This document shows positions 1 through 64,000 of a stretch of 64,000 bases of DNA, one piece after another (within the stretch, counting starts at the first letter, position 1; every line of letters starts with the position of its first letter). The stretch is taken from NCBI GenBank assembly GCA_022843465.1, contig JALHNO010000005.1, positions 24,691-88,690 on the forward strand, read 5' to 3'. Source of the stretch: Pseudomonadota bacterium (GTDB lineage: Bacteria; Pseudomonadota; Gammaproteobacteria; Xanthomonadales; Ahniellaceae). The notes under the pieces were generated by a model. The model searched no databases, was not told the DNA's origin, and was given only the letters and a program-made list of their open reading frames with translations. The position numbers and the translations under genes were made by a program.

Positions 1-660
1 GCAGTCTTGTAGGAGGCCCGAAGCGGGCCGACCGTGGTCTTGCAGTCTCACCACAACGGTCGCGCCGCTTCGGCGCTCCCACAGGAGATGGCGCGGTGCA
101 GTCTTGTAGGAGGCCCGAAGCGGGCCGACCGCGGTCTCGCAGTCTCACCACAGCGGTCGCGCCGCTTCGGCGCTCCCACAGGAGATGGCGCGGTGCAGTC
201 TTGTAGGAGGCCCGAAGCGGGCCGACCGTGGTCTTGCAGTCTCACCACAACGGTCGCGCCGCTTCGGCGCTCCCACAGGAGATGGCGCGGTGCAGTCTTG
301 TAGGAGGCCCGAATCGGGCCGACCGTGGTCTTGCAGTCTCACCACAACGGTCGCGCCGCTTCGGCGCTCCCACAGGAGATGGCGCGGTGCAGTCTTGTAG
401 GAGGCCCGAAGCGGGCCGACCGCAGTCTCGCAGTCTCACCACAACGGTCGCGCCGCTTCGGCGCTCCCACAGGAGATGGCGCGGCGCAGTCTTGTAGGAG
501 GCCCGAACCGGGCCGACCGTGGTCTTGCAGTCTCACCACAACGGTCGCGCCGCTTCGGCGCTCCCACAGGAGATGGCGCGGCGCAGTCTTGTAGGAGGCC
601 CGAAGCGGGCCGACCGCGGTCTCGCAGTCTCACCACAGCGGTCGCGCCGCTTCGGCGCTC
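1..660. repeat. Tandem array of a 97-bp REP-pair unit (about 6.8 copies)
   Basis: The same unit recurs with an exact 97-bp period from positions 1, 98, 195, 292, 389, 486 and 583; the last copy is cut short at 660. Each unit holds two REP-like hairpins in opposite orientation. One reads GTAGGAG, a GGCCCG/CGGGCC stem, then GACCG. The other is the inverse layout, CGGTC, a GCGCCG/CGGCGC stem, then CTCCCAC. Two inverted REPs per unit is the layout called REPIN or BIME in gammaproteobacteria. Copies differ by only a few bases, so amplification is recent or homogenised. No gene is supported here: the open frames are repeats of one another. No REP-associated tyrosine transposase gene is visible in the window. 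Confidence 0.93.
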
Positions 661-2724
661 CTACTGTGGCGCCTGGAAGGCAAGGCTGACAAACAGGCTG
701 CGACCGGCGCCCGGAAAATATCGTTCGTTGCCGAAGCTGAGGTCGCCGCGCTCGGCATAGCGGCGATCGGCGATGTTCATCACGCGTGCCGCCAGACTCC
801 AGTGCTCCGACAGCGCGCGTCGCCAGCGCAGATGCGCCAGGCTGTGGCCCGGATAACGCGCGAGATTGCCGGCGTCCATGAAGTAGCCGCCCTGATGCAC
901 GAGTTCCAGTTCGAATGTGCCAAGTCTGCGATCGGCGTAGCCGAGCCGGGTTCCCGCGAGCAGGCGCGGTGCGGTGTCGATCTCGTTGCCGGCGCGAATG
1001 CTCTCGCCGGCACCAATGCCACGGTCGAAATCGTAACGCTGGATCGCATAGCTGGCATTGAGGCCGAACGACCAGCCGGCCTGATTGACGCCGCCCAAGG
1101 CGAGTTCGACGCCACGATGCCGCGTGCGGCCATCGCTTTCATTGAAGCCATTGGCATCGCGAAAGATGAAGTGGCGTTTGCGTGCGCTGTACACGCTGGC
1201 TTCCAGCGAGATCGGACCGAAGTCGCGGCGGCTGCCGAGTTCGGCCATGTCGAACACTTCGGTGTCGAGATCGGCTACTTCCTGTCCGCGTTGCAGGCGA
1301 TACAGCTCGCCCGCCTGCGGAAACCGGAATCCGCGCGCCAGCCGCAGCCAGTACGCGCCATGGTCCAGCCGATGCAGCAGCGCCAGTTTGGGCGCGAGCT
1401 GCTGAAAGTGGTCGCGGCGATCCGCAGGCCTCAGGAACAGACAGCCACCAAACCCGCAGGCACTGCCGTCCTCGCGCAGATTGCCATCGGCGGCGCGATT
1501 GTCGTAGCGGTATTGCAGACGCTCGCCGCGCAGACCCAGCTGCAGTTCGGTGTCGGCGCTGATCGCCCAGGCATAGTCGACGAACAGCGCCTGCATGGCC
1601 GCATCTGCGTGATAGTCGTAATGGACGCCGGCCGGTCGGATGGCCTGCTGCTGCGGCGAGCCGGTGCTGAGGGCCAGCGCCTGGAACTCGCGCAGGCTGC
1701 CCTGTGCCCATTCGAGCTCGGCGCCGAACGCCCAGCGCGCGCGCTCATCCCGCAGATTGAACAGGCTGAGCACGCCGGCGCTGCTGCTGGCATTGTCTTC
1801 GAGCGGCTGGCCGGGCGCGAAGTGCTGCAGGAACTGCTGCTGGTCGCGACGCAGATAGGGAATGATCTGCCATGAGCGCTGCGTGTCCGCATCGTATTGA
1901 TAGCGGCTGGCGGCGCGCAGTGCGCGGGCATCACGAAATGCCTCCGGGTTCGCGTTGCTGCGTCTGATCTGCGGATCGCGATAGGCGCTGACACCGCTGA
2001 TGAAGCCGGCCGTTTCCTGCTGCAATTCGTTGAGCGACAACCAGGAATGCCATGCGCCCGTTTCCCGCACCGACTCGTATGCAAGATGAACCTTGCTCTG
2101 CTGATAGCCTTCCTGCGCGCGGAAACTGCCGCTGTCGACATGCTCCGCGCCCAGATAGGTTCCGCGAGCCAGGTCCGAGCGCGACCATGAACCGCGCAGA
2201 CGGTAGTAGTCGTCGCTGCCGCCTTCGAGGCTGGTCTTCAGTGCCGATGCGTCCAGTGCCGAAGGCGTGCGTACATCGATCACGCCGTGGAGGGCATTGG
2301 ATCCATGCAGGGCGGATCCGGGTCCGCGCAGGATGTCCACGGCCTGGGCATTGTGGGTGTCCAGTTCAAAGCCGTTGTTGATATTGCAGAAGCCAGCCGG
2401 GCGGATCGGCACGCCGTTCTCCGTCCACAGAAACGCACCGCAGGCGCCGGTGCCGGTAAGCACCGGTGAACGGATGGCAGTGAGTTGTTCCTGCCCGCTG
2501 CCGCGGCCGACCCAGACGCCGGGTGTGCGCTGTGTCAGCTCGTTCAGATGCGTGGCCGCTACTTGCTCGACTTCCTCACCCTCGATCTGCGTGCTGCTGG
2601 CCACCGGCGCGGCGGCTTCGACGCGAACGATCACACGATCCAGCCGTGCCGGGGTCGTCGCCAGCGACGAGTCGGCAATCGGCGGAGACAGCAGCAGCGC
2701 AATCTGGATGGGGATCGAATTCAT
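661..2724 (-). CDS. TonB-dependent outer-membrane receptor
   Basis: A 687-residue protein with the layout of a TonB-dependent receptor. A short hydrophobic N-terminus is followed by a plug domain (about 45-165) containing LNELTQRTPGVWV, VDILRGPGSALHGSNALHGVIDV and related plug motifs. A 22-strand-type barrel follows, rich in alternating aromatic residues. It would import a chelated metal or another scarce ligand across the outer membrane using TonB/ExbBD energy; the ligand cannot be read from the sequence. The barrel should end in an aromatic residue. Here VSLAF is followed by four extra residues (QAPQ) and a stop whose TAG lies inside the flanking REP repeat. yaeQ lies 81 bp upstream on the same strand, so co-transcription is possible but unproven. 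Confidence 0.88.
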   Translation of the reverse strand: MNSIPIQIALLLSPPIADSSLATTPARLDRVIVRVEAAAPVASSTQIEGEEVEQVAATHLNELTQRTPGVWVGRGSGQEQLTAIRSPVLTGTGACGAFLWTENGVPIRPAGFCNINNGFELDTHNAQAVDILRGPGSALHGSNALHGVIDVRTPSALDASALKTSLEGGSDDYYRLRGSWSRSDLARGTYLGAEHVDSGSFRAQEGYQQSKVHLAYESVRETGAWHSWLSLNELQQETAGFISGVSAYRDPQIRRSNANPEAFRDARALRAASRYQYDADTQRSWQIIPYLRRDQQQFLQHFAPGQPLEDNASSSAGVLSLFNLRDERARWAFGAELEWAQGSLREFQALALSTGSPQQQAIRPAGVHYDYHADAAMQALFVDYAWAISADTELQLGLRGERLQYRYDNRAADGNLREDGSACGFGGCLFLRPADRRDHFQQLAPKLALLHRLDHGAYWLRLARGFRFPQAGELYRLQRGQEVADLDTEVFDMAELGSRRDFGPISLEASVYSARKRHFIFRDANGFNESDGRTRHRGVELALGGVNQAGWSFGLNASYAIQRYDFDRGIGAGESIRAGNEIDTAPRLLAGTRLGYADRRLGTFELELVHQGGYFMDAGNLARYPGHSLAHLRWRRALSEHWSLAARVMNIADRRYAERGDLSFGNERYFPGAGRSLFVSLAFQAPQ

Positions 2725-2805
2725 CGGACGCCATCATCGCGGATCGCAGGCGTCGCTGGCGAGGGGCTGGAGTCACGCCCCGGCATCGCGCGGCCTGATC
2801 TGCGC

Positions 2806-3354
2806 TTACTCCGCGGGCGTCTGTCGCCGCAAGGGAATGATCGTGACCGTCCGCGTCGCATCCGAGATCTGGGTCTCGCCCTCCTGGATCAGGCACTGCA
2901 GACGCATATTGCGGGCATACAACGCGGCGAGCTCGGCGCTTGCTTCGGCGCTGATCTCGAGTACGCGAAGGTTGTCGAGACGTGCCAGACCGGGTGCGTT
3001 CTTCTCCCACCAGAGCCCGAACCCGCGCCCGCCATAGCCCAGCACCATGACCTCGCGCGCCCGCCCGCTGGCCTTGCGCAGCCTGGCCTCATCGGGTTGA
3101 CCGAGCTCGATCCATTGCTCGATCTCGCCCGTCAACGAACGCCGCCAGAGGTCGGGTTCGTCGTCACTGCTGAGCCCGCGGCCGAACTCGAGACGCTCAT
3201 CGGCGTTCAGTGCGAACGCCAGCATCCGCAGCATCAGGCGCTGCTCGGTCTCCGAGGGATGCTGCGCCAGCGTCAGGGTATGACTGGCGTAGTAGTGACG
3301 ATCGATATCGCTGATCTGCAATTCCAGCTTGCAGACGGTGGCCTTCACTGCCAT
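2806..3354 (-). CDS. yaeQ: YaeQ family protein
   Basis: A 182-residue protein matching the YaeQ family over its full length: MAVKATVCK at the N-terminus, then TLAQHPSETEQRLMLRMLAFAL, ADERLEFGRGLSSDDEPDLW, WIELGQPDEARLRKA and a C-terminal half with LQCLIQEGE. YaeQ proteins are small cytoplasmic proteins with a PD-(D/E)XK-like fold. They were first noted as suppressors of RfaH loss, and their biochemical role is unsettled. The start is placed at 3354 so the protein begins MAVKA as in E. coli; an in-frame ATG two codons upstream (3360) is equally possible. Neither start has a strong ribosome binding site. Confidence 0.88.
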   Translation of the reverse strand: MAVKATVCKLELQISDIDRHYYASHTLTLAQHPSETEQRLMLRMLAFALNADERLEFGRGLSSDDEPDLWRRSLTGEIEQWIELGQPDEARLRKASGRAREVMVLGYGGRGFGLWWEKNAPGLARLDNLRVLEISAEASAELAALYARNMRLQCLIQEGETQISDATRTVTIIPLRRQTPAE

Positions 3355-3690
3355 GGGCATTCCGGTTCGGACAATTGGCCATGGTAGCGGGTTGCCAGCC
3401 GGGCGCGGTCGGCAGAACCGGTTCCCGTGATGACCATAAGCCTGGGCACCGGTGGAGGGCGGGATTCGTCGATCCGGTGGTCAGTGCCCAGACCAGTGCG
3501 CGCTGGCGGGCGAGCCCATCGGCAAGCGGGTGTCTGGAAAATCTCCAGCAGCCGGTCTGTGGAGTATGCCGATTCCCGGGATATTCAAGGTCACCGGAGT
3601 ATGCTGGTACCAGTCGGCGCACATTCGACGGCCGCCCAGGCCCGCCGTCCCGCGGATCCGGCGACGCGTTGCAAACTTCCGCGCATGCAG
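3355..3690. other. Divergent intergenic region, no gene seen
   Basis: This stretch separates yaeQ (minus strand) from the universal stress gene (plus strand) and must contain the yaeQ promoter. Frames open here carry no recognisable protein and no good ribosome binding site. No clear hairpin or repeat was found. Confidence 0.5.
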
Positions 3691-3731
3691 TTGATCTGCA
3701 TCATGTTGCAATACCTGCTTCGGACTAGGCT
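3691..3731 (+). promoter_or_regulatory. FNR/Anr-type box and -10 element of the universal stress gene
   Basis: TTGATCTGCATCAT at 3691-3704 matches the FNR/Anr half-sites TTGAT-N4-ATCAA at nine of ten bases. A weak -10 element, TAGGCT, sits at 3726-3731. The box centre lies 31 bp upstream of the -10 centre, the geometry of a class II FNR-activated promoter (box near -41.5). The gene starts at 3755 with AAGGGAG just upstream. Usp genes under Anr/FNR control are known in Pseudomonas, so induction at low oxygen is inferred. Confidence 0.55.
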
Positions 3732-3754
3732 GGTTGCACGAAGGGAGAAAAAAC

Positions 3755-4624
3755 ATGACCGAGTCACGAACCTTTATTGTTGCCGTGCGCGATGAACCCT
3801 CGGCGCGTGTCGCATTTGCCCGGGCCAGCCATCTGGCCGCAGCCGGTGATCGCATCGTGCTGGTCCACGCCCGACGGAAGTCCCTGTTCATGCTGATGGG
3901 GGCCGGCGAGATGATGCATGCCATTCCGGATCTCGCGCTCGCTGAGCTGTCATCCACCGACTGGTTTGATCAGCTACAGACGTCGTTGGGTGCCCCCGAT
4001 TCGGTCGACATCGACTGCCGGGTGCTCGATGGTGACCCCGCTGCGGCGATTGCCGATCTGGCGCGCGCCGAAAAGGCGGCAATGATCGTGGTGGCGGGAC
4101 ACCGGCAAGGACTGGTGCGTGAGCTGGCGTTTGGCAGCACCGCATTGCGTATTCTGCGGCGCGCGCCGTGTCCGGTCCTGGTCGCCCGCAATACGGGATC
4201 GGACAGCTATCGAGCCGCGACCCTGGCGGTGACCGCAGATCCCTCATCCGAGCGGATCATCGCGGCGGCCACACGATTGCTGCCGAAGTCGGCGATGACC
4301 CTGTTGCACGCCTATCGTCTGCCCGACGAAGCCAGCCTGCGGATGCGTGGCGTGCCCGAGGAGCAACTGCTGCCCTTGCGCGAACGCCTGCGCGAGAAGG
4401 CGCAGCAGGCACTGCAACCCTTGCTGGCGCAGGCCGCCGGCGCAAAACTGCTGCTGGAATACGGATTCGCGCCGCTGGAAATCGTCGATCACGTTCAGCA
4501 CGAAAAACCGGATGTGCTGGTGATATCGCAGCATCGCGGCTCCTTGCTGGATGAGCGACTGCTCGGCAGTGTCGCCCAGCATGCGCTGTATCACGCCGGC
4601 TGCGATCTCTTGCTGGTTCCGTAG
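3755..4624 (+). CDS. Tandem universal stress protein (UspA family)
   Basis: A 289-residue cytoplasmic protein made of two UspA domains. Domain one ends with the nucleotide-loop pattern AGHRQGLVRELAFGSTALRILRRAPCPVLV, matching G-x2-G-x9-G-(S/T). Domain two ends QHRGSLLDERLLGSVAQHALYHAGCDLLLVP and keeps a looser version of the loop, so at least the first domain probably binds ATP. The family takes part in survival under starvation or oxygen limitation rather than catalysing a known reaction. The ATG at 3755 is chosen because AAGGGAG lies 6-7 bases upstream. The FNR-type box upstream points to anaerobic or microaerobic induction. The gene stands alone and converges on the next gene. Confidence 0.88.
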   Translation: MTESRTFIVAVRDEPSARVAFARASHLAAAGDRIVLVHARRKSLFMLMGAGEMMHAIPDLALAELSSTDWFDQLQTSLGAPDSVDIDCRVLDGDPAAAIADLARAEKAAMIVVAGHRQGLVRELAFGSTALRILRRAPCPVLVARNTGSDSYRAATLAVTADPSSERIIAAATRLLPKSAMTLLHAYRLPDEASLRMRGVPEEQLLPLRERLREKAQQALQPLLAQAAGAKLLLEYGFAPLEIVDHVQHEKPDVLVISQHRGSLLDERLLGSVAQHALYHAGCDLLLVP

Positions 4625-4653
4625 CGGAGCAACCTCCGTCACCCGTTGGCGGC

Positions 4654-4688
4654 GCATGGGTCCGGGCGTCTGTGCGTCCGGCCCATGC
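4654..4688. terminator. Hairpin between convergent genes
   Basis: GCATGGG and CCGG pair with CCGG and CCCATGC around a 12-base loop, with one bulged T. It lies between the ends of two convergent genes, as a bidirectional terminator would. There is no strong T tract on either side, so termination is inferred from place and stem strength. Confidence 0.42.
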
Positions 4689-4704
4689 ATCAGTCCATCC
4701 CCGA

Positions 4705-6174
4705 TCAGTTGGGATCGAGTACGCAGCAATTGCCTTCGTCGCTGGCATTGAGCACCAGCACATTCACCGCCTGGATCTGTTGCAGGCCGTTGCTGACAGG
4801 AGTGAACTGCTGACGTGGCAGGTTCACCGGCGACCACGAAAAATTCCAGGGCACGCTGCACTGGGTGTCGCGATTGGGTGTGGTCTGGACGAGATAGAAA
4901 TCCTGGCCATCGGCGACGCCATCCCAGTCGCTGAAGGTGCTGCCCGCCATCACGAAGCGGTCGCGCTTCAGATCCAGCGCGTAGATTGTCTCGGCACGAA
5001 TGCTTTGCGTGCTGTAGCGCGTGGCCGCGGCATTCGGACCGAGGTTGACCGGTGTTGCCGACAAGGAAAAACCATCACCCTGGGTGACGCTGCCGCGCAG
5101 CGTACCGGCCGCAATCACCGAGCCGGCGCCGACCAGGCCAGCGGGAATTTCCACGACGTCGTAAGCGGTCGCGATGTCCACGGGATCACGCCACATCGAC
5201 TGCACCATCGGGATGCAACCAAGTGCGCGGAAGCGCACCATGTACAACGGCAGCGAACCGGTGAGTGCTGGCGTGCTGGCGCCGACCAGGACGGTGTCCT
5301 GCGGGTAGTTGCCGAAGCCCAGATTGACGATGCCGTAGAAGTCTTCACTGGTGCTGTCGATCAGACCCATCGCGGCATTGCAGACCGGCGCCCCATTGAA
5401 GCGGACGCGGAACATCAGCGCGCGGCGGTCACTGCTCCAGTTGCTGCCCGCTGCCGAACTGCCGGCCACCACCAGATCGGGCGCACCGCCCGCTGCCGAG
5501 CGGCTTTCGGTCAGGGCGCGGAAGCGCAGTCCCGGCTGCGGCGCCGGCTGCGCGTAGGCGCGATCGAACACCAGTCCGCCGGCCGGGGTAAGCCGCAGGA
5601 TGCGGCCCTTGGTCGTGCCTGCCGGCGCTGCCACATGCTCGTCGCCGACCACCACGAGATCGCCTGCAGCCAGCGGCGCTGCCGGGTTCTGCGCCTCGAT
5701 GATGTCGTAGCCAAAGCTGCGATGGCCGCTGGCCAGATTGCCCAGCACGCGCGACCAGATCAGCGCGCCATTGCAGCGGATGCGCAGCACATGGATATGG
5801 ATTCCGGTGGACTGGCTCACCGAGCCGGTCAGGGCGAATCCACTGCCGTCGCGCAGTTCAACAATGGCCTGGGCTGTCGAGTTGCTGTTGCCGCCAATCC
5901 GGTAGGCGCGCTGCCAGAGCGCAATGCCATTATTGTCGACCCGTGAAACCAGGATTTCGGTGGCGGTGGCGGTACGGCGGGTGCCGGCGATGATCGATCC
6001 GGCGCCGAGACAGACATTCACCGACTTTACGTCTTCACCGGCATCGCGTGCCGGATTTTCACCATAATAGGCCTCGAAATTCTGGGCCTGCGCCAGCGAT
6101 GCCAGCAATCCACCCAGCAACAGCGAGCACATCGACAGTGCGCGCCTTGCTGTCCGATCCTTCTGCGTGTTCAT
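4705..6174 (-). CDS. Secreted beta-propeller-like protein of unknown function
   Basis: A 489-residue protein with a clear Sec signal peptide (about 1-31: basic N-region, LLLGGLLASL core, AQA cleavage site). The mature part holds repeated blocks with patterns such as GSGFALTGS, GDLVVVGDE, DLVVAGSS, DTVLVGAS and GSVIAAGT, each a strand pair spaced about 50 residues apart. That is the look of a propeller built from weak repeats of the delta-60/SBBP type; the family call is inference. There are few Cys, with a CC pair near the C-terminus. The start has GGAG a few bases upstream. A promoter with a palindromic overlap lies about 115 bp upstream. No function is claimed. Confidence 0.75.
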   Translation of the reverse strand: MNTQKDRTARRALSMCSLLLGGLLASLAQAQNFEAYYGENPARDAGEDVKSVNVCLGAGSIIAGTRRTATATEILVSRVDNNGIALWQRAYRIGGNSNSTAQAIVELRDGSGFALTGSVSQSTGIHIHVLRIRCNGALIWSRVLGNLASGHRSFGYDIIEAQNPAAPLAAGDLVVVGDEHVAAPAGTTKGRILRLTPAGGLVFDRAYAQPAPQPGLRFRALTESRSAAGGAPDLVVAGSSAAGSNWSSDRRALMFRVRFNGAPVCNAAMGLIDSTSEDFYGIVNLGFGNYPQDTVLVGASTPALTGSLPLYMVRFRALGCIPMVQSMWRDPVDIATAYDVVEIPAGLVGAGSVIAAGTLRGSVTQGDGFSLSATPVNLGPNAAATRYSTQSIRAETIYALDLKRDRFVMAGSTFSDWDGVADGQDFYLVQTTPNRDTQCSVPWNFSWSPVNLPRQQFTPVSNGLQQIQAVNVLVLNASDEGNCCVLDPN

Positions 6175-6288
6175 AGGAGTCTCCGTGTCGGGAACGCGGT
6201 CCGGCGCCGAGGGGGCGACGCACGCCGCGGAGATACGCTACGGATCGGCGGTGGTAACGGAAAGGATACTTGTGGGTCAATCGGGGAC

Positions 6289-6320
6289 AATATGGGAAGG
6301 TATTCATTCATGTGAATACC
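6289..6320 (-). promoter_or_regulatory. Promoter overlapped by a perfect palindrome (candidate operator)
   Basis: Read on the minus strand, TTCACA (6316-6311) and CATATT (6294-6289) are separated by 16 bp and resemble sigma-70 -35 and -10 elements. GGTATTCA-N6-TGAATACC (6299-6320) is a perfect 8-bp inverted repeat covering the -35 element. TTCATGAA follows at 6324-6331. The surroundings are AT-rich compared with the window. This suggests a repressor or activator site controlling the secreted protein gene starting at 6174. Confidence 0.5.
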
Positions 6321-6459
6321 ATTTTCATGAATAAATTCGGAATTCCATCACATCATGGCAATCCGCGGCCGCGCCCTTGTCGTGAGCGCAGGTACCCCTG
6401 GGTTTGCCGAATACCGGGCCGGTGGCAGCATCCACAAGGCGCGCTGTCGTGGGCGGCGC

Positions 6460-7320
6460 TCAATCGGAAAGGCGCCCAATCGCCAGGCGGATGCCCCTGG
6501 AAAAGTCGGCGCGATTGGCATACTCCGACGCCAGTGCATTCACCTGGTGCGGGGCACGGTACTGGTCGCGTGTCAGCGCAGTATCGATCAGGCCGAGATC
6601 GTAGGCGAAATCGTCTGAAAACGCCGGCAGCATCGTGGCGAAGCTGAAAGGTATCCGGTCGGGCACGATCAGGTTGATGTGCCGGACGATATTGCTGGTG
6701 CAGTTGTTGCCGAGCGTATGATAGAACTCCGGCTGTTGTGCGATCTGATTGGCGCGCTCCAGCAGGGACACGAGCAGAGCGCGCCGACGCTCGGCTGTGG
6801 TCCGAACCGGGTACAGAAAGACCTCATCGCGGCGATGATTGGCGCGCAGGCCGATCAGGTCACGCTCGTCACCGAAAACATAGGCCAGCTCGTACTGGCG
6901 CAGCATGCCGAGAACGGGCGAGAACGCTTCGCCTTTTTCCTTGCGGATCTCGACCGAGATCGCGAGATAGTCGCCGTCTTCAAAACCGAAACTGAGAAAG
7001 GTATGCGCCGGTCCGCGCCAGTCTGCGAAGGGCTCGACGATGTACCACAGCGACTGCAGCCGTCGCAGATCGTAGGTGCGCGTTTCCCAGTGAACATCGA
7101 AATCCTGCACGGATCGATAGAAATTATTGCGCACATTGCTGATCTGCACCTGGTCGCCATCGATCACGGCGTGCGCGATCCGGTCCTGGTCGAGCGCCCA
7201 GTCGCGCGTATTGGACGGTCGTACCAGGGCGATCAGGATCAGGTAGGCCAGCAGGCTGACTACGACTGTTGCCAGCAGGAGTCGAAGCGATTTCTGAAGG
7301 CGACTGCGCACAGGGCTCAT
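6460..7320 (-). CDS. Membrane-anchored Lnb N-terminal-like (DUF4105) protein
   Basis: A 286-residue protein with one N-terminal membrane segment (about 12-33) and a large periplasmic part. The periplasmic part has the hallmarks of the DUF4105/Lnb N-terminal periplasmic domain: WRGPAHTFLSFGFEDGDYLAISVEIRKEKGE around His106, and YHTLGNNCTSNI around Cys207. In Lnb-type lipoprotein acyltransferases a His and a Cys in these places are proposed catalytic residues. The protein is shorter than full Lnb because it lacks the multi-helix C-terminal part. A role in acyl or thioester chemistry on the periplasmic side is therefore inference. It runs in the same direction as the gene at 4705-6174 but is separated by about 285 bp containing that gene's promoter. 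Confidence 0.78.
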   Translation of the reverse strand: MSPVRSRLQKSLRLLLATVVVSLLAYLILIALVRPSNTRDWALDQDRIAHAVIDGDQVQISNVRNNFYRSVQDFDVHWETRTYDLRRLQSLWYIVEPFADWRGPAHTFLSFGFEDGDYLAISVEIRKEKGEAFSPVLGMLRQYELAYVFGDERDLIGLRANHRRDEVFLYPVRTTAERRRALLVSLLERANQIAQQPEFYHTLGNNCTSNIVRHINLIVPDRIPFSFATMLPAFSDDFAYDLGLIDTALTRDQYRAPHQVNALASEYANRADFSRGIRLAIGRLSD

Positions 7321-7839
7321 GGTGCGCGTATGGTAGTGGCAGCCCGGGGCGACGTCGCGCGACCTTCAAAGCGGTCGGCTCCAAGCCGCGCTATCGGATC
7401 AGCGGAGTACCAGTAGACCGAGCATGAGCACGGCGACCGTGCCGGTGAGCGGCAGGCCCCGGCGCTGCGAGCAGGCGGTCGGTCGCCGTCAGATCGACAT
7501 TGTGGACTGCATTCGGCACCGTTCTCCGTCGATATCGGTACGACCGAGCGCCTGAGTCCAAACGCCTGTGGCGGTGACGACATCATCGGTTGCAGTCCAC
7601 GCCCCACCCCGATGGTGAACCTCGTGGCCAGATCGACTCTGCCCAGTTCCGCGACGGCCTCGAGTGATGGATCGAACGGCAACGCCCGAGATGCGAAGAG
7701 TGCGTCGTGGCTGCTGGCAGCGCGCCGATCGGAAGTCCGATCGGCGCCAGCCAGGGAGCGCTGCGTCGAGTTCCGCATGGACTTGAGCCCGCAGCTACGG
7801 GCATGATGCATCCCTTGCGTCCGGCCGTGTCCGCCCGAA
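7321..7839. other. 519 bp without a convincing gene; possible decayed reading frame
   Basis: No intact gene is supported. On the minus strand short protein-like stretches occur in different frames. One ends at about 7400 with a hydrophobic tail reading PLTGTVAVLMLGLLVLR and a stop, which looks like a C-terminal membrane anchor. This could be a frameshifted relic of a secreted protein, but the evidence is weak. The promoter for the nucleotidyltransferase pair should lie near the right end. Confidence 0.3.
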
Positions 7840-8940
7840 ATGCTTACACCTGAAATCCTGACCCAGCAGTACGCATCGCGTATCCTGTTCGAATGCATTT
7901 CGGGCAGTCGCGCTTATGGCACGTCGAACGCCCACAGTGATGTCGATATCCGCGGTATCCACGCCCAGCCAGCGGTGAGTTTCATCGCGCTCAAGCCACC
8001 GCAGGAACTGATCGCCGATGATCGCCACAATACGGTCTACTACAGTCTGCGCCGCACGATCGAACTGCTGACCTCGGCCAATCCGAATATCCTCGAGCTG
8101 CTCTACATGCCGGAAGACTGCATTCGCGTCGACACCCCCGAGATGGCGCGCCTGCGTGAGAGACGGCAGCTTTTCATCACCCGACAATGTGCCGATACGC
8201 ACATCGGCTATGCCTTCAGCCAGATCAAGAAAGCCAAAGGCCAGAACAAGTGGATCAACCAGCCCAAGCCGGAACAGCCACCGCGCAAGGAGGCGTTCTG
8301 CCATGTATTGACCCGCGCTGCGCTGGCGACCCGGACCGAGGTTCCGTGCCGCCCGCAGCCGCTCGACGACACCGGAATCCAGCTTGCGCACTGCCATGCG
8401 GCGCGGTTGGAACATGCCCAGGATGGCTATCGTCTGTATGGCTATGGTGGGCGGGCACGTGGTGTGTTTCGCGGCGATGTGCTGGCGGTTGAATCGATTC
8501 CACTGGCCGATGAGGCCACGCACTTCGTTGGACTGCTGTTCTACAACGAGCGCGGCTGGCGCCATGCCATGGACGATCATCGCAACTACTGGACCTGGCG
8601 ATCCGAGCGCAATGAGGCGCGTTGGCGTCAGCAGGAGGCTGGCGAACTCGACTACGATGCCAAGAACATCATGCACACGGTCCGGCTGCTGATGTCGGGA
8701 CGATCCATACTCCAGCATGGGGCGCCGATCGTGCGTTTCGACGGCGCCCAGCAGGCCCTGTTGATGAAGGTGCGCTCGGGCGGCTTTTCCTATGCGGAAG
8801 TGATGGCGATGGCCGAGGACATCAAGGCCGAATGCGCGCTGTTGCGAGACCAGGCGGAACTGCCCGAAGTTGCCGATTTCGGATCGGCCGAGCGTCTGTT
8901 GCTGGAACTCACCGAGCACTGGGAGCAGCGATGTCGGTAA
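7840..8940 (+). CDS. RlaP-type nucleotidyltransferase 1
   Basis: A 366-residue protein of the predicted nucleotidyltransferase family that includes RlaP (DNA polymerase beta superfamily). The active-site signature is visible: ISGSRAYGTSNAHSDVDIRG, with the GSRAYG loop at 22-28 and metal-binding Asp34 and Asp36. PNILELLYMP and a long helical C-terminal part follow, with IKKAKGQNKWINQP. Relatives sit near RNA ligases or repair genes and presumably transfer a nucleotide to RNA or protein; no substrate is established and no RNA ligase is present here. The last 10 bp overlap the start of a second, diverged member, so the two are translated together. Confidence 0.82.
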   Translation: MLTPEILTQQYASRILFECISGSRAYGTSNAHSDVDIRGIHAQPAVSFIALKPPQELIADDRHNTVYYSLRRTIELLTSANPNILELLYMPEDCIRVDTPEMARLRERRQLFITRQCADTHIGYAFSQIKKAKGQNKWINQPKPEQPPRKEAFCHVLTRAALATRTEVPCRPQPLDDTGIQLAHCHAARLEHAQDGYRLYGYGGRARGVFRGDVLAVESIPLADEATHFVGLLFYNERGWRHAMDDHRNYWTWRSERNEARWRQQEAGELDYDAKNIMHTVRLLMSGRSILQHGAPIVRFDGAQQALLMKVRSGGFSYAEVMAMAEDIKAECALLRDQAELPEVADFGSAERLLLELTEHWEQRCR

Positions 8941-9710
8941 TCGAGTCAATTGAACGCGCCATCGCGGAGATCGAACGTCAGCACGATGTGCGTGTGCTGT
9001 TTGCCGCCGAGTCCGGCTCGCGGGCCTGGGGCTTCGCATCGCCGGACAGCGATTTCGATGTGCGCTTCATCTATGTGCATCGGCGCGACTGGTATCTGAG
9101 TATCGACGAACCGCGTGATGTGATCGAGGCAATGCTGCCCGGTGATCTGGACCTGTCCGGCTGGGAGCTGCGCAAGACCCTGCGTCTGTTTCTGCGCTGC
9201 AATCTGGCGCTCAACGAATGGCTGGGTTCGCCGATTGTCTATCGCGAGCACGGAGACTGTGCGCAGCGGATGCGCGCGCTCGTCACCGACGGATTTCGCG
9301 CCCCGGCGGGCTATCACCACTACCTGCGCATGGCCCAGAGTGTCTACGCTGAGCATCTCGCGCAGGATCCGGTTCGACTGAAGAAACTGTTCTACGTGCT
9401 GCGGCCCTTGTTGGCCTGTCGCTGGATTCGCGCTGCCGCCAGTCAGCCGCCCACCGAGTTCCAGCATCTGCTCAGCGCGGACTGGGTCAGCGCAGCCGAG
9501 CGTGGTCTCGTGGCCGACCTGCTGATCGAAAAGGCCGACGCCAGCGAGTCCTATCGCCGCCCGCTCGCAGCCGAGACGCGACAGTGGTTCATCGACGAAC
9601 TGGCGGTCGCTGCCGCGGCGGCCAGCACCATTCAGTCCCGTGCCAGCCTGGATTCGGCAACGCTCGACACCCTGCTGCGCGATTGTGTGGCCTCGTTCGA
9701 GGCCCAGTAG
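8931..9710 (+). CDS. RlaP-type nucleotidyltransferase 2
   Basis: A 259-residue protein from the same superfamily as the gene it overlaps. Its signature is AAESGSRAWGFASPDSDFDVRFIYV, with GSRAWG at 29-34 and Asp41/Asp43 as metal ligands. YLSIDEPRDVIE, LDLSGWELRKTLRLFLRCNLALNEWLGSPIVYRE and LKKLFYVLRPLLACRWI follow, typical of the YcgL/RlaP group. The ATG at 8931 lies inside the final codons of the upstream gene, in another frame. Two complete, diverged paralogs with intact catalytic loops suggest a heteromeric or two-step enzyme; that is inference. Confidence 0.82.
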   Translation: MSVIESIERAIAEIERQHDVRVLFAAESGSRAWGFASPDSDFDVRFIYVHRRDWYLSIDEPRDVIEAMLPGDLDLSGWELRKTLRLFLRCNLALNEWLGSPIVYREHGDCAQRMRALVTDGFRAPAGYHHYLRMAQSVYAEHLAQDPVRLKKLFYVLRPLLACRWIRAAASQPPTEFQHLLSADWVSAAERGLVADLLIEKADASESYRRPLAAETRQWFIDELAVAAAAASTIQSRASLDSATLDTLLRDCVASFEAQ

Positions 9711-9754
9711 CCAGCGTTTGCGTTGCGCATCGTGGCCTGTGAATTCGGGGGGGT

Positions 9755-9979
9755 CTTGCAGGATCGAGGGTTCCGCAGGATCGGGCATTTCGTAGGATGT
9801 GGTGAACGCAGTGAACCGCATCGGCTTCGGTACGCGCCGTCGTCGTCACCAAAGGCGACGCAGCCCCGCATTGATGCGGTTTGCGTTGCTCACCACATCC
9901 TACGATTTGGTGATGCCCTGGACGTTCCGCAAAAGCGGGCATTTCGTAGGATGTGGTGAACGCAGAACCGCATCGATCA
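9755..9979. repeat. Inverted-repeat element (MITE/REPIN-like), one full copy and one half copy
   Basis: The full element spans 9791-9904. Its left arm begins CGTAGGATGTGGTGAACGC and its right arm is the near-perfect inverse ending CACCACATCCTACG; the arms are about 32 bp. The middle (GGCTTCGGTACGCGCCGTCG and on) is also conserved. A linker ending AAAAGCGGGCATTT leads to a half copy from 9945. A shorter linker remnant precedes the element from about 9755. The same element and linker recur at 14643-14960. No gene is supported here. Confidence 0.85.
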
Positions 9980-10015
9980 TCTGCGTCACCTGCACTGCGC
10001 ATCCCTGGAGCGTAC

Positions 10016-13000
10016 TCATCGACAGAACTGCGGAATCTCGATGTCGATGTGGACGCCGTTACCGGGCGTGCTTTCGCAGTGGATCGTGCCACGCAACAGC
10101 AGGCTGACCAGGTTGTAGGCAATGTGCATGCCGAGCCCGGTGCCGCCCTGTCCGCGATTGGTTGTGAAGAACGGATCGAAGGCGCGAGCCAGCACATCGG
10201 CGGGCATCCCGCGGCCATTGTCGCTGTAGCGGATGTGCACCATCGGCATGCCCTCAGCCGTTGCTGTTCCCGGGCCGGCGACGATCCGGATCACACCGCC
10301 GGACTTGTGTGCGAAGCCGTGGCTCAGGGAATTGGCGATCAGATTGTTCAGCACCGCGGTGATGGCGTCCGGATACGTGCACATGGCGAGGTCGCCCGGA
10401 CAGTCGATGACGAGTTCGTGCGAGCCCAGTTGCTGACCGGGTTGCAGGCCGAGCGCAAGCTGTTCCAGCAGGGAAACCAGACGTATTTCGCGCAGCGATT
10501 CCCGGGAAGGATCCACCGAGACGCGCTTGAATGTGCGCACCAGTCGATCGGTGCGTTCGAGGTTGCGCAGTATCATCTCCGTGCACAGGCCGGCGAGTTC
10601 GGTGAATGCCTTGATGCCGGCCGGCGTCGGCGGCGCATTGGCGAAGGAGCGTTCCAGGCTGCGCAGTTCGCTCTGCAGATGCGAAGCCGCGGTCACGCTG
10701 ACACCAAGCGGCGTATTGATTTCGTGCGCGACCCCGGCCACCAGGGTGCCCAGTGAGGCCATCTTCTCGGCAGCCACCAGTTGCCGCTGGGCGCCCTTGA
10801 GTTCGACCAGGGCGGCTTCCGCGCGTGACTTGGCCTCCTGCAGTTCGCCGGTGCGTTCCAGGATAAGGCGCTCGAGGCGTTGAGCGTGCCGTTGCATCCG
10901 GGCAGAGCGAAACTGGTAGCCGGCGTGCACCAGTGCTACCGCGAGTGCGCCCAGCAGGAGTTTGAACCAGAGGGTTTGCCAGAACGCCGCCTGCACCACA
11001 ACCGGCAGGTCGATCCCGTTGGCGGTTGCCATCCCCGAACGCGTCGAGCCACGAATCTGCAAGACGTAGTCCCCCGGTGCCAGTCCTCCATAGGAAGCCA
11101 GTCGGTGATCGTGATCGACGCTGGTCCATTCCTCATCGTAGCCGAGCAGGCGATACCGGTAGTGGCGTCGCTTCGCCGCGGCGAAATCCAGCGCGGCGAA
11201 TTCGACGCTCAGAATGCGCGTCTCTGGGCTCATCACGATCTGCGGCAAGGTTCTGCCGATCGGTTGCAGCGTGCCATCGAGCCGGACTTCGGTGATCCGC
11301 AGCGGTGCCGCGTAGGTCGCTGGCTTGAAGGCGGCTGGATCGATGACCAGTAGTCCCTTGCTGCCGCCAAACAGCATCAGCCCATCGCGGGTCCGGGTGT
11401 AGGAGCGGAACCAGGGCGTACCGATGTTGACGCCATCGCCTCGGGTCAACGCCCGCACCTGCATCGAAGTCGGATCGAGCACATAATCCTGGGTCCAGAT
11501 GCGGCCCTGGGCGTCCTCCAGCAGATTGGCGCCGAACGGCTTGCCGAAGATTTCCAGCCTTGCGCTGATATTCTCAAGTGCGAGTTCTGACCCGTTCCAC
11601 GCGGCGGCACGGTAGAGGCCCTCGGAGGTGTCGATCCACAGTCGGCCTTCGCGATCGCGCAGCATGCCGACGATGCTCAGCGGCGGATTGAGGGTTGCAC
11701 CGATCCGCATATCGATCGAGCGCAGTTGCGACGCGCCGGGCGCAAGCGTAAACAGCCCGACCGATCCGCAGCCGATCCAGAGTCTGCCATCAGGATCCAG
11801 CACCAGGGCATTGATGTCGCCGGAGAAGGTGTCACCGCCGATGCTGGAAAGCAGTTCGATGCGATTGCTGGCGGGCGACCAGGTGGCGAGACCGACATTG
11901 CTGCCGATCCAGAGTTCGCCATTGTCGCCGGCGAGCAGGCGGCGAACGGTGGCATGCCGGAGGACTTCCAGCCCTGCCACCGGCATCAGGCTGTGCTGCG
12001 CCGGATCGACTCGGTTGAGTCCGGCTATCGTGCCGACCCAGACCGAACCATCGCCGGTCTGCGCAAGAGCGCTGACCTCGGCGCTGCTGAGCACGCCGTC
12101 GGCAGCGCCCCTCATGCGGATTCCCGAAAGCAGTCCGCGCCGACGATCGAAGACGTCGACGCCATTGTCGCGCGTGCCGATCCAGATCTCGCCATTTGCC
12201 AGTTCAAGCACACTGCCGACATCGGCACTGCTCAGGCTGCCATCGCGGTTGTAGCCGGCGTGCACGACGCGCACGGCCTGATTGGCGGGATTGTGGCGCT
12301 GCAGGCCGCCGCCGAAGCCGCCAAGCCAGACATCGCCCGAGCGATCCTGGATCATGCTGCGGACATGGGCGAGCACCAGGTCGGAGGCGCCGAAGGGATC
12401 GCGACGAATATAGCGCCGGATCTTCAGTCGTTCGCTGTCGACCACCACCACGCCGCCGTAGCCCGCCAACCAGATCTCCTCAGGTCCGGGTTGCAGCATG
12501 CCCATTACCAGCGGATCGGCGTTGTTCCAGGCGCCTTCGCCGCTCATATCGATCGGACGGAGTTGCTCTGCGTCGGCCGATACGACAAAGGCGCCGCGCC
12601 TGGTCGTACCGATGCCGATGCGGCCGTTCGCCAATGCGTTGATACTGCGGACCTGTTGAGCAGCCAACGGGTCCGAAGCCTCCGTGCTCGAGAACATTCG
12701 CTCGATCAGACCGCCATTGGCGTGACGTCGCATCAGTCCATTCCACGATCCAATCCAGAGATCGCCGCGCTGATCGACCAGGAGCGCAAGGATCCGCGTA
12801 TCGGCCTCGACGCCCAGGGCCAATGGCCCGGCACTGATGTGTTCGATGCCGCCTGTGTCTGGATCGACGCGGTCCAGGCCCCTGCGGGTGCCCACCCAGA
12901 TCCGTCCGCCATGGTCCTCGACCAGCGCAAGCACGGAGTCGTGCGCCAGACTGCCCGAGTCAAGCGCTTCGTGCTGATAATGAACATAGGCGCCAGTTGC

Positions 13001-13375
13001 AGGATCCAGCATCGAGAGCCCATGGGCGTCGGTGCCGACCCAGATGCGCCCATGCGAATCGGCCAGCAGGGAGCGGATGAAGACGCCACCGAGCGAGCGT
13101 TCGGAGTTGGGATCCGTGCCGATCCGCAGAAAGCGATAGCCGTCGTAGCGAAACAGCCCGTTGGGTGTCCCGACCCACAGGAATCCATCGCGGTCCTGAA
13201 CGATCACGGTGACGTTCTGGTTGGGAATTTCTTCGGCACTGCCGACCGATTCGAAGTAGACCTCGCCGAATATCTCGGCGCCGGTGGCAAGGCTGTGACA
13301 AGCGATCAGCGCACACAGCAGGCCCAGCCGATGCCAGAGCGCGAATGTCGGACGCGGCTGCGACCGCCGGCTCAT
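10016..13375 (-). CDS. Propeller-sensor histidine kinase (Reg_prop/Y_Y_Y type)
   Basis: A 1119-residue membrane sensor kinase. A hydrophobic N-terminal segment (LGLLCALIACHSLATGAEIF) directs a large periplasmic region containing many two-component-propeller repeats of the form DRDGFLWVGTPNGLFRYD and HGRIWVGTDAHGLSML. A Y_Y_Y-type domain (YRYRLLGYDEEWTSVD, GDYVLQIRGS) is followed by a membrane helix (LWFKLLLGALAVALVHAGYQ), a coiled coil and a kinase core. The H-box is MASLGTLVAGVAHEINTPLG with His884. The ATPase has NNLIANSLSHGF, YSDNGRGMP and GGTGLGMHIAYNLV. There is no receiver or DNA-binding domain and no response regulator gene beside it, so it is an orphan. Such sensors often read polysaccharide fragments; the ligand here is unknown. 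The start at 13375 places the signal anchor near the N-terminus; the frame stays open further upstream. Confidence 0.88.
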   Translation of the reverse strand: MSRRSQPRPTFALWHRLGLLCALIACHSLATGAEIFGEVYFESVGSAEEIPNQNVTVIVQDRDGFLWVGTPNGLFRYDGYRFLRIGTDPNSERSLGGVFIRSLLADSHGRIWVGTDAHGLSMLDPATGAYVHYQHEALDSGSLAHDSVLALVEDHGGRIWVGTRRGLDRVDPDTGGIEHISAGPLALGVEADTRILALLVDQRGDLWIGSWNGLMRRHANGGLIERMFSSTEASDPLAAQQVRSINALANGRIGIGTTRRGAFVVSADAEQLRPIDMSGEGAWNNADPLVMGMLQPGPEEIWLAGYGGVVVVDSERLKIRRYIRRDPFGASDLVLAHVRSMIQDRSGDVWLGGFGGGLQRHNPANQAVRVVHAGYNRDGSLSSADVGSVLELANGEIWIGTRDNGVDVFDRRRGLLSGIRMRGAADGVLSSAEVSALAQTGDGSVWVGTIAGLNRVDPAQHSLMPVAGLEVLRHATVRRLLAGDNGELWIGSNVGLATWSPASNRIELLSSIGGDTFSGDINALVLDPDGRLWIGCGSVGLFTLAPGASQLRSIDMRIGATLNPPLSIVGMLRDREGRLWIDTSEGLYRAAAWNGSELALENISARLEIFGKPFGANLLEDAQGRIWTQDYVLDPTSMQVRALTRGDGVNIGTPWFRSYTRTRDGLMLFGGSKGLLVIDPAAFKPATYAAPLRITEVRLDGTLQPIGRTLPQIVMSPETRILSVEFAALDFAAAKRRHYRYRLLGYDEEWTSVDHDHRLASYGGLAPGDYVLQIRGSTRSGMATANGIDLPVVVQAAFWQTLWFKLLLGALAVALVHAGYQFRSARMQRHAQRLERLILERTGELQEAKSRAEAALVELKGAQRQLVAAEKMASLGTLVAGVAHEINTPLGVSVTAASHLQSELRSLERSFANAPPTPAGIKAFTELAGLCTEMILRNLERTDRLVRTFKRVSVDPSRESLREIRLVSLLEQLALGLQPGQQLGSHELVIDCPGDLAMCTYPDAITAVLNNLIANSLSHGFAHKSGGVIRIVAGPGTATAEGMPMVHIRYSDNGRGMPADVLARAFDPFFTTNRGQGGTGLGMHIAYNLVSLLLRGTIHCESTPGNGVHIDIEIPQFCR

Positions 13376-13640
13376 CCGACACCGGTTCGCACTGCGGGAC
13401 CCCGGATCGTCCAGCGCCCAGCGACGCCTACGCGCATACCACTGCCCCCATGCAGATCTGGCCCGGGCCAGGATGAAGCGAACGTGTTGCCGGGAGACGC
13501 GCAGGGATAACGACGCCCGTGCGCAACCCTGCTGCGAATGTACTCCGAATGCGCTGGGGGTGGGGCAAGCGGTGCGCAAGTGGCGCAAGAATCTGTCGCC
13601 CGTGGCTGAAAATTGGCTGATCTCGCTTGCAGGAAAGGGT

Positions 13641-14051
13641 TCAGGCCTGCTTGTTGCGCTGGTCCTGCCGGCTCTGCAGCATGGCTGCCATCCGTTCGTG
13701 AATCAGGTTGACCGCCTTCAACGGACGCACCATGACCTTGAACTCAACGATCCGGCCATCGGCATTCCACTTGATCAGATCGACACCGTTGACCACGATG
13801 CCGTCGATCGTGGTCTCGAACTCCAGCATCGCATCACTTGGGCCGATGATCTCGCGGACATAGCGGAAACTGTCGTTGCAGAACACCTGGAATGCTGCGG
13901 ACAGATAGCCCACGGTCATCCGCTTGCCCACTTGCGGTGCGTGCACCACCGGTGAGTGAAAGACCGCATCGTCGGCAATCAGCTGATCGAGCCCCGCCGG
14001 GTTGCGCTGCTGCACCAGTTGATGCCAGGTCTGGATCGGGTGCTTGGTCAT
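13641..14051 (-). CDS. SnoaL-like/NTF2-fold protein
   Basis: A 136-residue cytoplasmic protein of the SnoaL-like branch of the NTF2 superfamily: TWHQLVQQRNPAGLDQLIADDAVFHSPVV, then FRYVREIIGPSDAMLEFETTIDGIVVNGVDLIKWNADGRIVEFKVMVRP. The family forms a cone-shaped pocket and includes small isomerases and binding proteins; the substrate cannot be read from the sequence. GGAG lies upstream of the start. An unusual pair of interleaved inverted repeats lies 31-117 bp upstream and could be part of the leader. Confidence 0.8.
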   Translation of the reverse strand: MTKHPIQTWHQLVQQRNPAGLDQLIADDAVFHSPVVHAPQVGKRMTVGYLSAAFQVFCNDSFRYVREIIGPSDAMLEFETTIDGIVVNGVDLIKWNADGRIVEFKVMVRPLKAVNLIHERMAAMLQSRQDQRNKQA

Positions 14052-14081
14052 CGGTGTTCTCCGCGGTAGCCTGCAGTGCGT

Positions 14082-14168
14082 GAACTCTCAAGTCTGGCCC
14101 GGCAAGCATCCCGGCCTGGTCGCTGCGCAGGCGGTTCGAGAGTTCCCGGTTCGAATCGGGATGCTCGC
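14082..14168. other. Two interleaved perfect inverted repeats
   Basis: GAACTCTC (14082-14089) pairs with GAGAGTTC (14138-14145). GCATCCCG (14106-14113) pairs with CGGGATGC (14157-14164), extendable to 12 bp with one mismatch (14102-14113 with 14157-14168). The order A-B-A'-B' is that of a pseudoknot or of two mutually exclusive hairpins. It lies just upstream of the SnoaL-like gene on the minus strand. GGTTCGAATC inside resembles a tRNA T-loop, but no tRNA fold fits. Confidence 0.5.
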
Positions 14169-14291
14169 ATCACGATCGCGCGCCGGCAAGCGGAGCCGTC
14201 GTTCTCTGTGCGCCGCAACCGGTTCAGGCGAACACTTGCGCGTGCGCCACCGTCGGCAGCATCGAAGACGATGCCCTGTCCGAGGTCGGGT

Positions 14292-14504
14292 TCAGTCGCG
14301 CTTGGCGGGTCGCATCGACTTGCGTCGCTGCAGGTCCATCCGGCCGCGCTGGGTAATGCTCCACTTGCCGCGCTGCTGTTCGACCAGGCCGAGTTGTTGC
14401 AGACGCAGCATCACTGGCTCGTCGACCTGACCGCCATGGGCTTGGCCACGTCCCATCAATTCCAGTGCGACCAGTTCCTCACGTCGTATCGGGTGTCCGC
14501 TCAT
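14292..14504 (-). CDS. Small hypothetical protein, winged-helix-like
   Basis: A 70-residue, charged protein starting MSGHPIRREELVALELMGRG and continuing VMLRLQQLGLVEQQRGKWSITQRGRMDLQRRK. The pattern of a helix, then LGLVEQQRGKWSITQRGR as a beta-wing, looks like a short winged helix such as those at the ends of MarR-like or antitoxin-like regulators. It lacks partner domains, so a role in DNA binding is only inferred. The start at 14504 is picked from the sequence; an upstream in-frame start would add 20 residues of low-complexity character. Confidence 0.48.
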   Translation of the reverse strand: MSGHPIRREELVALELMGRGQAHGGQVDEPVMLRLQQLGLVEQQRGKWSITQRGRMDLQRRKSMRPAKRD

Positions 14505-14642
14505 GTTGATACTCCATTCGAGTTGACCACGACGGAGTTCAGCCGCCTGCTGGGTTGCGCCCATTCACGGCCTCATTGTGTTGCGCGCCGCGAATGCTCA
14601 GCAGCATCCTCGCAATACCGGGCGGACGCAATGGCAAGATCG

Positions 14643-14960
14643 CCGCCGGGTGTGGTGAGCGCAGTGAACCGCATCGGCTTCGGTACGCGCCGTCGTCGTC
14701 ACCAAAGGCGACGCAGCCCCGCATTGATGCGGTTCGCGTTGCGCACCACATCCTGCGATTTGGTGAAGCCTTTGGCGTTCCGTAAAAGCGGGCATTTCGT
14801 AGGATGTGGTGAATGCAGTGAACCGCATCGGCTTCGGTACGCGCCGTCGTCGTCACCAAAGGCGACGCAGCTCCGCATTGATGCGGTTCGCATTGCGCAC
14901 CGCATCCCGCGATTTCGGGTTGCCCCTGACGGTCCGTAGCATCGGCAGTTCCGCAGGATG
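14643..14960. repeat. Two copies of the same inverted-repeat element
   Basis: The element seen at 9791-9904 occurs here twice, at about 14648-14757 and 14798-14911. The copies are joined by the same linker (ttggcgttccgtaaaagcggg). Arms read TGTGGTGAGCGCAGTGAACC and, inverted, GGTTCGCGTTGCGCACCACA. The second copy is followed by a degenerate linker ending near 14960 beside the stop of the phosphofructokinase gene. The roughly 150-bp repeat unit therefore includes the linker. Confidence 0.85.
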
Positions 14961-14970
14961 TACTGGGGTT

Positions 14971-16239
14971 TTACTTGTCGGCAATCCGATAGGCCGGGAG
15001 CTTCTTGCGGATCAGCTTGTTCTTCAGCACCACGTAGTCCGGCAGGCCATCGGCGCGATACGGTGGATAGGCTTCGCCAGCGATCAGCGGAGCCAGATAG
15101 CGACGCGCGGCCGCGGTGATGCCAAAGCCATCGGCGCGGATGAAGTCCGCCGGCATCTTCTTCTCGTGATTGGCGATGTCGTTGAGTGCGGCCGGTTCTA
15201 TTTCCCAACGGTACGGCGATGAGGCCCGGCGCCGGATCACCGGCATCACCGCATTGAGACCGGCGAGCGCGTAGGCCACTGCGGCCTTGCCGACGGCATA
15301 GGCCTGCTCGGAGTCTGTCTTCGAGGCAATGTGGCGCGCCGAGCGTTGCAGGTAATCGGGCATCGCCCAGTGGTACTTGTAGCCGAGTTCGCGCTTTACC
15401 AGCTCGGCCAGCATCGGTGCCACGCCGCCCAGTTGGCTGTGGCCAAAGGCATCGCGGGTGCCAACCTCGGAGAGGAACTTGCCGGCAGCATTCCTGACGC
15501 CCTCGGATACCACGACCGTACACCAGCCGACCTTCTCGACTGTCGCCTTGACCTTGGCAAGAAACTTCGCCTCGTCGAACACCAGCTCAGGGAACAGGAT
15601 GATATGCGGCGCATCGGTTTCCTTGCGCCCGGCCAAACCGGCAGCGGCTGCCAGCCAGCCGGCGTGGCGGCCCATGACCTCCATCACGAACACCTTGGTC
15701 GAGGACTCATGCATCGAGGCGACGTCGAGGCTGGCCTCGGTGATCGACACCGCGGTGTACTTGGCCGCCGAACCAAAGCCCGGGCAGGTATCGGTGACCA
15801 CCAGATCGTTGTCGACCGTCTTCGGCACGCCGATGCACTGCAGCGGATAGCCGAGCTTGCCGGCGATCTGCGAGAGCTTGTTCGAGGTATCGGCCGAGTC
15901 ATTGCCGCCGTTGTAGAGAAACCAGCGGATGTCGTGCGCGCGGAACACATCGATCAGGCGCTGATACTGCTCGCGGTTGTCTTCCAGTGACTTGAGCTTG
16001 TAGCGGCAGGAACCAAAGGCGCCGCCCGGCGTATGCCGCAGAGCCTTGATCGCCTCGACCGATTCCAGGCTGGTGTCGATCAGTTCCTCGCGCAGTGCGC
16101 CGATGATGCCGTTTTTCGCGGCATAGACCTTGCCGATCTTCTTGCTCTTGCGCGCGGCTTCGATGACACCGGCGGCGCTGGCGTTGATCACGGCGGTGAC
16201 GCCGCCGGACTGTGCGTAGAGGAGGTTGCCTGCGGACAT
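14971..16239 (-). CDS. pfp: PPi-dependent 6-phosphofructokinase
   Basis: A 422-residue cytoplasmic enzyme that interconverts fructose 6-phosphate and fructose 1,6-bisphosphate using pyrophosphate. The two family marks for PPi rather than ATP are visible: GGNDS with Asp114 in place of the second Gly of GGDG, and PKTVDND with Lys140 before TVDND. EVMGRHAGWLA and EGVRN are further substrate-site motifs. PPi enzymes work reversibly, so the gene can serve glycolysis and gluconeogenesis. The start at 16239 is chosen because AAGGA precedes it and the protein then begins at the MSAGNLLYAQSGG strand. The M20 dipeptidase gene ends 96 bp upstream on the same strand. Confidence 0.92.
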   Translation of the reverse strand: MSAGNLLYAQSGGVTAVINASAAGVIEAARKSKKIGKVYAAKNGIIGALREELIDTSLESVEAIKALRHTPGGAFGSCRYKLKSLEDNREQYQRLIDVFRAHDIRWFLYNGGNDSADTSNKLSQIAGKLGYPLQCIGVPKTVDNDLVVTDTCPGFGSAAKYTAVSITEASLDVASMHESSTKVFVMEVMGRHAGWLAAAAGLAGRKETDAPHIILFPELVFDEAKFLAKVKATVEKVGWCTVVVSEGVRNAAGKFLSEVGTRDAFGHSQLGGVAPMLAELVKRELGYKYHWAMPDYLQRSARHIASKTDSEQAYAVGKAAVAYALAGLNAVMPVIRRRASSPYRWEIEPAALNDIANHEKKMPADFIRADGFGITAAARRYLAPLIAGEAYPPYRADGLPDYVVLKNKLIRKKLPAYRIADK

Positions 16240-16335
16240 GGGGTTCCTTGACGGTTCGGGTTTACGGATGGACTCAGAGCCGGGCTGGCTGCGCGCCGGC
16301 GCGACAGGCAACAGGGCGCGGGCCTGAAGGTTCAC

Positions 16336-17763
16336 TCAGGCGCCGACCGGCGTGCCGCGATTCACGTAGTGATCGGACATCACCTTGGCCATCGCCGCGG
16401 TCAGCTTCTTGCCGGTGGGAATATGCAGGAATTCGTTCGGGCCGTGCGCATTGGATTTCGGACCGAGCAGGCCGGTCACAACGAATTGCGCGTCCGGGAA
16501 GCGTTCCTGCAGCATGCCCATGAACGGAATCGTGCCGCCTTCACCCATTGCCGCCGAACTTGGCCCGAAATAGGTCTTCGAGGCGGTGTCGATGGTGTCG
16601 GCGAGCCATGGCTTCAGCGAAGGTGCTGCCCAGCCCTGCGAAGACTTCTCGATCTCGAACTCGACCTTGGCGCCGTAAGGGGGATTCTGCTCCAGCATTT
16701 CCTTCAGCTTGTGCGACGCGATCACCGGATCCAGCGTGGGCGGCAGCCGGATCGAGAGCTTGACGCTGGTCTGCGGCCGCAGCACATTGCCGGCGCTGCC
16801 GAGCTCGGGCAGGCCATCGGCACCGGTGACCGAAAGGGTCGGACGCCAGGTGCGGTTGAGCACCAGTTCGGACAGATCGCCAGCCATCGGCTGCATGCCC
16901 GGTGGCCACGGGAACTTGTCGTAGACATGACTGCCCAGCACCTCCGCCGATTGCTTGGCCTGGGCGCGGCGCTCGGCCGGGATTTCGACGTTCAGCACAT
17001 CGGCGTGGATCTTGCCGGTGCTGGAATCCTCGATACGGTCGAGCAGATTGCGCAGGATGCGGAACGAACTGGGCACGATGCCGCTGGCATCACCCGAGTG
17101 CACGCCTTCTTCCAGGACCTTGACCTTCAGGGTGCCGCCGGCGAGGCCGCGCAGGGACGTGGTCAGCCACAGCTGATCGTAATTGCCGCAACCGGAATCC
17201 AGGCAGACCACCAGCGAGGGATTGCCGATTCGGTCGGCGAGGTGATTGATGTAGAACGGCAGATCGTAGGAGCCGGATTCTTCGCAGCCCTCGATCACCA
17301 CGACCACGCGCGAGTGATCGATGCCGCGTTCGGCGAGTGCCATCACCGCGGTCAGCGATGCATAGGTGGCATAGCCATCATCGGCGCCGCCGCGACCGTA
17401 GAGCTTGTCGCCGGCGAGGACCGGTTTCCACGGCGAAAGATCGACCGCCCAGCCGATCATTTCCGGCTGCTTGTCCATATGGCCGTACATCAGGATGGTG
17501 TCGTCGCCCTTGCCGGGGATCTCGATGAACAACAGGGGCGTGCGTCCTTCGAGCTGGATGCGATCGACCTTCATGCCGGTGATCGGCTGCGCGCGTACCC
17601 AATGCTCGATCAGGTCCATCGCCTCGGTCATGTAGCCGCGCTGTTCCCAGTCGGCGTCAAACATCGGCGACTTGTTCGGAATTTTTATGTATTCGCACAG
17701 CTGCGGAATGATCTGGCGTTCCCACATTTCATCGCAGAAGGCGTAGAGCTTGTCGCTGTTCAT
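16336..17763 (-). CDS. M20 family metallopeptidase (dipeptidase)
   Basis: A 475-residue cytoplasmic peptidase of the M20 family. Zinc-site motifs are in order: MYGHMDKQPE (His, Asp), GRGGADDGYATY (bridging Asp), EGCEESGS (catalytic Glu pair), VCLDSGCGN (Asp) and, near the end, AHGPNEFLHIP (His). The lid domain lies between about 205 and 360. Family members hydrolyse dipeptides or remove N-terminal residues, feeding amino-acid catabolism. AAGGGAG precedes the start at 17763. It is probably co-transcribed with the downstream phosphofructokinase gene. No signal peptide is present. Confidence 0.9.
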   Translation of the reverse strand: MNSDKLYAFCDEMWERQIIPQLCEYIKIPNKSPMFDADWEQRGYMTEAMDLIEHWVRAQPITGMKVDRIQLEGRTPLLFIEIPGKGDDTILMYGHMDKQPEMIGWAVDLSPWKPVLAGDKLYGRGGADDGYATYASLTAVMALAERGIDHSRVVVVIEGCEESGSYDLPFYINHLADRIGNPSLVVCLDSGCGNYDQLWLTTSLRGLAGGTLKVKVLEEGVHSGDASGIVPSSFRILRNLLDRIEDSSTGKIHADVLNVEIPAERRAQAKQSAEVLGSHVYDKFPWPPGMQPMAGDLSELVLNRTWRPTLSVTGADGLPELGSAGNVLRPQTSVKLSIRLPPTLDPVIASHKLKEMLEQNPPYGAKVEFEIEKSSQGWAAPSLKPWLADTIDTASKTYFGPSSAAMGEGGTIPFMGMLQERFPDAQFVVTGLLGPKSNAHGPNEFLHIPTGKKLTAAMAKVMSDHYVNRGTPVGA

Positions 17764-18094
17764 CGAATCTCCCTTGCAGGTCGGCGCTGCAGCCAGGGCT
17801 GCGGCTGACGGATGGCTTGCTGGCAGCGGATGCCGGCGTCTGGCGCAGATGCCGGTATCGGGTCGCCAGTGTAGCAAGGCGCCGCGGTCGGGTTCTGACG
17901 AAGCGGTGTCAGCCGCTGAATCAGTCGCTTGCGAGATTTCGCAGGCAATCCCGCGGCAAGTTCGGTGGCTATATCCGGAGACGCCCCGAGGCCCGCGCTG
18001 GGGTCGCTGCGTAGAGTGTGCAGCGTGCGGTGACGAGGTCGCCGGCACTGATTCGCAAACCAACCCAACCTGCAAACTTGCCAAGGAGAAACCC
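17764..18094. other. Divergent promoter region, no gene seen
   Basis: This 331-bp stretch lies between the start of the M20 gene (minus) and the ComEA-like gene (plus) and must hold both promoters. A short hairpin (TGCGA-N4-TCGCA, near 17930-17943) is the only structure seen. No protein-like reading was found outside the frames already called. Confidence 0.45.
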
Positions 18095-18385
18095 ATGAAC
18101 TTTTTCAAAGCCCTGATGTTGAGCGTCCTGTTCGCCTTTGCCTCGGTCGCCGCCGCGGCGGGCCCGGTCAATATCAATACCGCCACCGTAGAACAACTGG
18201 TCGAACTCAACGGCGTCGGTGAGGCCAAGGCCAAGGCGATCGTTGCCTATCGTGATGAGCACGGCGCCTTCAAGAGCATCGAGCAACTCGCCAACGTCAA
18301 GGGCATCGGCCTGAAGACGGTGGAGAAGAACCGCGACATGATCAGCATCGGCGCGCCCAAGCCGGCGGTCGCCAGCAAGTCCTGA
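18095..18385 (+). CDS. ComEA-like helix-hairpin-helix protein, exported
   Basis: A 96-residue protein with a signal peptide (MNFFKALMLSVLFAFASVAAAAG) and a single ComEA-type helix-hairpin-helix pair: VNINTATVEQLVELNGVGEAKAKAIVAYRDEHG and ANVKGIGLKTVEKNRDMI. Such proteins bind double-stranded DNA without sequence preference in the periplasm and, in competent bacteria, pull DNA through the outer membrane. AAGGAG at 18083-18088 fixes the start. No other competence gene is nearby, so a role in uptake is inferred from the family alone. Confidence 0.88.
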   Translation: MNFFKALMLSVLFAFASVAAAAGPVNINTATVEQLVELNGVGEAKAKAIVAYRDEHGAFKSIEQLANVKGIGLKTVEKNRDMISIGAPKPAVASKS

Positions 18386-18528
18386 CCGCAGCTTCCGGTC
18401 TGCAGGAACCCGGTCCGCGCAGGCGGCCGGGTTGCTGCGTTCAGCGCCTGCAGAGCTGCGAGCTGGCGTCAATATTCCGCTGTGGCCCCGCTACCATCTG
18501 GGTTTCCTGCCCTGGTACCGGCCTGCCG

Positions 18529-19149
18529 ATGTCCCTGATTCGATTTCGTGATTTGAGTGCCACGCCCTGGAAGAATGGCCTGGGGCGTACCTGGGAGATC
18601 GCCGTGCAGCCTGATGATGGCGCCGGATTCCGCTGGCGGCTGAGCCGGGCCGGCATTACCGAAACCTGCCTGTTTTCGTCCTACCCGGGCGTGCGCCGCT
18701 GGCTGGCGCTGGCCGCCGGGGGAGCGCTCGAGTTGCGCATCGATCAGTGGCCCCCGCACACGCTGGAACGCCCGGGTGCCTGGTTGAAGTTCGATGGCGG
18801 CGCGCGCGTGGAGTCGGTGCCACTGGACGGCGATGTCGAAGATTTCAATCTGATGCTGGCCGATCCGGCGCTGGATGCCGAAATGTTGCATCGTCCGCTG
18901 CTCGGCTCGATGGTCCTGGTTCCAGAGCCCGGGGTAATCACGATCCTGCATCTGCTCGACGGTCAGGCCCAGCTGCAGGGCAGTCCGGGCAGCAAACTGG
19001 TGGCCGCTGACACCCTGATCCTGCGTGGCGACCAGGCCAATGCCCGCATCCAGCGCATCGTCGGTGGTGGTGATGCGCTGATTGTCCGCATTTTTCCGCG
19101 CCTGGATGCCGAGCTGGATGCGGCGTCAGAAATGCAGATCGGGGCCTGA
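18529..19149 (+). CDS. HutD/Ves family protein
   Basis: A 206-residue cytoplasmic cupin-fold protein. The family mark is at the N-terminus: TPWKNGLGRTWEIAVQP, then FRWRLSRAGITETCLFSSYPGVRRWLALAAGGALELRI, DFNLMLADP and a second beta half. HutD proteins accompany histidine utilisation genes and are thought to limit or tune the Hut pathway; the E. coli relative Ves is cold-induced. No other hut gene is in the window. No clear ribosome binding site precedes the start. Confidence 0.85.
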   Translation: MSLIRFRDLSATPWKNGLGRTWEIAVQPDDGAGFRWRLSRAGITETCLFSSYPGVRRWLALAAGGALELRIDQWPPHTLERPGAWLKFDGGARVESVPLDGDVEDFNLMLADPALDAEMLHRPLLGSMVLVPEPGVITILHLLDGQAQLQGSPGSKLVAADTLILRGDQANARIQRIVGGGDALIVRIFPRLDAELDAASEMQIGA

Positions 19150-19181
19150 GCGTGCGCGCCTGTCAGCGCAGGCCACCAGGC

Positions 19182-20255
19182 TCACTCCGGTAGGCGCGGC
19201 TTCGACAGCTGGAAGGCGAACGCGCGCTGGGACACCACACCGCCCGGGCGCAGACCACCCATCACGAAGAGTTCACCATTGGCTTCAGGCAGACTGCGGA
19301 CGTCAGTGATCGGCACCGGCAGCGCTGCGTGCTGATGCCACTGGCGTTTCTCGAGATCAAAGCTGAAAACCTCGTCGCTCAAGGTCAGCGCCGAGCCGTC
19401 AAAGGCTTTGCCGTTGTAGCTGTAGGGCTGTTCCGCGCCGCCCGCAAACACCACGCGGGTGCCGTGCTGACGGGTACCGGCCGCGGCCATGCGGTAGCGT
19501 GGCTTGCCGGGATGCGGCGGAATCGATTCCCACTTCAGCTCGGCCACGGTGCTGCCGAGCGTGCCCAGGAAACACGCGTTGCTGATCGCAAACACCGGCT
19601 TGCCATCGGGCCCTGGTGTCGCGGTCATGCCATCGCAGATGACGATATGGTTGTCGATCAGCGCGCCAGCGTGACCCGCGAGGGCCAGCGGAATCGGCTC
19701 GGTCAGCTCGATCAGCGCGGTCTCAGTGTCGAAGACCTGCACATCCTGTGAGGTGTTGTACTGCATCCAGCCGCCGACATAGAGCACGTATCGGTTCTGC
19801 CACGCCACCGCCACGGTGTCATCGATGCGGGCACCCAGGCCTTCGAGCGGTTGCAGGGTGTCGGTCTGCGGGTCGAAGGCGTAGTCGCCCGCCATGGTGT
19901 TCTCGGTGCCATCCTGCTCCAGGGTGTAGCCGCCACCGATCCAGATGCCGCGGCCCACCAGGGTGGCCGAAGTCGACAGGCGACCGGCCTCTTCGGGGAA
20001 CTTGCCGACGCTGCGCCAGGCGTCATCGCGCACCGAGTAGGCGAAAATATCCAGCGATGCGTCGCTTCGGCGCAGGCCTGGGCCCATGCCCTGGAAGCCG
20101 AAAATCTCCAGTCCGCGCTCGGTGCTCGCCGCGGCCAGCGACCAGGACGTGCGTGCTGCCGGCAGATCGGCCAGATTGCGCGGAGCCGGGGTGCGATCGC
20201 CGCAGGCGATCAGGCCGAGCGTGCAGGACAAGAGGACCGTGAGGCGCTGGATCAT
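19182..20255 (-). CDS. Kelch-repeat lipoprotein
   Basis: A 357-residue protein beginning MIQRLTVLLSCTLGLIAC, a lipoprotein signal with lipobox LIAC. The rest is a kelch-type beta-propeller with blocks such as LVGRGIWIGGGY, NRYVLYVGGWMQYN, THVVFAGGAEQPY-like GTRVVFAGG, and NGELFVMGGLRPGGVV, each with paired Gly and a downstream Trp. Function is unknown; such propellers usually bind proteins or sugars at the cell surface or in the periplasm. An in-frame ATG 12 codons upstream is possible, but 20255 puts the lipobox at the usual distance. It converges with the HutD-like gene 32 bp away. Confidence 0.8.
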   Translation of the reverse strand: MIQRLTVLLSCTLGLIACGDRTPAPRNLADLPAARTSWSLAAASTERGLEIFGFQGMGPGLRRSDASLDIFAYSVRDDAWRSVGKFPEEAGRLSTSATLVGRGIWIGGGYTLEQDGTENTMAGDYAFDPQTDTLQPLEGLGARIDDTVAVAWQNRYVLYVGGWMQYNTSQDVQVFDTETALIELTEPIPLALAGHAGALIDNHIVICDGMTATPGPDGKPVFAISNACFLGTLGSTVAELKWESIPPHPGKPRYRMAAAGTRQHGTRVVFAGGAEQPYSYNGKAFDGSALTLSDEVFSFDLEKRQWHQHAALPVPITDVRSLPEANGELFVMGGLRPGGVVSQRAFAFQLSKPRLPE

Positions 20256-20396
20256 GGCAATCGGATACTGGCTCTTTGGTGCGAACATCAATGATATCAG
20301 TCGGACTCGCGGCGATGGCTGGCGCGGGCGATCTCCGATTCAGCAAAGACATCGCCGCCCGAGCGGGCGGCGATGCACGCGACTGCCTTCCGTCGA

Positions 20397-21212
20397 TTAC
20401 GGGTCTGGAACGAAATGCCCGGCAAAGGCGCGCGGTTCACGCTCGTACAGGCGGCTGCGGCGTGGGATCACCCCGCGTTCGACCAGGTGCGCATAGGTGT
20501 CGTACTGCAGTTCGACGATGGCGTCCGGGCGGTTGGAGGCGCGGCGGAATTCGGTCGTGCGTACCGGCGCATACTCGCGATCACCATGCGCGGTGCCGAG
20601 TTCGCTGTGCTGGTCGCGGCCTGCCCGTGCCGAACGCTTTGCCAGTGCGCCCGAGCCGGATGCCGCATCAGCGGCGGGCGCCGGTGCCGACTGGCCGAGT
20701 CGACCAGCCTCATTGGGTGCGCTCCTGTAGCGGCTGATCTCCTGATCATCGTGCCGCCAGATCGGCGCGGCCTCGCGGAACACCGCCACGCCGATCACGC
20801 CGACATTGTGCGGGCGGCCGGTGCGCGCCGCATAGCTGTCCCAGGGCGCGGTGAAGACGAACTGGGCAATCTGGTTGTGGCTCTTGCGCCAGCCGCTGAC
20901 CTGGGTGCTCTGATACGGCGCCAGCACGTAGCCGGACTGGTTGGGGTCCGCAGATTGTCCGGTGATGGCATTGACGCCGTCGACACTCAGAACTGCAAGT
21001 ACGCGTTCGCCGCTGCGGTTGCGCAGGTTGACGCTGTAGCGATGCCCGGGTTCACCGGCGATGTAGCTATTGCCGCGGGATTCGAACAAGGGCATCTGGC
21101 GACCGGTCTCGCGATCGATCACTTCGATGTCGACCAGGTTGCGGCCGTACGCGGAGGCGTTGCCGGCAAACAGGCCGGTGAGGGCGAGGGCGATGGCGAT
21201 CATGCGTTTCAT
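20397..21212 (-). CDS. Conserved exported protein of unknown function
   Basis: A 271-residue protein with a signal peptide (MKRMIAIALALTGLFAGNASA). A well-ordered domain follows: VDIEVIDRETGRQMPLFESRGNSYIAGEPGHRYSVNLRNRSGERVLAVLSVDGVNAITGQ, then YVLAPYQSTQVSGWRKSHNQIAQFVFTAPWDSYAARTGRPHNVGVIGVAVF. I recognise this as a domain found in many proteobacterial exported proteins of no assigned role. The second half (170-271) is low in order and rich in Arg, Ser and Ala. AGGAG precedes the start. Confidence 0.78.
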   Translation of the reverse strand: MKRMIAIALALTGLFAGNASAYGRNLVDIEVIDRETGRQMPLFESRGNSYIAGEPGHRYSVNLRNRSGERVLAVLSVDGVNAITGQSADPNQSGYVLAPYQSTQVSGWRKSHNQIAQFVFTAPWDSYAARTGRPHNVGVIGVAVFREAAPIWRHDDQEISRYRSAPNEAGRLGQSAPAPAADAASGSGALAKRSARAGRDQHSELGTAHGDREYAPVRTTEFRRASNRPDAIVELQYDTYAHLVERGVIPRRSRLYEREPRAFAGHFVPDP

Positions 21213-21484
21213 GCTGTACTCCTGTCTTGTGGTGCCGGGCTCTGCACTGCCTGGCAACTACAGGAAACGGCATCACCATGGAATCGGGGTTGCGTGGAGT
21301 TGTCGGCCCATGCATCGATTCAGCTCCGGTTGCCAACTGCAGCGCACGGACGGAGTGATCTGGAGCCCGTGCGGCGCACATGCGATGATGCCCGCTGGTA
21401 TCGGCCCGACTTGCCACGCAGCCGCGTGATAGCCGCAACGGCACGCTGCCTTGCTCACCGCTATAGCTTTTCGAAGAGAGTTTC

Positions 21485-22900
21485 ATGAATCGTCGCGTTC
21501 TCACTGGCATCACCACCACCGGTTCACCGCATCTTGGCAATTACGTGGGCGCAATCCGCCCCGCGATTGCGGCCAGTCGCAATGCCGAGGTCGAGTCGTT
21601 CTATTTTCTTGCCGATTATCACGCCCTGGTGAAATGCCAGGACCCGCTGCGCATCCAGACTTCGACCCTGGAGATCGCGGCCAGCTGGCTGGCACTGGGG
21701 CTCGATCCCGAGCGCACCTTCTTCTATCGCCAGTCGGACATTCCAGAGATTCCGGAGCTGACCTGGCTGCTGACCTGCGTCGCCGGCAAGGGCCTGCTCA
21801 ACCGCGCGCATGCCTACAAGGGCGCGGTCGACGCCAATATCGCCGAGGGCAATGATCCGGATGCCGGCATCAGCATGGGTCTGTTCAATTATCCGGTGCT
21901 GATGGCTGCCGATATTCTCGCGTTCAATGCGCATCTGGTGCCGGTGGGCCGCGATCAGATCCAGCACATCGAGATCGCGCGCGATCTGGCGCAGCGCTTC
22001 AATCATCTCTATGGCGAACACTTCACTTTGCCCGAGGCATTGATCGAAGCGTCCTCGGCGATCCTGCCCGGGCTTGACGGCCGCAAGATGTCCAAGAGTT
22101 ACGACAATACGATTCCGCTCTGGCTCGGTGAGACCGCGCTGCGCAAGGCGATCATGGGCATCGTGACCAATTCGCAACCGCCCGGTGAGGCCAAGGATCC
22201 GGACGATTCGCATGTGTTCGCGCTGTTCCAGGCTTTTGCCACGGAGGCAGAAATCGCAGCGATGCGCCAAGCCTATGCTGAGGGGATCGGCTGGGGTGAG
22301 GCCAAGCAGCAGTTGTTCGAGCAGATCAACCGTGAGCTGGCGCCTGCGCGCGAGCGTTACTTCACACTGATCGGGAATCCGGCCGAGGTCGAGCAGATCC
22401 TCCTGCGTGGCGCCGCGCGCGCGCGGGCGCGCACGAGTGCGCTCATTCGCGATCTGCGCCACGCCGTCGGCTTGCGTTCACTGGAACTGGGGGTGCACAA
22501 GTCGCCAACTGGTGGAAGCGATATCCCGGCGGCCTTTGAGGGGAGAGGAGAGTCTCAAATCGCTGCTGGCGCGATCAGCATCGACCCTTCATCAGTGCGA
22601 CCGCTGGTCATCAAGAATTATCGCGAGCAGGACGGCAAGTTCTATTTCAAGATCCACTCCGGCGCCGGCGAACAGCTGGTGCAGAGCATGGCCTTCGATC
22701 AGCCCAAGGCCAGCGGTCTGCTGATCGCAGCGTTCAAACAGACCGACCCAGGGCAGTTGCAGATTGTCGAAGGCGTGCTGCGCTTCGGTGAAGACCAGGC
22801 GCTGGGATTGGCGGATGTCTCGCTGCTTGAACAGATCCGCGCTGGCCTGCGCAGCCTGCAGATCGAGCAGAGCAAGCAGGGCAAGGAGAACCAGCGATGA
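21485..22900 (+). CDS. trpS: Tryptophanyl-tRNA synthetase with C-terminal extension
   Basis: A 471-residue class I aminoacyl-tRNA synthetase charging tRNA-Trp. The HIGH-type motif is TTGSPHLGNYVGAIRP near the N-terminus and the KMSKS motif is GRKMSKSYDN (about 200). MGLFNYPVLMAADIL and VGRDQIQHIEIARDLA mark the Trp pocket. The catalytic body ends near residue 340, the usual bacterial length. A roughly 35-residue linker then leads to an extra domain (about 380-471, KNYREQDGKFYFKIHSGAGEQLVQS and on). The extra domain looks like the small strand-rich extension found in xanthomonad TrpS proteins; its role is unknown. The next gene begins 41 bp downstream. Confidence 0.93.
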   Translation: MNRRVLTGITTTGSPHLGNYVGAIRPAIAASRNAEVESFYFLADYHALVKCQDPLRIQTSTLEIAASWLALGLDPERTFFYRQSDIPEIPELTWLLTCVAGKGLLNRAHAYKGAVDANIAEGNDPDAGISMGLFNYPVLMAADILAFNAHLVPVGRDQIQHIEIARDLAQRFNHLYGEHFTLPEALIEASSAILPGLDGRKMSKSYDNTIPLWLGETALRKAIMGIVTNSQPPGEAKDPDDSHVFALFQAFATEAEIAAMRQAYAEGIGWGEAKQQLFEQINRELAPARERYFTLIGNPAEVEQILLRGAARARARTSALIRDLRHAVGLRSLELGVHKSPTGGSDIPAAFEGRGESQIAAGAISIDPSSVRPLVIKNYREQDGKFYFKIHSGAGEQLVQSMAFDQPKASGLLIAAFKQTDPGQLQIVEGVLRFGEDQALGLADVSLLEQIRAGLRSLQIEQSKQGKENQR

Positions 22901-22940
22901 TTCGATCCATAACCGCTGACACTGGGCAGGCTGAGCGGTG

Positions 22941-23237
22941 ATGTTTCGTTATCTCGCCCTGATCCTGTTCCTGCCCTGGTTCGCGATTATCGGATTCGCC
23001 TACTGGCATCTGCCGCGCGGCCTGCCGCGACCAGCAAGTCGGCGGCGTTTCGACTGGAGCGTCATTGCCGTGGCCATGCTCGTGGCACTGGGCGGCGCGC
23101 TGGTAGCTCTGGACATGCCCTGGCAACACAGCGGAAAAATCTGGCCGCAGGTGGCAGCGGTGTTGTTCGCCTACGGCGCGTTCCTGTCGATGATGTTCCT
23201 GGCGGCGGCAATCCGGCAGCGCATCTGGAAAATGTAG
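22941..23237 (+). CDS. Small membrane protein of unknown function
   Basis: A 98-residue protein with three likely membrane helices: residues about 3-22 (YLALILFLPWFAIIGFAYW), 43-62 (IAVAMLVALGGALVALDMP) and 73-93 (QVAAVLFAYGAFLSMMFLAAAI). Positive residues between the first two suggest the N-terminus lies outside. It follows trpS closely and is probably co-transcribed. The start could be the GTG one codon upstream. Confidence 0.7.
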   Translation: MFRYLALILFLPWFAIIGFAYWHLPRGLPRPASRRRFDWSVIAVAMLVALGGALVALDMPWQHSGKIWPQVAAVLFAYGAFLSMMFLAAAIRQRIWKM

Positions 23238-23317
23238 AGTGGGGCTTGCCCCGTTGTCGGTGCCCACGCGCTCGCCGTTGCCGTTGCCGTTGTAGAGCGC
23301 GGCAAGCCACGCGCTAC
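23238..23317. repeat. REP-like palindromes and CCGTTG microrepeat
   Basis: A short hairpin (GGGGC-TT-GCCCC, 23241-23252) follows the membrane protein gene. GCCGTT repeats about three times near 23273-23291, then GTAGAGCGCGGCAAGCCACG with CGCGCTAC (23292-23317) forms a REP-like palindrome. It may also help end transcription from trpS. No gene is seen before 23367. Confidence 0.55.
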
Positions 23318-23366
23318 GAACGCGGGAGCAAACTGAACCGCAGCGGGGTGAGGCTTGCTGCTCGCG

Positions 23367-24755
23367 CTACCTCGCCAATCCCAGATCATCGAGCAGCGCA
23401 CGCAGGAAGCGCGCGGCTTCGCCGCCGGTGGCGGCGCGGTGATCGAAGGTCAGTGACAGCGGCAGCACGCGGTGGGTTTCGATGCCCCCCATCACCGGCA
23501 CCAGCTGATGGCGGCCCTTGCCGGCCGCGATGATGGCGACGCAGGGCGGCACCACGACCGGGGTGGCATAGCGTCCGGCGAACATGCCGAAATTCGACAG
23601 CGAGATAGTGCTGCCCTTGAGTTCGTCGGCGGCGATGCTGCGGTTCATCACCTGCTCGCGCAGGCGATTGACCGCGGTGCGGATGCCGATGCCATCGAGC
23701 ATGTCGGCATTGCGCAGTACCGGTACGAACAGGCCGTCTTCGGTGTCGACTGCAATGCCGACATCGACCCGACTGTGCAGGGTGCGGTTCTGGTTCTCCA
23801 TATCGAACCAGGCATTCAGTGCCGGCACCGTGCGTGCCGCGACGACGATGGCGCGGATCAGACGGACGGTGATGTCGTTGCCGGCAGTCCAGGCATGCAG
23901 GTCGGCATCATCGCTGAGCGTGGTCGGCACCACGCTGGCATGCGCCGCCGCCATGATGCGCGCCATATTGCGGCGGACACCGCGCAGTGGTTCCGGTTGG
24001 CCGGGCATTGCCACATCGGGCGGCGCGGTGCGCATCGGTCGGCTGATCGGTGTCGTGGCTGCCACGGACGCTACGGCAAGGGCTGGTGCCGGGCTGCGAT
24101 CGGCCGCCACAGAAGAACTGCGCTCGGGCTCGGTACGAATACCGGCATCGCCGCGCGCGGCCGCGGCCTTGACCTGCTGCAGGCTGATCACACCATCCTT
24201 GCCGGTCGGCTGCAAACGGCTCAGATCAACACCCAGCTTCTTTGCGAGCGCGCGCACCGCCGGCATCGCCTTGACGCCGCCGACGACGCTGTAACTGTCA
24301 CGACGCACCTCATCGCTGGCCTGCATCGCACCGACCACGGTGCCTTCGTCGCTGCGTGCGCCGGCCTGCGCAGGCGCGGGCGTCGGCGCGGCAATCGGCT
24401 TGGCCGGCGGCGCTGCCACTGCGACAGGTTCTGCGGCCGGCTTGCTCACTGCGGGGGGCGGACCATGATGATGCCCGGTGCTTTCGGCATCGCGTCGTTG
24501 CGGCAATTTGGGATCCAGTTCCACTTCGACCAGGGCAGCGCCAGTGTCGATGACCGAGCCGGACTTGCCATGCAGTTTCACCACGCGACCAGAGAACGGC
24601 GACGGCACATCGACCACCGCCTTGGCGGTTTCCATCGACACCAGAGCAGCATCCAGCATTACCAGATCGCCTTCGCTGACGTGCCACTCGACGATCTCGG
24701 CGTCGGGCAGGCCTTCGCCCAGATCAGGCAGATAAAACGTCTTGATCTCGCTCAT
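23367..24755 (-). CDS. bkdB: Branched-chain 2-oxoacid dehydrogenase E2 (dihydrolipoyl acyltransferase)
   Basis: A 462-residue E2 subunit. One lipoyl domain (about 1-80) carries the lipoylated Lys45 in METAKAVVDVPSP. An Ala/Pro-rich hinge follows, then a peripheral subunit-binding domain (about 163-200, VRALAKKLGVDLSRLQPTGKDG) and the acyltransferase core. It moves the acyl group from E1 to CoA in valine, leucine and isoleucine breakdown. The catalytic motif normally reads HxxxDG; here it is DHRAATGGEAARF around His439, so the Asp is replaced by Thr. The gene is third in the E1alpha-E1beta-E2 operon, 38 bp after E1beta, with AGGA before its start. The E3 gene is not in the window. Confidence 0.9.
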   Translation of the reverse strand: MSEIKTFYLPDLGEGLPDAEIVEWHVSEGDLVMLDAALVSMETAKAVVDVPSPFSGRVVKLHGKSGSVIDTGAALVEVELDPKLPQRRDAESTGHHHGPPPAVSKPAAEPVAVAAPPAKPIAAPTPAPAQAGARSDEGTVVGAMQASDEVRRDSYSVVGGVKAMPAVRALAKKLGVDLSRLQPTGKDGVISLQQVKAAAARGDAGIRTEPERSSSVAADRSPAPALAVASVAATTPISRPMRTAPPDVAMPGQPEPLRGVRRNMARIMAAAHASVVPTTLSDDADLHAWTAGNDITVRLIRAIVVAARTVPALNAWFDMENQNRTLHSRVDVGIAVDTEDGLFVPVLRNADMLDGIGIRTAVNRLREQVMNRSIAADELKGSTISLSNFGMFAGRYATPVVVPPCVAIIAAGKGRHQLVPVMGGIETHRVLPLSLTFDHRAATGGEAARFLRALLDDLGLAR

Positions 24756-24793
24756 CGTAATCCTCGTATGGGGCGACCGCGGTGCGCGGAGTT

Positions 24794-25774
24794 TCAGCGA
24801 TGGCGCATGGCGATGCGCGCGGCCGCGATGATTTTCTCAGTGCTCGGCAAGTATTTCATCTCGAGCCGGAACAGCGGAATGGGCACGTCGTATCCGGTAA
24901 CGCGCTGCACCGGCGCGACCAGATCGAACATCGCCTTTTCGGCCAGTTGTGCGGCGATCTCGGCGCCGACACCGCAGGTACGCGCGGCCTCGTGCACGAT
25001 CACGCAGCGGCCGGTTTTCTTTACCGATTCATGGATCGTGTCGAAGTCCAGCGGCTTGATGGTGGCGACGTCGATCACTTCGGCGGAAACGCCCTCGGCG
25101 GCCAGTTTTTCGGCGGCCTCCAGGGTTTCCTTTACGTGCGCACCCCAGGTCACCAGGGTGATATCACTGCCATCGCGGATGACGAAACAGACGTCCAGCG
25201 GCAGCGCCTCGCCATCGTCCGGCACTTCCTCCTTGTACTGGCGATAGATGCGCTTGGGTTCGAAGAAGATCACCGGATCAGGATCGCGAATCGCCGCCAG
25301 CAGCAGTCCATAGGCGCGCGCCGGACTGCTGGGGATCACCACCCGCAGCCCAGGCAGGTGCGCAAACATCGCCTCCGGCGCCTCTGAATGATGTTCGGGT
25401 GCGCGGATGCCACCACCCCAGGGCGCCCGCAGCACCATCGGGCAGGTGACCCGGCCGCGGGTGCGGTTGCGCATGCGGGTGGCATGGCAGGCAATATGGT
25501 CGATCATCGGATAGATGAAGCCGTCGAACTGTGCTTCGGCGACAGGACGCATGCCCTGGAAGGCCATGCCGACCGCGAGCCCCGCGATGGTTGTTTCATC
25601 CAGTGGCGTATCGAGGATGCGGTCTGAGCCAAACAGCGCATGCAGACCCGCGGTGGCGCGGAATACGCCCCCATTCACACCGACATCTTCGCCCAGTACC
25701 ACGACCCGCTCGTCATTGCGGATCTCGTAGGCGAGCGCCTGGGTGACGGCTTCAATCAGGGTGATCTCGGCCAT
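24794..25774 (-). CDS. bkdA2: Branched-chain 2-oxoacid dehydrogenase E1 beta
   Basis: A 326-residue transketolase-like subunit that pairs with E1 alpha to decarboxylate branched-chain 2-oxoacids using thiamine diphosphate. Motifs: VVVLGEDVGVNGGVFRAT, RILDTPLDETTIAGLAVGMAFQGMRPVAEAQF, APWGGGIRAPEHHSEAPEAMFAHLPGL and VIFFEPKRIYR. The C-terminal swivel domain starts near 205. PEHHSE and PKRIYR favour the branched-chain over the pyruvate enzyme. Its ATG overlaps the stop of E1 alpha by one base (TGATG), so the two subunits are translated in step. Confidence 0.92.
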   Translation of the reverse strand: MAEITLIEAVTQALAYEIRNDERVVVLGEDVGVNGGVFRATAGLHALFGSDRILDTPLDETTIAGLAVGMAFQGMRPVAEAQFDGFIYPMIDHIACHATRMRNRTRGRVTCPMVLRAPWGGGIRAPEHHSEAPEAMFAHLPGLRVVIPSSPARAYGLLLAAIRDPDPVIFFEPKRIYRQYKEEVPDDGEALPLDVCFVIRDGSDITLVTWGAHVKETLEAAEKLAAEGVSAEVIDVATIKPLDFDTIHESVKKTGRCVIVHEAARTCGVGAEIAAQLAEKAMFDLVAPVQRVTGYDVPIPLFRLEMKYLPSTEKIIAAARIAMRHR

Positions 25775-26847
25775 CAGCGCTGCTCCCAACTGATCGCCTG
25801 GGCGCGCTGCGCCTGCAGATCATGCGGCAGTTCGGCGTAGAGATAATCGAACATTGCTTCGACCGGTTGCGGCTTGGTTTCCAGATAGGCATTTACCTCG
25901 GTGTCGACCTGGCTCGAGCACTCTTCCTTCCATTGTGCCTCGTGCTGCTCGGACCAGAGCTTGCGTGATTCCAGATAGCGGCGCATGCGCAGCAGCGGCT
26001 CGCGCAGCCAGGCCGACTTGACTTCGTCCTCGTCGCGATAGCGGCGCGCATCGTCGGCGGTGGTGTGGTCGGAGAGCCGGTAGGTCACCAGTTCGACCAC
26101 GGCGCCGCCATTGCCGGCGCGCGCCTTTGCGATGGCTGCCTGCATCACAGCCACCACGGCGATGATGTCGTTGCCATCGGCCTGGATGCAGTCGATGCCA
26201 CCGGCGATGCCTTTCTGCGCCAGAGTAAAGGCGCCGGTCTGTGCCGAGCGCGGCACCGAGATTGCCCACTGGTTGTTGACGATGACGCCGACGTAGGGCA
26301 GGGCATAGGCACCGGTGGAATTGATCGCGCCGTAGAAATCGGTCTTGCTGGAGCCGCCATCGCCGACCACGCTGACCGCCACCCGCGGTTCCTTGCGCAG
26401 CTTGAATGCCAATGCGGCGCCGGCGGCATGCAGACACTGTGTGGCGATCGGTACACACCAGGGCAGGTCGTGTTGCGGGCCGTCGAAATCGCTGCCGCGT
26501 TCATCGCCGCCCCAGTACATCAGAACATCGCGTGGTTTGACGCCGCGATAGAACTGCACACCGTACTCGCGGTACATCGGGCAGAACACGTCCTCGGGCA
26601 GCATCGCCGCGCCGATACCGACATGCGCGGCCTCGTGGCCGAGGCAGGAGGCATAGGTGCCGAGTTTGCCGGTGCGCTGCAGGGCAACCGCCTTGGCGTC
26701 GAATACGCGCAGAAAACTCATGCGCTTGTAAAGATCAACCAGCCGTTCGCCATCCTGGGCGAATTCCGGCATATCGTCGCGACTGGGCTTGCCGTCGCTG
26801 TCGAGATACTGCACGTACTCGATCTGAAACTTCGCCACCGTGCTCAT
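25774..26847 (-). CDS. bkdA1: Branched-chain 2-oxoacid dehydrogenase E1 alpha
   Basis: A 357-residue subunit holding the thiamine diphosphate motif GDGGSSKTDFYGAINSTGAYALPYVGVIVNNQWAIS. The substrate-site blocks YASCLGHEAAHVGIGAAM, MYREYGVQFYRG, and the phosphorylation-loop region TYRLSDHTTADDARRYRDEDEV are also visible. Together these are typical of branched-chain E1 alpha. AAGGAG precedes the start at 26847; starts further upstream would add unconserved residues. It is first in the operon. A candidate promoter lies 43-72 bp upstream. Confidence 0.92.
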   Translation of the reverse strand: MSTVAKFQIEYVQYLDSDGKPSRDDMPEFAQDGERLVDLYKRMSFLRVFDAKAVALQRTGKLGTYASCLGHEAAHVGIGAAMLPEDVFCPMYREYGVQFYRGVKPRDVLMYWGGDERGSDFDGPQHDLPWCVPIATQCLHAAGAALAFKLRKEPRVAVSVVGDGGSSKTDFYGAINSTGAYALPYVGVIVNNQWAISVPRSAQTGAFTLAQKGIAGGIDCIQADGNDIIAVVAVMQAAIAKARAGNGGAVVELVTYRLSDHTTADDARRYRDEDEVKSAWLREPLLRMRRYLESRKLWSEQHEAQWKEECSSQVDTEVNAYLETKPQPVEAMFDYLYAELPHDLQAQRAQAISWEQR

Positions 26848-26889
26848 CAAAACTCCTTGCACGCCCTTGCCTCGCAGGCGCGAATCCAC

Positions 26890-26919
26890 TTGATAGCAGC
26901 ATGCGCGGATCGACTTCAA
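26890..26919 (-). promoter_or_regulatory. Candidate promoter of the bkd operon
   Basis: On the minus strand, TTGAAG (26919-26914) and TATCAA (26895-26890) are 18 bp apart and resemble a sigma-70 promoter, with four of six matches in each box. It lies 43 bp upstream of the E1 alpha start. No activator site was recognised. Confidence 0.35.
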
Positions 26920-26998
26920 GTTTTTGCCGCTGACAGCGCTGAACAGGGTTGCGGTTCAAACGCGTGTTTGTGCATCCTTGCGCGCCTTGCGCTGGGTC

Positions 26999-27029
26999 CA
27001 AAAAGTTGAGGCGCCCGCAGGCGCCTCAA
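26999..27029 (-). terminator. Rho-independent terminator of the DUF11-repeat gene
   Basis: TTGAGGCGCC (27006-27015), a four-base loop and GGCGCCTCAA (27020-27029) form a perfect 10-bp stem. On the minus strand the stem is followed by a run of Ts (complement of AAAAA before 27005). It lies 26 bp after the stop of the gene at 27055. Confidence 0.88.
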
Positions 27030-27054
27030 GCTCGGTCACCTTCAGACTGTTCGG

Positions 27055-29868
27055 TCAGGCGATGCGGCGACGCATGGCCAGGCCCGCCGCGAGTGCCAAC
27101 GCTGCCATCAGCAGCAGGCGCGACCAGTCGCTCATGCCCGGTACCGGCGTAGCAATGCCGAGCACGACGATCGCCGTGCCATCGAGTGCGGTTCCGGTCG
27201 CCGGATTGTCGGTCAGGGTGGTCGATTCATTGCTGCCATTGCCATCGGCATCGAAGTTGATCGTGCCCTGGTTGGTGATCGTGCTGCCGCCGATCACATT
27301 GCTGTCGATGTTGGCATCGATGGTGATCGTCACACTGCTGTTGCCGGCGATGCTGCCGTTCCAGGTCACGGTATTGGTACCGATGCTGGCAACCGCGGTG
27401 CCGCTGCTGGCGGTCGCCGACACCAGGGTCAGGCCGGCCGGCAGCACATCGACGAACTCATCGCCGGGGTTGTCGCCTTGACCGGTCACCGCCGCATTGC
27501 TCAGCACGATCGTATAAGTGACCGAACCGCCGGGAACCAGATTGCCGGCAGCAGACTTGGTTCCAGAGATGGCAGCAGGGGCGCTCACGGTGCTGTTGGC
27601 GGTGGCGCTTTCATTGCCCGGATTCGGATCGGTCGTGGCCGATGCGATTGTGGCCGTGTTCGACAGCACCGTGCCTCCGGCAGCGCCGGAGTCGACCTGA
27701 ACGACGAGGGTGAAGACTTCACTGGCAATTGCCATCGATGCATTGCTGCAACTGACCGCGCCGGTCGCACCGACCGCCGGTGTCGTGCAGCTCCAGCCGC
27801 CCGGCGATGCCAGGGAAACAAATGTCGTGCCCGTCGGCAGCACATCGGTCAGCGCTGCACTGCTGGCGTTGCTGGGGCCGGCATTGCTCGCCGTGATCGT
27901 GTAGGTCAGATTGGCGCCAGCCGTGACCGGCTCGGGTGCCGCCGTCTTGGTGATCGACAGGTCGGCACTGCCGGCCCCGACCGTGGCCATCGCAGTGGCT
28001 GATTCATTGCCCGGCAGGGGGTCGCTGGTGGTCGATGTGACCGTCGCCGTGTTGCTGATGACTGTGCCCGGCGCGACGCCAGGACCGACCTGCACCACCA
28101 GGGTGAACACTTCGCCGGCAACAGCCATCGAGGGATTGCTGCAATTGACCGTGCCGGTTGCACCGACAGCCGGCGTGGTGCAACTCCAGCCGCCAGGCGC
28201 GGCCAGTGAAACAAACGTAGTGCCGCCCGGGAGCGTATCGCTCAGCGCGGCGCCGGCGGCGTTGCTGGGTCCGATGTTGTCTACGGTGATGGTGTAGGTC
28301 AGGTTGCCGCTGGGCGCCACCGGGTCCGGTGCGGCGGTCTTGCTCACCTGCAGGTCTGCGCTACCCGCAGCCACCGTCGTGGTGGTCGTGGCTGATCCAT
28401 TGCCCGGCGCAGGATCGCTGGTGGTCGCCGCAACCGTCGCGGTATTGCCGATCATTGTGCCGGGTGCAACACCTGGGTCCACATCTACGACCAGGGTGAA
28501 GCTGGCATCGCCAGGAGCACCCGCGGGTACATTGGCCAGCGCCGAGCAGGTGACGGTTCCGGTACCGCCCACTGCGGGCGTGGTGCATGACCAGCCCGCG
28601 GCCGTGGTCAGCGATCCGAAGGTCGTGCCGGCAGGCAGGGTGTCGGACAGTGTCGCGCCGGCCGCGTCGCTGGGGCCAGCATTGCTGAAGTTGATCGTGT
28701 AGGTCAGCGCCGCGCCGGGCTGCACCGGATCGGGCGTATCCGTCACCGTGACCGAAAGATCGGCCGAGGTGCCGACCGTCGTGGTCTCGGTATCGCTTGC
28801 GTCGCCCGGTGTCGGATCGGTCGTGGTCGACGTCGCCGATGCGGTATTGCTGAGTACCGTCCCGCCCGCAGTCGCCGCATCGATCAGAGTGTTCAGCGTG
28901 AAATTCGTCGTGCCCACCGGCAGGCTGGCAATCGTGCAGGTATAGGTGTCAGCGGGTGCCGTGCAGGCCCAGCCTGCGGGCGTGCTGAATCCGGTGATGC
29001 TGAGGCCGGCCGGCACGGTGTCGCTGACCGATACCATGGCGGCCGGATCGGGGCCGTTGTTGGTCAAGGTGATGGTGTAATCGAGCGCGGCGCCGGCGTT
29101 CGCCGGATCGGCCGAATCGGTTTTGGTCACCACCAAGTCAGCGGATGTGCCGCCGCCCGCGCCCTGCGGGGTGATCGAAAAATCATCAACCGACAGCCCG
29201 TCGTCAGCGCCACTCGCATTCAGATCATTCCAGCGAATGAAGATTGTATCTCCCGAGCCCAGTGTCAATCCGGTCAGCGACGAGCTCACGGCAGTGAAGT
29301 TGCCGACTGCATTGCCATCCTTGGCGCCAATCGTCACCTGGTTGGGGGTAGCGAAATCGAGCGCGTCTTGGTCGGTCCAGGTGCCTGTCACCAGCGAAAG
29401 CGCATCGGTGCTGAACTGGAAATCGATCCGGTCTGCACGTCCGGCAGTTCCCAGTCGCCACTGCTCGCCGCGGTACGCGATATCAAGCGAAGTGATGGTG
29501 GTGCCGGTGTCGTTGACAAAGCAGGCGCCGAACACGGGGATCAATGTGCCGCTCTGCAGACCGCCAAGCGCACGATCAGAGGCCGCTGCGGCGCCATAAC
29601 TGTAGGTGTCTCCGGTGTTGGAGGCGCCGGTATCCGCAGCATACTGCTCGTTGTCCCGTGCGCCGCCGCCGGTCTCGGTCAGCGACCAACCGGTGATTGC
29701 CAGCACGTTGGTGGTTCCGGACTGTGCGAGCGTGTCGAAGTTTTCCGTCACTGGGGTTGCCAGGGCGGCAAGGCTCACGCAGGTGGGCCCGCCGGCGTGC
29801 GCCTCGCGCAAACCGATGGTCAGTAACAGTCCGCTGGAGAGCAGGGCGGCAAGGGGCTTCGTCGTCAT
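27055..29868 (-). CDS. DUF11-repeat surface protein with IPTL-type C-terminal sorting tail
   Basis: A 937-residue exported protein. It has a signal peptide (about 1-25, ending AHA). A unique jelly-roll-like domain (about 28-235) contains [17 protein letters not shown] and [23 protein letters not shown]. From about residue 242 four DUF11 repeats follow, each opening SADLxVTKTxxxDP and GxxLTYTIxxxNxGPS; a fifth, more diverged unit opens [19 protein letters not shown]. The tail [28 protein letters not shown] is a short motif, a membrane helix and an Arg cluster, the layout of IPTLxxWG-CTERM proteins processed by an exosortase. The protein is probably displayed on the cell surface. It diverges from kynA and ends in a strong terminator. 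Start 29868 is preferred over an ATG 8 codons upstream because a GGAG lies in front of it. Confidence 0.82.
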
Positions 29869-29991
29869 GGCTTGAGGTACTCCGATACGCATTGGATGGG
29901 GTCTGCGTGCCCCAGGGTTGAACGAGAAGTATACCGGGTCGTGGTTCGTGCGAAACTTGTCAGTCTGCCGCGGGGCACGGGAGGATGGGAG

Positions 29992-30846
29992 ATGCAGGAG
30001 AACAAGCGCGACCTTGAAGCCGGTATCGAGCTGGATCTGGGCGATCGCACGAGCTATCACGGTTATCTGGGGCTGGAGCGGCTGTTGTCCTCCCAGCATC
30101 CGCTCAGTAGCCCCGAGCACCACGACGAGATGCTGTTCATCATCCAGCACCAGGTCGCCGAGCTGTGGATGAAGCTGCTGATCCATGAGCTGCGCGCCGC
30201 GCTCGTGCATCTTCGCCAGGACGAGCTCGATCCCTGTCTGAAGATTCTGGCGCGGATCAAGCACATCCAGAAGCAACTGTTCGAGCAATGGTCGGTGCTG
30301 GAAACGCTGACGCCGAGCGAATACCTGCAATTCCGTCATGTGCTGGGGCCGGCCTCGGGTTTCCAGTCGGTGCAGTACCGCTCGATCGAATTTCTGCTCG
30401 GCAACAAGAATGCCGACATGCTGCGCGTATTCGCGCACGATCCGCAGGCGCAGGCGCAGTTGCGCGAGATCCTGGAAGCGCCCAGTCTGTACGACGAATT
30501 CCTGCGTTATCTCGGGCGCCGCGGCCATCAGGTACCGGCGCGCAGTATCGATCGCGACTGGACCGAGCCGTATATCCGCAACACCGAACTGATCCCGGTC
30601 TATCAGCGCATTTACGAGAATCCTGACGAACACTGGGACGCCTACCATATGTGCGAACAACTGGTCGACGTCGAGGTGTCGTTCCAGCTGTGGCGATTCC
30701 GCCATATGAAAACAGTGGAGCGGGTGATCGGCTTCCGCCGCGGGACCGGCGGATCCTCGGGCGTCGGATTTCTGAAGAAGGCACTGGAACTGACCTTCTT
30801 CCCGGAGCTCTTCGATGTCAGGACTGAGCTGAAGCAGGCCACGTAA
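29992..30846 (+). CDS. kynA: Tryptophan 2,3-dioxygenase
   Basis: A 284-residue haem enzyme that opens the indole ring of L-tryptophan to N-formylkynurenine, the first step of the kynurenine pathway. The sequence fits the bacterial family throughout: [20 protein letters not shown] with the distal His, [42 protein letters not shown], and the C-terminal [33 protein letters not shown] lies just upstream of the ATG at 29992. It stands alone, 124 bp from the divergent DUF11 gene, and next to the bkd operon, a setting for amino-acid catabolism. No kynB or kynU is in the window. Confidence 0.95.
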
Positions 30847-30910
30847 GGCACTGTCGAACGCGCTGCAGCAGTGTTTCCAGTCTGCCGTTTGATGCCTGCC
30901 GCTGCCAGAT

Positions 30911-30930
30911 GCCTGCAGATTGCTGCAGGC
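30911..30930 (+). terminator. Hairpin downstream of kynA
   Basis: GCCTGCAG-ATTG-CTGCAGGC is a perfect 8-bp stem with a four-base loop, 65 bp after the kynA stop. There is no T tract, so it may slow polymerase or protect the 3' end rather than act alone as a terminator. Confidence 0.4.
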
Positions 30931-31513
30931 CGACGCCCTGCGCGGCCCCGGCGTCGACTGATGGTCGCCCAATGGCCGCGGATCTGAGCGCGCTCGGCGC
31001 GACCGAACCCTGCTCGCGAGCCGACCCGGGCGGCGCAGATGCCGGCGCCGCGAGGTCGCTGATCGGCCCCAGGAACGCTCCATGAGTTTCAGTCCTGAGC
31101 CCTCTCGGCGGGCGCCCGGCGTGCCGGCTGCGCTTCATGCTGCATGCGGCTGAACCCCTGCCGGCTGCCATGGTCCGGGATTCGGCGTATTTCTCTCGTT
31201 GAGCGCGCGCAAGGCGTGTCGAATCCTGCATGGGTTCGTTAAGTATTCGATAAGTAGTAGTGATTCGTATTTACTTTTGCCTACGGTCGGTGGAGTATCG
31301 CCCGGGAGCTGTCGGAAGAAAGCCTTGGCGGGTTCCTTGTCACCGGATCGTGCGGGCACCGGCAATTGAGTCAGTTCGGAGCGTTGTAGGTAGCCGGGTC
31401 CAGGCCGGGCAGCCGAAGGTCCCTGCAGCGGTTCAAGTTGTGGAAACGGTGGTGACGATGCTGCGGTGCCCTGCGCCGCAAGTTGAATCGAATGAGTCGC
31501 AATGGAGGTCATC
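30931..31513. other. Long intergenic region ahead of the four-gene secreted array
   Basis: No gene is supported in this stretch. It is GC-rich except for an AT-rich island at about 31235-31280 (containing TAAGTATTCGATAAGTAGTA). That island is the best place for the promoter of the four-gene array and would leave an untranslated leader of about 230 bases. No known riboswitch was recognised. Confidence 0.4.
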
Positions 31514-33091
31514 ATGCGTTTGCCGATGCTCGCAGCCTTGGTCGCGCTGTCCCTCGTGGGGGAATCCGGCGCAGTGCATCTGGATTCCGGCGGCATGGGT
31601 CAGGTGCTGGTGTCGCCGTATTACACGGTCAATGCCGGTCACCAGAGCCTGGTCACGATCGCCAATCGCAGCGATCAGGGCAAGGCGCTCAAGGTGCGCT
31701 TTTTCGAGGGCCGCAATGCCCGCCAGGTACTCGACTTCAATCTCTATCTGGCGCCGCATGACCTGTGGACCGGATCGGTCTTCAGTCTGGCCGAGGATGG
31801 CCCGGCCAATCTGATTACCCTGGATCGCAGCTGCACCGTGCCGGCGATCCGGACCAGCACCAGCCTGCCGCAGACATCGAGCGGCCGCCGTTACGTACCC
31901 TTCAACAATTTCGGGTTCAGTGGCATTCGCGATGACGCCGGCCCGAACGATCTGACCCGCACCCGCGAGGGCTATTTCGAGGTGATCGAAATGGGCACGG
32001 TGATCAATGCGGCGCAGCGCAGCCTCAATGACATCAGCCCGGGCGCGGATGGCATTCCAGCCAACTGCGGTCGCATCGAAAGCGCCTGGCTGGAAGGTGG
32101 CTACTGGGCAGTGGCCCCCGAAGTCGATCTGCTGCCGCCGAACGGCCAGCTGACCCTGACGGTGTCCCTGGTGCATACGCTGGATGGCACGATGTACAGT
32201 TTCGCAGGCGCGGCAATCGATCGCTTCAGCAGCATCGTGCAGCACACGGTGCCCGGCAATCCGCTGCCCAATCTGTCCTCCGCAGTTTCCGATCCTGCGC
32301 TGGCCGTTGTCGACGCCCATATCAGGATTGGCGGCCAGCCCTATACCGCTCGCTACCCGCAGGCGCGCGCCATCGACGCGGTGTCGGCGCTGTTCATGGC
32401 CAGCAGCATCGAGAACGAATTCAACAACACGGTTTCGCTCGCGGCGCGTTCGAGCTGGGTGCTGAGCTTTCCGACCAAGCGCTTCTACACCGATGATGCG
32501 CTGATCGAGGGCGCGGCGATTGCACCCTTTACCCGGCGATTTTCCGAGAGCGAAGCAACGGCGCAGGTTCCCGCCAGCCATGTGATCTTTCCGCCGGACA
32601 TTTTCGGTAGCGGCGTGGTCAGTCCACCTCCGCGCGGTGAGGAAGTTTCGATTGCGGCACGCAACCGCGAGGGCAAGGTGGAGGAATTCTGCATACCCTG
32701 CCTCCCGTTCTCGCCACCTGTGGTTGGCACGACCCCGTCTCTGCACTGGGCCAGCAATGTTCTGGGCTTCGGTGAGCGCGCGGCGTCCCTGCAGGATGAC
32801 TTGTTCGGATCCCGCCTGAACCAGTACATCGAAACGCCGGAGTTCGGAATAACGGAGGGATCGATGCGGATCAGTTTCTACGATCCGGAAGGCGAATTCT
32901 CGCTTCGCGAGCATGTGCTGCGCGCCGATGCGTCCGGCCAGCAACTGGCTGGGCTGCCGGTGGTCGGATTCTGGGCCCTCAGCATCACCAATTTCGTACT
33001 GGCTCCAGGTGTGCTGAGCAACTACGCGACGATCCAGCCGCTGCGCGGCGCGCACGGCCTCGTGCCGACTGTCAGCGAGGCATCAAAATGA
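31514..33091 (+). CDS. Secreted paralog A of a four-gene tandem array, function unknown
   Basis: A 525-residue exported protein (signal peptide about 1-22). It shares a full-length architecture with the three genes that follow. The mature N-terminus reads VHLDSGGMGQVLVSPYYTVNAG, then LVTIANRSDQGKALKVRFFEGRNARQVLDFNLYLAPHDLWTGSVF, LDRSCTVPAI, EGYFEVIEMG, AIDAVSALFMASSIENEFNNTVSL, WVLSFPTKRFYTDD and, near the end, LAGLPVVGFWALSITN with LAPGVLSNYATI. Few paired Cys are present and no catalytic motif is recognised. The beta-rich, aromatic pattern suggests a surface or periplasmic binding protein. GGAGGT lies directly before ATG 31514, which decides that start over 31502. Its stop overlaps the next start (ATGA). 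Confidence 0.8.
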   Translation: MRLPMLAALVALSLVGESGAVHLDSGGMGQVLVSPYYTVNAGHQSLVTIANRSDQGKALKVRFFEGRNARQVLDFNLYLAPHDLWTGSVFSLAEDGPANLITLDRSCTVPAIRTSTSLPQTSSGRRYVPFNNFGFSGIRDDAGPNDLTRTREGYFEVIEMGTVINAAQRSLNDISPGADGIPANCGRIESAWLEGGYWAVAPEVDLLPPNGQLTLTVSLVHTLDGTMYSFAGAAIDRFSSIVQHTVPGNPLPNLSSAVSDPALAVVDAHIRIGGQPYTARYPQARAIDAVSALFMASSIENEFNNTVSLAARSSWVLSFPTKRFYTDDALIEGAAIAPFTRRFSESEATAQVPASHVIFPPDIFGSGVVSPPPRGEEVSIAARNREGKVEEFCIPCLPFSPPVVGTTPSLHWASNVLGFGERAASLQDDLFGSRLNQYIETPEFGITEGSMRISFYDPEGEFSLREHVLRADASGQQLAGLPVVGFWALSITNFVLAPGVLSNYATIQPLRGAHGLVPTVSEASK

Positions 33092-34689
33092 GGACTGTGC
33101 CGATGAGAGAATCCCTGCTGAGTTTGCCTCTGCTCTTTGCAATCGCCGCCGGCGAGCTTGCCGCGGGCTCGGTGCAAAAGGGCATGCATCTATCCCGGGA
33201 TGGCACGGGTCAGGTCCTGATCTATCCGTACTACACGGTCAACAGTCATCACCCTGCGAACACGACCAACCAGAGCCTGGTCTCCATCGTCAACTCCAGC
33301 GAACGGTCCAAGGCGGTGCGGCTGTTCTTCCATGAAGGGCGCAATGGCAGAATCGTGGTCGAGATCACCCTGTATCTCTCGGCGTTCGATACCTGGACCG
33401 GAGCGATCTTCTCTATCAACAGCACGGGTCCCGCCAACCTGGTCACGCTGGACCGCAGCTGTACCGATCCGGCGCTGCGCGAGAGCACCACCCTGCCGCA
33501 GGTCGGCAGCAATGGCTATCGCTATATGCCTTTCAGCAACGCCAGCTACACCGGTCCGCGCAACGATTCTGGCCCGGATGATCTGGCTCGAACGCGCGAG
33601 GGCTACATCACCCTGATCGAACTCGGTGAAGTCACGCCCGGTGGCAGCGGCACACTGGCAGCGATCACGAACAACAGCAGCGGCGCGCCCGGGAGCTGCG
33701 ACCCACTGTTGGCAGCCTGGGCATTGAATGGGTACTGGATGCTCAATCGCATGGCTGATCTGGCGCCGCCCGGTGGTGGGCTGGCGGGCAACGTGCAGCT
33801 GATCGACGTGACCAATGGCACGATGCAACTGATCCAGGCCGATGCCATCGAGAATTTCAGTGACCTGATTCTGAACTACCCACCCGGTGACGAACAGCCC
33901 AACCTGAGCTACGTCAATGCCGGCGGTCCCAATGACCCCATCGCGGTGGATGTGATCCTGGAAGGGGTGCCGACCCGGCTGTCCTATTGGCCCGTGCCGA
34001 ACCCGATTCAGGCGGTCTCGGCGCTCTTCATGGCGGAAGCGATTCACAATGAATTCGTCACGTCGGCGAGTCTGGGTGGAGCATCCGAGTGGGTAGTCAA
34101 TTTTCCGACCAAGCCGTACTACGTCCAAGGCTCAGGAACGGACCCGCAGCCGACACCGCCGTTTACCCATGCATTTCCCGTCACCGGCGATCTGGGCAAG
34201 GCGCCGGTCGCGTTCGGAATCGAGGCATGGACCCGCGACGGTGTCGTTCTCAATTGCATTCCGCCCTACACCTATGAGGGCTGCATTGTGGGTACGCCGC
34301 CGCCATCTCAGGCGTCCGAGCTGAATTACGTGACCAATGTCGTCAGCTTCAACCAGCAGGAACTGGGCCTCTCGCGTTCGTTGATCCTGGGCGCGGAGCA
34401 GAGCGTCCCCATCGACTTCTTCGATATCTTCGACGGCGGTACCCTGCCCGAGGGATCGATGACGATGCGTTTCGCCGACGCACAGGCAGGCATCGGGCCG
34501 CGGCTGTTCCCTGACCTCAATGGCCGGGACCTGTATGGGATGCCGGTGCAGGGATTCTGGGTCACGAGTTATACCAACACCGCGGTCACGCCCGGAATTC
34601 TGGCGAACTACTCGGACACCATCAGACATTTCGTCCAGCAGGCGGCGACTCCGGTCACGACGGGGTCGGTGGCGCGGGAGGAGGACTAA
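33088..34689 (+). CDS. Secreted paralog B of the tandem array, function unknown
   Basis: A 533-residue exported protein, the second of the array. The signal peptide runs to about residue 30 (LLSLPLLFAIAAGELAAG). The mature protein repeats the family pattern: MHLSRDGTGQVLIYPYYTVNS, LVSIVNSSERSKAVRLFFHEGRNGRIVVEITLYLSAFDTWTGAIF, LDRSCTDPAL, EGYITLIELGEV, IQAVSALFMAEAIHNEFVTSASLGGASEWVVNFPTKPYYV and GMPVQGFWVTSYTN. It differs from A in an inserted NTTNQ stretch after the PYYTVN motif. ATG 33088 overlaps the stop of A. It is followed by a 117-bp gap, the only gap inside the array. Confidence 0.8.
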   Translation: MRTVPMRESLLSLPLLFAIAAGELAAGSVQKGMHLSRDGTGQVLIYPYYTVNSHHPANTTNQSLVSIVNSSERSKAVRLFFHEGRNGRIVVEITLYLSAFDTWTGAIFSINSTGPANLVTLDRSCTDPALRESTTLPQVGSNGYRYMPFSNASYTGPRNDSGPDDLARTREGYITLIELGEVTPGGSGTLAAITNNSSGAPGSCDPLLAAWALNGYWMLNRMADLAPPGGGLAGNVQLIDVTNGTMQLIQADAIENFSDLILNYPPGDEQPNLSYVNAGGPNDPIAVDVILEGVPTRLSYWPVPNPIQAVSALFMAEAIHNEFVTSASLGGASEWVVNFPTKPYYVQGSGTDPQPTPPFTHAFPVTGDLGKAPVAFGIEAWTRDGVVLNCIPPYTYEGCIVGTPPPSQASELNYVTNVVSFNQQELGLSRSLILGAEQSVPIDFFDIFDGGTLPEGSMTMRFADAQAGIGPRLFPDLNGRDLYGMPVQGFWVTSYTNTAVTPGILANYSDTIRHFVQQAATPVTTGSVAREED

Positions 34690-34753
34690 GCAAAGTTTTG
34701 TGCAGACGTCGCTTGAATGTCGCAATACACCTCGAACATTCGCCATCTCCTGT

Positions 34754-34793
34754 AGCAGGATATCTCTGCGAACCCGTGATGCATCATCCTGCT
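34754..34793 (+). other. Hairpin just upstream of the ribosome binding site of paralog C
   Basis: AGCAGGAT (34754-34761) and ATCCTGCT (34786-34793) form a perfect 8-bp inverted repeat with a 24-base loop. The right arm ends three bases before AAGGAG (34796-34801), the ribosome binding site of paralog C. It could adjust expression of C and D separately from A and B. Confidence 0.42.
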
Positions 34794-34806
34794 GCAAGGA
34801 GTTCCA

Positions 34807-36441
34807 ATGCGCATTGCCTGGGGTGTTGGTTTCGCCGGTCTCATCTTGACCGCCGTGGGCCATGCCATGCACATCAATCCCGATGGCCTCGGCCAGGTGC
34901 TTGTGTTTCCGTACTACACCGTGAATGGCGGCAACCAGACTCTGGTCTCGATTGCCAATCGTACGACCCATGGCAAGGCGGTGAAGCTGCGTTTTCTCGA
35001 GGCGATGAATGGCCGCGAGGTATTCGACCTGAATATCTATCTTGCGCCCGATGACACCTGGAGTGCGGCGGTCTTTGCCAGTAGCGATACCGGTGGCGCG
35101 CAGTTGGTATCGCCGGACTGGAGCTGCACGATGCCCGCGCTGTATGTGCCGACCGGGGTGCCGCCGTACTCGAACGAGCGCCAGATCGCATCGTTCGCCA
35201 ATACGGCATATGTCGGGATCAACGACGATGGCGGTCCGGATCTGATCGAGCGTAGCCGTGAGGGATACTTCGAAGTCATCGAGATGGGCGAAGTGGTCGA
35301 CGATGTCGAGCACAGCCTCAATGACCTCAGTCCGTACGGCAGTTTCGGGAATGGCGGGGTCCGCCTGTCCGGGACCCCGGCGAATTGCGCGCGCTTGCAG
35401 GCGGCCTGGTCACCCGGTGGCTACTGGAACCTGGACAGCACGACCGATCTGCGGCCGCCGGGCGGCGGACTGTCGGGCTATGTCGCCATCGTTGACGCGC
35501 TGGAAGGCACCATGCTGGCCTTTGAGCCGGTAGCCATCGACCAGTTCAGCGCGATCGTGCAACACACGGCGCCTGGAAGTCCCGAACCCAATCTGGCGAC
35601 AGCGATCAGCGATCCGGTGTCGGGGGATGTCGATGTCCGCTTCCTGGTGTACGGCTCGGTGACACACGAGACCATCCCGGCGTCTCGGCGGGTGGATGCT
35701 GTCTCGCTGCTGCTGATGCAGACGCATCTGTACAACGAGTTTTCCTCGACGGCCAGTATCGGCGGTGCCTCGGAATGGCTGGTCAGTTTTCCGACGCGAA
35801 AATTCCATGTCGATGATGCCCTGGTGCAGGGCACTGCGCGGGCGCCATTCCGGTACACGTTTTCCCGCAATGCCGAGGCCAATGGCGCGACCCAGGAGCT
35901 GCCGCCGGTGCGTCGGGTACCTGTTCCCGGATCGACTCCAGCGCAGGCAGGCGAGCTGTTTGATGTCCGCCTCGGCAATCGCCATGCGCGGACCGTCAGT
36001 CCCACCTGCAATGGCGAACCCGCATGCCCTCCCGTCAATGGCGGGCCCGCGCCCATCCGTCTGCCGACGCTGCCCTGGGCCAGCAATGTGATTTCGTTCA
36101 ACCAGCCAGCTGAGGGTCCATCCCGCATCTTCGGATCCCGCTTGCGACTCGATATCGATACCGTTGCGAGCGGAGTGGGCAGCGAAGGTTGGATGGAGCT
36201 GATCCTGGACAAGCAGTACGGAAGCATTGAGCCGCGCCATCTGTTTCACCCGGGTGTCAGCGGGCCGACGATCTACTTTGGCTTGCCGGCAATTGGCTTC
36301 TGGGCGCTGGGTGTCAGCCATGGCGCGCTGGCGCCCGGCGTGCTGGCCAACTACACGACAGCAATTCCACATCGAGGCGAGATCAAGTCCCTGGTCGAGT
36401 TCGGTGCCGGGGCTTCGTCAGCGCAGGAGGTTGTGCGATGA
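34807..36441 (+). CDS. Secreted paralog C of the tandem array, function unknown
   Basis: A 544-residue exported protein, the third of the array, with a short signal peptide (MRIAWGVGFAGLILTAVGHA). The mature part opens MHINPDGLGQVLVFPYYTVNGGNQTLVSIANRTTHGKAVKLRFLEAMNGREVFDLNIYLAPDDTWSAAVF. SREGYFEVIEMGEVVDDVEHSLNDLSP, VDAVSLLLMQTHLYNEFSSTASIGGASEWLVSFPTRKFHVDDA and LPAIGFWALGVSHGALAPGVLANYTTAI follow. AAGGAG precedes the start. The central variable region (about 360-420) holds two Cys (PTCNGEPACPP) that could form a local disulfide. Its stop overlaps the start of D. Confidence 0.8.
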   Translation: MRIAWGVGFAGLILTAVGHAMHINPDGLGQVLVFPYYTVNGGNQTLVSIANRTTHGKAVKLRFLEAMNGREVFDLNIYLAPDDTWSAAVFASSDTGGAQLVSPDWSCTMPALYVPTGVPPYSNERQIASFANTAYVGINDDGGPDLIERSREGYFEVIEMGEVVDDVEHSLNDLSPYGSFGNGGVRLSGTPANCARLQAAWSPGGYWNLDSTTDLRPPGGGLSGYVAIVDALEGTMLAFEPVAIDQFSAIVQHTAPGSPEPNLATAISDPVSGDVDVRFLVYGSVTHETIPASRRVDAVSLLLMQTHLYNEFSSTASIGGASEWLVSFPTRKFHVDDALVQGTARAPFRYTFSRNAEANGATQELPPVRRVPVPGSTPAQAGELFDVRLGNRHARTVSPTCNGEPACPPVNGGPAPIRLPTLPWASNVISFNQPAEGPSRIFGSRLRLDIDTVASGVGSEGWMELILDKQYGSIEPRHLFHPGVSGPTIYFGLPAIGFWALGVSHGALAPGVLANYTTAIPHRGEIKSLVEFGAGASSAQEVVR

Positions 36442-38015
36442 AGCCCGCCCCTGGCATCGCCTGGGCCATCGCGGCATTGCTTGCCTGCGCCGCTCCGGTC
36501 GATGCCATGCATCTGGCGCCGGATCGGCGCGGTGAGGTCCTGGTGTTTCCCTACTACAGCGTCAACGGCGGTTTGCAGACCTTGATATCGGTAGTGAATA
36601 CCACCGATGCTGGCAAGGCAATTGCCGTGAATTTCCGCGAAGGCAGCAACTCGCGCATCACGCAACGGCTGTACCTGTACCTGGCGCCGCACGATGTCTG
36701 GACCGGCGCCGTGTTCGCTGCAGGCATGTTTGATGTCGGCCTGGTCACGCAGGATCCGAGCTGTACGGTGCCGGCGATTTTTCACGGTAGCGGGCTGCCC
36801 GCCCTACCCAATGGCGCTCGCTATCTGCAATTCAGCAGCGCCGGCTATATCGGCGCGAACGCCGACGCAGCGTGGAATCTGGCCAACCGCAACTACGAAG
36901 GCCATTTCGAGATGATCGAGATGGGTGAGGTCACCGATACAACGCGTAGCAGTCTGGCTGCGATCAGGCCAGGTGAGGCCGGAATGCCGCTCAACTGCAG
37001 CCAGATCGAGGACGCATGGCGCTTGGATCTGGGCGCTGAGCGCGGATACTGGGCGCTGCGCGATCCGAACACGGACATTTCTTCACCGACCGGCGGGCTC
37101 TATGGATTTGCAGCGGTGGTCGATGTCCTCGACGGCGTCATGTTCGGCTATGCCGCCGACGCCATCAGCGGCTTCAGCGCCGCGCCTCTGCATTTCCCGC
37201 CCTCGGGTATCGCGCCGGACCTTGCCTCCGCTGTCGCTGACGTTGTGGCGCAGCAGAACGGCATCGCGGTGGATCTGGTCATTGGCGATCAATGGGAGCA
37301 ACTGCGCTTCCCGGTAGATCGTGCGATCGATGCGGTGTCGGCTCTGTTCATGGCCGACGCGATCCACAATGACTATGTCACGGCCGCGAGTCTTGGTGCA
37401 GATTCGGAGTGGGTGCTGAGTTTTCCGACCAAACGGCACTACACCGACCTGCCATCGCCGCCTGCGCTGGCACCATTTCCGCGGGTATTCGGCAGCAGCA
37501 CGGGCGGCGGTGTCGGAGAGGCTGCAGTCTGGGCGCGCGTCCAGGTCTGGGACCGCCACGGGCAGTACGATGTCTGCGCCGACCGCAATGATCCACGCTG
37601 TCCGAATCTGGGTCTGCGCCCGCCCTCGCTGGAACCCAGGGTGGATCTGGATTTCGCCGTCAATGTGCTGACCTTCCTCCAGGATCCGGACCTGCCTACG
37701 CGGATCCTGGGCTCGGCGCGACGCGTCAATCTGGGCGTCGGCGAGCCTCAGACCATGGGGCATTTCCCTGAGCCCGGGCAGGGGCATCTCTGGATGCGCC
37801 TGTACGACCCACAGTACGGCATCGAGTACGCCCTGCGCCCGGATCTTGTAGGCAGGCAGCTGCGCGGGCTGCCTTTGCAAGGTTTCCTGGCGGTGCGTTA
37901 TACCAACACCGAGGTAACGCCCGGCGTACTGGCCAACTACGGCAGTACCATCCGGCACCAGGTTACGCGCGGCCTGCAGCCCTCAGCAACAACGCCGCAA
38001 TCGGACTTGCCCTGA
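36438..38015 (+). CDS. Secreted paralog D of the tandem array, function unknown
   Basis: A 525-residue exported protein, last of the array. The signal peptide is MKPAPGIAWAIAALLACAAPVDA. The family pattern continues: MHLAPDRRGEVLVFPYYSVNGGLQTLISVVNTTDAGKAIAVNFREGSNSRITQRLYLYLAPHDVWTGAVF, EGHFEMIEMGEV, IDAVSALFMADAIHNDYVTAASLGADSEWVLSFPTKRHYTD and LRGLPLQGFLAVRYTNTEVTPGVLANYGSTIRHQ. AGGAGG precedes the ATG, which overlaps the stop of C. The variable region near 370-400 again has a Cys pair (YDVCADRNDPRCP). A hairpin lies about 50 bp downstream. Confidence 0.8.
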   Translation: MKPAPGIAWAIAALLACAAPVDAMHLAPDRRGEVLVFPYYSVNGGLQTLISVVNTTDAGKAIAVNFREGSNSRITQRLYLYLAPHDVWTGAVFAAGMFDVGLVTQDPSCTVPAIFHGSGLPALPNGARYLQFSSAGYIGANADAAWNLANRNYEGHFEMIEMGEVTDTTRSSLAAIRPGEAGMPLNCSQIEDAWRLDLGAERGYWALRDPNTDISSPTGGLYGFAAVVDVLDGVMFGYAADAISGFSAAPLHFPPSGIAPDLASAVADVVAQQNGIAVDLVIGDQWEQLRFPVDRAIDAVSALFMADAIHNDYVTAASLGADSEWVLSFPTKRHYTDLPSPPALAPFPRVFGSSTGGGVGEAAVWARVQVWDRHGQYDVCADRNDPRCPNLGLRPPSLEPRVDLDFAVNVLTFLQDPDLPTRILGSARRVNLGVGEPQTMGHFPEPGQGHLWMRLYDPQYGIEYALRPDLVGRQLRGLPLQGFLAVRYTNTEVTPGVLANYGSTIRHQVTRGLQPSATTPQSDLP

Positions 38016-38066
38016 GGGACGTCAGCCAGCCGCTTCAGGATGGCGAACCAGGGACAGAAACTCCGA

Positions 38067-38097
38067 GCACCGCGCGCCGCCAAAGCTTGCGCGGTGC
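38067..38097. terminator. Hairpin between the secreted array and etfA
   Basis: GCACCGCGC (38067-38075) and GCGCGGTGC (38089-38097) form a perfect 9-bp stem with a 13-base loop. It lies between the convergent ends of paralog D and etfA. There is no T tract, so bidirectional termination is inferred from position. Confidence 0.45.
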
Positions 38098-38114
38098 GAC
38101 AGTCGTCGAAGCCG

Positions 38115-39056
38115 CTAGCCCAGTGCCTGTTCCAGCTCAGGGACGATCTTGAACAGATCGCCAACCAGGCCGATATCGGCGATCTCGAAGATCGGGGCCT
38201 CGCCGTCCTTGTTGATTGCGACGATGGTGCCTGCGTCCTTGATGCCGGTCAGATGCTGGATGGCACCGGAGATGCCGATCGCAACGTAGAGTTCTGGCGA
38301 AATGATCTTGCCAGTCTGGCCGACCTGCAGATCGCTTGGCACATAGCCGGCATCGACGGCGGCGCGCGAGGCACCCACGGCGGCGCCGAGCTTGTCGGCC
38401 AGTTTGTAGATCACGTCAAAGGCATCGGCGGAGCCGAGGGCGCGGCCACCGGATACGACGCGCGACGCACTCTGCAGATCGGGGCGATCCTGGGCACCGG
38501 CCTGCAGTTCGACAAAGCGTGTATGGCTTGCTGCCGCTACCGTGATGCTGGCTGCTTCGATACCCGCATTGCCGCCGTTGGCGGCGGCGGCGAACGAGGC
38601 ATTGCGCACCGTGGCGATCAGCTTGCGATCGCTCGGCGCCTTCACCGTGATGATGGCATTGCCGGCGTAGATCGGGCGCTGGAACGTGTAGGCGTCGGTC
38701 ACCGTCATGATGTCGGAGACCATCGCTTCGCCGAGCAGGGCGGCAACGCGCGGCATCAGGTCCTTGCCGAAGGTCGTCGAAGGTCCGAGCACGTGACTGT
38801 AGTTGCCTGCGAGCGCGACGATCTGTGGCGCCTGGGTAGCCGCCGTGGCATGGGCATTGGCGGCGTGACTGACGGTGATGACCCTGGCCACGCCTTCGAT
38901 CCTTGCGGCTTCAGCCGCAACGGCATCCGCCTGCTCGGCGAGCACGGCGATATGGATGGCACTGGCCTTCATCTGCACGGCGGCGCTGACGCACTTGGCC
39001 GTGCTGGAATTGAGCTTGCCGTTGAGGTGCTCGGCAACAATCAGAATTTGCGTCAT
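38115..39056 (-). CDS. etfA: Electron transfer flavoprotein alpha subunit
   Basis: A 313-residue subunit. The N-terminal domain starts [26 protein letters not shown]. The FAD-binding C-terminal domain reads [89 protein letters not shown], the family signature. With EtfB it collects electrons from acyl-CoA dehydrogenases and related enzymes, including those after the bkd step, and passes them to ETF-quinone oxidoreductase, encoded at 46139-47740. It starts 10 bp after etfB, so the two form an operon. Confidence 0.95.
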
Positions 39057-39066
39057 GGGGCAATCC

Positions 39067-39813
39067 TCAGAGCAGGCCGCGCGCTTTGAGCGCGGCAACA
39101 AGTTCGGGAACATCTTTCACCATCACGCCCTTCTGGCGCTTGGCTGGCGGCGCATAGCTCGTGGTCTGGTGGTGATCGCCGCTTTCGACGCCCAGGCTGT
39201 CCAGGGTGATGGTCTCCATCGGCTTGCTCTTGGCTTTCATGATGTCGGGCAGCTTGATGAAGCGCGGCTCGTTCAGGCGCAGATCGGTAGTGATGACCGC
39301 TGGCAGATCCACTTCGATCACTTCGAGACCGGCATCGACTTCGCGGGTGACTCGGGCGCTCTCGCCATTGATCTCGACTTTGGAAGCGAACGTGGCCTGC
39401 GGCCGATCCCAGAGCGCAGCGAGCATCTGCCCGGTCTGGCTGCAGTCATCATCAATCGCCTGCTTGCCCAGGATCACGATACCGGGCTGTTCCTTCTCGA
39501 CCAGCTTGAGCAGCACGCGGGCGGCGGTGAGCGGCTGCATCGGCTGGTCGCAGACCACATGGATGGCGCGGTTGGCGCCCATCGCCAGGCCATTGCGCAG
39601 ATGCGCCTGGGCATCGGCGGGCGCAATCGTGGCCACGATCACTTCGGTTGCCACACCTTTCTCGCGCAGCCGCAGGGCTTCTTCGAGCGCGATATCGTCG
39701 AAGGGATTGGGCGAGAGCTTCACGCCATCGGTGATGACGCCGCTGGCATCAGGCTTCACCTGAACCCGCACGTTGTAGTCCACGACCCGCTTGTAGGCGA
39801 CCAGAATCTTCAT
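39067..39813 (-). CDS. etfB: Electron transfer flavoprotein beta subunit
   Basis: A 248-residue subunit of the ETF heterodimer, binding AMP structurally. Typical blocks are MKILVAYKRVVDYNVRVQVKPD, LSPNPFDDIALEEALRLREKG, ILGKQAIDDDCSQTGQMLAALW and the recognition-loop region LRLNEPRFIKLPDIMKAKSKPMET that meets partner dehydrogenases. First gene of the etfB-etfA operon. It diverges from the large C25 peptidase gene across about 240 bp that includes an AT-rich stretch near 39950-40000. Confidence 0.95.
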   Translation of the reverse strand: MKILVAYKRVVDYNVRVQVKPDASGVITDGVKLSPNPFDDIALEEALRLREKGVATEVIVATIAPADAQAHLRNGLAMGANRAIHVVCDQPMQPLTAARVLLKLVEKEQPGIVILGKQAIDDDCSQTGQMLAALWDRPQATFASKVEINGESARVTREVDAGLEVIEVDLPAVITTDLRLNEPRFIKLPDIMKAKSKPMETITLDSLGVESGDHHQTTSYAPPAKRQKGVMVKDVPELVAALKARGLL

Positions 39814-40054
39814 GGTTTATCCAGATCAGGGTGACAAAGGGCGGCCATTGTACGGGCAAGCGTGCCGAGCCGGCACTCGATCGTGATGCGCAGCAGCGGT
39901 CGCTGCCGCCTACTGAGCCGGATACACAAGCGCTGAGCGCGAATAGCCGGTTGTAATTATTGATGAAATCGACACGATTATTTGCGCTTATTAACGCTTT
40001 GGTCGGATCTTGGGCGTACCATTGCTCAGGAATCAATGCTTTGGAGCGGAGGTC

Positions 40055-43000
40055 ATGAATCCGGTAAGGTTCCGCCCGCTGCGCGGTCGCGCGATCGGGT
40101 TGTCGCTGGGCATCGCAGCAGCCGCCTGTGTGCTGCCTGCGCAGGCGCAGACCGTCGCCGCCGATTGTGCGACGCCCGGCAATGATGGCAATAATTCCAG
40201 CATCTCGGGCATTGTCAATTCGTATTACCCGGGGACGGCGAGCGTGGCCGCCGGAGGTCGCTGCATCTCGGTCGGCGCCCGCACGGGCGCTGCGACGCCG
40301 ATCGCTGCAGGCGATCTGCTGCTGGTGATCCAGATGCAGCATGCCACGATCAACACCGGCGACAACTCGTCCTATGGCGACAACGTCGCCGGTACGCCTG
40401 GCGGGGTGACGAATTTTCAGACCGCCGGCGCGTACGAATATGTCGCCGCCCTCGGCGCAGTCGGTGCCAGCGGCGGCGTTGGTTGCGGAGCCAATCAGAT
40501 TCCGATCAAGGGGCGCGGAACTTCAGCCGGCCTGATCAATGCCTACTCCACGGCAGCGCGCAGCGGCACTACGGGCCGCCGGACCTTCCAGGTCGTGCGG
40601 GTGCCGCAATACAACCATGCCGGATTGAGCGGTACGGTCAATGCGGCCTACTGGGATGGCAGTACCGGTGGCATCGCGGTGATCGATGTGGTCGGTCGTC
40701 TGGATTTTGGTGGCCAGACCTTGAATGCCACGGGTCGCGGATTTCGCGGCGGAGGTGGCCGCGCGCTGGGCGGTGATGGCGATGCGGGAGATACCGACTA
40801 TCGGCGCAACGTCACCGAGAACGCCCACGGCGCCAAGGGTGAAGGCATCGCCGGCACCACACGTTACCTCTACAACCAGGAAACCGGTGCGCTGATCGAT
40901 TTCGCCGCCGACGAGGGCTACAACAACGGCGGCGCGGCGCGCGGCGCACCCGGCAATGCTGGCGGTGGCGGCACCGACAGCAATGCCGTTGCCAATGACG
41001 AAAACAGCGGCGGTGGCGGTGGCGCCAACGGCGGATCCGGCGGCATTGGTGGCAATGCCTGGCGATCCAACGAGGCTACCGGCGGCCATGGTGGTGGCGC
41101 ATTTGCGCCGGGCGGTACCGCGCGCGATCGCATCGTGCTCGGTGGCGGTGGCGGTGCCGGGGCGCGCAACAACTCGGCCAATCGCGAATCCAGTGGTGGT
41201 GCCGGCGGCGGCATCATCATCGTGCAGACTGGCGAGTTCCGCGGCAGCGGCAGCATTGTTGCAAACGGGGCGCAGGGCCCGGAGCCGGCGAACGATGGCG
41301 GCGGCGGCGGCGGTGCGGGCGGAACGGTCGTGTTGCGTGACCATGATGGTCTGACTGCCAGCAATGCCACGGCAATCACGATCTCGGTGGTGGGTGCAGC
41401 CGGTTCCAGCGCCTGGCCGAACCAGGCGCCGGGGGGTAGTCCGGGCGCGCGGCACGGCCCTGGTGGCGGTGGCGGTGGTGGCCGCATCCTGCTCGGCCCG
41501 TCCCTGGCTACCGGCACTACGACATTCAGTGGAGGTGCTGCCGGCCTTACCACGACGGCCAATGATACCTACGGTGCAGGTCCAGGCCTGATCGGGTCAT
41601 CCGAGAGTTACACCGGAACCCCGCCCGGTATCCTTCCCGGTTTCCAGTGTGCGCCGCTGCCGGTCACGCTCGCACACGTTGATCTGCGCGCCGACGGAAG
41701 TCAGGTCAGGGCCGTCTGGGCGACCGCGTCCGAGCGCAACTCGGTGGCTTTCCGCTGGTTTGCCGACGCCGATGGCAAACTGGCGGTGCAGGATGACCCG
41801 ACACCCAGTCCGCGCGGCAATGCCGCCGAACCGACCGGTTATCAGACAGTGCTGCGACCTGCTGCAGGCGGTCGTTACTGGTTGGCCGAATACGACCACC
41901 GTGGCAATCGCGAGATGCACGGTCCGTATGAAGTCGGCAAGCCGGTCGGCCGTTCGCCGCTCGGCCAGATGATCGAATGGGACAGCATCAATGCGCAGAA
42001 GCGCAGCGCGGCCAAGTTGCGCGGCGGCAATGCGCAGAGCGCGCGACTATGGGTGTCCGAGCGAGGCTTCCAGCGCGTGCATCACGAAGACCTGCTGGCC
42101 GAGGGCGTCGATCTGGCGGGCGTCAGCATCGCCAGCATCGCGGTGCTGCGTGGCAGTGTGCCGATTCCGCGCCGGATCGTCAGCGATTCCGCGCAGTTCG
42201 GCGCTGGCAGCCACGTCGATTTCTTCGGCGAGCCACGCGACTCGCTGTATGGCGCCGAGTCGGTGTACCGGCTGGCCATCGACCCGGCTGCTGTGCGCGA
42301 GATTGCCCGCGATGAACGCGAGCCGGGTCCGTCGCGACCGGCCTGGGCCTGGAACAATGCTGACTACGCGCCACAGAACGCCTACAACTTCGCCTCGCCT
42401 ACCGATGATCCCTGGTATGCCGATCGCCTGCTGGCCTTCGCCGGCACACCGGCGGGCAAGGACATCAGCCTTGCCCTGAGTGCCGTGGCCCAGGTACAGC
42501 AAGTCTCGCATCTGCAGGTCGACCTGATTGGTGCCACCAACTGGGCCGGGCTCGATCCCGATCACCATGTGCAATTGCGCCTCGGTGGCCAGGCCGTGAC
42601 TGAAGTGATCGCCGATGGGCTTACCCCGTTCGAACTCCAGTACGAGATGCTGCTGGCCCCGAGCACTCAGACCCTGGATCTGCGCGTCGAGGCCACAGGC
42701 GCGACCGGCTACAGCTTCGATGTGGTCAATATCGAACGCGCGCGCCTGCGCTATCCGCGGCTGGCGCAAGCCGAGGCCGGTCGCTGGTACAGCGATGCCG
42801 TGCGCCACGATGGTGTGCAGAACGATCCCTCGGAAAATCCGCCGCTGGTCACGAGTGGTGAACTGCTCGCGGATGGCTTCGAGGATCCGATGACACCCAA
42901 TCGCATTGACAGCCTGCGCGTTCGTGATCTGGCGAGCGCCGAGGTCGTGGCCTATGCGCGCACAGGATCAACCTGGCGCTATCTGCGCAATGCCCGAACC

Positions 43001-44167
43001 GTTGCGGCAGGCGTCGGCTGGAACGCCTTCCTGCCGGGTGTGAAATCCAATGACGCCGTCTACGTGGCGAGCCCAGCCGCGATGGCGCGGCCGCGCGTCA
43101 CCACGGAACCTGTAATTGTCGATATCCAGAGCGGCGCCGCCAACTATCTGGTGATCAGCCACGCCCAGTTCGCTGCCGGCGTCGCGCCCCTGCTGCAACA
43201 TCGCCAGGGACAGGGGCTGAGCACTGCCGTCGTCGATGTCGACCAGATTTACGCCCAGTTTGGCAATGGCGAGCCCGATCCAGCCGCCATCCAGGCCTAT
43301 GTCGCGGCAGTCAAGGAACGCCGCGGCGTGCGCTATCTGCTGATTGTTGGCGGCGATACCTACGATTATCACGATTATCTCGGCATCCATTCGGTGAGTT
43401 TCGTGCCGACGATCTACCGTGCTACCGGTGCCGTGGTCCGCTATGCACCGGTCGATGCGGCCTATGCCGATGTCGATCTCGATGGCGTGCCGGATCTCGC
43501 CATCGGGCGTCTGCCGGTGCGTACCGAGGCGGAACTGGCCACCGCGATCAGCAAGATCATCCAGGCCGAAACGCCGCGGTCTGTACACGCCGGTCTGCTG
43601 GTATCGGGCGCCAGTGATCCGGGCAACAGCTTCAGTGGCATGAACGAGGATTTTGCGGCCGAGTTGCCGGGGTCCTGGTCGCTGGAGCGTGCCGATGTCG
43701 ACGCCATCGGTGCCGCTGCCGCACGTGCTGCTCTGTTCAATGGCTGGAGCGCCGGGCCCGCGCTGATCAGTTATGTCGGTCATTCGGCGCCCGGGCAGTG
43801 GACCTACGATCCGCTGCTGACCGCCGGTGACGTGGCCTCGCTGGCGTCCAGCCCAATGGTGCCGACGGTTGCACAATGGGGTTGCTGGAACACTTATTTC
43901 GTCTCGCCATCCGCCAACTCTCTGGGCCAGGCCCTGCTGCTGCAGGGCGCCCACGGCGCAGCGGCGATCTTCGGGCCGGCCGCGCTGACCGATATCTCCA
44001 ACCATCGCGGGCTGGCGCCCGGTGTCTTTGCCGGCATGGTGCCTGGCGCGCGGATCGGCGATGTGATTCTGCAGGCGCGGATCAATCTGGCCGGGCAGGG
44101 CATGCGTTCCACAGAGTCGATGCAAGGCAGCAATCTGCTTGGCGATCCGGCGATGATCCTGCCCTGA
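40055..44167 (+). CDS. Secreted C25 (gingipain-type) peptidase 1 with Gly-rich domain
   Basis: A 1370-residue exported protein. A signal peptide (ending about AQAQ) leads into an N-terminal beta-rich domain. A very Gly-rich stretch (about 225-525, with runs such as GGGGGANGGSGGIGGNAW) follows, then a region shared with two other genes in this window (LWVSERGFQRVHHEDLLAEGVDLAGV, AYNFASPTDDPWYADRLLAF). The C-terminal peptidase begins YLVISHAQFAAGVAPLLQHRQGQGLSTAVVDVDQIYAQFG and has GGDTYDYHDYLG. The catalytic pair is His1243 (YVGHSAPGQW) and Cys1277 (AQWGCWNTYF), 34 apart as in gingipains. The protein ends at LLGDPAMILP, with no T9SS C-terminal domain. A cysteine endopeptidase acting outside the cell is inferred. 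GGAGG precedes ATG 40055. Confidence 0.85.
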   Translation: MNPVRFRPLRGRAIGLSLGIAAAACVLPAQAQTVAADCATPGNDGNNSSISGIVNSYYPGTASVAAGGRCISVGARTGAATPIAAGDLLLVIQMQHATINTGDNSSYGDNVAGTPGGVTNFQTAGAYEYVAALGAVGASGGVGCGANQIPIKGRGTSAGLINAYSTAARSGTTGRRTFQVVRVPQYNHAGLSGTVNAAYWDGSTGGIAVIDVVGRLDFGGQTLNATGRGFRGGGGRALGGDGDAGDTDYRRNVTENAHGAKGEGIAGTTRYLYNQETGALIDFAADEGYNNGGAARGAPGNAGGGGTDSNAVANDENSGGGGGANGGSGGIGGNAWRSNEATGGHGGGAFAPGGTARDRIVLGGGGGAGARNNSANRESSGGAGGGIIIVQTGEFRGSGSIVANGAQGPEPANDGGGGGGAGGTVVLRDHDGLTASNATAITISVVGAAGSSAWPNQAPGGSPGARHGPGGGGGGGRILLGPSLATGTTTFSGGAAGLTTTANDTYGAGPGLIGSSESYTGTPPGILPGFQCAPLPVTLAHVDLRADGSQVRAVWATASERNSVAFRWFADADGKLAVQDDPTPSPRGNAAEPTGYQTVLRPAAGGRYWLAEYDHRGNREMHGPYEVGKPVGRSPLGQMIEWDSINAQKRSAAKLRGGNAQSARLWVSERGFQRVHHEDLLAEGVDLAGVSIASIAVLRGSVPIPRRIVSDSAQFGAGSHVDFFGEPRDSLYGAESVYRLAIDPAAVREIARDEREPGPSRPAWAWNNADYAPQNAYNFASPTDDPWYADRLLAFAGTPAGKDISLALSAVAQVQQVSHLQVDLIGATNWAGLDPDHHVQLRLGGQAVTEVIADGLTPFELQYEMLLAPSTQTLDLRVEATGATGYSFDVVNIERARLRYPRLAQAEAGRWYSDAVRHDGVQNDPSENPPLVTSGELLADGFEDPMTPNRIDSLRVRDLASAEVVAYARTGSTWRYLRNARTVAAGVGWNAFLPGVKSNDAVYVASPAAMARPRVTTEPVIVDIQSGAANYLVISHAQFAAGVAPLLQHRQGQGLSTAVVDVDQIYAQFGNGEPDPAAIQAYVAAVKERRGVRYLLIVGGDTYDYHDYLGIHSVSFVPTIYRATGAVVRYAPVDAAYADVDLDGVPDLAIGRLPVRTEAELATAISKIIQAETPRSVHAGLLVSGASDPGNSFSGMNEDFAAELPGSWSLERADVDAIGAAAARAALFNGWSAGPALISYVGHSAPGQWTYDPLLTAGDVASLASSPMVPTVAQWGCWNTYFVSPSANSLGQALLLQGAHGAAAIFGPAALTDISNHRGLAPGVFAGMVPGARIGDVILQARINLAGQGMRSTESMQGSNLLGDPAMILP

Positions 44168-45128
44168 GCCCGGAGGGCCGCGCTCCCGCGCGGCCGCTTT
44201 TCAATCCGCCGCGATGCCAATGGAGGGCCGCGCTCCCGCGCGGCCGCTTTTCAGTCCGCCGCGATGCCAATGGAGGGCCGCGCTCCCGCGCGGCAGTTCT
44301 GGATCTTGCTGGTGCTGTGGATTCCGGTCGAATGACGACACCCGCGCACGTGGTGCGTGGGCCTGTCGGGTCAGACAGGCGCCGCGGGAGCAGCGCCCTC
44401 CGACGCACGCAAGCCGTGAATGGAGGGCCGCGCTCCCGCGCGGCCGCTTTTCAATCCGCCGCGCCGTCAATGGAGGGCCGCGCTCCCGCGCGGCCGCTCT
44501 GGATCTGGCTTGTGTTGTGGATCCTGGTCGGATGCCGACACCCGCGAACGTGGTGCGTGGGCCTATCGGGACAGACAGGCGCCGCGGGAGCAGCGCCCTC
44601 CAACGCACGCAAGCCGTGACCGGAGGGCCGCGCTCCCGCTCGGCCGCTTTTCAATCCGCCGCGCCGTCAATGGAGGGCCGCGCTCCCGCGCGGCCGCTCT
44701 GGATTTTGCTTGTGCTGTGGATTCCGGTCGGATGACGACACCCGCGAACGTGGTGCGTGGGCCTATCGGGTCAGACAGGCGCCGCGGGAGCAGCGCCCTC
44801 CAACGCACGCAAGCCGTGACGCGAGGGCCGCGCTCCCGCGCGGCCGCTTTTCAATCCGCCGCGTCGCCAATGGAGGGCCGCGCTCCCGCGCGGCCGCTTT
44901 TCAATCCGCCGCGATGCCAATGGAGGGCCGCGCTCCCGCGCGGCCGTTCTGGATCTTGCTGGTGCTGTGGATTCCGGTCGGATGCCGACACCCGCGCACG
45001 TGGTGCGTGGGCCTGTCGGGTCAGACAGGCGCCGCGGGAGCAGCGCCCTCCAAAGGGAGCAGGCGCCGCGGGAGCAGCGCCCTCCAAAGGGAGCGAGCGT
45101 GTACGGCCGGGCGGATAGGTGCCCGCGG
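44168..45128. repeat. REP array on a 50-bp lattice between C25 peptidase 1 and the ATP-grasp gene
   Basis: GGAGGGCCGCGCTCCCG occurs at 44172, 44222, 44272, 44422, 44472, 44622, 44672, 44822, 44872 and 44922: every start is on an exact 50-bp grid. (The 44822 copy has a changed second base.) Gaps of 150 contain a different segment (TGGATTCCGGTCGGATGACG and on) ending in an inverted copy of the same REP, GGCGCCGCGGGAGCAGCGCC, at about 44378, 44578, 44778 and 45028. A 33-bp piece then repeats twice at 45027-45092. Pairs of oppositely oriented REPs again give a REPIN-like layout. No gene is supported. Confidence 0.9.
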
Positions 45129-46049
45129 CTACAGTCGTCTGGCCAGTGCGTTGGCAAGGCGCGCGGCTGAACCCTGGGCGTGATCGAAGAACAGCGAGGG
45201 CTCGGTGGTCTCCAGTTCCAGCACGCAGGCCGAACCATCGGCGCGACGCAGCAGGTCGATGCGCATATACAGCAAAGGCATCATTGCGCTGAAGCGCGGG
45301 TCCTTGCTGATTGCCGCCACCACGGCATCGCCAAGCGCGATCTGGTCGGCACCTGGCAGGCGTGCGCTGATGTCTTCGGCGGCGAACAGTGCCTTGGTCG
45401 GCTGCGCGGCACGTGCAAGCAGCGGGCCCTTGCGGATCGCATGGCTGAACATGCCATCAAGATAGACCAGGGCGGTTTCGCCATCGGCATCGACGCGATC
45501 GAGGTAGGGTTGCAGCAGCACCCGGCGACCCTGTTCGAGCAGGCGTTGCAGATGGGTTACTGCCAGTGCGCGGTCGTCGCGGTGGTAGCGCGCGGCATCC
45601 CGCGAGCCGGCGCCGACACTGGGCTTGACGACGAATTCGGCGAAGGCGTGGTCGCTGTCGGCATCGGCCTCGCCGAGAAAATCCTCGATTGCCTGCACCG
45701 CATCGACTCCGGGTGCGACAAAGGAACTGGGCACGATCGCAATGCCCTTGCTGGCCAGATCAGCAAGGTAGACCTTGTCGGTGTTCCAGCGGATCAGTTC
45801 CACAGGATTGAGCAGACGCGTCTGTGTCGACACCTGTTCCGCCCATGTGAGGAACTCATCCAGTCGTGGCACATAGTCCCAGGTCGATCGCAGCAGGGCG
45901 ATGCCGTACTTCTTCCAGTCGACACGGGCGTCATCCCAGCAGACGATCTCGTGCGCAAGCTCAGCTTCGGACAGGGCTGCCACCAGTGGCGGCAGGTCCT
46001 CGTCAAGTTCGCGTGCCGCGGCTGCGGTGATCAGGGCGATCGGTTTCAT
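45129..46049 (-). CDS. ATP-grasp superfamily enzyme
   Basis: A 306-residue cytoplasmic protein with the pattern of the ATP-grasp group that includes the cycloserine cyclo-ligase DcsG: WDDARVDWKKYGIALLRSTWDYVPRLDEFLTWAEQV and NPVELIRWNTDKVYLADLASKGIAIVPSSFV at the N-terminus. ATP-site blocks FAEFVVKPSVGAGSRDAARY, RVLLQPYLDRVDADGETALVYLDG and YMRIDLLRRADGSACVLELETTEPSLFF follow. Such enzymes join a carboxylate to an amine through an acyl phosphate; the substrate is unknown. AGGAAG precedes the ATG at 46049. ETF-QO lies 89 bp upstream on the same strand. Confidence 0.83.
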   Translation of the reverse strand: MKPIALITAAAARELDEDLPPLVAALSEAELAHEIVCWDDARVDWKKYGIALLRSTWDYVPRLDEFLTWAEQVSTQTRLLNPVELIRWNTDKVYLADLASKGIAIVPSSFVAPGVDAVQAIEDFLGEADADSDHAFAEFVVKPSVGAGSRDAARYHRDDRALAVTHLQRLLEQGRRVLLQPYLDRVDADGETALVYLDGMFSHAIRKGPLLARAAQPTKALFAAEDISARLPGADQIALGDAVVAAISKDPRFSAMMPLLYMRIDLLRRADGSACVLELETTEPSLFFDHAQGSAARLANALARRL

Positions 46050-46138
46050 GCGCTTCCTGGTGTGCTCTGGGGAGGCCTGCGCTGCCGGCAACCGCCAGAC
46101 AGCGCTCGAAGACCGCCGCGCGGCTGGCGCGGGCGGGT

Positions 46139-47740
46139 TCAGAGGTTCTGGTAGTTTGGCCCTGCGCCGCCCTCGGGCGTCACCCAGTCAATGATTTGAT
46201 AGGGATCCTTGATATCGCAGGTCTTGCAGTGCACGCAGTTGGCGGCATTGATCTGCAGACGGCGCTCGGCGCCGCTGCCGACCATTTCGTAGACGCCCGC
46301 CGGGCAGAACCGGGTGCAGGGATTGTCGTATTCCTGCGCGCAGCGATCGATGCAGATACTGGTGTCGCTGACCCGCAGGTGTACCGGCTGGTCTTCGTCG
46401 TGCTGGGTGCTGGCGTAGAACACCGCAGCCAGTCGATCGCGTGGTGGCAGTGATTTTTCCTTGACGAAGTCCCGGCGTGGCGATTCGTACTCGCTGAGCT
46501 TGCGTGTCTGCGCATGGTCGGCGTGGTTGCGCAGTGTCCACGGCGAGCGTCCGCCGGTAATGGTTTCCCAGGCCGAATTGAGCAGGCCGAGCCAAAGGCC
46601 GCGATGAAAGCCGGGTTTGAAATTGCGTACCTTCCTCAACTCGGCCATCACGGGCGAGGCGCGCAGCGTGGCATCCCAGCCGGCGCTGCCGGCACGCGCG
46701 ACGATATGTTCGGCAGCCAGCATGCCGCCGCGGATCGCCTGATGGGTGCCCTTGATCTTGGGCAGGTTCAAGGTGCCGGCGCAGTCACCAATGAGCATCG
46801 CGCCCGGCATTTCGCACTTCGGAAGCGATTGGAAGCCGCCCGAGGCGATCGCCCGCGCACCGTAGGAGAGTATGCTGCCGCCTTCAAGCAGGGGCTTGAA
46901 CTTCGGATGGTGCTTGAGCTGCTGGAACAGTTCGAACGGTGGCAGCTTGCTGTCGCGGTAATCCAGGCCCGTCACGTAGCCAACGGCGACGCGGTCCTTG
47001 TCGAGGTGATAGACGAAAAAGCCGCCATAGGTGGCGTTGTCGGCCGGCCAGCCCATGCCGTGCTGGATCAATCCAGGCTTCGCGCGCCCCGGCGGCAGTT
47101 GCCAGAGTTCCTTGATGCCGATCGAGTAGGTCTGAGGATCGCAGTCGGCATCGAGCTTGAACTGCTTGACCAGGCGCTTGGTGAGATGGCCGCGGGCGCC
47201 CTCGGCGAGCACCGTGATGGGCGCCTTGATATCGATGCCCTGGGTGTAGCCGGGCTTGTGGCTGCCATCCCTGGCCACGCCCATATCGCCGATGCGCACG
47301 CCGGTTACCGCGCCGCTGTCATCGTGCAGGGTTTCGGCGGCAGCAAACCCGGGATAGACCTCGACACCCAGGGCCTCGGCCTGGGGTGCCAGCCAGGCGC
47401 ACAAAGCGCCCAGCGAGACGATGAAGTTGCCGTGATTGGACAGTTGCGGCGGCGTCGGCAGCTTGAAGCCGCCGGTCTTGTTCAGCCACCACAGCTCATC
47501 GTCACCGGCGGGCACGCAGATCGGCGGCGGGTTGTCGCGCCAGCCGGGCAGCAATTCATCGAGCGGCCCAGGTTCGATTACTGCACCCGAGAGGATATGC
47601 GCGCCGATCGTGGACGACTTCTCGATCACGCAGACATTCAGCTCGGCCTTGAGCTGTTTCAGCCGGATCGCAAGTGCAAGGCCCGCCGGGCCGGCCCCGA
47701 CGACGACGACGTCGTACTCCATCACATCGCGCTCGCTCAT
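46139..47740 (-). CDS. Electron transfer flavoprotein-ubiquinone oxidoreductase
   Basis: A 533-residue inner-membrane-associated flavoprotein that passes electrons from ETF to quinone. The FAD motif is YDVVVVGAGPAGLALAIRL at the N-terminus. GYVTGLDYRDSKLPPFELFQQLKHHPKF and GDCAGTLNLPKIKGTHQAIRGGMLAAEHI are family blocks. The 4Fe-4S cluster ligands lie near the end in CAQEYDNPCTRFCPAGVYEM and NCVHCKTCDIKDPYQIIDW. It completes the chain begun by etfB-etfA, 6.3 kb away on the same strand; the C25 peptidase 1 gene, a REP array and the ATP-grasp gene lie between. Confidence 0.95.
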   Translation of the reverse strand: MSERDVMEYDVVVVGAGPAGLALAIRLKQLKAELNVCVIEKSSTIGAHILSGAVIEPGPLDELLPGWRDNPPPICVPAGDDELWWLNKTGGFKLPTPPQLSNHGNFIVSLGALCAWLAPQAEALGVEVYPGFAAAETLHDDSGAVTGVRIGDMGVARDGSHKPGYTQGIDIKAPITVLAEGARGHLTKRLVKQFKLDADCDPQTYSIGIKELWQLPPGRAKPGLIQHGMGWPADNATYGGFFVYHLDKDRVAVGYVTGLDYRDSKLPPFELFQQLKHHPKFKPLLEGGSILSYGARAIASGGFQSLPKCEMPGAMLIGDCAGTLNLPKIKGTHQAIRGGMLAAEHIVARAGSAGWDATLRASPVMAELRKVRNFKPGFHRGLWLGLLNSAWETITGGRSPWTLRNHADHAQTRKLSEYESPRRDFVKEKSLPPRDRLAAVFYASTQHDEDQPVHLRVSDTSICIDRCAQEYDNPCTRFCPAGVYEMVGSGAERRLQINAANCVHCKTCDIKDPYQIIDWVTPEGGAGPNYQNL

Positions 47741-48018
47741 CGTCGTGCTCCGTTACGTAAGCGTCGATTATCGGGGCAGGGGTCTGCAATCGGCAACGTG
47801 TGTGCATTGTTCACCGGAATTGGCCAGCTTTGGCCCGATTCTTGTTATTATTCAGGGGAGTGCCTGTTGGACAGCCCAACGGTACGCTGGGAACAGGGAG
47901 TCGGGCCATTGCGAAGACGGAGAAACCGTCTCGCCTGGCCAGCCTCTGTGCTCAGTCCCTGGGCGCTGAGTCCTCGCGCTCCCTGTCATCTAGCCGCTGC
48001 TGCGGCTCGGGAGTTGTT

Positions 48019-51000
48019 ATGCGCCATCATGATTCGAAGCCACTGTCTGGTTCCGCACTGCGTGGGCCGGCTTTCATTCTGGGGATGCTGTGCTGGCTGT
48101 TTGCTGCGAGTGCTGCGGCTCAGATCGTCTACTCCTACGAGTCCACAACGACGGGAACGATTCCGGAGAGCGCGGCTTGCCCGACGCCTCTTGAACGTAC
48201 TTTTGTCGTTACCGACTCATTCACCGTGGCAGCTATATCGCTCGGCATAGATTTGACGCACACAGATCGCGGACAGGTGCGAATCCAGATCGTAGCGCCC
48301 AATCTGGCGGTTTTCACCGCTACCCCGGGCAGCGGAGGAGATGCCAATGACGACTACCGCATGACGCTATCGTCCAATGGCGAAGGGGTTCTGAATGACG
48401 GGGACGCTGACCCCGCAGCCAATTCCCGATATCGCCGTCTGGTCAACGTCCCGGGTATCAATTTCTACACCGGAAATTCGGCCGGAACCTGGCGGGTTCG
48501 CGTCTGCGATCTGGATACGGCGGGGGCTGCGGGAACCTTGCTGCGCACCCAACTGATCCTGCGCGATGATGTGGGCACGGCGGTCTCGGCCTGCGGTACC
48601 AATCTGACGTATGACTGGGCCAGCAACGGCGCCCTGAACCCCTTCGTCAGTTTTTCTGTGGGCGGGGTGACACTCACCCAGACGTCAACCAGCGGCGAAG
48701 CCCCGGCGGATGTCGCGGCGGACCCGAGCTTCATCACGCGTACGACGACCAATGGCAACCACCCCGGATACTACTCCCTGCACTTTGACACCAGCGGAGA
48801 GAATGAGCTGTCGGCGGAAAATGTGATCTTTACCTTTTCCGAGGCGGCCACATGGCTGACCTTTTCGCTTCTGGACGTGGATCGCCAGGACAATGGTGGC
48901 GGCGCCGGCTGGGAGGACTACATCCGCGTCGATGGTTTCGACGACGCGGGGGTCCAGGTTCCCAAGCAGATGACGCTGGCGAATGCGCAACTGCAGTTCG
49001 CCGGCGACTGGGTTGAGGCTGACGCCACGGTCGCACAGACCAGTACCAACGGCAATGTGGTGGTCCGATTCGTTCGGCCGGTCCGCTCACTGCGCGTCGA
49101 ATATGCGGCTGGTGATGATTTCGCCGGTGGACAAGTCTTCCAGGTGATCGGCCTTTCTGACTTCCAGTTCTGTGCTTTCGACTACGGTGACGCTCCTGAC
49201 AGCTACAACACCACTATTGCCGCCGGAACAGTGACCCGCAACACCATGGGGGCGCGCGATCTGTTCATGGGCACCGCCCCGGATGGTGAATCGGATGGAC
49301 AGGCGTCAGTCAATGCAGATGGTGACGGCAATGACGAGGACGGAGTGACATTTCCGACGCTGATCGCCGCACCGCCCGCAGTACAGCGCTGGCAGTGTGG
49401 CGCGTATTTGACTTCAGTGGGCGAATATTGCGTTTCGGTGAACACGACCAACAATATCGGCGCCACCGCGCAACTGGTGGGCTGGATCGATTTCAATGGC
49501 GACGGTGATTTCAACGATGCCAATGAACGCTCATTGCCGGAGCTCGCCTTTGGCACCGGCGGCGCCGTCGACAACACCTTTGCAACCGGCAATGTGCCCG
49601 CCGGCACGGGTACCCGCGTCTTGCGCTGGACTGGCGTCAACAATGCCACCAGCGCGCAGACCTACCTGCGCGTGCGGCTTACTACCGATGCCAGCTTCTT
49701 TACCGCCAATCCGCAACCGAACGGCCAGCTCACCGGCGGTGAGACCGAGGACCACCGCATTCCGGCGAGCACGCTGGCGGTGAGCCTGAACTGGGTCGAG
49801 TCCTATGTCGACGCCGGGCAATTGCACATCGCGTTCTCTACGGCGACGGAATCCGGCAATGTCGGCTTCAGCATTCACGAGAAGCGTGGCGATGCCTACG
49901 AGCGGATCACCAGCCAACTGTTGCCCAGCCGCAGCGTCGATACCGCCGATGTATCCCAGTACAAGCTGCAACTCCCGCAAGTGCCAGCGAGCGGCGAGTT
50001 CTTTATAGGCGATCACGACACCGAGGGCCGCACGACGCTGCGTGGGCCGTTCACGGTCGGCGAGACCTACGGCTACAAGGTGCAGGCGCGCACGGTCGAC
50101 TGGGCTGCTGTGCGGGGCAGTGTCAGTGCAGATCGCGAGCGGCGCGCGGCCGCCGGAGCGATTCAAGGTGCCAAGCTCTGGGTTTCTGCCGCTGGCTTCC
50201 ATCGCGTGACCGCGGCGCAGTTGCTGGCTCAGGGCGTGGATCTGGCAGGAACGCCAGTGGACCAGATCGCCATCAGTTTCCGCGGCGCTGGCGTTCCACG
50301 GCGCGTACATCCCGCGACTGGCGTGTTCGGTTCGGGCTCCTACATCGATTTCTACGCGACGGAAGCTTATTCCCTGTACACCGCCGACCTGCCCTTCCTG
50401 CTCAAGACCGACGGTGTTGGGGTCGTCCGCATTCATGGCGATGCGCGCACCGTGCAGGACGTTCGTCCGGCCTGGTACTGGGCGACTGTGACCTATACGC
50501 CCGAGCTGATCTACAATTTTGCCTCGCCGACGGCCGATCCCTGGCATGCGGCGCGCATGCTGGCTTTTCCCGGAGCGCCCTCTGCGGTGGACCTGAGCCT
50601 GCAACCGACGGCAGCGGCGAGCACAGAGTTTGCTCCTGTTCTGCGCGCCGATCTGATTGGCGTCACCAATTGGTCTGGGGCTGGACAGGATCACCACGCC
50701 CGGATGCGCTTCGGCGGCAACGAGGTTGCCGAGGCCAGTTTCGATGGCGTGCGCGCGCATTCAGTCACCGCCTTGCTGCCGCAATTGACCGGTGGCAGTA
50801 CGCAGGTTTCGATCGAGACCACGGGCAACAACGGATTCAGCTACGACCTGATCTATCTCGATAAGGTGGAGCTGCGCTATCCGCGCCTGCCGGTGGCGGA
50901 TGCCGATGGTCGCCTGCTCATGCGTGACATCAATGCCGACATGGGCAGCGGTGCCGAGATCGGCGCTGATGATGACGGCACGATCGGATTCCTCTCTGGA

Positions 51001-52269
51001 TTTGAAGGCGACGATCTACGCCCTGGCTTCGTTGCTTCCGGACTCCCGGCAGGGCCTGCGGTGGCCTATGCCGGTCATGGCGAGGACTGGACGGCGCTGA
51101 CATCGGTCAGCGCCAGCGGCGGGTCGGCCGCGGTCCCCTTCATTCCCGGCGCTGATGCATACTGGGTGTCGAGTACCGGTGCTCTGCGAACGGCACGCGT
51201 AGAAGCCTTGCCGGCCGATGAAGACATCGTCTCGGGAAATGTCGACTATCTGATCATCAGCCACAGTCTGTTCCTCGATGATCTGGCTGACATCGTGGCG
51301 CTCCAGCAGTCGCGCGGGCTGACCACGCGTGTGGTCGATGTGGCACAGATCTACCAGCAGTTCGGTGATGGCCTTCCCGAGGCCGACGCTATTTCGGCTT
51401 ATCTGCGCGCGGTGGCCACGCCGATGGGCGTGGACTATGTTCTGCTGGTTGGCGCTGACACCTATGACTACAAGAATTATCTCGGTACCGGGTCGGTGAG
51501 TCTGGTACCGACGGTGTATAGCGCCGTCGGCGATATCGCCTACACGCCAACCGATGCCGCCTACGCGGACCTCGATGGTGATGATGTCCCGGAGTTTGCG
51601 ATTGGCCGGCTGCCGGTTCGCAGCATCGCTGAGCTTGCGGCGATACGCACGAAAATCCTCGCTGTGCAGGGCAGCAACCCGCAGCGCTCGGTGATTCTGG
51701 TCGCGGGAGGCAGCGATGGCGAGCTGGACTTCAGTGCCATAAGCGACGGCTTTGCCGGTTTGTTGCCCGGCATCTGGCAGAGCAGCGAGGCCTATGTCGA
51801 TGATATCGGTGTCCAGGGAGCCAATCAGGCGCTGCTTGATGAGCTCAATGGTGGCGTGCAGATGGTCAGCTATGTGGGCCACTCGGCGCCGATCCAGTGG
51901 AGCAGCGCCAATCAGACCGTACTGACTTCGAACCAGGTGCTCGGTCTGAGCGGTGGCGTGACCGATCTGGTGGTGCAATGGGGCTGCTGGAACAGCTATT
52001 TCGTATCGCCGAATGCGGACACGATGGCACATGCCTTCCTGCTCACGCCTGGCCGCGGTGCGGCAGCGGTGATTGGCGTTGCTGGACTCACCGGTGCCGA
52101 GGCGCACTCGGCGCTCGGCACGGCACTTTACCCACACCTGGCGCCCGGAACCCGAATCGGCGATGCGCTGCGCGCAGCGAAGTCATCGCTGGCGGGTGCT
52201 GCCGGTATCCACCGCGACATCCTGGTCTCCAGCACCTTGCTTGGAGATCCCGCCATGCCGATCCGCTGA
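48019..52269 (+). CDS. Secreted C25 (gingipain-type) peptidase 2 with P-domain and GEVED domain
   Basis: A 1416-residue exported protein. The signal peptide ends near residue 34 (ASAAAQ). Next is a proprotein-convertase P-type domain (about 45-165: ISLGIDLTHTDRGQVRIQIVAPN, TGNSAGTWRVRVCDLDTAGAAGTLLRTQLIL). Then a jelly-roll-like stretch, then a GEVED domain (about 390-585: FDYGDAPDSYNT, DEDGVTFP, VGWIDFNGDGDFNDANE, GGETEDHRIP). The shared region (KLWVSAAGFHRVTAAQLLAQGVDLAGT) leads to the peptidase, with GADTYDYKNYLG, His1288 (YVGHSAPIQW) and Cys1323 (VQWGCWNSYF). It ends TLLGDPAMPIR without a sorting domain. GGGAG lies before ATG 48019. Its N-terminal modules are unlike those of peptidases 1 and 3. 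Confidence 0.85.
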   Translation: MRHHDSKPLSGSALRGPAFILGMLCWLFAASAAAQIVYSYESTTTGTIPESAACPTPLERTFVVTDSFTVAAISLGIDLTHTDRGQVRIQIVAPNLAVFTATPGSGGDANDDYRMTLSSNGEGVLNDGDADPAANSRYRRLVNVPGINFYTGNSAGTWRVRVCDLDTAGAAGTLLRTQLILRDDVGTAVSACGTNLTYDWASNGALNPFVSFSVGGVTLTQTSTSGEAPADVAADPSFITRTTTNGNHPGYYSLHFDTSGENELSAENVIFTFSEAATWLTFSLLDVDRQDNGGGAGWEDYIRVDGFDDAGVQVPKQMTLANAQLQFAGDWVEADATVAQTSTNGNVVVRFVRPVRSLRVEYAAGDDFAGGQVFQVIGLSDFQFCAFDYGDAPDSYNTTIAAGTVTRNTMGARDLFMGTAPDGESDGQASVNADGDGNDEDGVTFPTLIAAPPAVQRWQCGAYLTSVGEYCVSVNTTNNIGATAQLVGWIDFNGDGDFNDANERSLPELAFGTGGAVDNTFATGNVPAGTGTRVLRWTGVNNATSAQTYLRVRLTTDASFFTANPQPNGQLTGGETEDHRIPASTLAVSLNWVESYVDAGQLHIAFSTATESGNVGFSIHEKRGDAYERITSQLLPSRSVDTADVSQYKLQLPQVPASGEFFIGDHDTEGRTTLRGPFTVGETYGYKVQARTVDWAAVRGSVSADRERRAAAGAIQGAKLWVSAAGFHRVTAAQLLAQGVDLAGTPVDQIAISFRGAGVPRRVHPATGVFGSGSYIDFYATEAYSLYTADLPFLLKTDGVGVVRIHGDARTVQDVRPAWYWATVTYTPELIYNFASPTADPWHAARMLAFPGAPSAVDLSLQPTAAASTEFAPVLRADLIGVTNWSGAGQDHHARMRFGGNEVAEASFDGVRAHSVTALLPQLTGGSTQVSIETTGNNGFSYDLIYLDKVELRYPRLPVADADGRLLMRDINADMGSGAEIGADDDGTIGFLSGFEGDDLRPGFVASGLPAGPAVAYAGHGEDWTALTSVSASGGSAAVPFIPGADAYWVSSTGALRTARVEALPADEDIVSGNVDYLIISHSLFLDDLADIVALQQSRGLTTRVVDVAQIYQQFGDGLPEADAISAYLRAVATPMGVDYVLLVGADTYDYKNYLGTGSVSLVPTVYSAVGDIAYTPTDAAYADLDGDDVPEFAIGRLPVRSIAELAAIRTKILAVQGSNPQRSVILVAGGSDGELDFSAISDGFAGLLPGIWQSSEAYVDDIGVQGANQALLDELNGGVQMVSYVGHSAPIQWSSANQTVLTSNQVLGLSGGVTDLVVQWGCWNSYFVSPNADTMAHAFLLTPGRGAAAVIGVAGLTGAEAHSALGTALYPHLAPGTRIGDALRAAKSSLAGAAGIHRDILVSSTLLGDPAMPIR

Positions 52270-52321
52270 TCAGGCAGCGGACTCGGCCCACACGCCCTTG
52301 GATTGCGCCGGTCGCTCTAGG

Positions 52322-52342
52322 GAGCGCGCCGCAAGCGCGCTC
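52322..52342 (+). terminator. Hairpin after C25 peptidase 2
   Basis: GAGCGCGC-CGCAA-GCGCGCTC is a perfect 8-bp stem, 52 bp after the stop codon. There is no T tract; it could act as a weak terminator or be a REP-like element. Confidence 0.4.
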
Positions 52343-52914
52343 GCCTGATGCGGCAGCGGCCATGGTGGCGGTCGCAGCCCGGCCAAGGGCGCGATCACAT
52401 CGAGCGGCGGGGCCGCTGGCAACGCGCAGTCGCCTGTTGTGTTCAGGCGCTGTGGCATGGTTGCCGGTTACGGATTCGGGTGCATGCCAACTCTTCCGAT
52501 CCTGTGCGGCGTTGTAAATAATCGCCAACACAATCGCGCCGGCTGTCCGATTGCTGTACAAAGTGACAAAGCTTGTGGGGTGATGGCCGGACTGAGGCCA
52601 GTGGGGGGCAGCACGTACCTTGCTTCGGACGAAGAAGCATCAATCAGGGGTATTTCATGCATCGGAGCAGCGGGGCGTGAAGCGAAATGCTGCATTCGCC
52701 ATTCCAGGCGTTCGTAGCGGACGCTGTTCTGGACTCGCTGCGTCATTGCCCGAAGGCTGGGCCCGGGGCAGTTCAACCGGGTGTTTCCGTCTGGCCTCGC
52801 TGGACTGCCCGGCCGTCGTGCAACGACGCGTCGCCGCAGCGTTGCATATCAATCATCCGGCTTCACCGCACCGGGTCATTGAATCGTGAGCCGCTTTCCT
52901 AGAGGTATTAGCCA
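52343..52914. other. Leader region of C25 peptidase 3, no gene seen
   Basis: Short frames are open here but none looks like a protein or has a good ribosome binding site. The region between about 52500 and 52580 is less GC-rich and is the likely place for the promoter of the next gene. No repeat or known regulatory RNA was recognised. Confidence 0.4.
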
Positions 52915-55900
52915 GTGACCGCACTACAGCACACTAAATTCCCGACGGCCGGACAGCCGGCCCGGCTGCGCCTTCCGAGCGGTCCAATACGCCTCTCCGA
53001 TCGAGTTTTGCAGACTTTTGTCGGCCGCCGGAAGACGCATCAACTGGCAAGTCTGGCGCTGTTGCTGCTCGGCACTCTGTTTGCCGGCACCGCTTCGGCC
53101 GCCCTCACGGTGCAGCCGATCACCTGGAACATCATCGGTCTGGACAGCAACAATGTCACGGTCGGGCCGAATCGCTTCCCTGGTGGGGCGCGCGTCTGTA
53201 CCGACGCTACACCCAGCAATGGCAGCGTGACGGTTACCTGGAACTGGACTTCGGCCGACCCCTTTATTGATCTGCGGGTGGGCTCGCAAAATCCTGTGAT
53301 CCTGGCGCCACTGGCTGCGAACAGCTGCGCCGACGCTTACTTTGAAGTCGAGATTGTGCGCAATAGCGCGGCCTACAACCACACCCGGCGCTATCGCATC
53401 GATGCCGACGACGCCGACCCGGGCGTGAGTTCTTCGCCGATTCCACGCGAACTGCTGGTGGAGCGCTTGATTTCACAGAGCCGCAATTCGATCAGCGACA
53501 TCCAGTATGGAACCACCATTCCCGGACTGACTTCGGTAGCGGCGGGCGGGGCGTTGAATCTGGTCGTCGGCAACACCTACTTCATTCGCCTGATCGGCGG
53601 CACCGCGACGCAGGGCTATGAACAATTGGAGACGTTCATCGGCTTCAAGAACACAGTATTCAGAGTGCTCGATGTCGACTCGACGTTTCCTGCGGATTCA
53701 TCGGCGACGGTGTCGAGCCCCACCGACACCCTGTACCTCGATGGTTGCGTCTGGGAAAACGATATCGACAGTCCCAACTACCTTTCCTGTCTTTCCACCG
53801 GCAAGGCTGGCGGCTCGCCGGTGGCAATTACCTATCAGGTGCAGATCATCTCGGGCGGCGGCACCACAGAAACCCTGAATTCACTGTTCCATGATTTTTC
53901 CGGCAGCAGCTATCACTACAACGCCGACTACTCGTCGAGCGCGCGCTTCGCCAATATTCTCGATCCGACCACATCGACGATCAGCAAGAGCTTTACCCCG
54001 AGCACCATTCCGGTCAATGGCACCTCAACCTTGTCCTTTGTCATCGGAAATCCAAATGCCTTTTCAGTCAGCGGCTACAGCCTCATCGACAATTTGCCCG
54101 CAGGCGTAGTCGTCGCAGCACCCGTGACGACGAGCACCAGCGGTTGTGGAACCGCCCCGACATTTGCGCCTACGGCTGGCGCGACCAGCTTGTCGTTTTC
54201 CAACGGCACGGTCGGTGCAGGCAGCAGTTGTACGTTTACGGTGCAGGTCACCAGTGCGGCAACCGGCACCTACAACAACACCACGGAATTCCTGCTGATC
54301 GATGGCATCAGCACGACACGCACCGCGTCGGCCTCGCTGGTGGTCAACAACATGCCGGCCCCGCCTGCCTGTACGAATGGACTGGAGCTGGCCACCTGGA
54401 GGATGGAGCCGGCAGCGGGAACTTCGACGCCGCCGCTGTTCACTTTCAAGAGCAGCCTCGCCAGTTCTGCCACGGCAAGCTACTCCGGCACGGGAACTCA
54501 AATCATCTCGACGGTAGCGCGCACCGGGGCGGCGGTAAATTATTGGCAGGTTACTGGCGGTTGGCCGCCCAACGCCACGGGATTCCCCAATCCCGCTGCG
54601 CCTTACTTCGAGTTTGTACTCGATACCACAAATTTTACAGCTGCCCGGATTGCCTTCGATTACAAAGTCGATGACAACTGGGCAAACGCCGCAAACAATC
54701 ATCTCTACGTCTACTCAAGCGCCAATGGCGGAGCGTTTACCAATCTCAGTGACACTACTGGTTTCACCAAGAACGATCCCTTCGTGAATCGTGCCGACAA
54801 TGCGGCGACCACGGGCTCAAGCACCACGACCTTCCGGATCAATGTGGTCGGCCAGCAGCAAAATACAGCGCAGTTCCTTCTCGACAACATTGTCATCACC
54901 GGCTGCGCCGTACCGCGCCAGCCGCCGCTGAGCAAGGCTTTTGTACCCAGCACGATCGCGGTGAACGGGACCTCGACGCTGACCTTTACCCTGGGCAACG
55001 AGAACAACATTGCACTCACTGGTGCCGGGTTTACGGATGTCCTGCCGACAGGGATACAAGTCGCCGCAACACCGGCGGTTTCTTCGACCTGTGGCACCTG
55101 GAGCCCAGCCCCGGTGGCTGGTGCGACCACCCTCACGTTCAGCGGTGGCACGATTCCGGCACGCGTTGGAACCACGAATGGATCCTGCACGCTTTCGGTC
55201 AATGTGACTGCCACTTCGGCAGGATCACGTACCAATGTCAGTGGTCCGATCTCGACCACGCAAACCGGCACCAATTCCGGTCCAACCGGGTTCGGCACGG
55301 CGTCGCTGACCGCAATTTCGCCGCCGGTGATTGCCAAGCAGTTTTCACCCTCCACGGTACTGACCGGCGGTGTCAGCACCCTTGCCTTCACGATCACCAA
55401 TCCCAACCCGAGCAATGCGATCGCGGGCGTGGCCTTCTCCGACACATTCCCGGTTGCACCGGGCGCGATGGTCGTCGCGGCAACGCCGGCGCCGAACAAT
55501 ACCTGCAGCCCGGCGGGTACGTGGACGACGACCCCAGGCGCGGCTTCGGTATCGTTGACGGGCGCAGGCGTACCCGCTGGTGGCAGTTGTACGGTGCGTG
55601 TCAACGTCCTGGCGCCTTCGCCAGCGGTGGGCACCTATAACAACACCAGCGGCAATGTCTCGCATCTCGTCAACGGCGTCAGCGTCAACGGCAATACCGC
55701 GAGCGCATCCCTGCTGGTGAACCCGGCATCGCCGGGCATTTCCCTGCTCAAGCAGGTCAGCACGAACGCGTCAGGTCCCTGGTCCTCGTACCTGGCGGTA
55801 CCGCTGGGCACTCCGCTTTTCTACCAGTTCACCGTGGAAAATACCGGTGATGTCGCCTTGGTCATGCCCGCCTCTCCGGGGTATGTCACCGATGTGAGTG

Positions 55901-58900
55901 TTCCGGGACCCAATGTCGACACCACCAGTTGCTTTGCTGGTTGGACCAGTCCGCTGCCGGTGGCTGTATCGGCCAATGACAATCACATCGATGCCTGTGT
56001 GGTCGGTCCAATCGCCGCTGTGGCCTCGGGTGTAGTCAATACCGGTACCGCCAGCAGTCCGACCGGGCCCTCGTCCGATACCTCGGTTGCACGCTATGGG
56101 ATCACCGGGATTTCTCTGCAGAAGACTGCTGACGTCAGCATTTATGGGTACGTCGGGCAGGTCATCTCCTATAGCTTTCTGGTCACCAATACGGGCAACG
56201 CCGTACTCACCGGCCCGGTCGTGATCAGCGACAATCTAACCAGCAACGAGTCCTGCCCGGCGCTGAGCACGATCGGAGACCTGGACAATTTCTTTGATCC
56301 TGGCGAGTCGATTGTCTGCAGTGCGACCTATACGATCGTGCAGGCCGATGCCGACTCGGGTTCTGTGACCAACGTTGCGACCGCGTCGGCGGGCGGCGCT
56401 ACATCGGCGCCTGACGATGTCACCATCACCTATTCGCCGCCGGTGCTCAATGTCAGCAAGTCGGTGAATCCCAATCCGGTGTCGATCGGCGAGCAGGCGA
56501 CGTACACCATCACCATAACCAATAGCGGGCTCGTCGACACGTCTGCGGACATCATCATTGCTGATACCTTGCCGGAGTTCATCACTTATGTCAGTGCTTC
56601 GGGAACAGACTGGACCTGCAACGGACAGATTCCCCTGAGCTGCACATACTCGGGCCGACTTCTCGCAAATGGGGGTTCGACCTCGCTTGCTCTGCTGGTC
56701 GATGTCGGTGCTGGAACCGTCAACGGAAACAACACCGCCCGTGCCAGCGGTGGCGGTGATCCCTTCTGTCCAGCGGCGCCCGGGGCGGCCTTGGCGCGCT
56801 GCAGCGGGACGGTGATTGTCGGCACTGTACCGGTCATTTTTTCGGACATCTCGGTGCAGATCGAGAACACCGCCCTGGTGGTGCGCTTCGGTACTGCCTC
56901 CGAGGATGGAGCACTCGGGTTTCGTGTGCTTGCCGCGCGCAGTGACAGTGCCGCGCGACAGCCGCTGGAGGCGACGCTGAGCCTGGCGCAGTCGTCCGTG
57001 CTGGCTCCGCAGCGTTACGAAGTGCGCGGCAACTACAGCGGCCAGACCCGGGTGTGGATCGAGGAAGTGTCGATTCTCGGCGAGAGCACGCTGCATGGTC
57101 CGTTTGATGTCGGTACTCGGGTGGGAGAGGCCCAGAGCGATGCTGTGGCGACCGACTGGTCCTCCATCCGCTCGGAGCAGGTTGCGCTGCGCCAGGCGCG
57201 CGGCGTCGCCTTGCAGGCGCGGTTGCTGCGTGCCGGTACGCCTGCCGAGGCAGAGTTGCGTATCAGTGAGTCCGGTTGGGTAAGGCTGCGTTACGAGGAC
57301 TTGCTGGCCCAGGGCGTCGATTGGACTGGCGTACCCGCGGCGCAGATTGAGCTCTTGCGTGGCACCAGGTCACTGCCCCTGCTGATTGAGGGCGGGGCGG
57401 TTTTTGGGCCCGGCGGGAGTTTGGCGTTCCTGGGGGAATCGATCACTGGCAGCCTGTACACACGCACTGCGGTCTATCGACTGCGCGTTGCGTCGGCTGG
57501 CACTCCGATGCCCACGGTCTTTGCCGGTTTGGGTGCCTTGGTCGCCAAGACGGGGGTATCTGATCGGTTCGAACATGCGCCAAATCGGCACTACAATGCC
57601 GCGGCAGACAGTACTGATCCCTGGTTCGCGCACCGCCTTGTGCGCAATGGCGTGCCGATGGCCTCGGTAAGCGAGACGTTCGAACTGCCGGAGAAGTCAG
57701 CGACCTCGGGCGATGAGCGGATAGAAGTCGAGCTCTTTGGCGGTCTGAACTATCCGGCCGAGCCCGACCACAGCGTGAGATTGCGGCTCAACGGCGTCTA
57801 CATCGCCAGTGCGCGTTTTGATGGCATTACCCGCACACTGGTACAGGCAAACCTCAGCGAAGGAATCCTGGTCAGCGGCAGCAACACACTTACGATGGAG
57901 CTCTGGGATGACACCGGGCTGCCAGCAGATGTGGTTTTTCTTGAAGCAATTCGGATCGACTACACGCGCAAGCTGACGGCGGTGAATGAGCGCATCGCAT
58001 TCGCGATTCCGCCGGACAGCGGTTCGGTCAGAGTTGGAGCGGACCGCATCTTCGTTGACAATTTTGACAACGAAGGCAGCATGGCCTGCGCCCTTGCTTC
58101 CGAGTGCACCGGCTATCGGATCAGTGGACTCAGTCGCGGGGACGGCGTCGTGCTGCGCCAGCGAAACGGAGGAACGGTCCAGCTGGCAGCGAAAGCCGTC
58201 GCTACCAGCGACGGCTACGACCTGCAGTTCGCCAGCACGACCGTGTCTGGGGATCGCTTCTGGGTGGAACCCGCAGCAGGCCGCGTGAATCCCCACATCA
58301 CATTGGCGGCACCGGCGGTTGATCCCCTGGCGGGTGGGCCGGCGAACTACCTGATCGTTTCCCACCCAAGTTTCCTCAGTGGTCTTGCGCCGCTGGTGGC
58401 CGCGCGCGAAGCGGAAGGCTTTGCGGTTCGCGTAGTCGATCTGGATGATGTCTACGCGTTCTACAACGACGGTGTGGTCGACCCGGTAGCCATCCAACTG
58501 GCCTTGGCCGATGCCTACGCCCGCCTGGGAACGCGCTATGTCCTGCTGGTCGGCGGCGACACCCTCGACTACTTCAACTATGGTGGCGCGAATTCGCTCA
58601 GCTTCGTGCCCACTCCCTATCGGGTGACCAGCCAGTTCATCCGTTTCGGCGCGGCCGATGGCAGCTATGCTGACATCGACAGCGACGGACTCGCCGATCT
58701 GGCGATCGGCCGATTCCCGGTGCGTACATTGTCGGAGCTGGATGTCCTGATCTCCAAGACCTTGAGCTATCCACTTGCTGATCATCGTGGCAAGGCCTTG
58801 CTGGTCAGCGATCGTGATCAGGGCGAGATGGTCTATAGCGCCCAGTTGGCGCCGATCGGCAACTATCTCGGCAACAGCTGGAACGTCAGTGGTCTGACCC

Positions 58901-59385
58901 TCCAGAATTACCCTGCCGGGGGAGCGTCCCAGGCGCGTGCCGATCTGGTAACGGCCGTGGACAGCGGTCAATCCCTGCTGGCCTTCCTTGGGCACGGGTC
59001 GCCGGGCAACTGGACCTTCGAGGGATTGCTCACTGCGGGTCACGTCTACGCTGGCGTATTCAGCAATGCGACCAAGCCGACTCTGGTATGGAATCTGGGC
59101 TGCTACGGAGCCTATTTTGTCGATCCGTACTACAACACCATTGCCCACGGCATGCTGCTGCAAGGGAATGGCGGCGCTGCCGCGGTGCTGGGTGCCAGTG
59201 GCTTGACCGATGTCAGCAGTGATGTCGCCTGGGTCAATACGCTCGGTCCTGTGCTGGGCGCGGTGCGGCTGGGCGATGCGCTGCGTATTTCACAACGATT
59301 GTTGCACCAGAGCAGCCCGGAGTTTCGCGATATCAGTACCGGCGGCACCTTGCTCGGCGATCCGGCGTTGCGGCTGAACCAGTAG
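52915..59385 (+). CDS. Giant secreted C25 (gingipain-type) peptidase 3 with DUF11-type repeats
   Basis: A 2156-residue exported protein. The N-terminus is long before the hydrophobic segment (ASLALLLLGTLFAGTASAA, about 45-63). A large array of adhesin-like repeats follows: three with openings SKSFTPSTIPVNGTSTLSF, SKAFVPSTIAVNGTSTLTF and AKQFSPSTVLTGGVSTLAF, then DUF11-like units (ISLLKQVS, ISLQKTADVS, LNVSKSVNPNPVSIGEQATYTITITN). The region shared with peptidases 1 and 2 starts near 1310. The peptidase has GGDTLDYFNYGG, His2027 (LGHGSPGNW) and Cys2063 (WNLGCYGAYF), and ends LLGDPALRLNQ. A GTG at 52915 behind AGAGGT is the best start. The lasso-peptide cluster begins 123 bp downstream. Confidence 0.84.
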   Translation: MTALQHTKFPTAGQPARLRLPSGPIRLSDRVLQTFVGRRKTHQLASLALLLLGTLFAGTASAALTVQPITWNIIGLDSNNVTVGPNRFPGGARVCTDATPSNGSVTVTWNWTSADPFIDLRVGSQNPVILAPLAANSCADAYFEVEIVRNSAAYNHTRRYRIDADDADPGVSSSPIPRELLVERLISQSRNSISDIQYGTTIPGLTSVAAGGALNLVVGNTYFIRLIGGTATQGYEQLETFIGFKNTVFRVLDVDSTFPADSSATVSSPTDTLYLDGCVWENDIDSPNYLSCLSTGKAGGSPVAITYQVQIISGGGTTETLNSLFHDFSGSSYHYNADYSSSARFANILDPTTSTISKSFTPSTIPVNGTSTLSFVIGNPNAFSVSGYSLIDNLPAGVVVAAPVTTSTSGCGTAPTFAPTAGATSLSFSNGTVGAGSSCTFTVQVTSAATGTYNNTTEFLLIDGISTTRTASASLVVNNMPAPPACTNGLELATWRMEPAAGTSTPPLFTFKSSLASSATASYSGTGTQIISTVARTGAAVNYWQVTGGWPPNATGFPNPAAPYFEFVLDTTNFTAARIAFDYKVDDNWANAANNHLYVYSSANGGAFTNLSDTTGFTKNDPFVNRADNAATTGSSTTTFRINVVGQQQNTAQFLLDNIVITGCAVPRQPPLSKAFVPSTIAVNGTSTLTFTLGNENNIALTGAGFTDVLPTGIQVAATPAVSSTCGTWSPAPVAGATTLTFSGGTIPARVGTTNGSCTLSVNVTATSAGSRTNVSGPISTTQTGTNSGPTGFGTASLTAISPPVIAKQFSPSTVLTGGVSTLAFTITNPNPSNAIAGVAFSDTFPVAPGAMVVAATPAPNNTCSPAGTWTTTPGAASVSLTGAGVPAGGSCTVRVNVLAPSPAVGTYNNTSGNVSHLVNGVSVNGNTASASLLVNPASPGISLLKQVSTNASGPWSSYLAVPLGTPLFYQFTVENTGDVALVMPASPGYVTDVSVPGPNVDTTSCFAGWTSPLPVAVSANDNHIDACVVGPIAAVASGVVNTGTASSPTGPSSDTSVARYGITGISLQKTADVSIYGYVGQVISYSFLVTNTGNAVLTGPVVISDNLTSNESCPALSTIGDLDNFFDPGESIVCSATYTIVQADADSGSVTNVATASAGGATSAPDDVTITYSPPVLNVSKSVNPNPVSIGEQATYTITITNSGLVDTSADIIIADTLPEFITYVSASGTDWTCNGQIPLSCTYSGRLLANGGSTSLALLVDVGAGTVNGNNTARASGGGDPFCPAAPGAALARCSGTVIVGTVPVIFSDISVQIENTALVVRFGTASEDGALGFRVLAARSDSAARQPLEATLSLAQSSVLAPQRYEVRGNYSGQTRVWIEEVSILGESTLHGPFDVGTRVGEAQSDAVATDWSSIRSEQVALRQARGVALQARLLRAGTPAEAELRISESGWVRLRYEDLLAQGVDWTGVPAAQIELLRGTRSLPLLIEGGAVFGPGGSLAFLGESITGSLYTRTAVYRLRVASAGTPMPTVFAGLGALVAKTGVSDRFEHAPNRHYNAAADSTDPWFAHRLVRNGVPMASVSETFELPEKSATSGDERIEVELFGGLNYPAEPDHSVRLRLNGVYIASARFDGITRTLVQANLSEGILVSGSNTLTMELWDDTGLPADVVFLEAIRIDYTRKLTAVNERIAFAIPPDSGSVRVGADRIFVDNFDNEGSMACALASECTGYRISGLSRGDGVVLRQRNGGTVQLAAKAVATSDGYDLQFASTTVSGDRFWVEPAAGRVNPHITLAAPAVDPLAGGPANYLIVSHPSFLSGLAPLVAAREAEGFAVRVVDLDDVYAFYNDGVVDPVAIQLALADAYARLGTRYVLLVGGDTLDYFNYGGANSLSFVPTPYRVTSQFIRFGAADGSYADIDSDGLADLAIGRFPVRTLSELDVLISKTLSYPLADHRGKALLVSDRDQGEMVYSAQLAPIGNYLGNSWNVSGLTLQNYPAGGASQARADLVTAVDSGQSLLAFLGHGSPGNWTFEGLLTAGHVYAGVFSNATKPTLVWNLGCYGAYFVDPYYNTIAHGMLLQGNGGAAAVLGASGLTDVSSDVAWVNTLGPVLGAVRLGDALRISQRLLHQSSPEFRDISTGGTLLGDPALRLNQ

Positions 59386-59508
59386 GGCGTTGGCGGGCGG
59401 AGCAGCGAGGCGGTTGGCGCGTCGTCGTTCCACACGTCGCGCCCAGCCCTGATTCCCGGATGGGTCGGCACCGGCGACTTTCCGGGTGGCGTTCAATAAG
59501 CTGCTTGC

Positions 59509-61239
59509 ATGGGTGCATTCTTTCTCACTGTGGATTGGAGTGGTGCGGCGGCTGATACCGCCGCCATTGCACGAGCGCAGTCGGCGTTACGTGGTTTTGC
59601 GCCGTTCGGGTTTGAGTCAATCAGTGCCGCGGGCGTCCTGCTGGTTGTTGCGCGTGATCGCGATCAGCCGGGCCTTGAGCGGTTCGGTGATGATCTGGTT
59701 GTGCTCGACGGCGCGCTCAGCGCGGCCTGCCGTCGTGCCTTGCAGCAAGCCTTGGGCCTTCCGCGCCAGTCAGATGCGCGAATTGTGCTGGCTGCTTTCG
59801 ACCGCTGGGGCATCGACGCGGCCAGCCGTCTCGATGGACGATTCGCACTGGTTGTGGTTCAACGGACCCACGATCAGGTATGGATCCTGCGTGATGGTCT
59901 CGGCCAGCGTGGGCTGCATGTTCGCGAAGCGGGCGATCGCTTGCATGTGGCAACCAGAGCCAGCGTCTTGCTGAGGGCGGCGGACCTGCCGATGCTGGAG
60001 GACCCGCTGTCCGTGGCTGCCTATTTTGCGCTGCGGGCACCGCCAACGGGCGCTGGTTACTGGTTGGGGGTGCGGGCAGTTGCTGCCGGCGAGTGCCTGG
60101 CGTGGACTGGGCGTCGGCTGCATTCAAGCAAGCAGAACTTCGATGTCCCACTGGCACCTGCACGATTCTCTTCGGACGCCGATGCGGTCGATGCCTGGGA
60201 CTCGGTCCTGCGCGGCGCATGTGCCCGCGCGCTGGCGGAGTCGGTACAACCAGGGCTACTCCTGTCCGGAGGTATCGACTCGAGTGCGATCGCCGCAAGC
60301 TCGGTGTCCGCGCGGCCGAATCTGGTCGCGTGCTACTGGAGATTGAGCGCATTTCCGACGGCTGATGAATGCGCCTATTCGAGCGCGACAGCGGCATGGC
60401 TGGGGCTGCGCACACTATCCATCGATGGTGAGCAGCACGCACCCCTGGCGCGGCTCGATTGCTGGCGGGTTGAAGATGAGTCGCCTCACTCGAATCCTTA
60501 CAGATGGCTGCATCATCATCTTTTTGAGCAAGCGGCTGGGCACGGCATCGACACCCTGCTATCGGGAAACTTCGGCGATCATCTGTATCCGGATCGGCTT
60601 CCCGCGTGGTCGTGGTCGGGTACGTTCGGGCAACGGCCGCGACAACTGCTGGATCGCTTTCCCACGCTGATGCGCGGGCTGCGCCGGTTGTTGGGGCGTT
60701 ATCCCGCGCTGCCGCGTTGGCTGGCGGAAACCTGGCGACAACCGCTGCAGAGCGCCTATATCGGCGCCGGCCATCCTTTGTTGGCCGTCGAAGCGGAGCT
60801 CGATGCCGAGCTGGGCCGTCGTCACAGCTCGAGTTTTGGCCTTGATCTGCGATTTCCCTACCGCGATGTCGAGGTCATCCGATTCATGGCCTCGCTGCCA
60901 GCGCATTTCAGTGTGCGCGACGGTGCTCGGAAATGGATCACCCGCGAGGCAATGCGTGATCGATTGCCCGAGCGCGTTCGCACCCGGGCAAAGGCTGGCA
61001 GTCTGGAGCCGTTTTTTCGCAAGGCGATTCTTGGAGACGCCAACGCGCTGGTGCAACGATTGCTTCGTGATCCGGGGGCAAAATGGCCGCGTTACGTCAT
61101 GCCGGAACAACTATGGGCGGCCGTCGCGCAGCCCGCCACCGAGGCGGAATTGCTGCTGATCTGGCTAGCCGTCAGTTATGAACTTTGGTGGCGTGCGCAC
61201 GCCGGGCTTGGCCCTGCCGTGCTAGCATCCGAGCCCTGA
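59509..61239 (+). CDS. Lasso peptide cyclase (asparagine synthetase B-like, lasso C)
   Basis: A 576-residue cytoplasmic protein built like asparagine synthetase B. The N-terminal half (about 1-215) is glutaminase-like but begins MGAFFLTVDW, without the catalytic Cys2. The C-terminal half is the AMP-forming domain, with the PP-loop LLSGGIDSSAIAASS (SGGIDS at 253-258), LSGNFGDHLYPDRL, and SSFGLDLRFPYRDVEVIRFMASLPAHFSVRDGARKWITREAMRDRLPERVRTRAKAG. In lasso clusters this enzyme activates an Asp or Glu side chain as an AMP ester so that the new N-terminus of the core attacks it and closes the ring. It is the first gene of the cluster and lies 26 bp ahead of the precursor gene. Confidence 0.85.
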   Translation: MGAFFLTVDWSGAAADTAAIARAQSALRGFAPFGFESISAAGVLLVVARDRDQPGLERFGDDLVVLDGALSAACRRALQQALGLPRQSDARIVLAAFDRWGIDAASRLDGRFALVVVQRTHDQVWILRDGLGQRGLHVREAGDRLHVATRASVLLRAADLPMLEDPLSVAAYFALRAPPTGAGYWLGVRAVAAGECLAWTGRRLHSSKQNFDVPLAPARFSSDADAVDAWDSVLRGACARALAESVQPGLLLSGGIDSSAIAASSVSARPNLVACYWRLSAFPTADECAYSSATAAWLGLRTLSIDGEQHAPLARLDCWRVEDESPHSNPYRWLHHHLFEQAAGHGIDTLLSGNFGDHLYPDRLPAWSWSGTFGQRPRQLLDRFPTLMRGLRRLLGRYPALPRWLAETWRQPLQSAYIGAGHPLLAVEAELDAELGRRHSSSFGLDLRFPYRDVEVIRFMASLPAHFSVRDGARKWITREAMRDRLPERVRTRAKAGSLEPFFRKAILGDANALVQRLLRDPGAKWPRYVMPEQLWAAVAQPATEAELLLIWLAVSYELWWRAHAGLGPAVLASEP

Positions 61240-61265
61240 GCAGCAACCAATTCAGAGACTGGCTA

Positions 61266-61442
61266 GTGAATGAGCAGGTGAAAAAACCGGGGGCAGCCGA
61301 GGATGGGACAGCAACTCGCCTCCCTTACACGGCACCATTGCTTTCGGAACTGGGCGAGTTGCGGGATATCACGTTGGGCGCTTCCCCTGGAATCGGTGAT
61401 TCCGGTGGCACCCAGACACAGAGATGTCCCGGCTGCCCCTGA
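61266..61442 (+). CDS. Lasso peptide precursor (lasso A), predicted
   Basis: A 58-residue peptide starting with GTG at 61266. The leader contains LPYTAPLLSELGELRDITLG, an exact fit to the lasso leader motif YxxPxLx3Gx5T, with Thr at position -2 of the predicted cut. The core is then 21 residues: it opens GASPGIGD, continues SGGTQTQ and ends RCPGCP. Gly1 and the only acidic residue, Asp8, predict an eight-residue macrolactam ring. Cys17 and Cys20 in the tail form a CPGC motif, so a tail disulfide or a metal site is possible. The gene sits between the cyclase and kinase genes; the kinase ATG lies inside its last codons. Only a weak ribosome binding site is seen, and starts upstream within the cyclase gene are conceivable. 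Confidence 0.8.
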   Translation: MNEQVKKPGAAEDGTATRLPYTAPLLSELGELRDITLGASPGIGDSGGTQTQRCPGCP

Positions 61443-62389
61443 GCGCAGAAACTGCGCTGGCTCCGGCTGCGCGTTTCAATTCCATTCGAATTCATGCCGA
61501 AATCCCGGGCTTGCTGGGATCTGCGATCCCGGTGGCGCGCATAGTCCGCACCGACATTCTGTTTCCTTCGGGCGTCGTGGTTCCGCTTCCGGGTTGCAAC
61601 TTCATGCCTGTGCCTGCACCGGGTTCAGCGGCTGAGATTTTCGGGACTGCAACAGGCTCGGCGGCGGCCGATTTTGTCGGCAGTGGTTGGCTTGGCCAGA
61701 CACTGCATGCTTTTGAGTGCTGGCATGATGCGCTTGGGCAGCGCGTACTTTTCGACGACGGAGCGGCGTTCTGGGTCAGTGCGGACGGCGATCACATTGC
61801 TGTCAATGCCACAGCGAACGATTGTCCGCACCGCGACGAACTGCTGCTCGGCCCGGCCCTGATGCTCGCGCTGGCGGCCCGTGGTGTCTTCGGGTTGCAT
61901 GCCTCCTCCATTCTGGGTTCAGAGGGCGCTGTCACCCTGCTTGGGCCATCGGGATCGGGCAAGTCAAGTCTGGCTCGTTACGCGGTTTCGCAAGGCGCAC
62001 TCCGGCTCAGTGATGATGTGACCCCGCTGGCGCGTCTGGATGTCGGCATGCGTGTGCTCCCACGTTTTCCGCAACTCAAACTGGCGCCGATCCTGATGGT
62101 TGATGACCTCGAGCTGCCCCTGGCCGCCCTGGTCTGGGTGGAGATTGGTGCGGGCCCGCTGGCGCTTACGCGGATGCGCGATGTCGAAGCTTCGCGCTGC
62201 CTGTTGCGTGATACGGTTGCTGCGCGGTTGTTCGCGCCCAGGCTGCTCTCGCGACATCTTGATTTCTGTGCCGACCTGGCGATACGCGCTCCGGCCTGGC
62301 ACCTCAACATGCCGCGTGTCGAGCCTGCGCAACAGACCCGCATATTTGATCAGGCTTATCGCCTGCTGCGCGGATTGGGGTTGCCGTGA
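61424..62389 (+). CDS. HPr kinase-like protein of the lasso cluster (putative tailoring kinase)
   Basis: A 321-residue protein with a C-terminal HPr kinase/phosphorylase-like domain: GLHASSILGSEGAVTLLGPSGSGKSSLARYAV with the P-loop at about 174-182, then GALRLSDDVTPLA with the acidic pair. The N-terminal half is unassigned and family-specific. Related kinases in Firmicute lasso clusters phosphorylate the C-terminal Ser of the precursor core. The core here ends in Pro, so any phosphorylation must hit Ser3, Ser9, Thr12 or Thr14, or another target. Its ATG overlaps the precursor stop by 19 bp and its stop overlaps the B2 gene (GTGA), so the cluster is translated as a unit. Confidence 0.8.
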   Translation: MSRLPLSAETALAPAARFNSIRIHAEIPGLLGSAIPVARIVRTDILFPSGVVVPLPGCNFMPVPAPGSAAEIFGTATGSAAADFVGSGWLGQTLHAFECWHDALGQRVLFDDGAAFWVSADGDHIAVNATANDCPHRDELLLGPALMLALAARGVFGLHASSILGSEGAVTLLGPSGSGKSSLARYAVSQGALRLSDDVTPLARLDVGMRVLPRFPQLKLAPILMVDDLELPLAALVWVEIGAGPLALTRMRDVEASRCLLRDTVAARLFAPRLLSRHLDFCADLAIRAPAWHLNMPRVEPAQQTRIFDQAYRLLRGLGLP

Positions 62390-62778
62390 CTTCGGTGCCG
62401 CGCATCTGGTGGTCACTGTGCGGCTGGCGCTGGTGGCGCAATGCCGGTGCCGAGGTGGCGCGTCGTGTCGCACCGGTTGCCAGCGCGGACGATGCTGAAT
62501 CGGTTCGCTTGCTGAGCCGATACCTGCTCCGGATCGAGCGAACTGCGCGCTGGGTGCCAGGCAGTCGCTGTCTTGATCGCGCCCTGGCCTTGATCGAATG
62601 CGCAGCCGCCGAAGGGGTGACGGCGCAATTGTGCGTCGGTGTCCGGCGGGTAGATCAGCAACTCAGGGCGCATGCCTGGGTGCAGGCCGGCGAGATCATC
62701 ATCGATCCCGACCCGCAGGCCGTGTCACGATTCGTCCGACTGCAGGCGCACCAGCCGGGTCTGGAGTTCGACCGATGA
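62386..62778 (+). CDS. Lasso leader peptidase (lasso B2, transglutaminase-like)
   Basis: A 130-residue protein matching the separate protease half of lasso B. The catalytic triad of the transglutaminase-like fold is visible: Cys62 in GSRCLDRALALIECAAAEG, His96 in LRAHAWVQAGEIIIDP and Asp107 in the same block. The protein cuts the leader from the precursor after the recognition protein has bound it. GTG at 62386 overlaps the kinase stop, and its own stop overlaps the B1 start by four bases (ATGA). Length is normal for free-standing B2. Confidence 0.85.
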   Translation: MTSVPRIWWSLCGWRWWRNAGAEVARRVAPVASADDAESVRLLSRYLLRIERTARWVPGSRCLDRALALIECAAAEGVTAQLCVGVRRVDQQLRAHAWVQAGEIIIDPDPQAVSRFVRLQAHQPGLEFDR

Positions 62779-63065
62779 ATGCACAGTCGCCACGTTACCG
62801 ACTCGCGCCCGGTGTTCTGGCGCAAACCGCGCTCGACGAGGCGGTGTTGCTCGACGCGCGTGCCGGGGCCTACTTCGGCGCCAATGCCAGCGCCACCCTG
62901 ATCCTGCGCGAATTGCTTGCCGGCTCTGATGTGGACGTGATCGTCCAGCGGGTCCACCAGAAGTTCGAGCAGGACGCGGCAACCATTCGTGCCGACGTGA
63001 TCGCCTGTCTCGACGATTGGCTGCTTCGCGGCCTGATCGTCCCGACCGCGTCGGATACGCGCTGA
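62775..63065 (+). CDS. PqqD-like RiPP recognition element protein (lasso B1)
   Basis: A 96-residue winged-helix protein of the PqqD family, the leader-binding element in RiPP pathways. Features: YRLAPGVLAQTALDEAVLLDARAGAYFGANASATLILRELLAG, then DVDVIVQRVHQKFEQDAATIRADVIACLDDWLLRGLI. It is expected to hold the YxxPxL part of the leader and present the precursor to B2 and the cyclase. It is the last gene of the cluster. An inverted repeat follows within 40 bp. Confidence 0.87.
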   Translation: MNAQSPRYRLAPGVLAQTALDEAVLLDARAGAYFGANASATLILRELLAGSDVDVIVQRVHQKFEQDAATIRADVIACLDDWLLRGLIVPTASDTR

Positions 63066-63091
63066 GGCTGATCCTGGGTGACCGCCAATGA

Positions 63092-63132
63092 TCCGCTGTC
63101 GCGCTGCTGAACAATCGCTGCGCGACAGCGGA
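63092..63132 (+). terminator. Long inverted repeat after the lasso cluster
   Basis: TCCGCTGTCGCG (63092-63103) and CGCGACAGCGGA (63121-63132) form a perfect 12-bp stem with a 17-base loop. It begins 27 bp after the last lasso gene. There is no T tract. It probably ends or attenuates the lasso transcript before the ThrE-like gene. Confidence 0.5.
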
Positions 63133-63206
63133 CTTCGCCGCGAATGCCCGCAGATGTGCATTGCCTGGGTGCGCGGAAGGGTTACCCTCGCAGCCCGGAG
63201 ACCGCC

Positions 63207-64000
63207 ATGCACCAGACCGATTTCGAAAACCGCGTACGCTTCATCGCCAAGCTGGCGCGCCGACTGCATCAGTACGGCACCACGGCTGGTCGCCTTGAAA
63301 AGGCGATCGACAATGTCTCAGGTCGGCTGGGGCTCGGCTGCAACAGTCTGGCGACTCCGACATCGGTGATCATGTCGTTCGCGGTGCTCGACGAAGGCCC
63401 GGGCGCGCTGCCGCGTTCGACCCAGGTGTTGCGCGTCGATCCCGGTGAAGTGAATCTGCGCCGTCTGGTCGAGGTGGATGCGATTGCCGAGCGTGTGTTC
63501 AGCGGTGAACTGGATATCGAATCGGGTTTCCGCGCTCTTGAGGAACTGCAGAGCGGACTGAGCCGACGTGCCACGGTCATGCGCGTGATCAGTTTTGGCA
63601 TCTCCTCCGCCGCAGTTGCGACCTTGCTGAAGGGCGTGCTTGCCGATGTCATCGTTGCCGGTAGCCTCGGCCTGCTGATCGGGATCATGGCCAGTGTCGT
63701 CGAACGCCGGCCCGCACTGGCTCCATCCTTCGAGGCACTGGCGGCGTTCGTCGCGATGTTTGCGGTTTCCCTGATTGCCGCGTTGCTGCAGCCGCTGAAC
63801 ACCATCAGCGTGATGATTGCTGCCGTGATCGTGCTGATGCCGGGTCTGATGCTGACCACCGCGATCACTGAACTGTCGACCCAGCATCTGGTCGCCGGCT
63901 CAGTTCGCTTCATGGGCGCCACCGCAACCTTGCTGAAACTGACCTTTGGCACCGTCGCCGGCATGCAGGTGGCCAATCTGTTCAAGCTCAAGGCGATGCC
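63207..64000 (+). CDS. ThrE-like threonine/serine exporter family protein (cut by the window end)
   Basis: The frame runs from ATG 63207 to the window end without a stop, about 264 codons. The N-terminal soluble domain reads FENRVRFIAKLARRLHQYGTTAGRLEKAIDNVSGRLGLG and DEGPGALPRSTQVLRVDPGEVNLRRLVEVDAIAERVFSGE, typical of the ThrE/DUF1212 family. Membrane helices begin near residue 135 and include VIVAGSLGLLIGIMASVV, FEALAAFVAMFAVSLIAALL and ISVMIAAVIVLMPGLML. The family exports small amino acids. GGAG lies ahead of the start. It is separated from the lasso cluster by the inverted repeat, so export of the lasso peptide by this protein is not implied. Confidence 0.85.
   Translation, partial: MHQTDFENRVRFIAKLARRLHQYGTTAGRLEKAIDNVSGRLGLGCNSLATPTSVIMSFAVLDEGPGALPRSTQVLRVDPGEVNLRRLVEVDAIAERVFSGELDIESGFRALEELQSGLSRRATVMRVISFGISSAAVATLLKGVLADVIVAGSLGLLIGIMASVVERRPALAPSFEALAAFVAMFAVSLIAALLQPLNTISVMIAAVIVLMPGLMLTTAITELSTQHLVAGSVRFMGATATLLKLTFGTVAGMQVANLFKLKAM

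Follow-up and report, generated by a model that had tools for sequence, protein, structure and literature searches.

A lasso-peptide cluster and three C25 peptidase genes

The window, i.e. the whole stretch of 64,000 nucleotides analysed here, contains a lasso-peptide cluster of the order C-A-K-B2-B1 at positions 59509-63065, with genes for peptidases of family C25 upstream of it and an exporter gene downstream. The features are:

40010..44167, + strand: third C25 peptidase; 1385 aa, PF01364 207.5 bits, His/Cys present
47800..52269, + strand: second C25 peptidase; 1489 aa, PF01364 203.8 bits, His/Cys present
52915..59385, + strand: secreted PorU/gingipain-like C25 peptidase; 2156 aa, PF01364 174.6 bits, His/Cys present
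59509..61239, + strand: lasso cyclase C; 576 aa, asparagine-synthetase-like, LLSGGIDSS loop intact, no Cys2 nucleophile
61266..61442, + strand: lasso precursor A; GTG start, 37-aa leader, 21-aa core GASPGIGDSGGTQTQRCPGCP, NF033521 above cut-off
61377..61400, + strand: predicted macrolactam ring Gly1-Asp8 (GASPGIGD), with Ser3 as the predicted phosphosite
61424..62389, + strand: HprK/PEPCK-fold kinase K; H159, K180, D197, D198
62386..62778, + strand: leader peptidase B2; Cys62/His96, NF033537, PF13471
62775..63065, + strand: PqqD-type leader recognition protein B1; PF05402 51.9 bits (cut-off 23.4)
63144..63998, + strand: ThrE-type exporter; PF06738 162.5 bits, extends past the window end

The initial annotation of this DNA had described the five lasso genes as running in one direction, and all of them were found on the + strand at the positions it gave. 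The last four genes indeed overlap, by 19 nt between A and K and by 4 nt both between K and B2 and between B2 and B1; a gap of 26 nt separates only C from A. The SGGIDS loop of the cyclase is intact, as had been claimed. The protein passes PF00733 (118.7 bits), which corresponds to the asparagine-synthetase-like cyclase of lasso clusters, and is 41% and 36% identical to two cyclases adjoining precursors of the same family. Since its score with the lasso-cyclase model NF033535 (109.9) is far under the curated cut-off of 525, its function as a lasso cyclase is deduced from the gene context and these homologues.

The transglutaminase-fold leader peptidase and the PqqD-type recognition element typical of lasso clusters are both present, as separate proteins. 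B2 scored 54.9 bits with NF033537 (cut-off 33) and was also above the curated cut-off of PF13471. The triad Cys62/His96/Asp107 that had been proposed for it survives in part: Cys62 and His96 are invariant in 19 out of 19 homologues, whereas position 107 varies in their alignment (N in 8, D in 4, G in 4, S in 2), so that Asp107 lacks the support of conservation.

The leader, YTAPLLSELGELRDIT, was said to fit the pattern YxxPxLx3Gx5T exactly, and it does. The six frames of the window contain this one exact match and no other, compared to 0.017 expected per base-shuffled window, and the lasso leader model NF033521 gave 20.0 bits (cut-off 19). The precursor thus combines the leader pattern YxxPxL...G.....T with a core of the lasso type, which starts with Gly, Ala, Ser or Cys and has Asp or Glu at position 7-9. 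The split B protein, the gene order and the Gly1-Asp8 core were upheld as well. Judged from its sequence, the locus is confirmed as a genuine lasso-peptide cluster of a generally known kind, and a threaded, dehydrated lasso peptide is its predicted product.

The cluster extends beyond the five genes: the C25 peptidase genes directly upstream, which had been overlooked, belong to the linked set. The gene for the 2156-aa protein stops 124 bp 5' of C; its product has a signal-like stretch at the N-terminus and the C25 domain at the C-terminus, and the closest solved chain by sequence is PorU (6za2, E 8e-5). The genome has three PF01364 matches in total, all immediately upstream of the lasso cluster. 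The three proteins resemble PorU and the gingipains in having a C25 domain with the catalytic His and Cys, which places them in this peptidase family, and in N-terminal similarity to PorU-type proteins; they differ from them in having other N-terminal regions (DUF7933, DUF7507, GEVED) and in that the C25 domain forms the extreme C-terminus. In the aligned columns, the catalytic His and Cys are kept in 61 out of 61 C25 domains.

On the other side of the cluster, the ThrE-type gene may encode the missing exporter or merely be a conserved neighbour; such a gene is also located 3' of the lasso cluster in L024 and L025, from two genera of the window's family. No RNA family was detected within the window with Rfam, and a promoter scan gave no signal exceeding chance. 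Searches found no cyclase relative on viral contigs and no kinase relative on plasmids. Upstream of the C25 genes, at 33088-38015, three tandem genes encode predicted secreted proteins of 525-544 aa that share an N-terminal motif like MHxxxDGxGQVLVFPYY.

The precursor belongs to a conserved family

The initial annotation regarded a lack of conservation of the precursor frame as an argument against its reading. More than 40 genomes share the frame, and it is kept in 44 distinct cores. A scan with the precursor alignment returned 45 loci in named genomes from Lysobacterales, Alcanivoracaceae, Arenicella, other Gammaproteobacteria, an Acidobacterium, Anaerolineae and one Deltaproteobacterium bin; within Lysobacterales, 42 of 398 genomes gave matches. 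All 44 distinct cores have Gly at position 1, Ser or Thr at position 3 (30 Ser, 14 Thr) and Asp or Glu at position 8 (22 each), followed by Ser9 in 41 and Gly10 in 42 of them. Position 16 is basic in 25 of the 44 cores, compared to 5.4 expected for shuffled tails, and none of 20000 shuffles reached 25. All family members in the alignment have Thr at leader position -2. L036, which comes from a different genus of the window's family, has the CPGCP tail of the window core as well. Five Arenicella-type cores (L076, L079, L080, L084 and L086) contain two Cys each, e.g. GPTFGTGESGCEGVFRVGPGGCPPP, and a disulfide is possible there.

The leader model NF033521 matched the window precursor and several of its relatives above the cut-off, although it covers just 20 leader positions; no dedicated model was found for the core family GxSxGxG[DE]SG. 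From these sequence features, the family appears to be a distinct, apparently unnamed and widespread one among lasso peptides.

The kinase and its predicted site of phosphorylation

The residues H159, K180, D197 and D198 of the kinase are invariant in an alignment of 21 sequences. Its AlphaFold model (mean pLDDT 77.9, with low confidence for the first 66 residues) has a predicted fold matching PEPCK and HPr kinase structures. According to a review, lasso kinases of the HprK type mostly phosphorylate a C-terminal Ser (PMC9266682). BsfK from Bradymonas, whose precursor has a Gly1-Asp8 ring and a 21-residue core, phosphorylates the ring residue Ser3 and also tolerates Thr at this position (S3T; PMC10368454). 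Because none of the 44 distinct cores has a C-terminal Ser, Ser/Thr3 is invariant and BsfK sets a precedent, we consider the ring residue at position 3 the likely, predicted phosphosite of K. A product consisting of the core minus one water, as expected in the initial annotation, is therefore probably incomplete: loss of water would be accompanied by a phosphate on Ser3 and perhaps a disulfide between Cys17 and Cys20. The predicted monoisotopic masses are 1926.831 for the lasso, 1924.816 with the disulfide, 2006.798 with the phosphate and 2004.782 with both.

The bsf cluster of Bradymonas sediminis (BsfA/BsfK/BsfB1/BsfB2) is similar to the window cluster in many respects. The two have in common the split B protein, the HprK-like kinase, the 21-aa core, the Gly1-Asp8 ring with its Ser3 and a C-terminal residue other than Ser (PMC10368454). 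The window thus has both Ser3 and the His-Lys-Asp-Asp kinase of the BsfK type and lacks the Ile/Val of this type at leader position -2, where bsf has Ile and the window Thr. Unlike the window, bsf has an ABC transporter. It also has a nucleotidyltransferase, bsfN, near K, which is resembled in Arenicella: an NTP_transf_5 nucleotidyltransferase is encoded between K and B1 in L199, the one spacer examined. By analogy with bsfN, a second tailoring step is possible in L199-like Arenicella genomes.

The paeninodin cluster of Paenibacillus dendritiformis (C-A-K-B1-B2-D; PMC5067487, PMC9266682) has the C-A-K order, the split B protein and the kinase motif of the window cluster. It differs in that B1 precedes B2, in having the ABC transporter gene D, which the window cluster lacks, and in that its C-terminal Ser is phosphorylated, whereas the window core ends in Pro.

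Phosphorylation of Ser9 instead of Ser3 seems improbable to us, though worth weighing, as the conservation of Ser9 almost equals that of Ser/Thr3, and position 3 cannot be singled out on this ground alone. Still, three cores of the family have no Ser9, whereas Ser/Thr3 occurs without exception, and an experimental precedent exists for position 3 only (PMC10368454). The presence or absence of K was dropped as a means to discriminate between the sites. C-A loci without K keep both Ser9 and Ser/Thr3, and this is uninformative because K sits elsewhere in nearly all of these genomes (14 of 15; in the remaining one, G007, only a weak K match was obtained). A paeninodin-type action of K on a C-terminal Ser is in our view practically excluded, in spite of the same gene neighbourhood and His-Lys-Asp-Asp set (PMC9266682): the terminal Ser is present in the control loci of the other type, L151 and L163, and absent here, so this site was rejected for the precursor as annotated.

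The displaced K is usually located near B1, and B2 and B1 are distant from C-A in G002, G004, G005, G006 and G007. In G005, four precursor matches (L042, L033, L055, L208), spread over several contigs and accompanied by C25 genes and cyclases, contrast with a single K-B1-B2 group. One module probably serves several loci there, and possibly acts in trans. In other Arenicella loci, the spacing between K and B1 is similar to that in L199. Phylum-wide kinase matches were mostly other HprK-like proteins, few of them with a recognisable lasso precursor. Three HprK-like kinase loci (L156, L162 and L165) encode short W..P... peptides that have a tail rich in Ser and Gly and lie adjacent to B1 and cyclase-like genes; they perhaps represent a different RiPP type.

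The lasso family is tied to C25 peptidases across genomes

Lysobacterales genomes with a strong precursor match have C25 in 31 out of 31 cases, compared to 44 out of 367 other genomes (Fisher 8e-26), and counting by genus gave 13 out of 13 compared to 14 out of 85 (Fisher 4e-9); the E-value limit for a strong match was set after the lists were seen, and the Fisher values overstate certainty, since related genomes are not independent and shared ancestry inflates them. Among the genomes with weak precursor matches, 7 of 11 had no C25. In a second sample, comprising genomes reached via the named loci and sharing about eight genomes with the first, C25 was present in 26 out of 27 genomes and in none of 14 controls. 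For G803, which carries the precursor, no C25 match was obtained.

The two are often neighbours. C25 gene and precursor are no more than 6 kb apart in at least eight genera of the order, as well as in Acidobacteria and Chloroflexi, and the frames of some of these neighbours touch or overlap. This distance holds for G000, G005 (three loci), G006, G008, G009, G036, G042, G067 (two), G126, G148 and G162. In G004 the C25 gene lies beside the cyclase, and C25 also adjoins lasso genes in L044, L056 (Anaerolineae), L081 (Acidobacteria), L068 and L070. In several genomes C25 is unlinked, e.g. in G002, where it is 132 kb away. No C25 was present near 18 other kinase loci inspected (L148-L165, most of them with lasso-type B/C genes). 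The lasso family is thus tied genomically to PorU/gingipain-like C25 peptidases.

A separate clade of lasso-linked C25 peptidases was considered and rejected: linked and unlinked proteins of lasso-bearing genomes are mixed in the tree (15 changes, shuffled mean 18), with no indication of a peptidase type peculiar to lasso loci. The small number of C25 domains taken from precursor-less genomes mostly form a separate deep clade.

In a non-exhaustive literature search we found no paper linking lasso peptides with C25 peptidases. One lasso paper contained the word "gingipain" in a reference entry only, "C25" was absent from a 2026 review of interlocked peptides, and the available part of the bsf report does not mention such a link (PMC10368454). 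The association is apparently new to the literature.

Proposed function

By analogy with known relatives, B1 would bind the leader through residues such as Tyr-17 and Pro-14, K would phosphorylate Ser3 of the core before leader removal, B2 would cleave after Leu-1, and C would join Gly1 to Asp8 around the tail, where Cys17 and Cys20 of CPGCP may form a disulfide. The exported product would then act on the PorU/gingipain-like C25 peptidases, or these on the product; in the form we prefer, it would serve specifically to regulate or inhibit the surface peptidases of the producing cell. We see about even chances that a phosphorylated lasso peptide is produced here and cooperates with the secreted C25 peptidases of the neighbouring genes, and the genomic tie points weakly to a direct action of the product on them.

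Gingipains prefer Arg/Lys, and the basic residue 16 present in 25 of the 44 cores fits this preference. Arg/Lys16, which often precedes Pro, would be appropriate for a peptide that imitates a substrate of an Arg/Lys-specific peptidase but resists cleavage; it could equally be a steric plug below the ring that locks the lasso. We tentatively propose, as a possibility rather than an expectation, that the ring-phosphorylated lasso peptides of this widespread family evolved as dedicated ligands (inhibitors or activity switches) of the producer's PorU/gingipain-like surface peptidases, and that, as in the case suggested by G005, several C-A-C25 loci can share one K-B1-B2 module in trans.

Few lasso peptides have a known physiological role, and a C25 partner, which is near-obligate in genomic terms, occurs across several phyla and is often encoded by the next gene, offers a specific target that can be tested. 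Lasso peptides that bind gingipain-type proteases could seed inhibitors of that protease family. If the predicted site is true, phosphorylation of ring Ser/Thr3, so far described for one Bradymonadales cluster, extends to a large family in Gammaproteobacteria.

Alternatively, the product might be an ordinary class II lasso peptide with an antimicrobial or signal function, C25 being a co-occurring bystander without direct contact. We consider this quite conceivable, albeit doubtful. Lasso peptides are often antimicrobial (PMC9266682, PMC8498205). On this reading, C25 would be a frequent enzyme of the predatory or polymer-degrading bacteria concerned, sharing an expression locus with the lasso genes. 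Many family members have it only far away, and the peptidases adjoining lasso genes form no clade of their own. Such a bystander role is at odds with the very tight spacing that recurs in unrelated phyla, the almost complete co-occurrence in both genome samples and the lack of nearby C25 at the 18 other kinase loci.

The regulator or inhibitor reading also has to be compared with one in which C25 is the processing or opening enzyme, trimming the tail at Arg16/Lys16 or, as a PorU-like sortase, attaching the peptide to the surface or releasing it. This is unlikely. A sortase, PorU, is the closest relative of known structure and core position 16 is frequently basic, yet in many cores Arg/Lys16 is followed by Pro or the core ends one residue on, so that cleavage there would be unlikely or pointless, and 19 of the 44 cores have a non-basic residue at this position.
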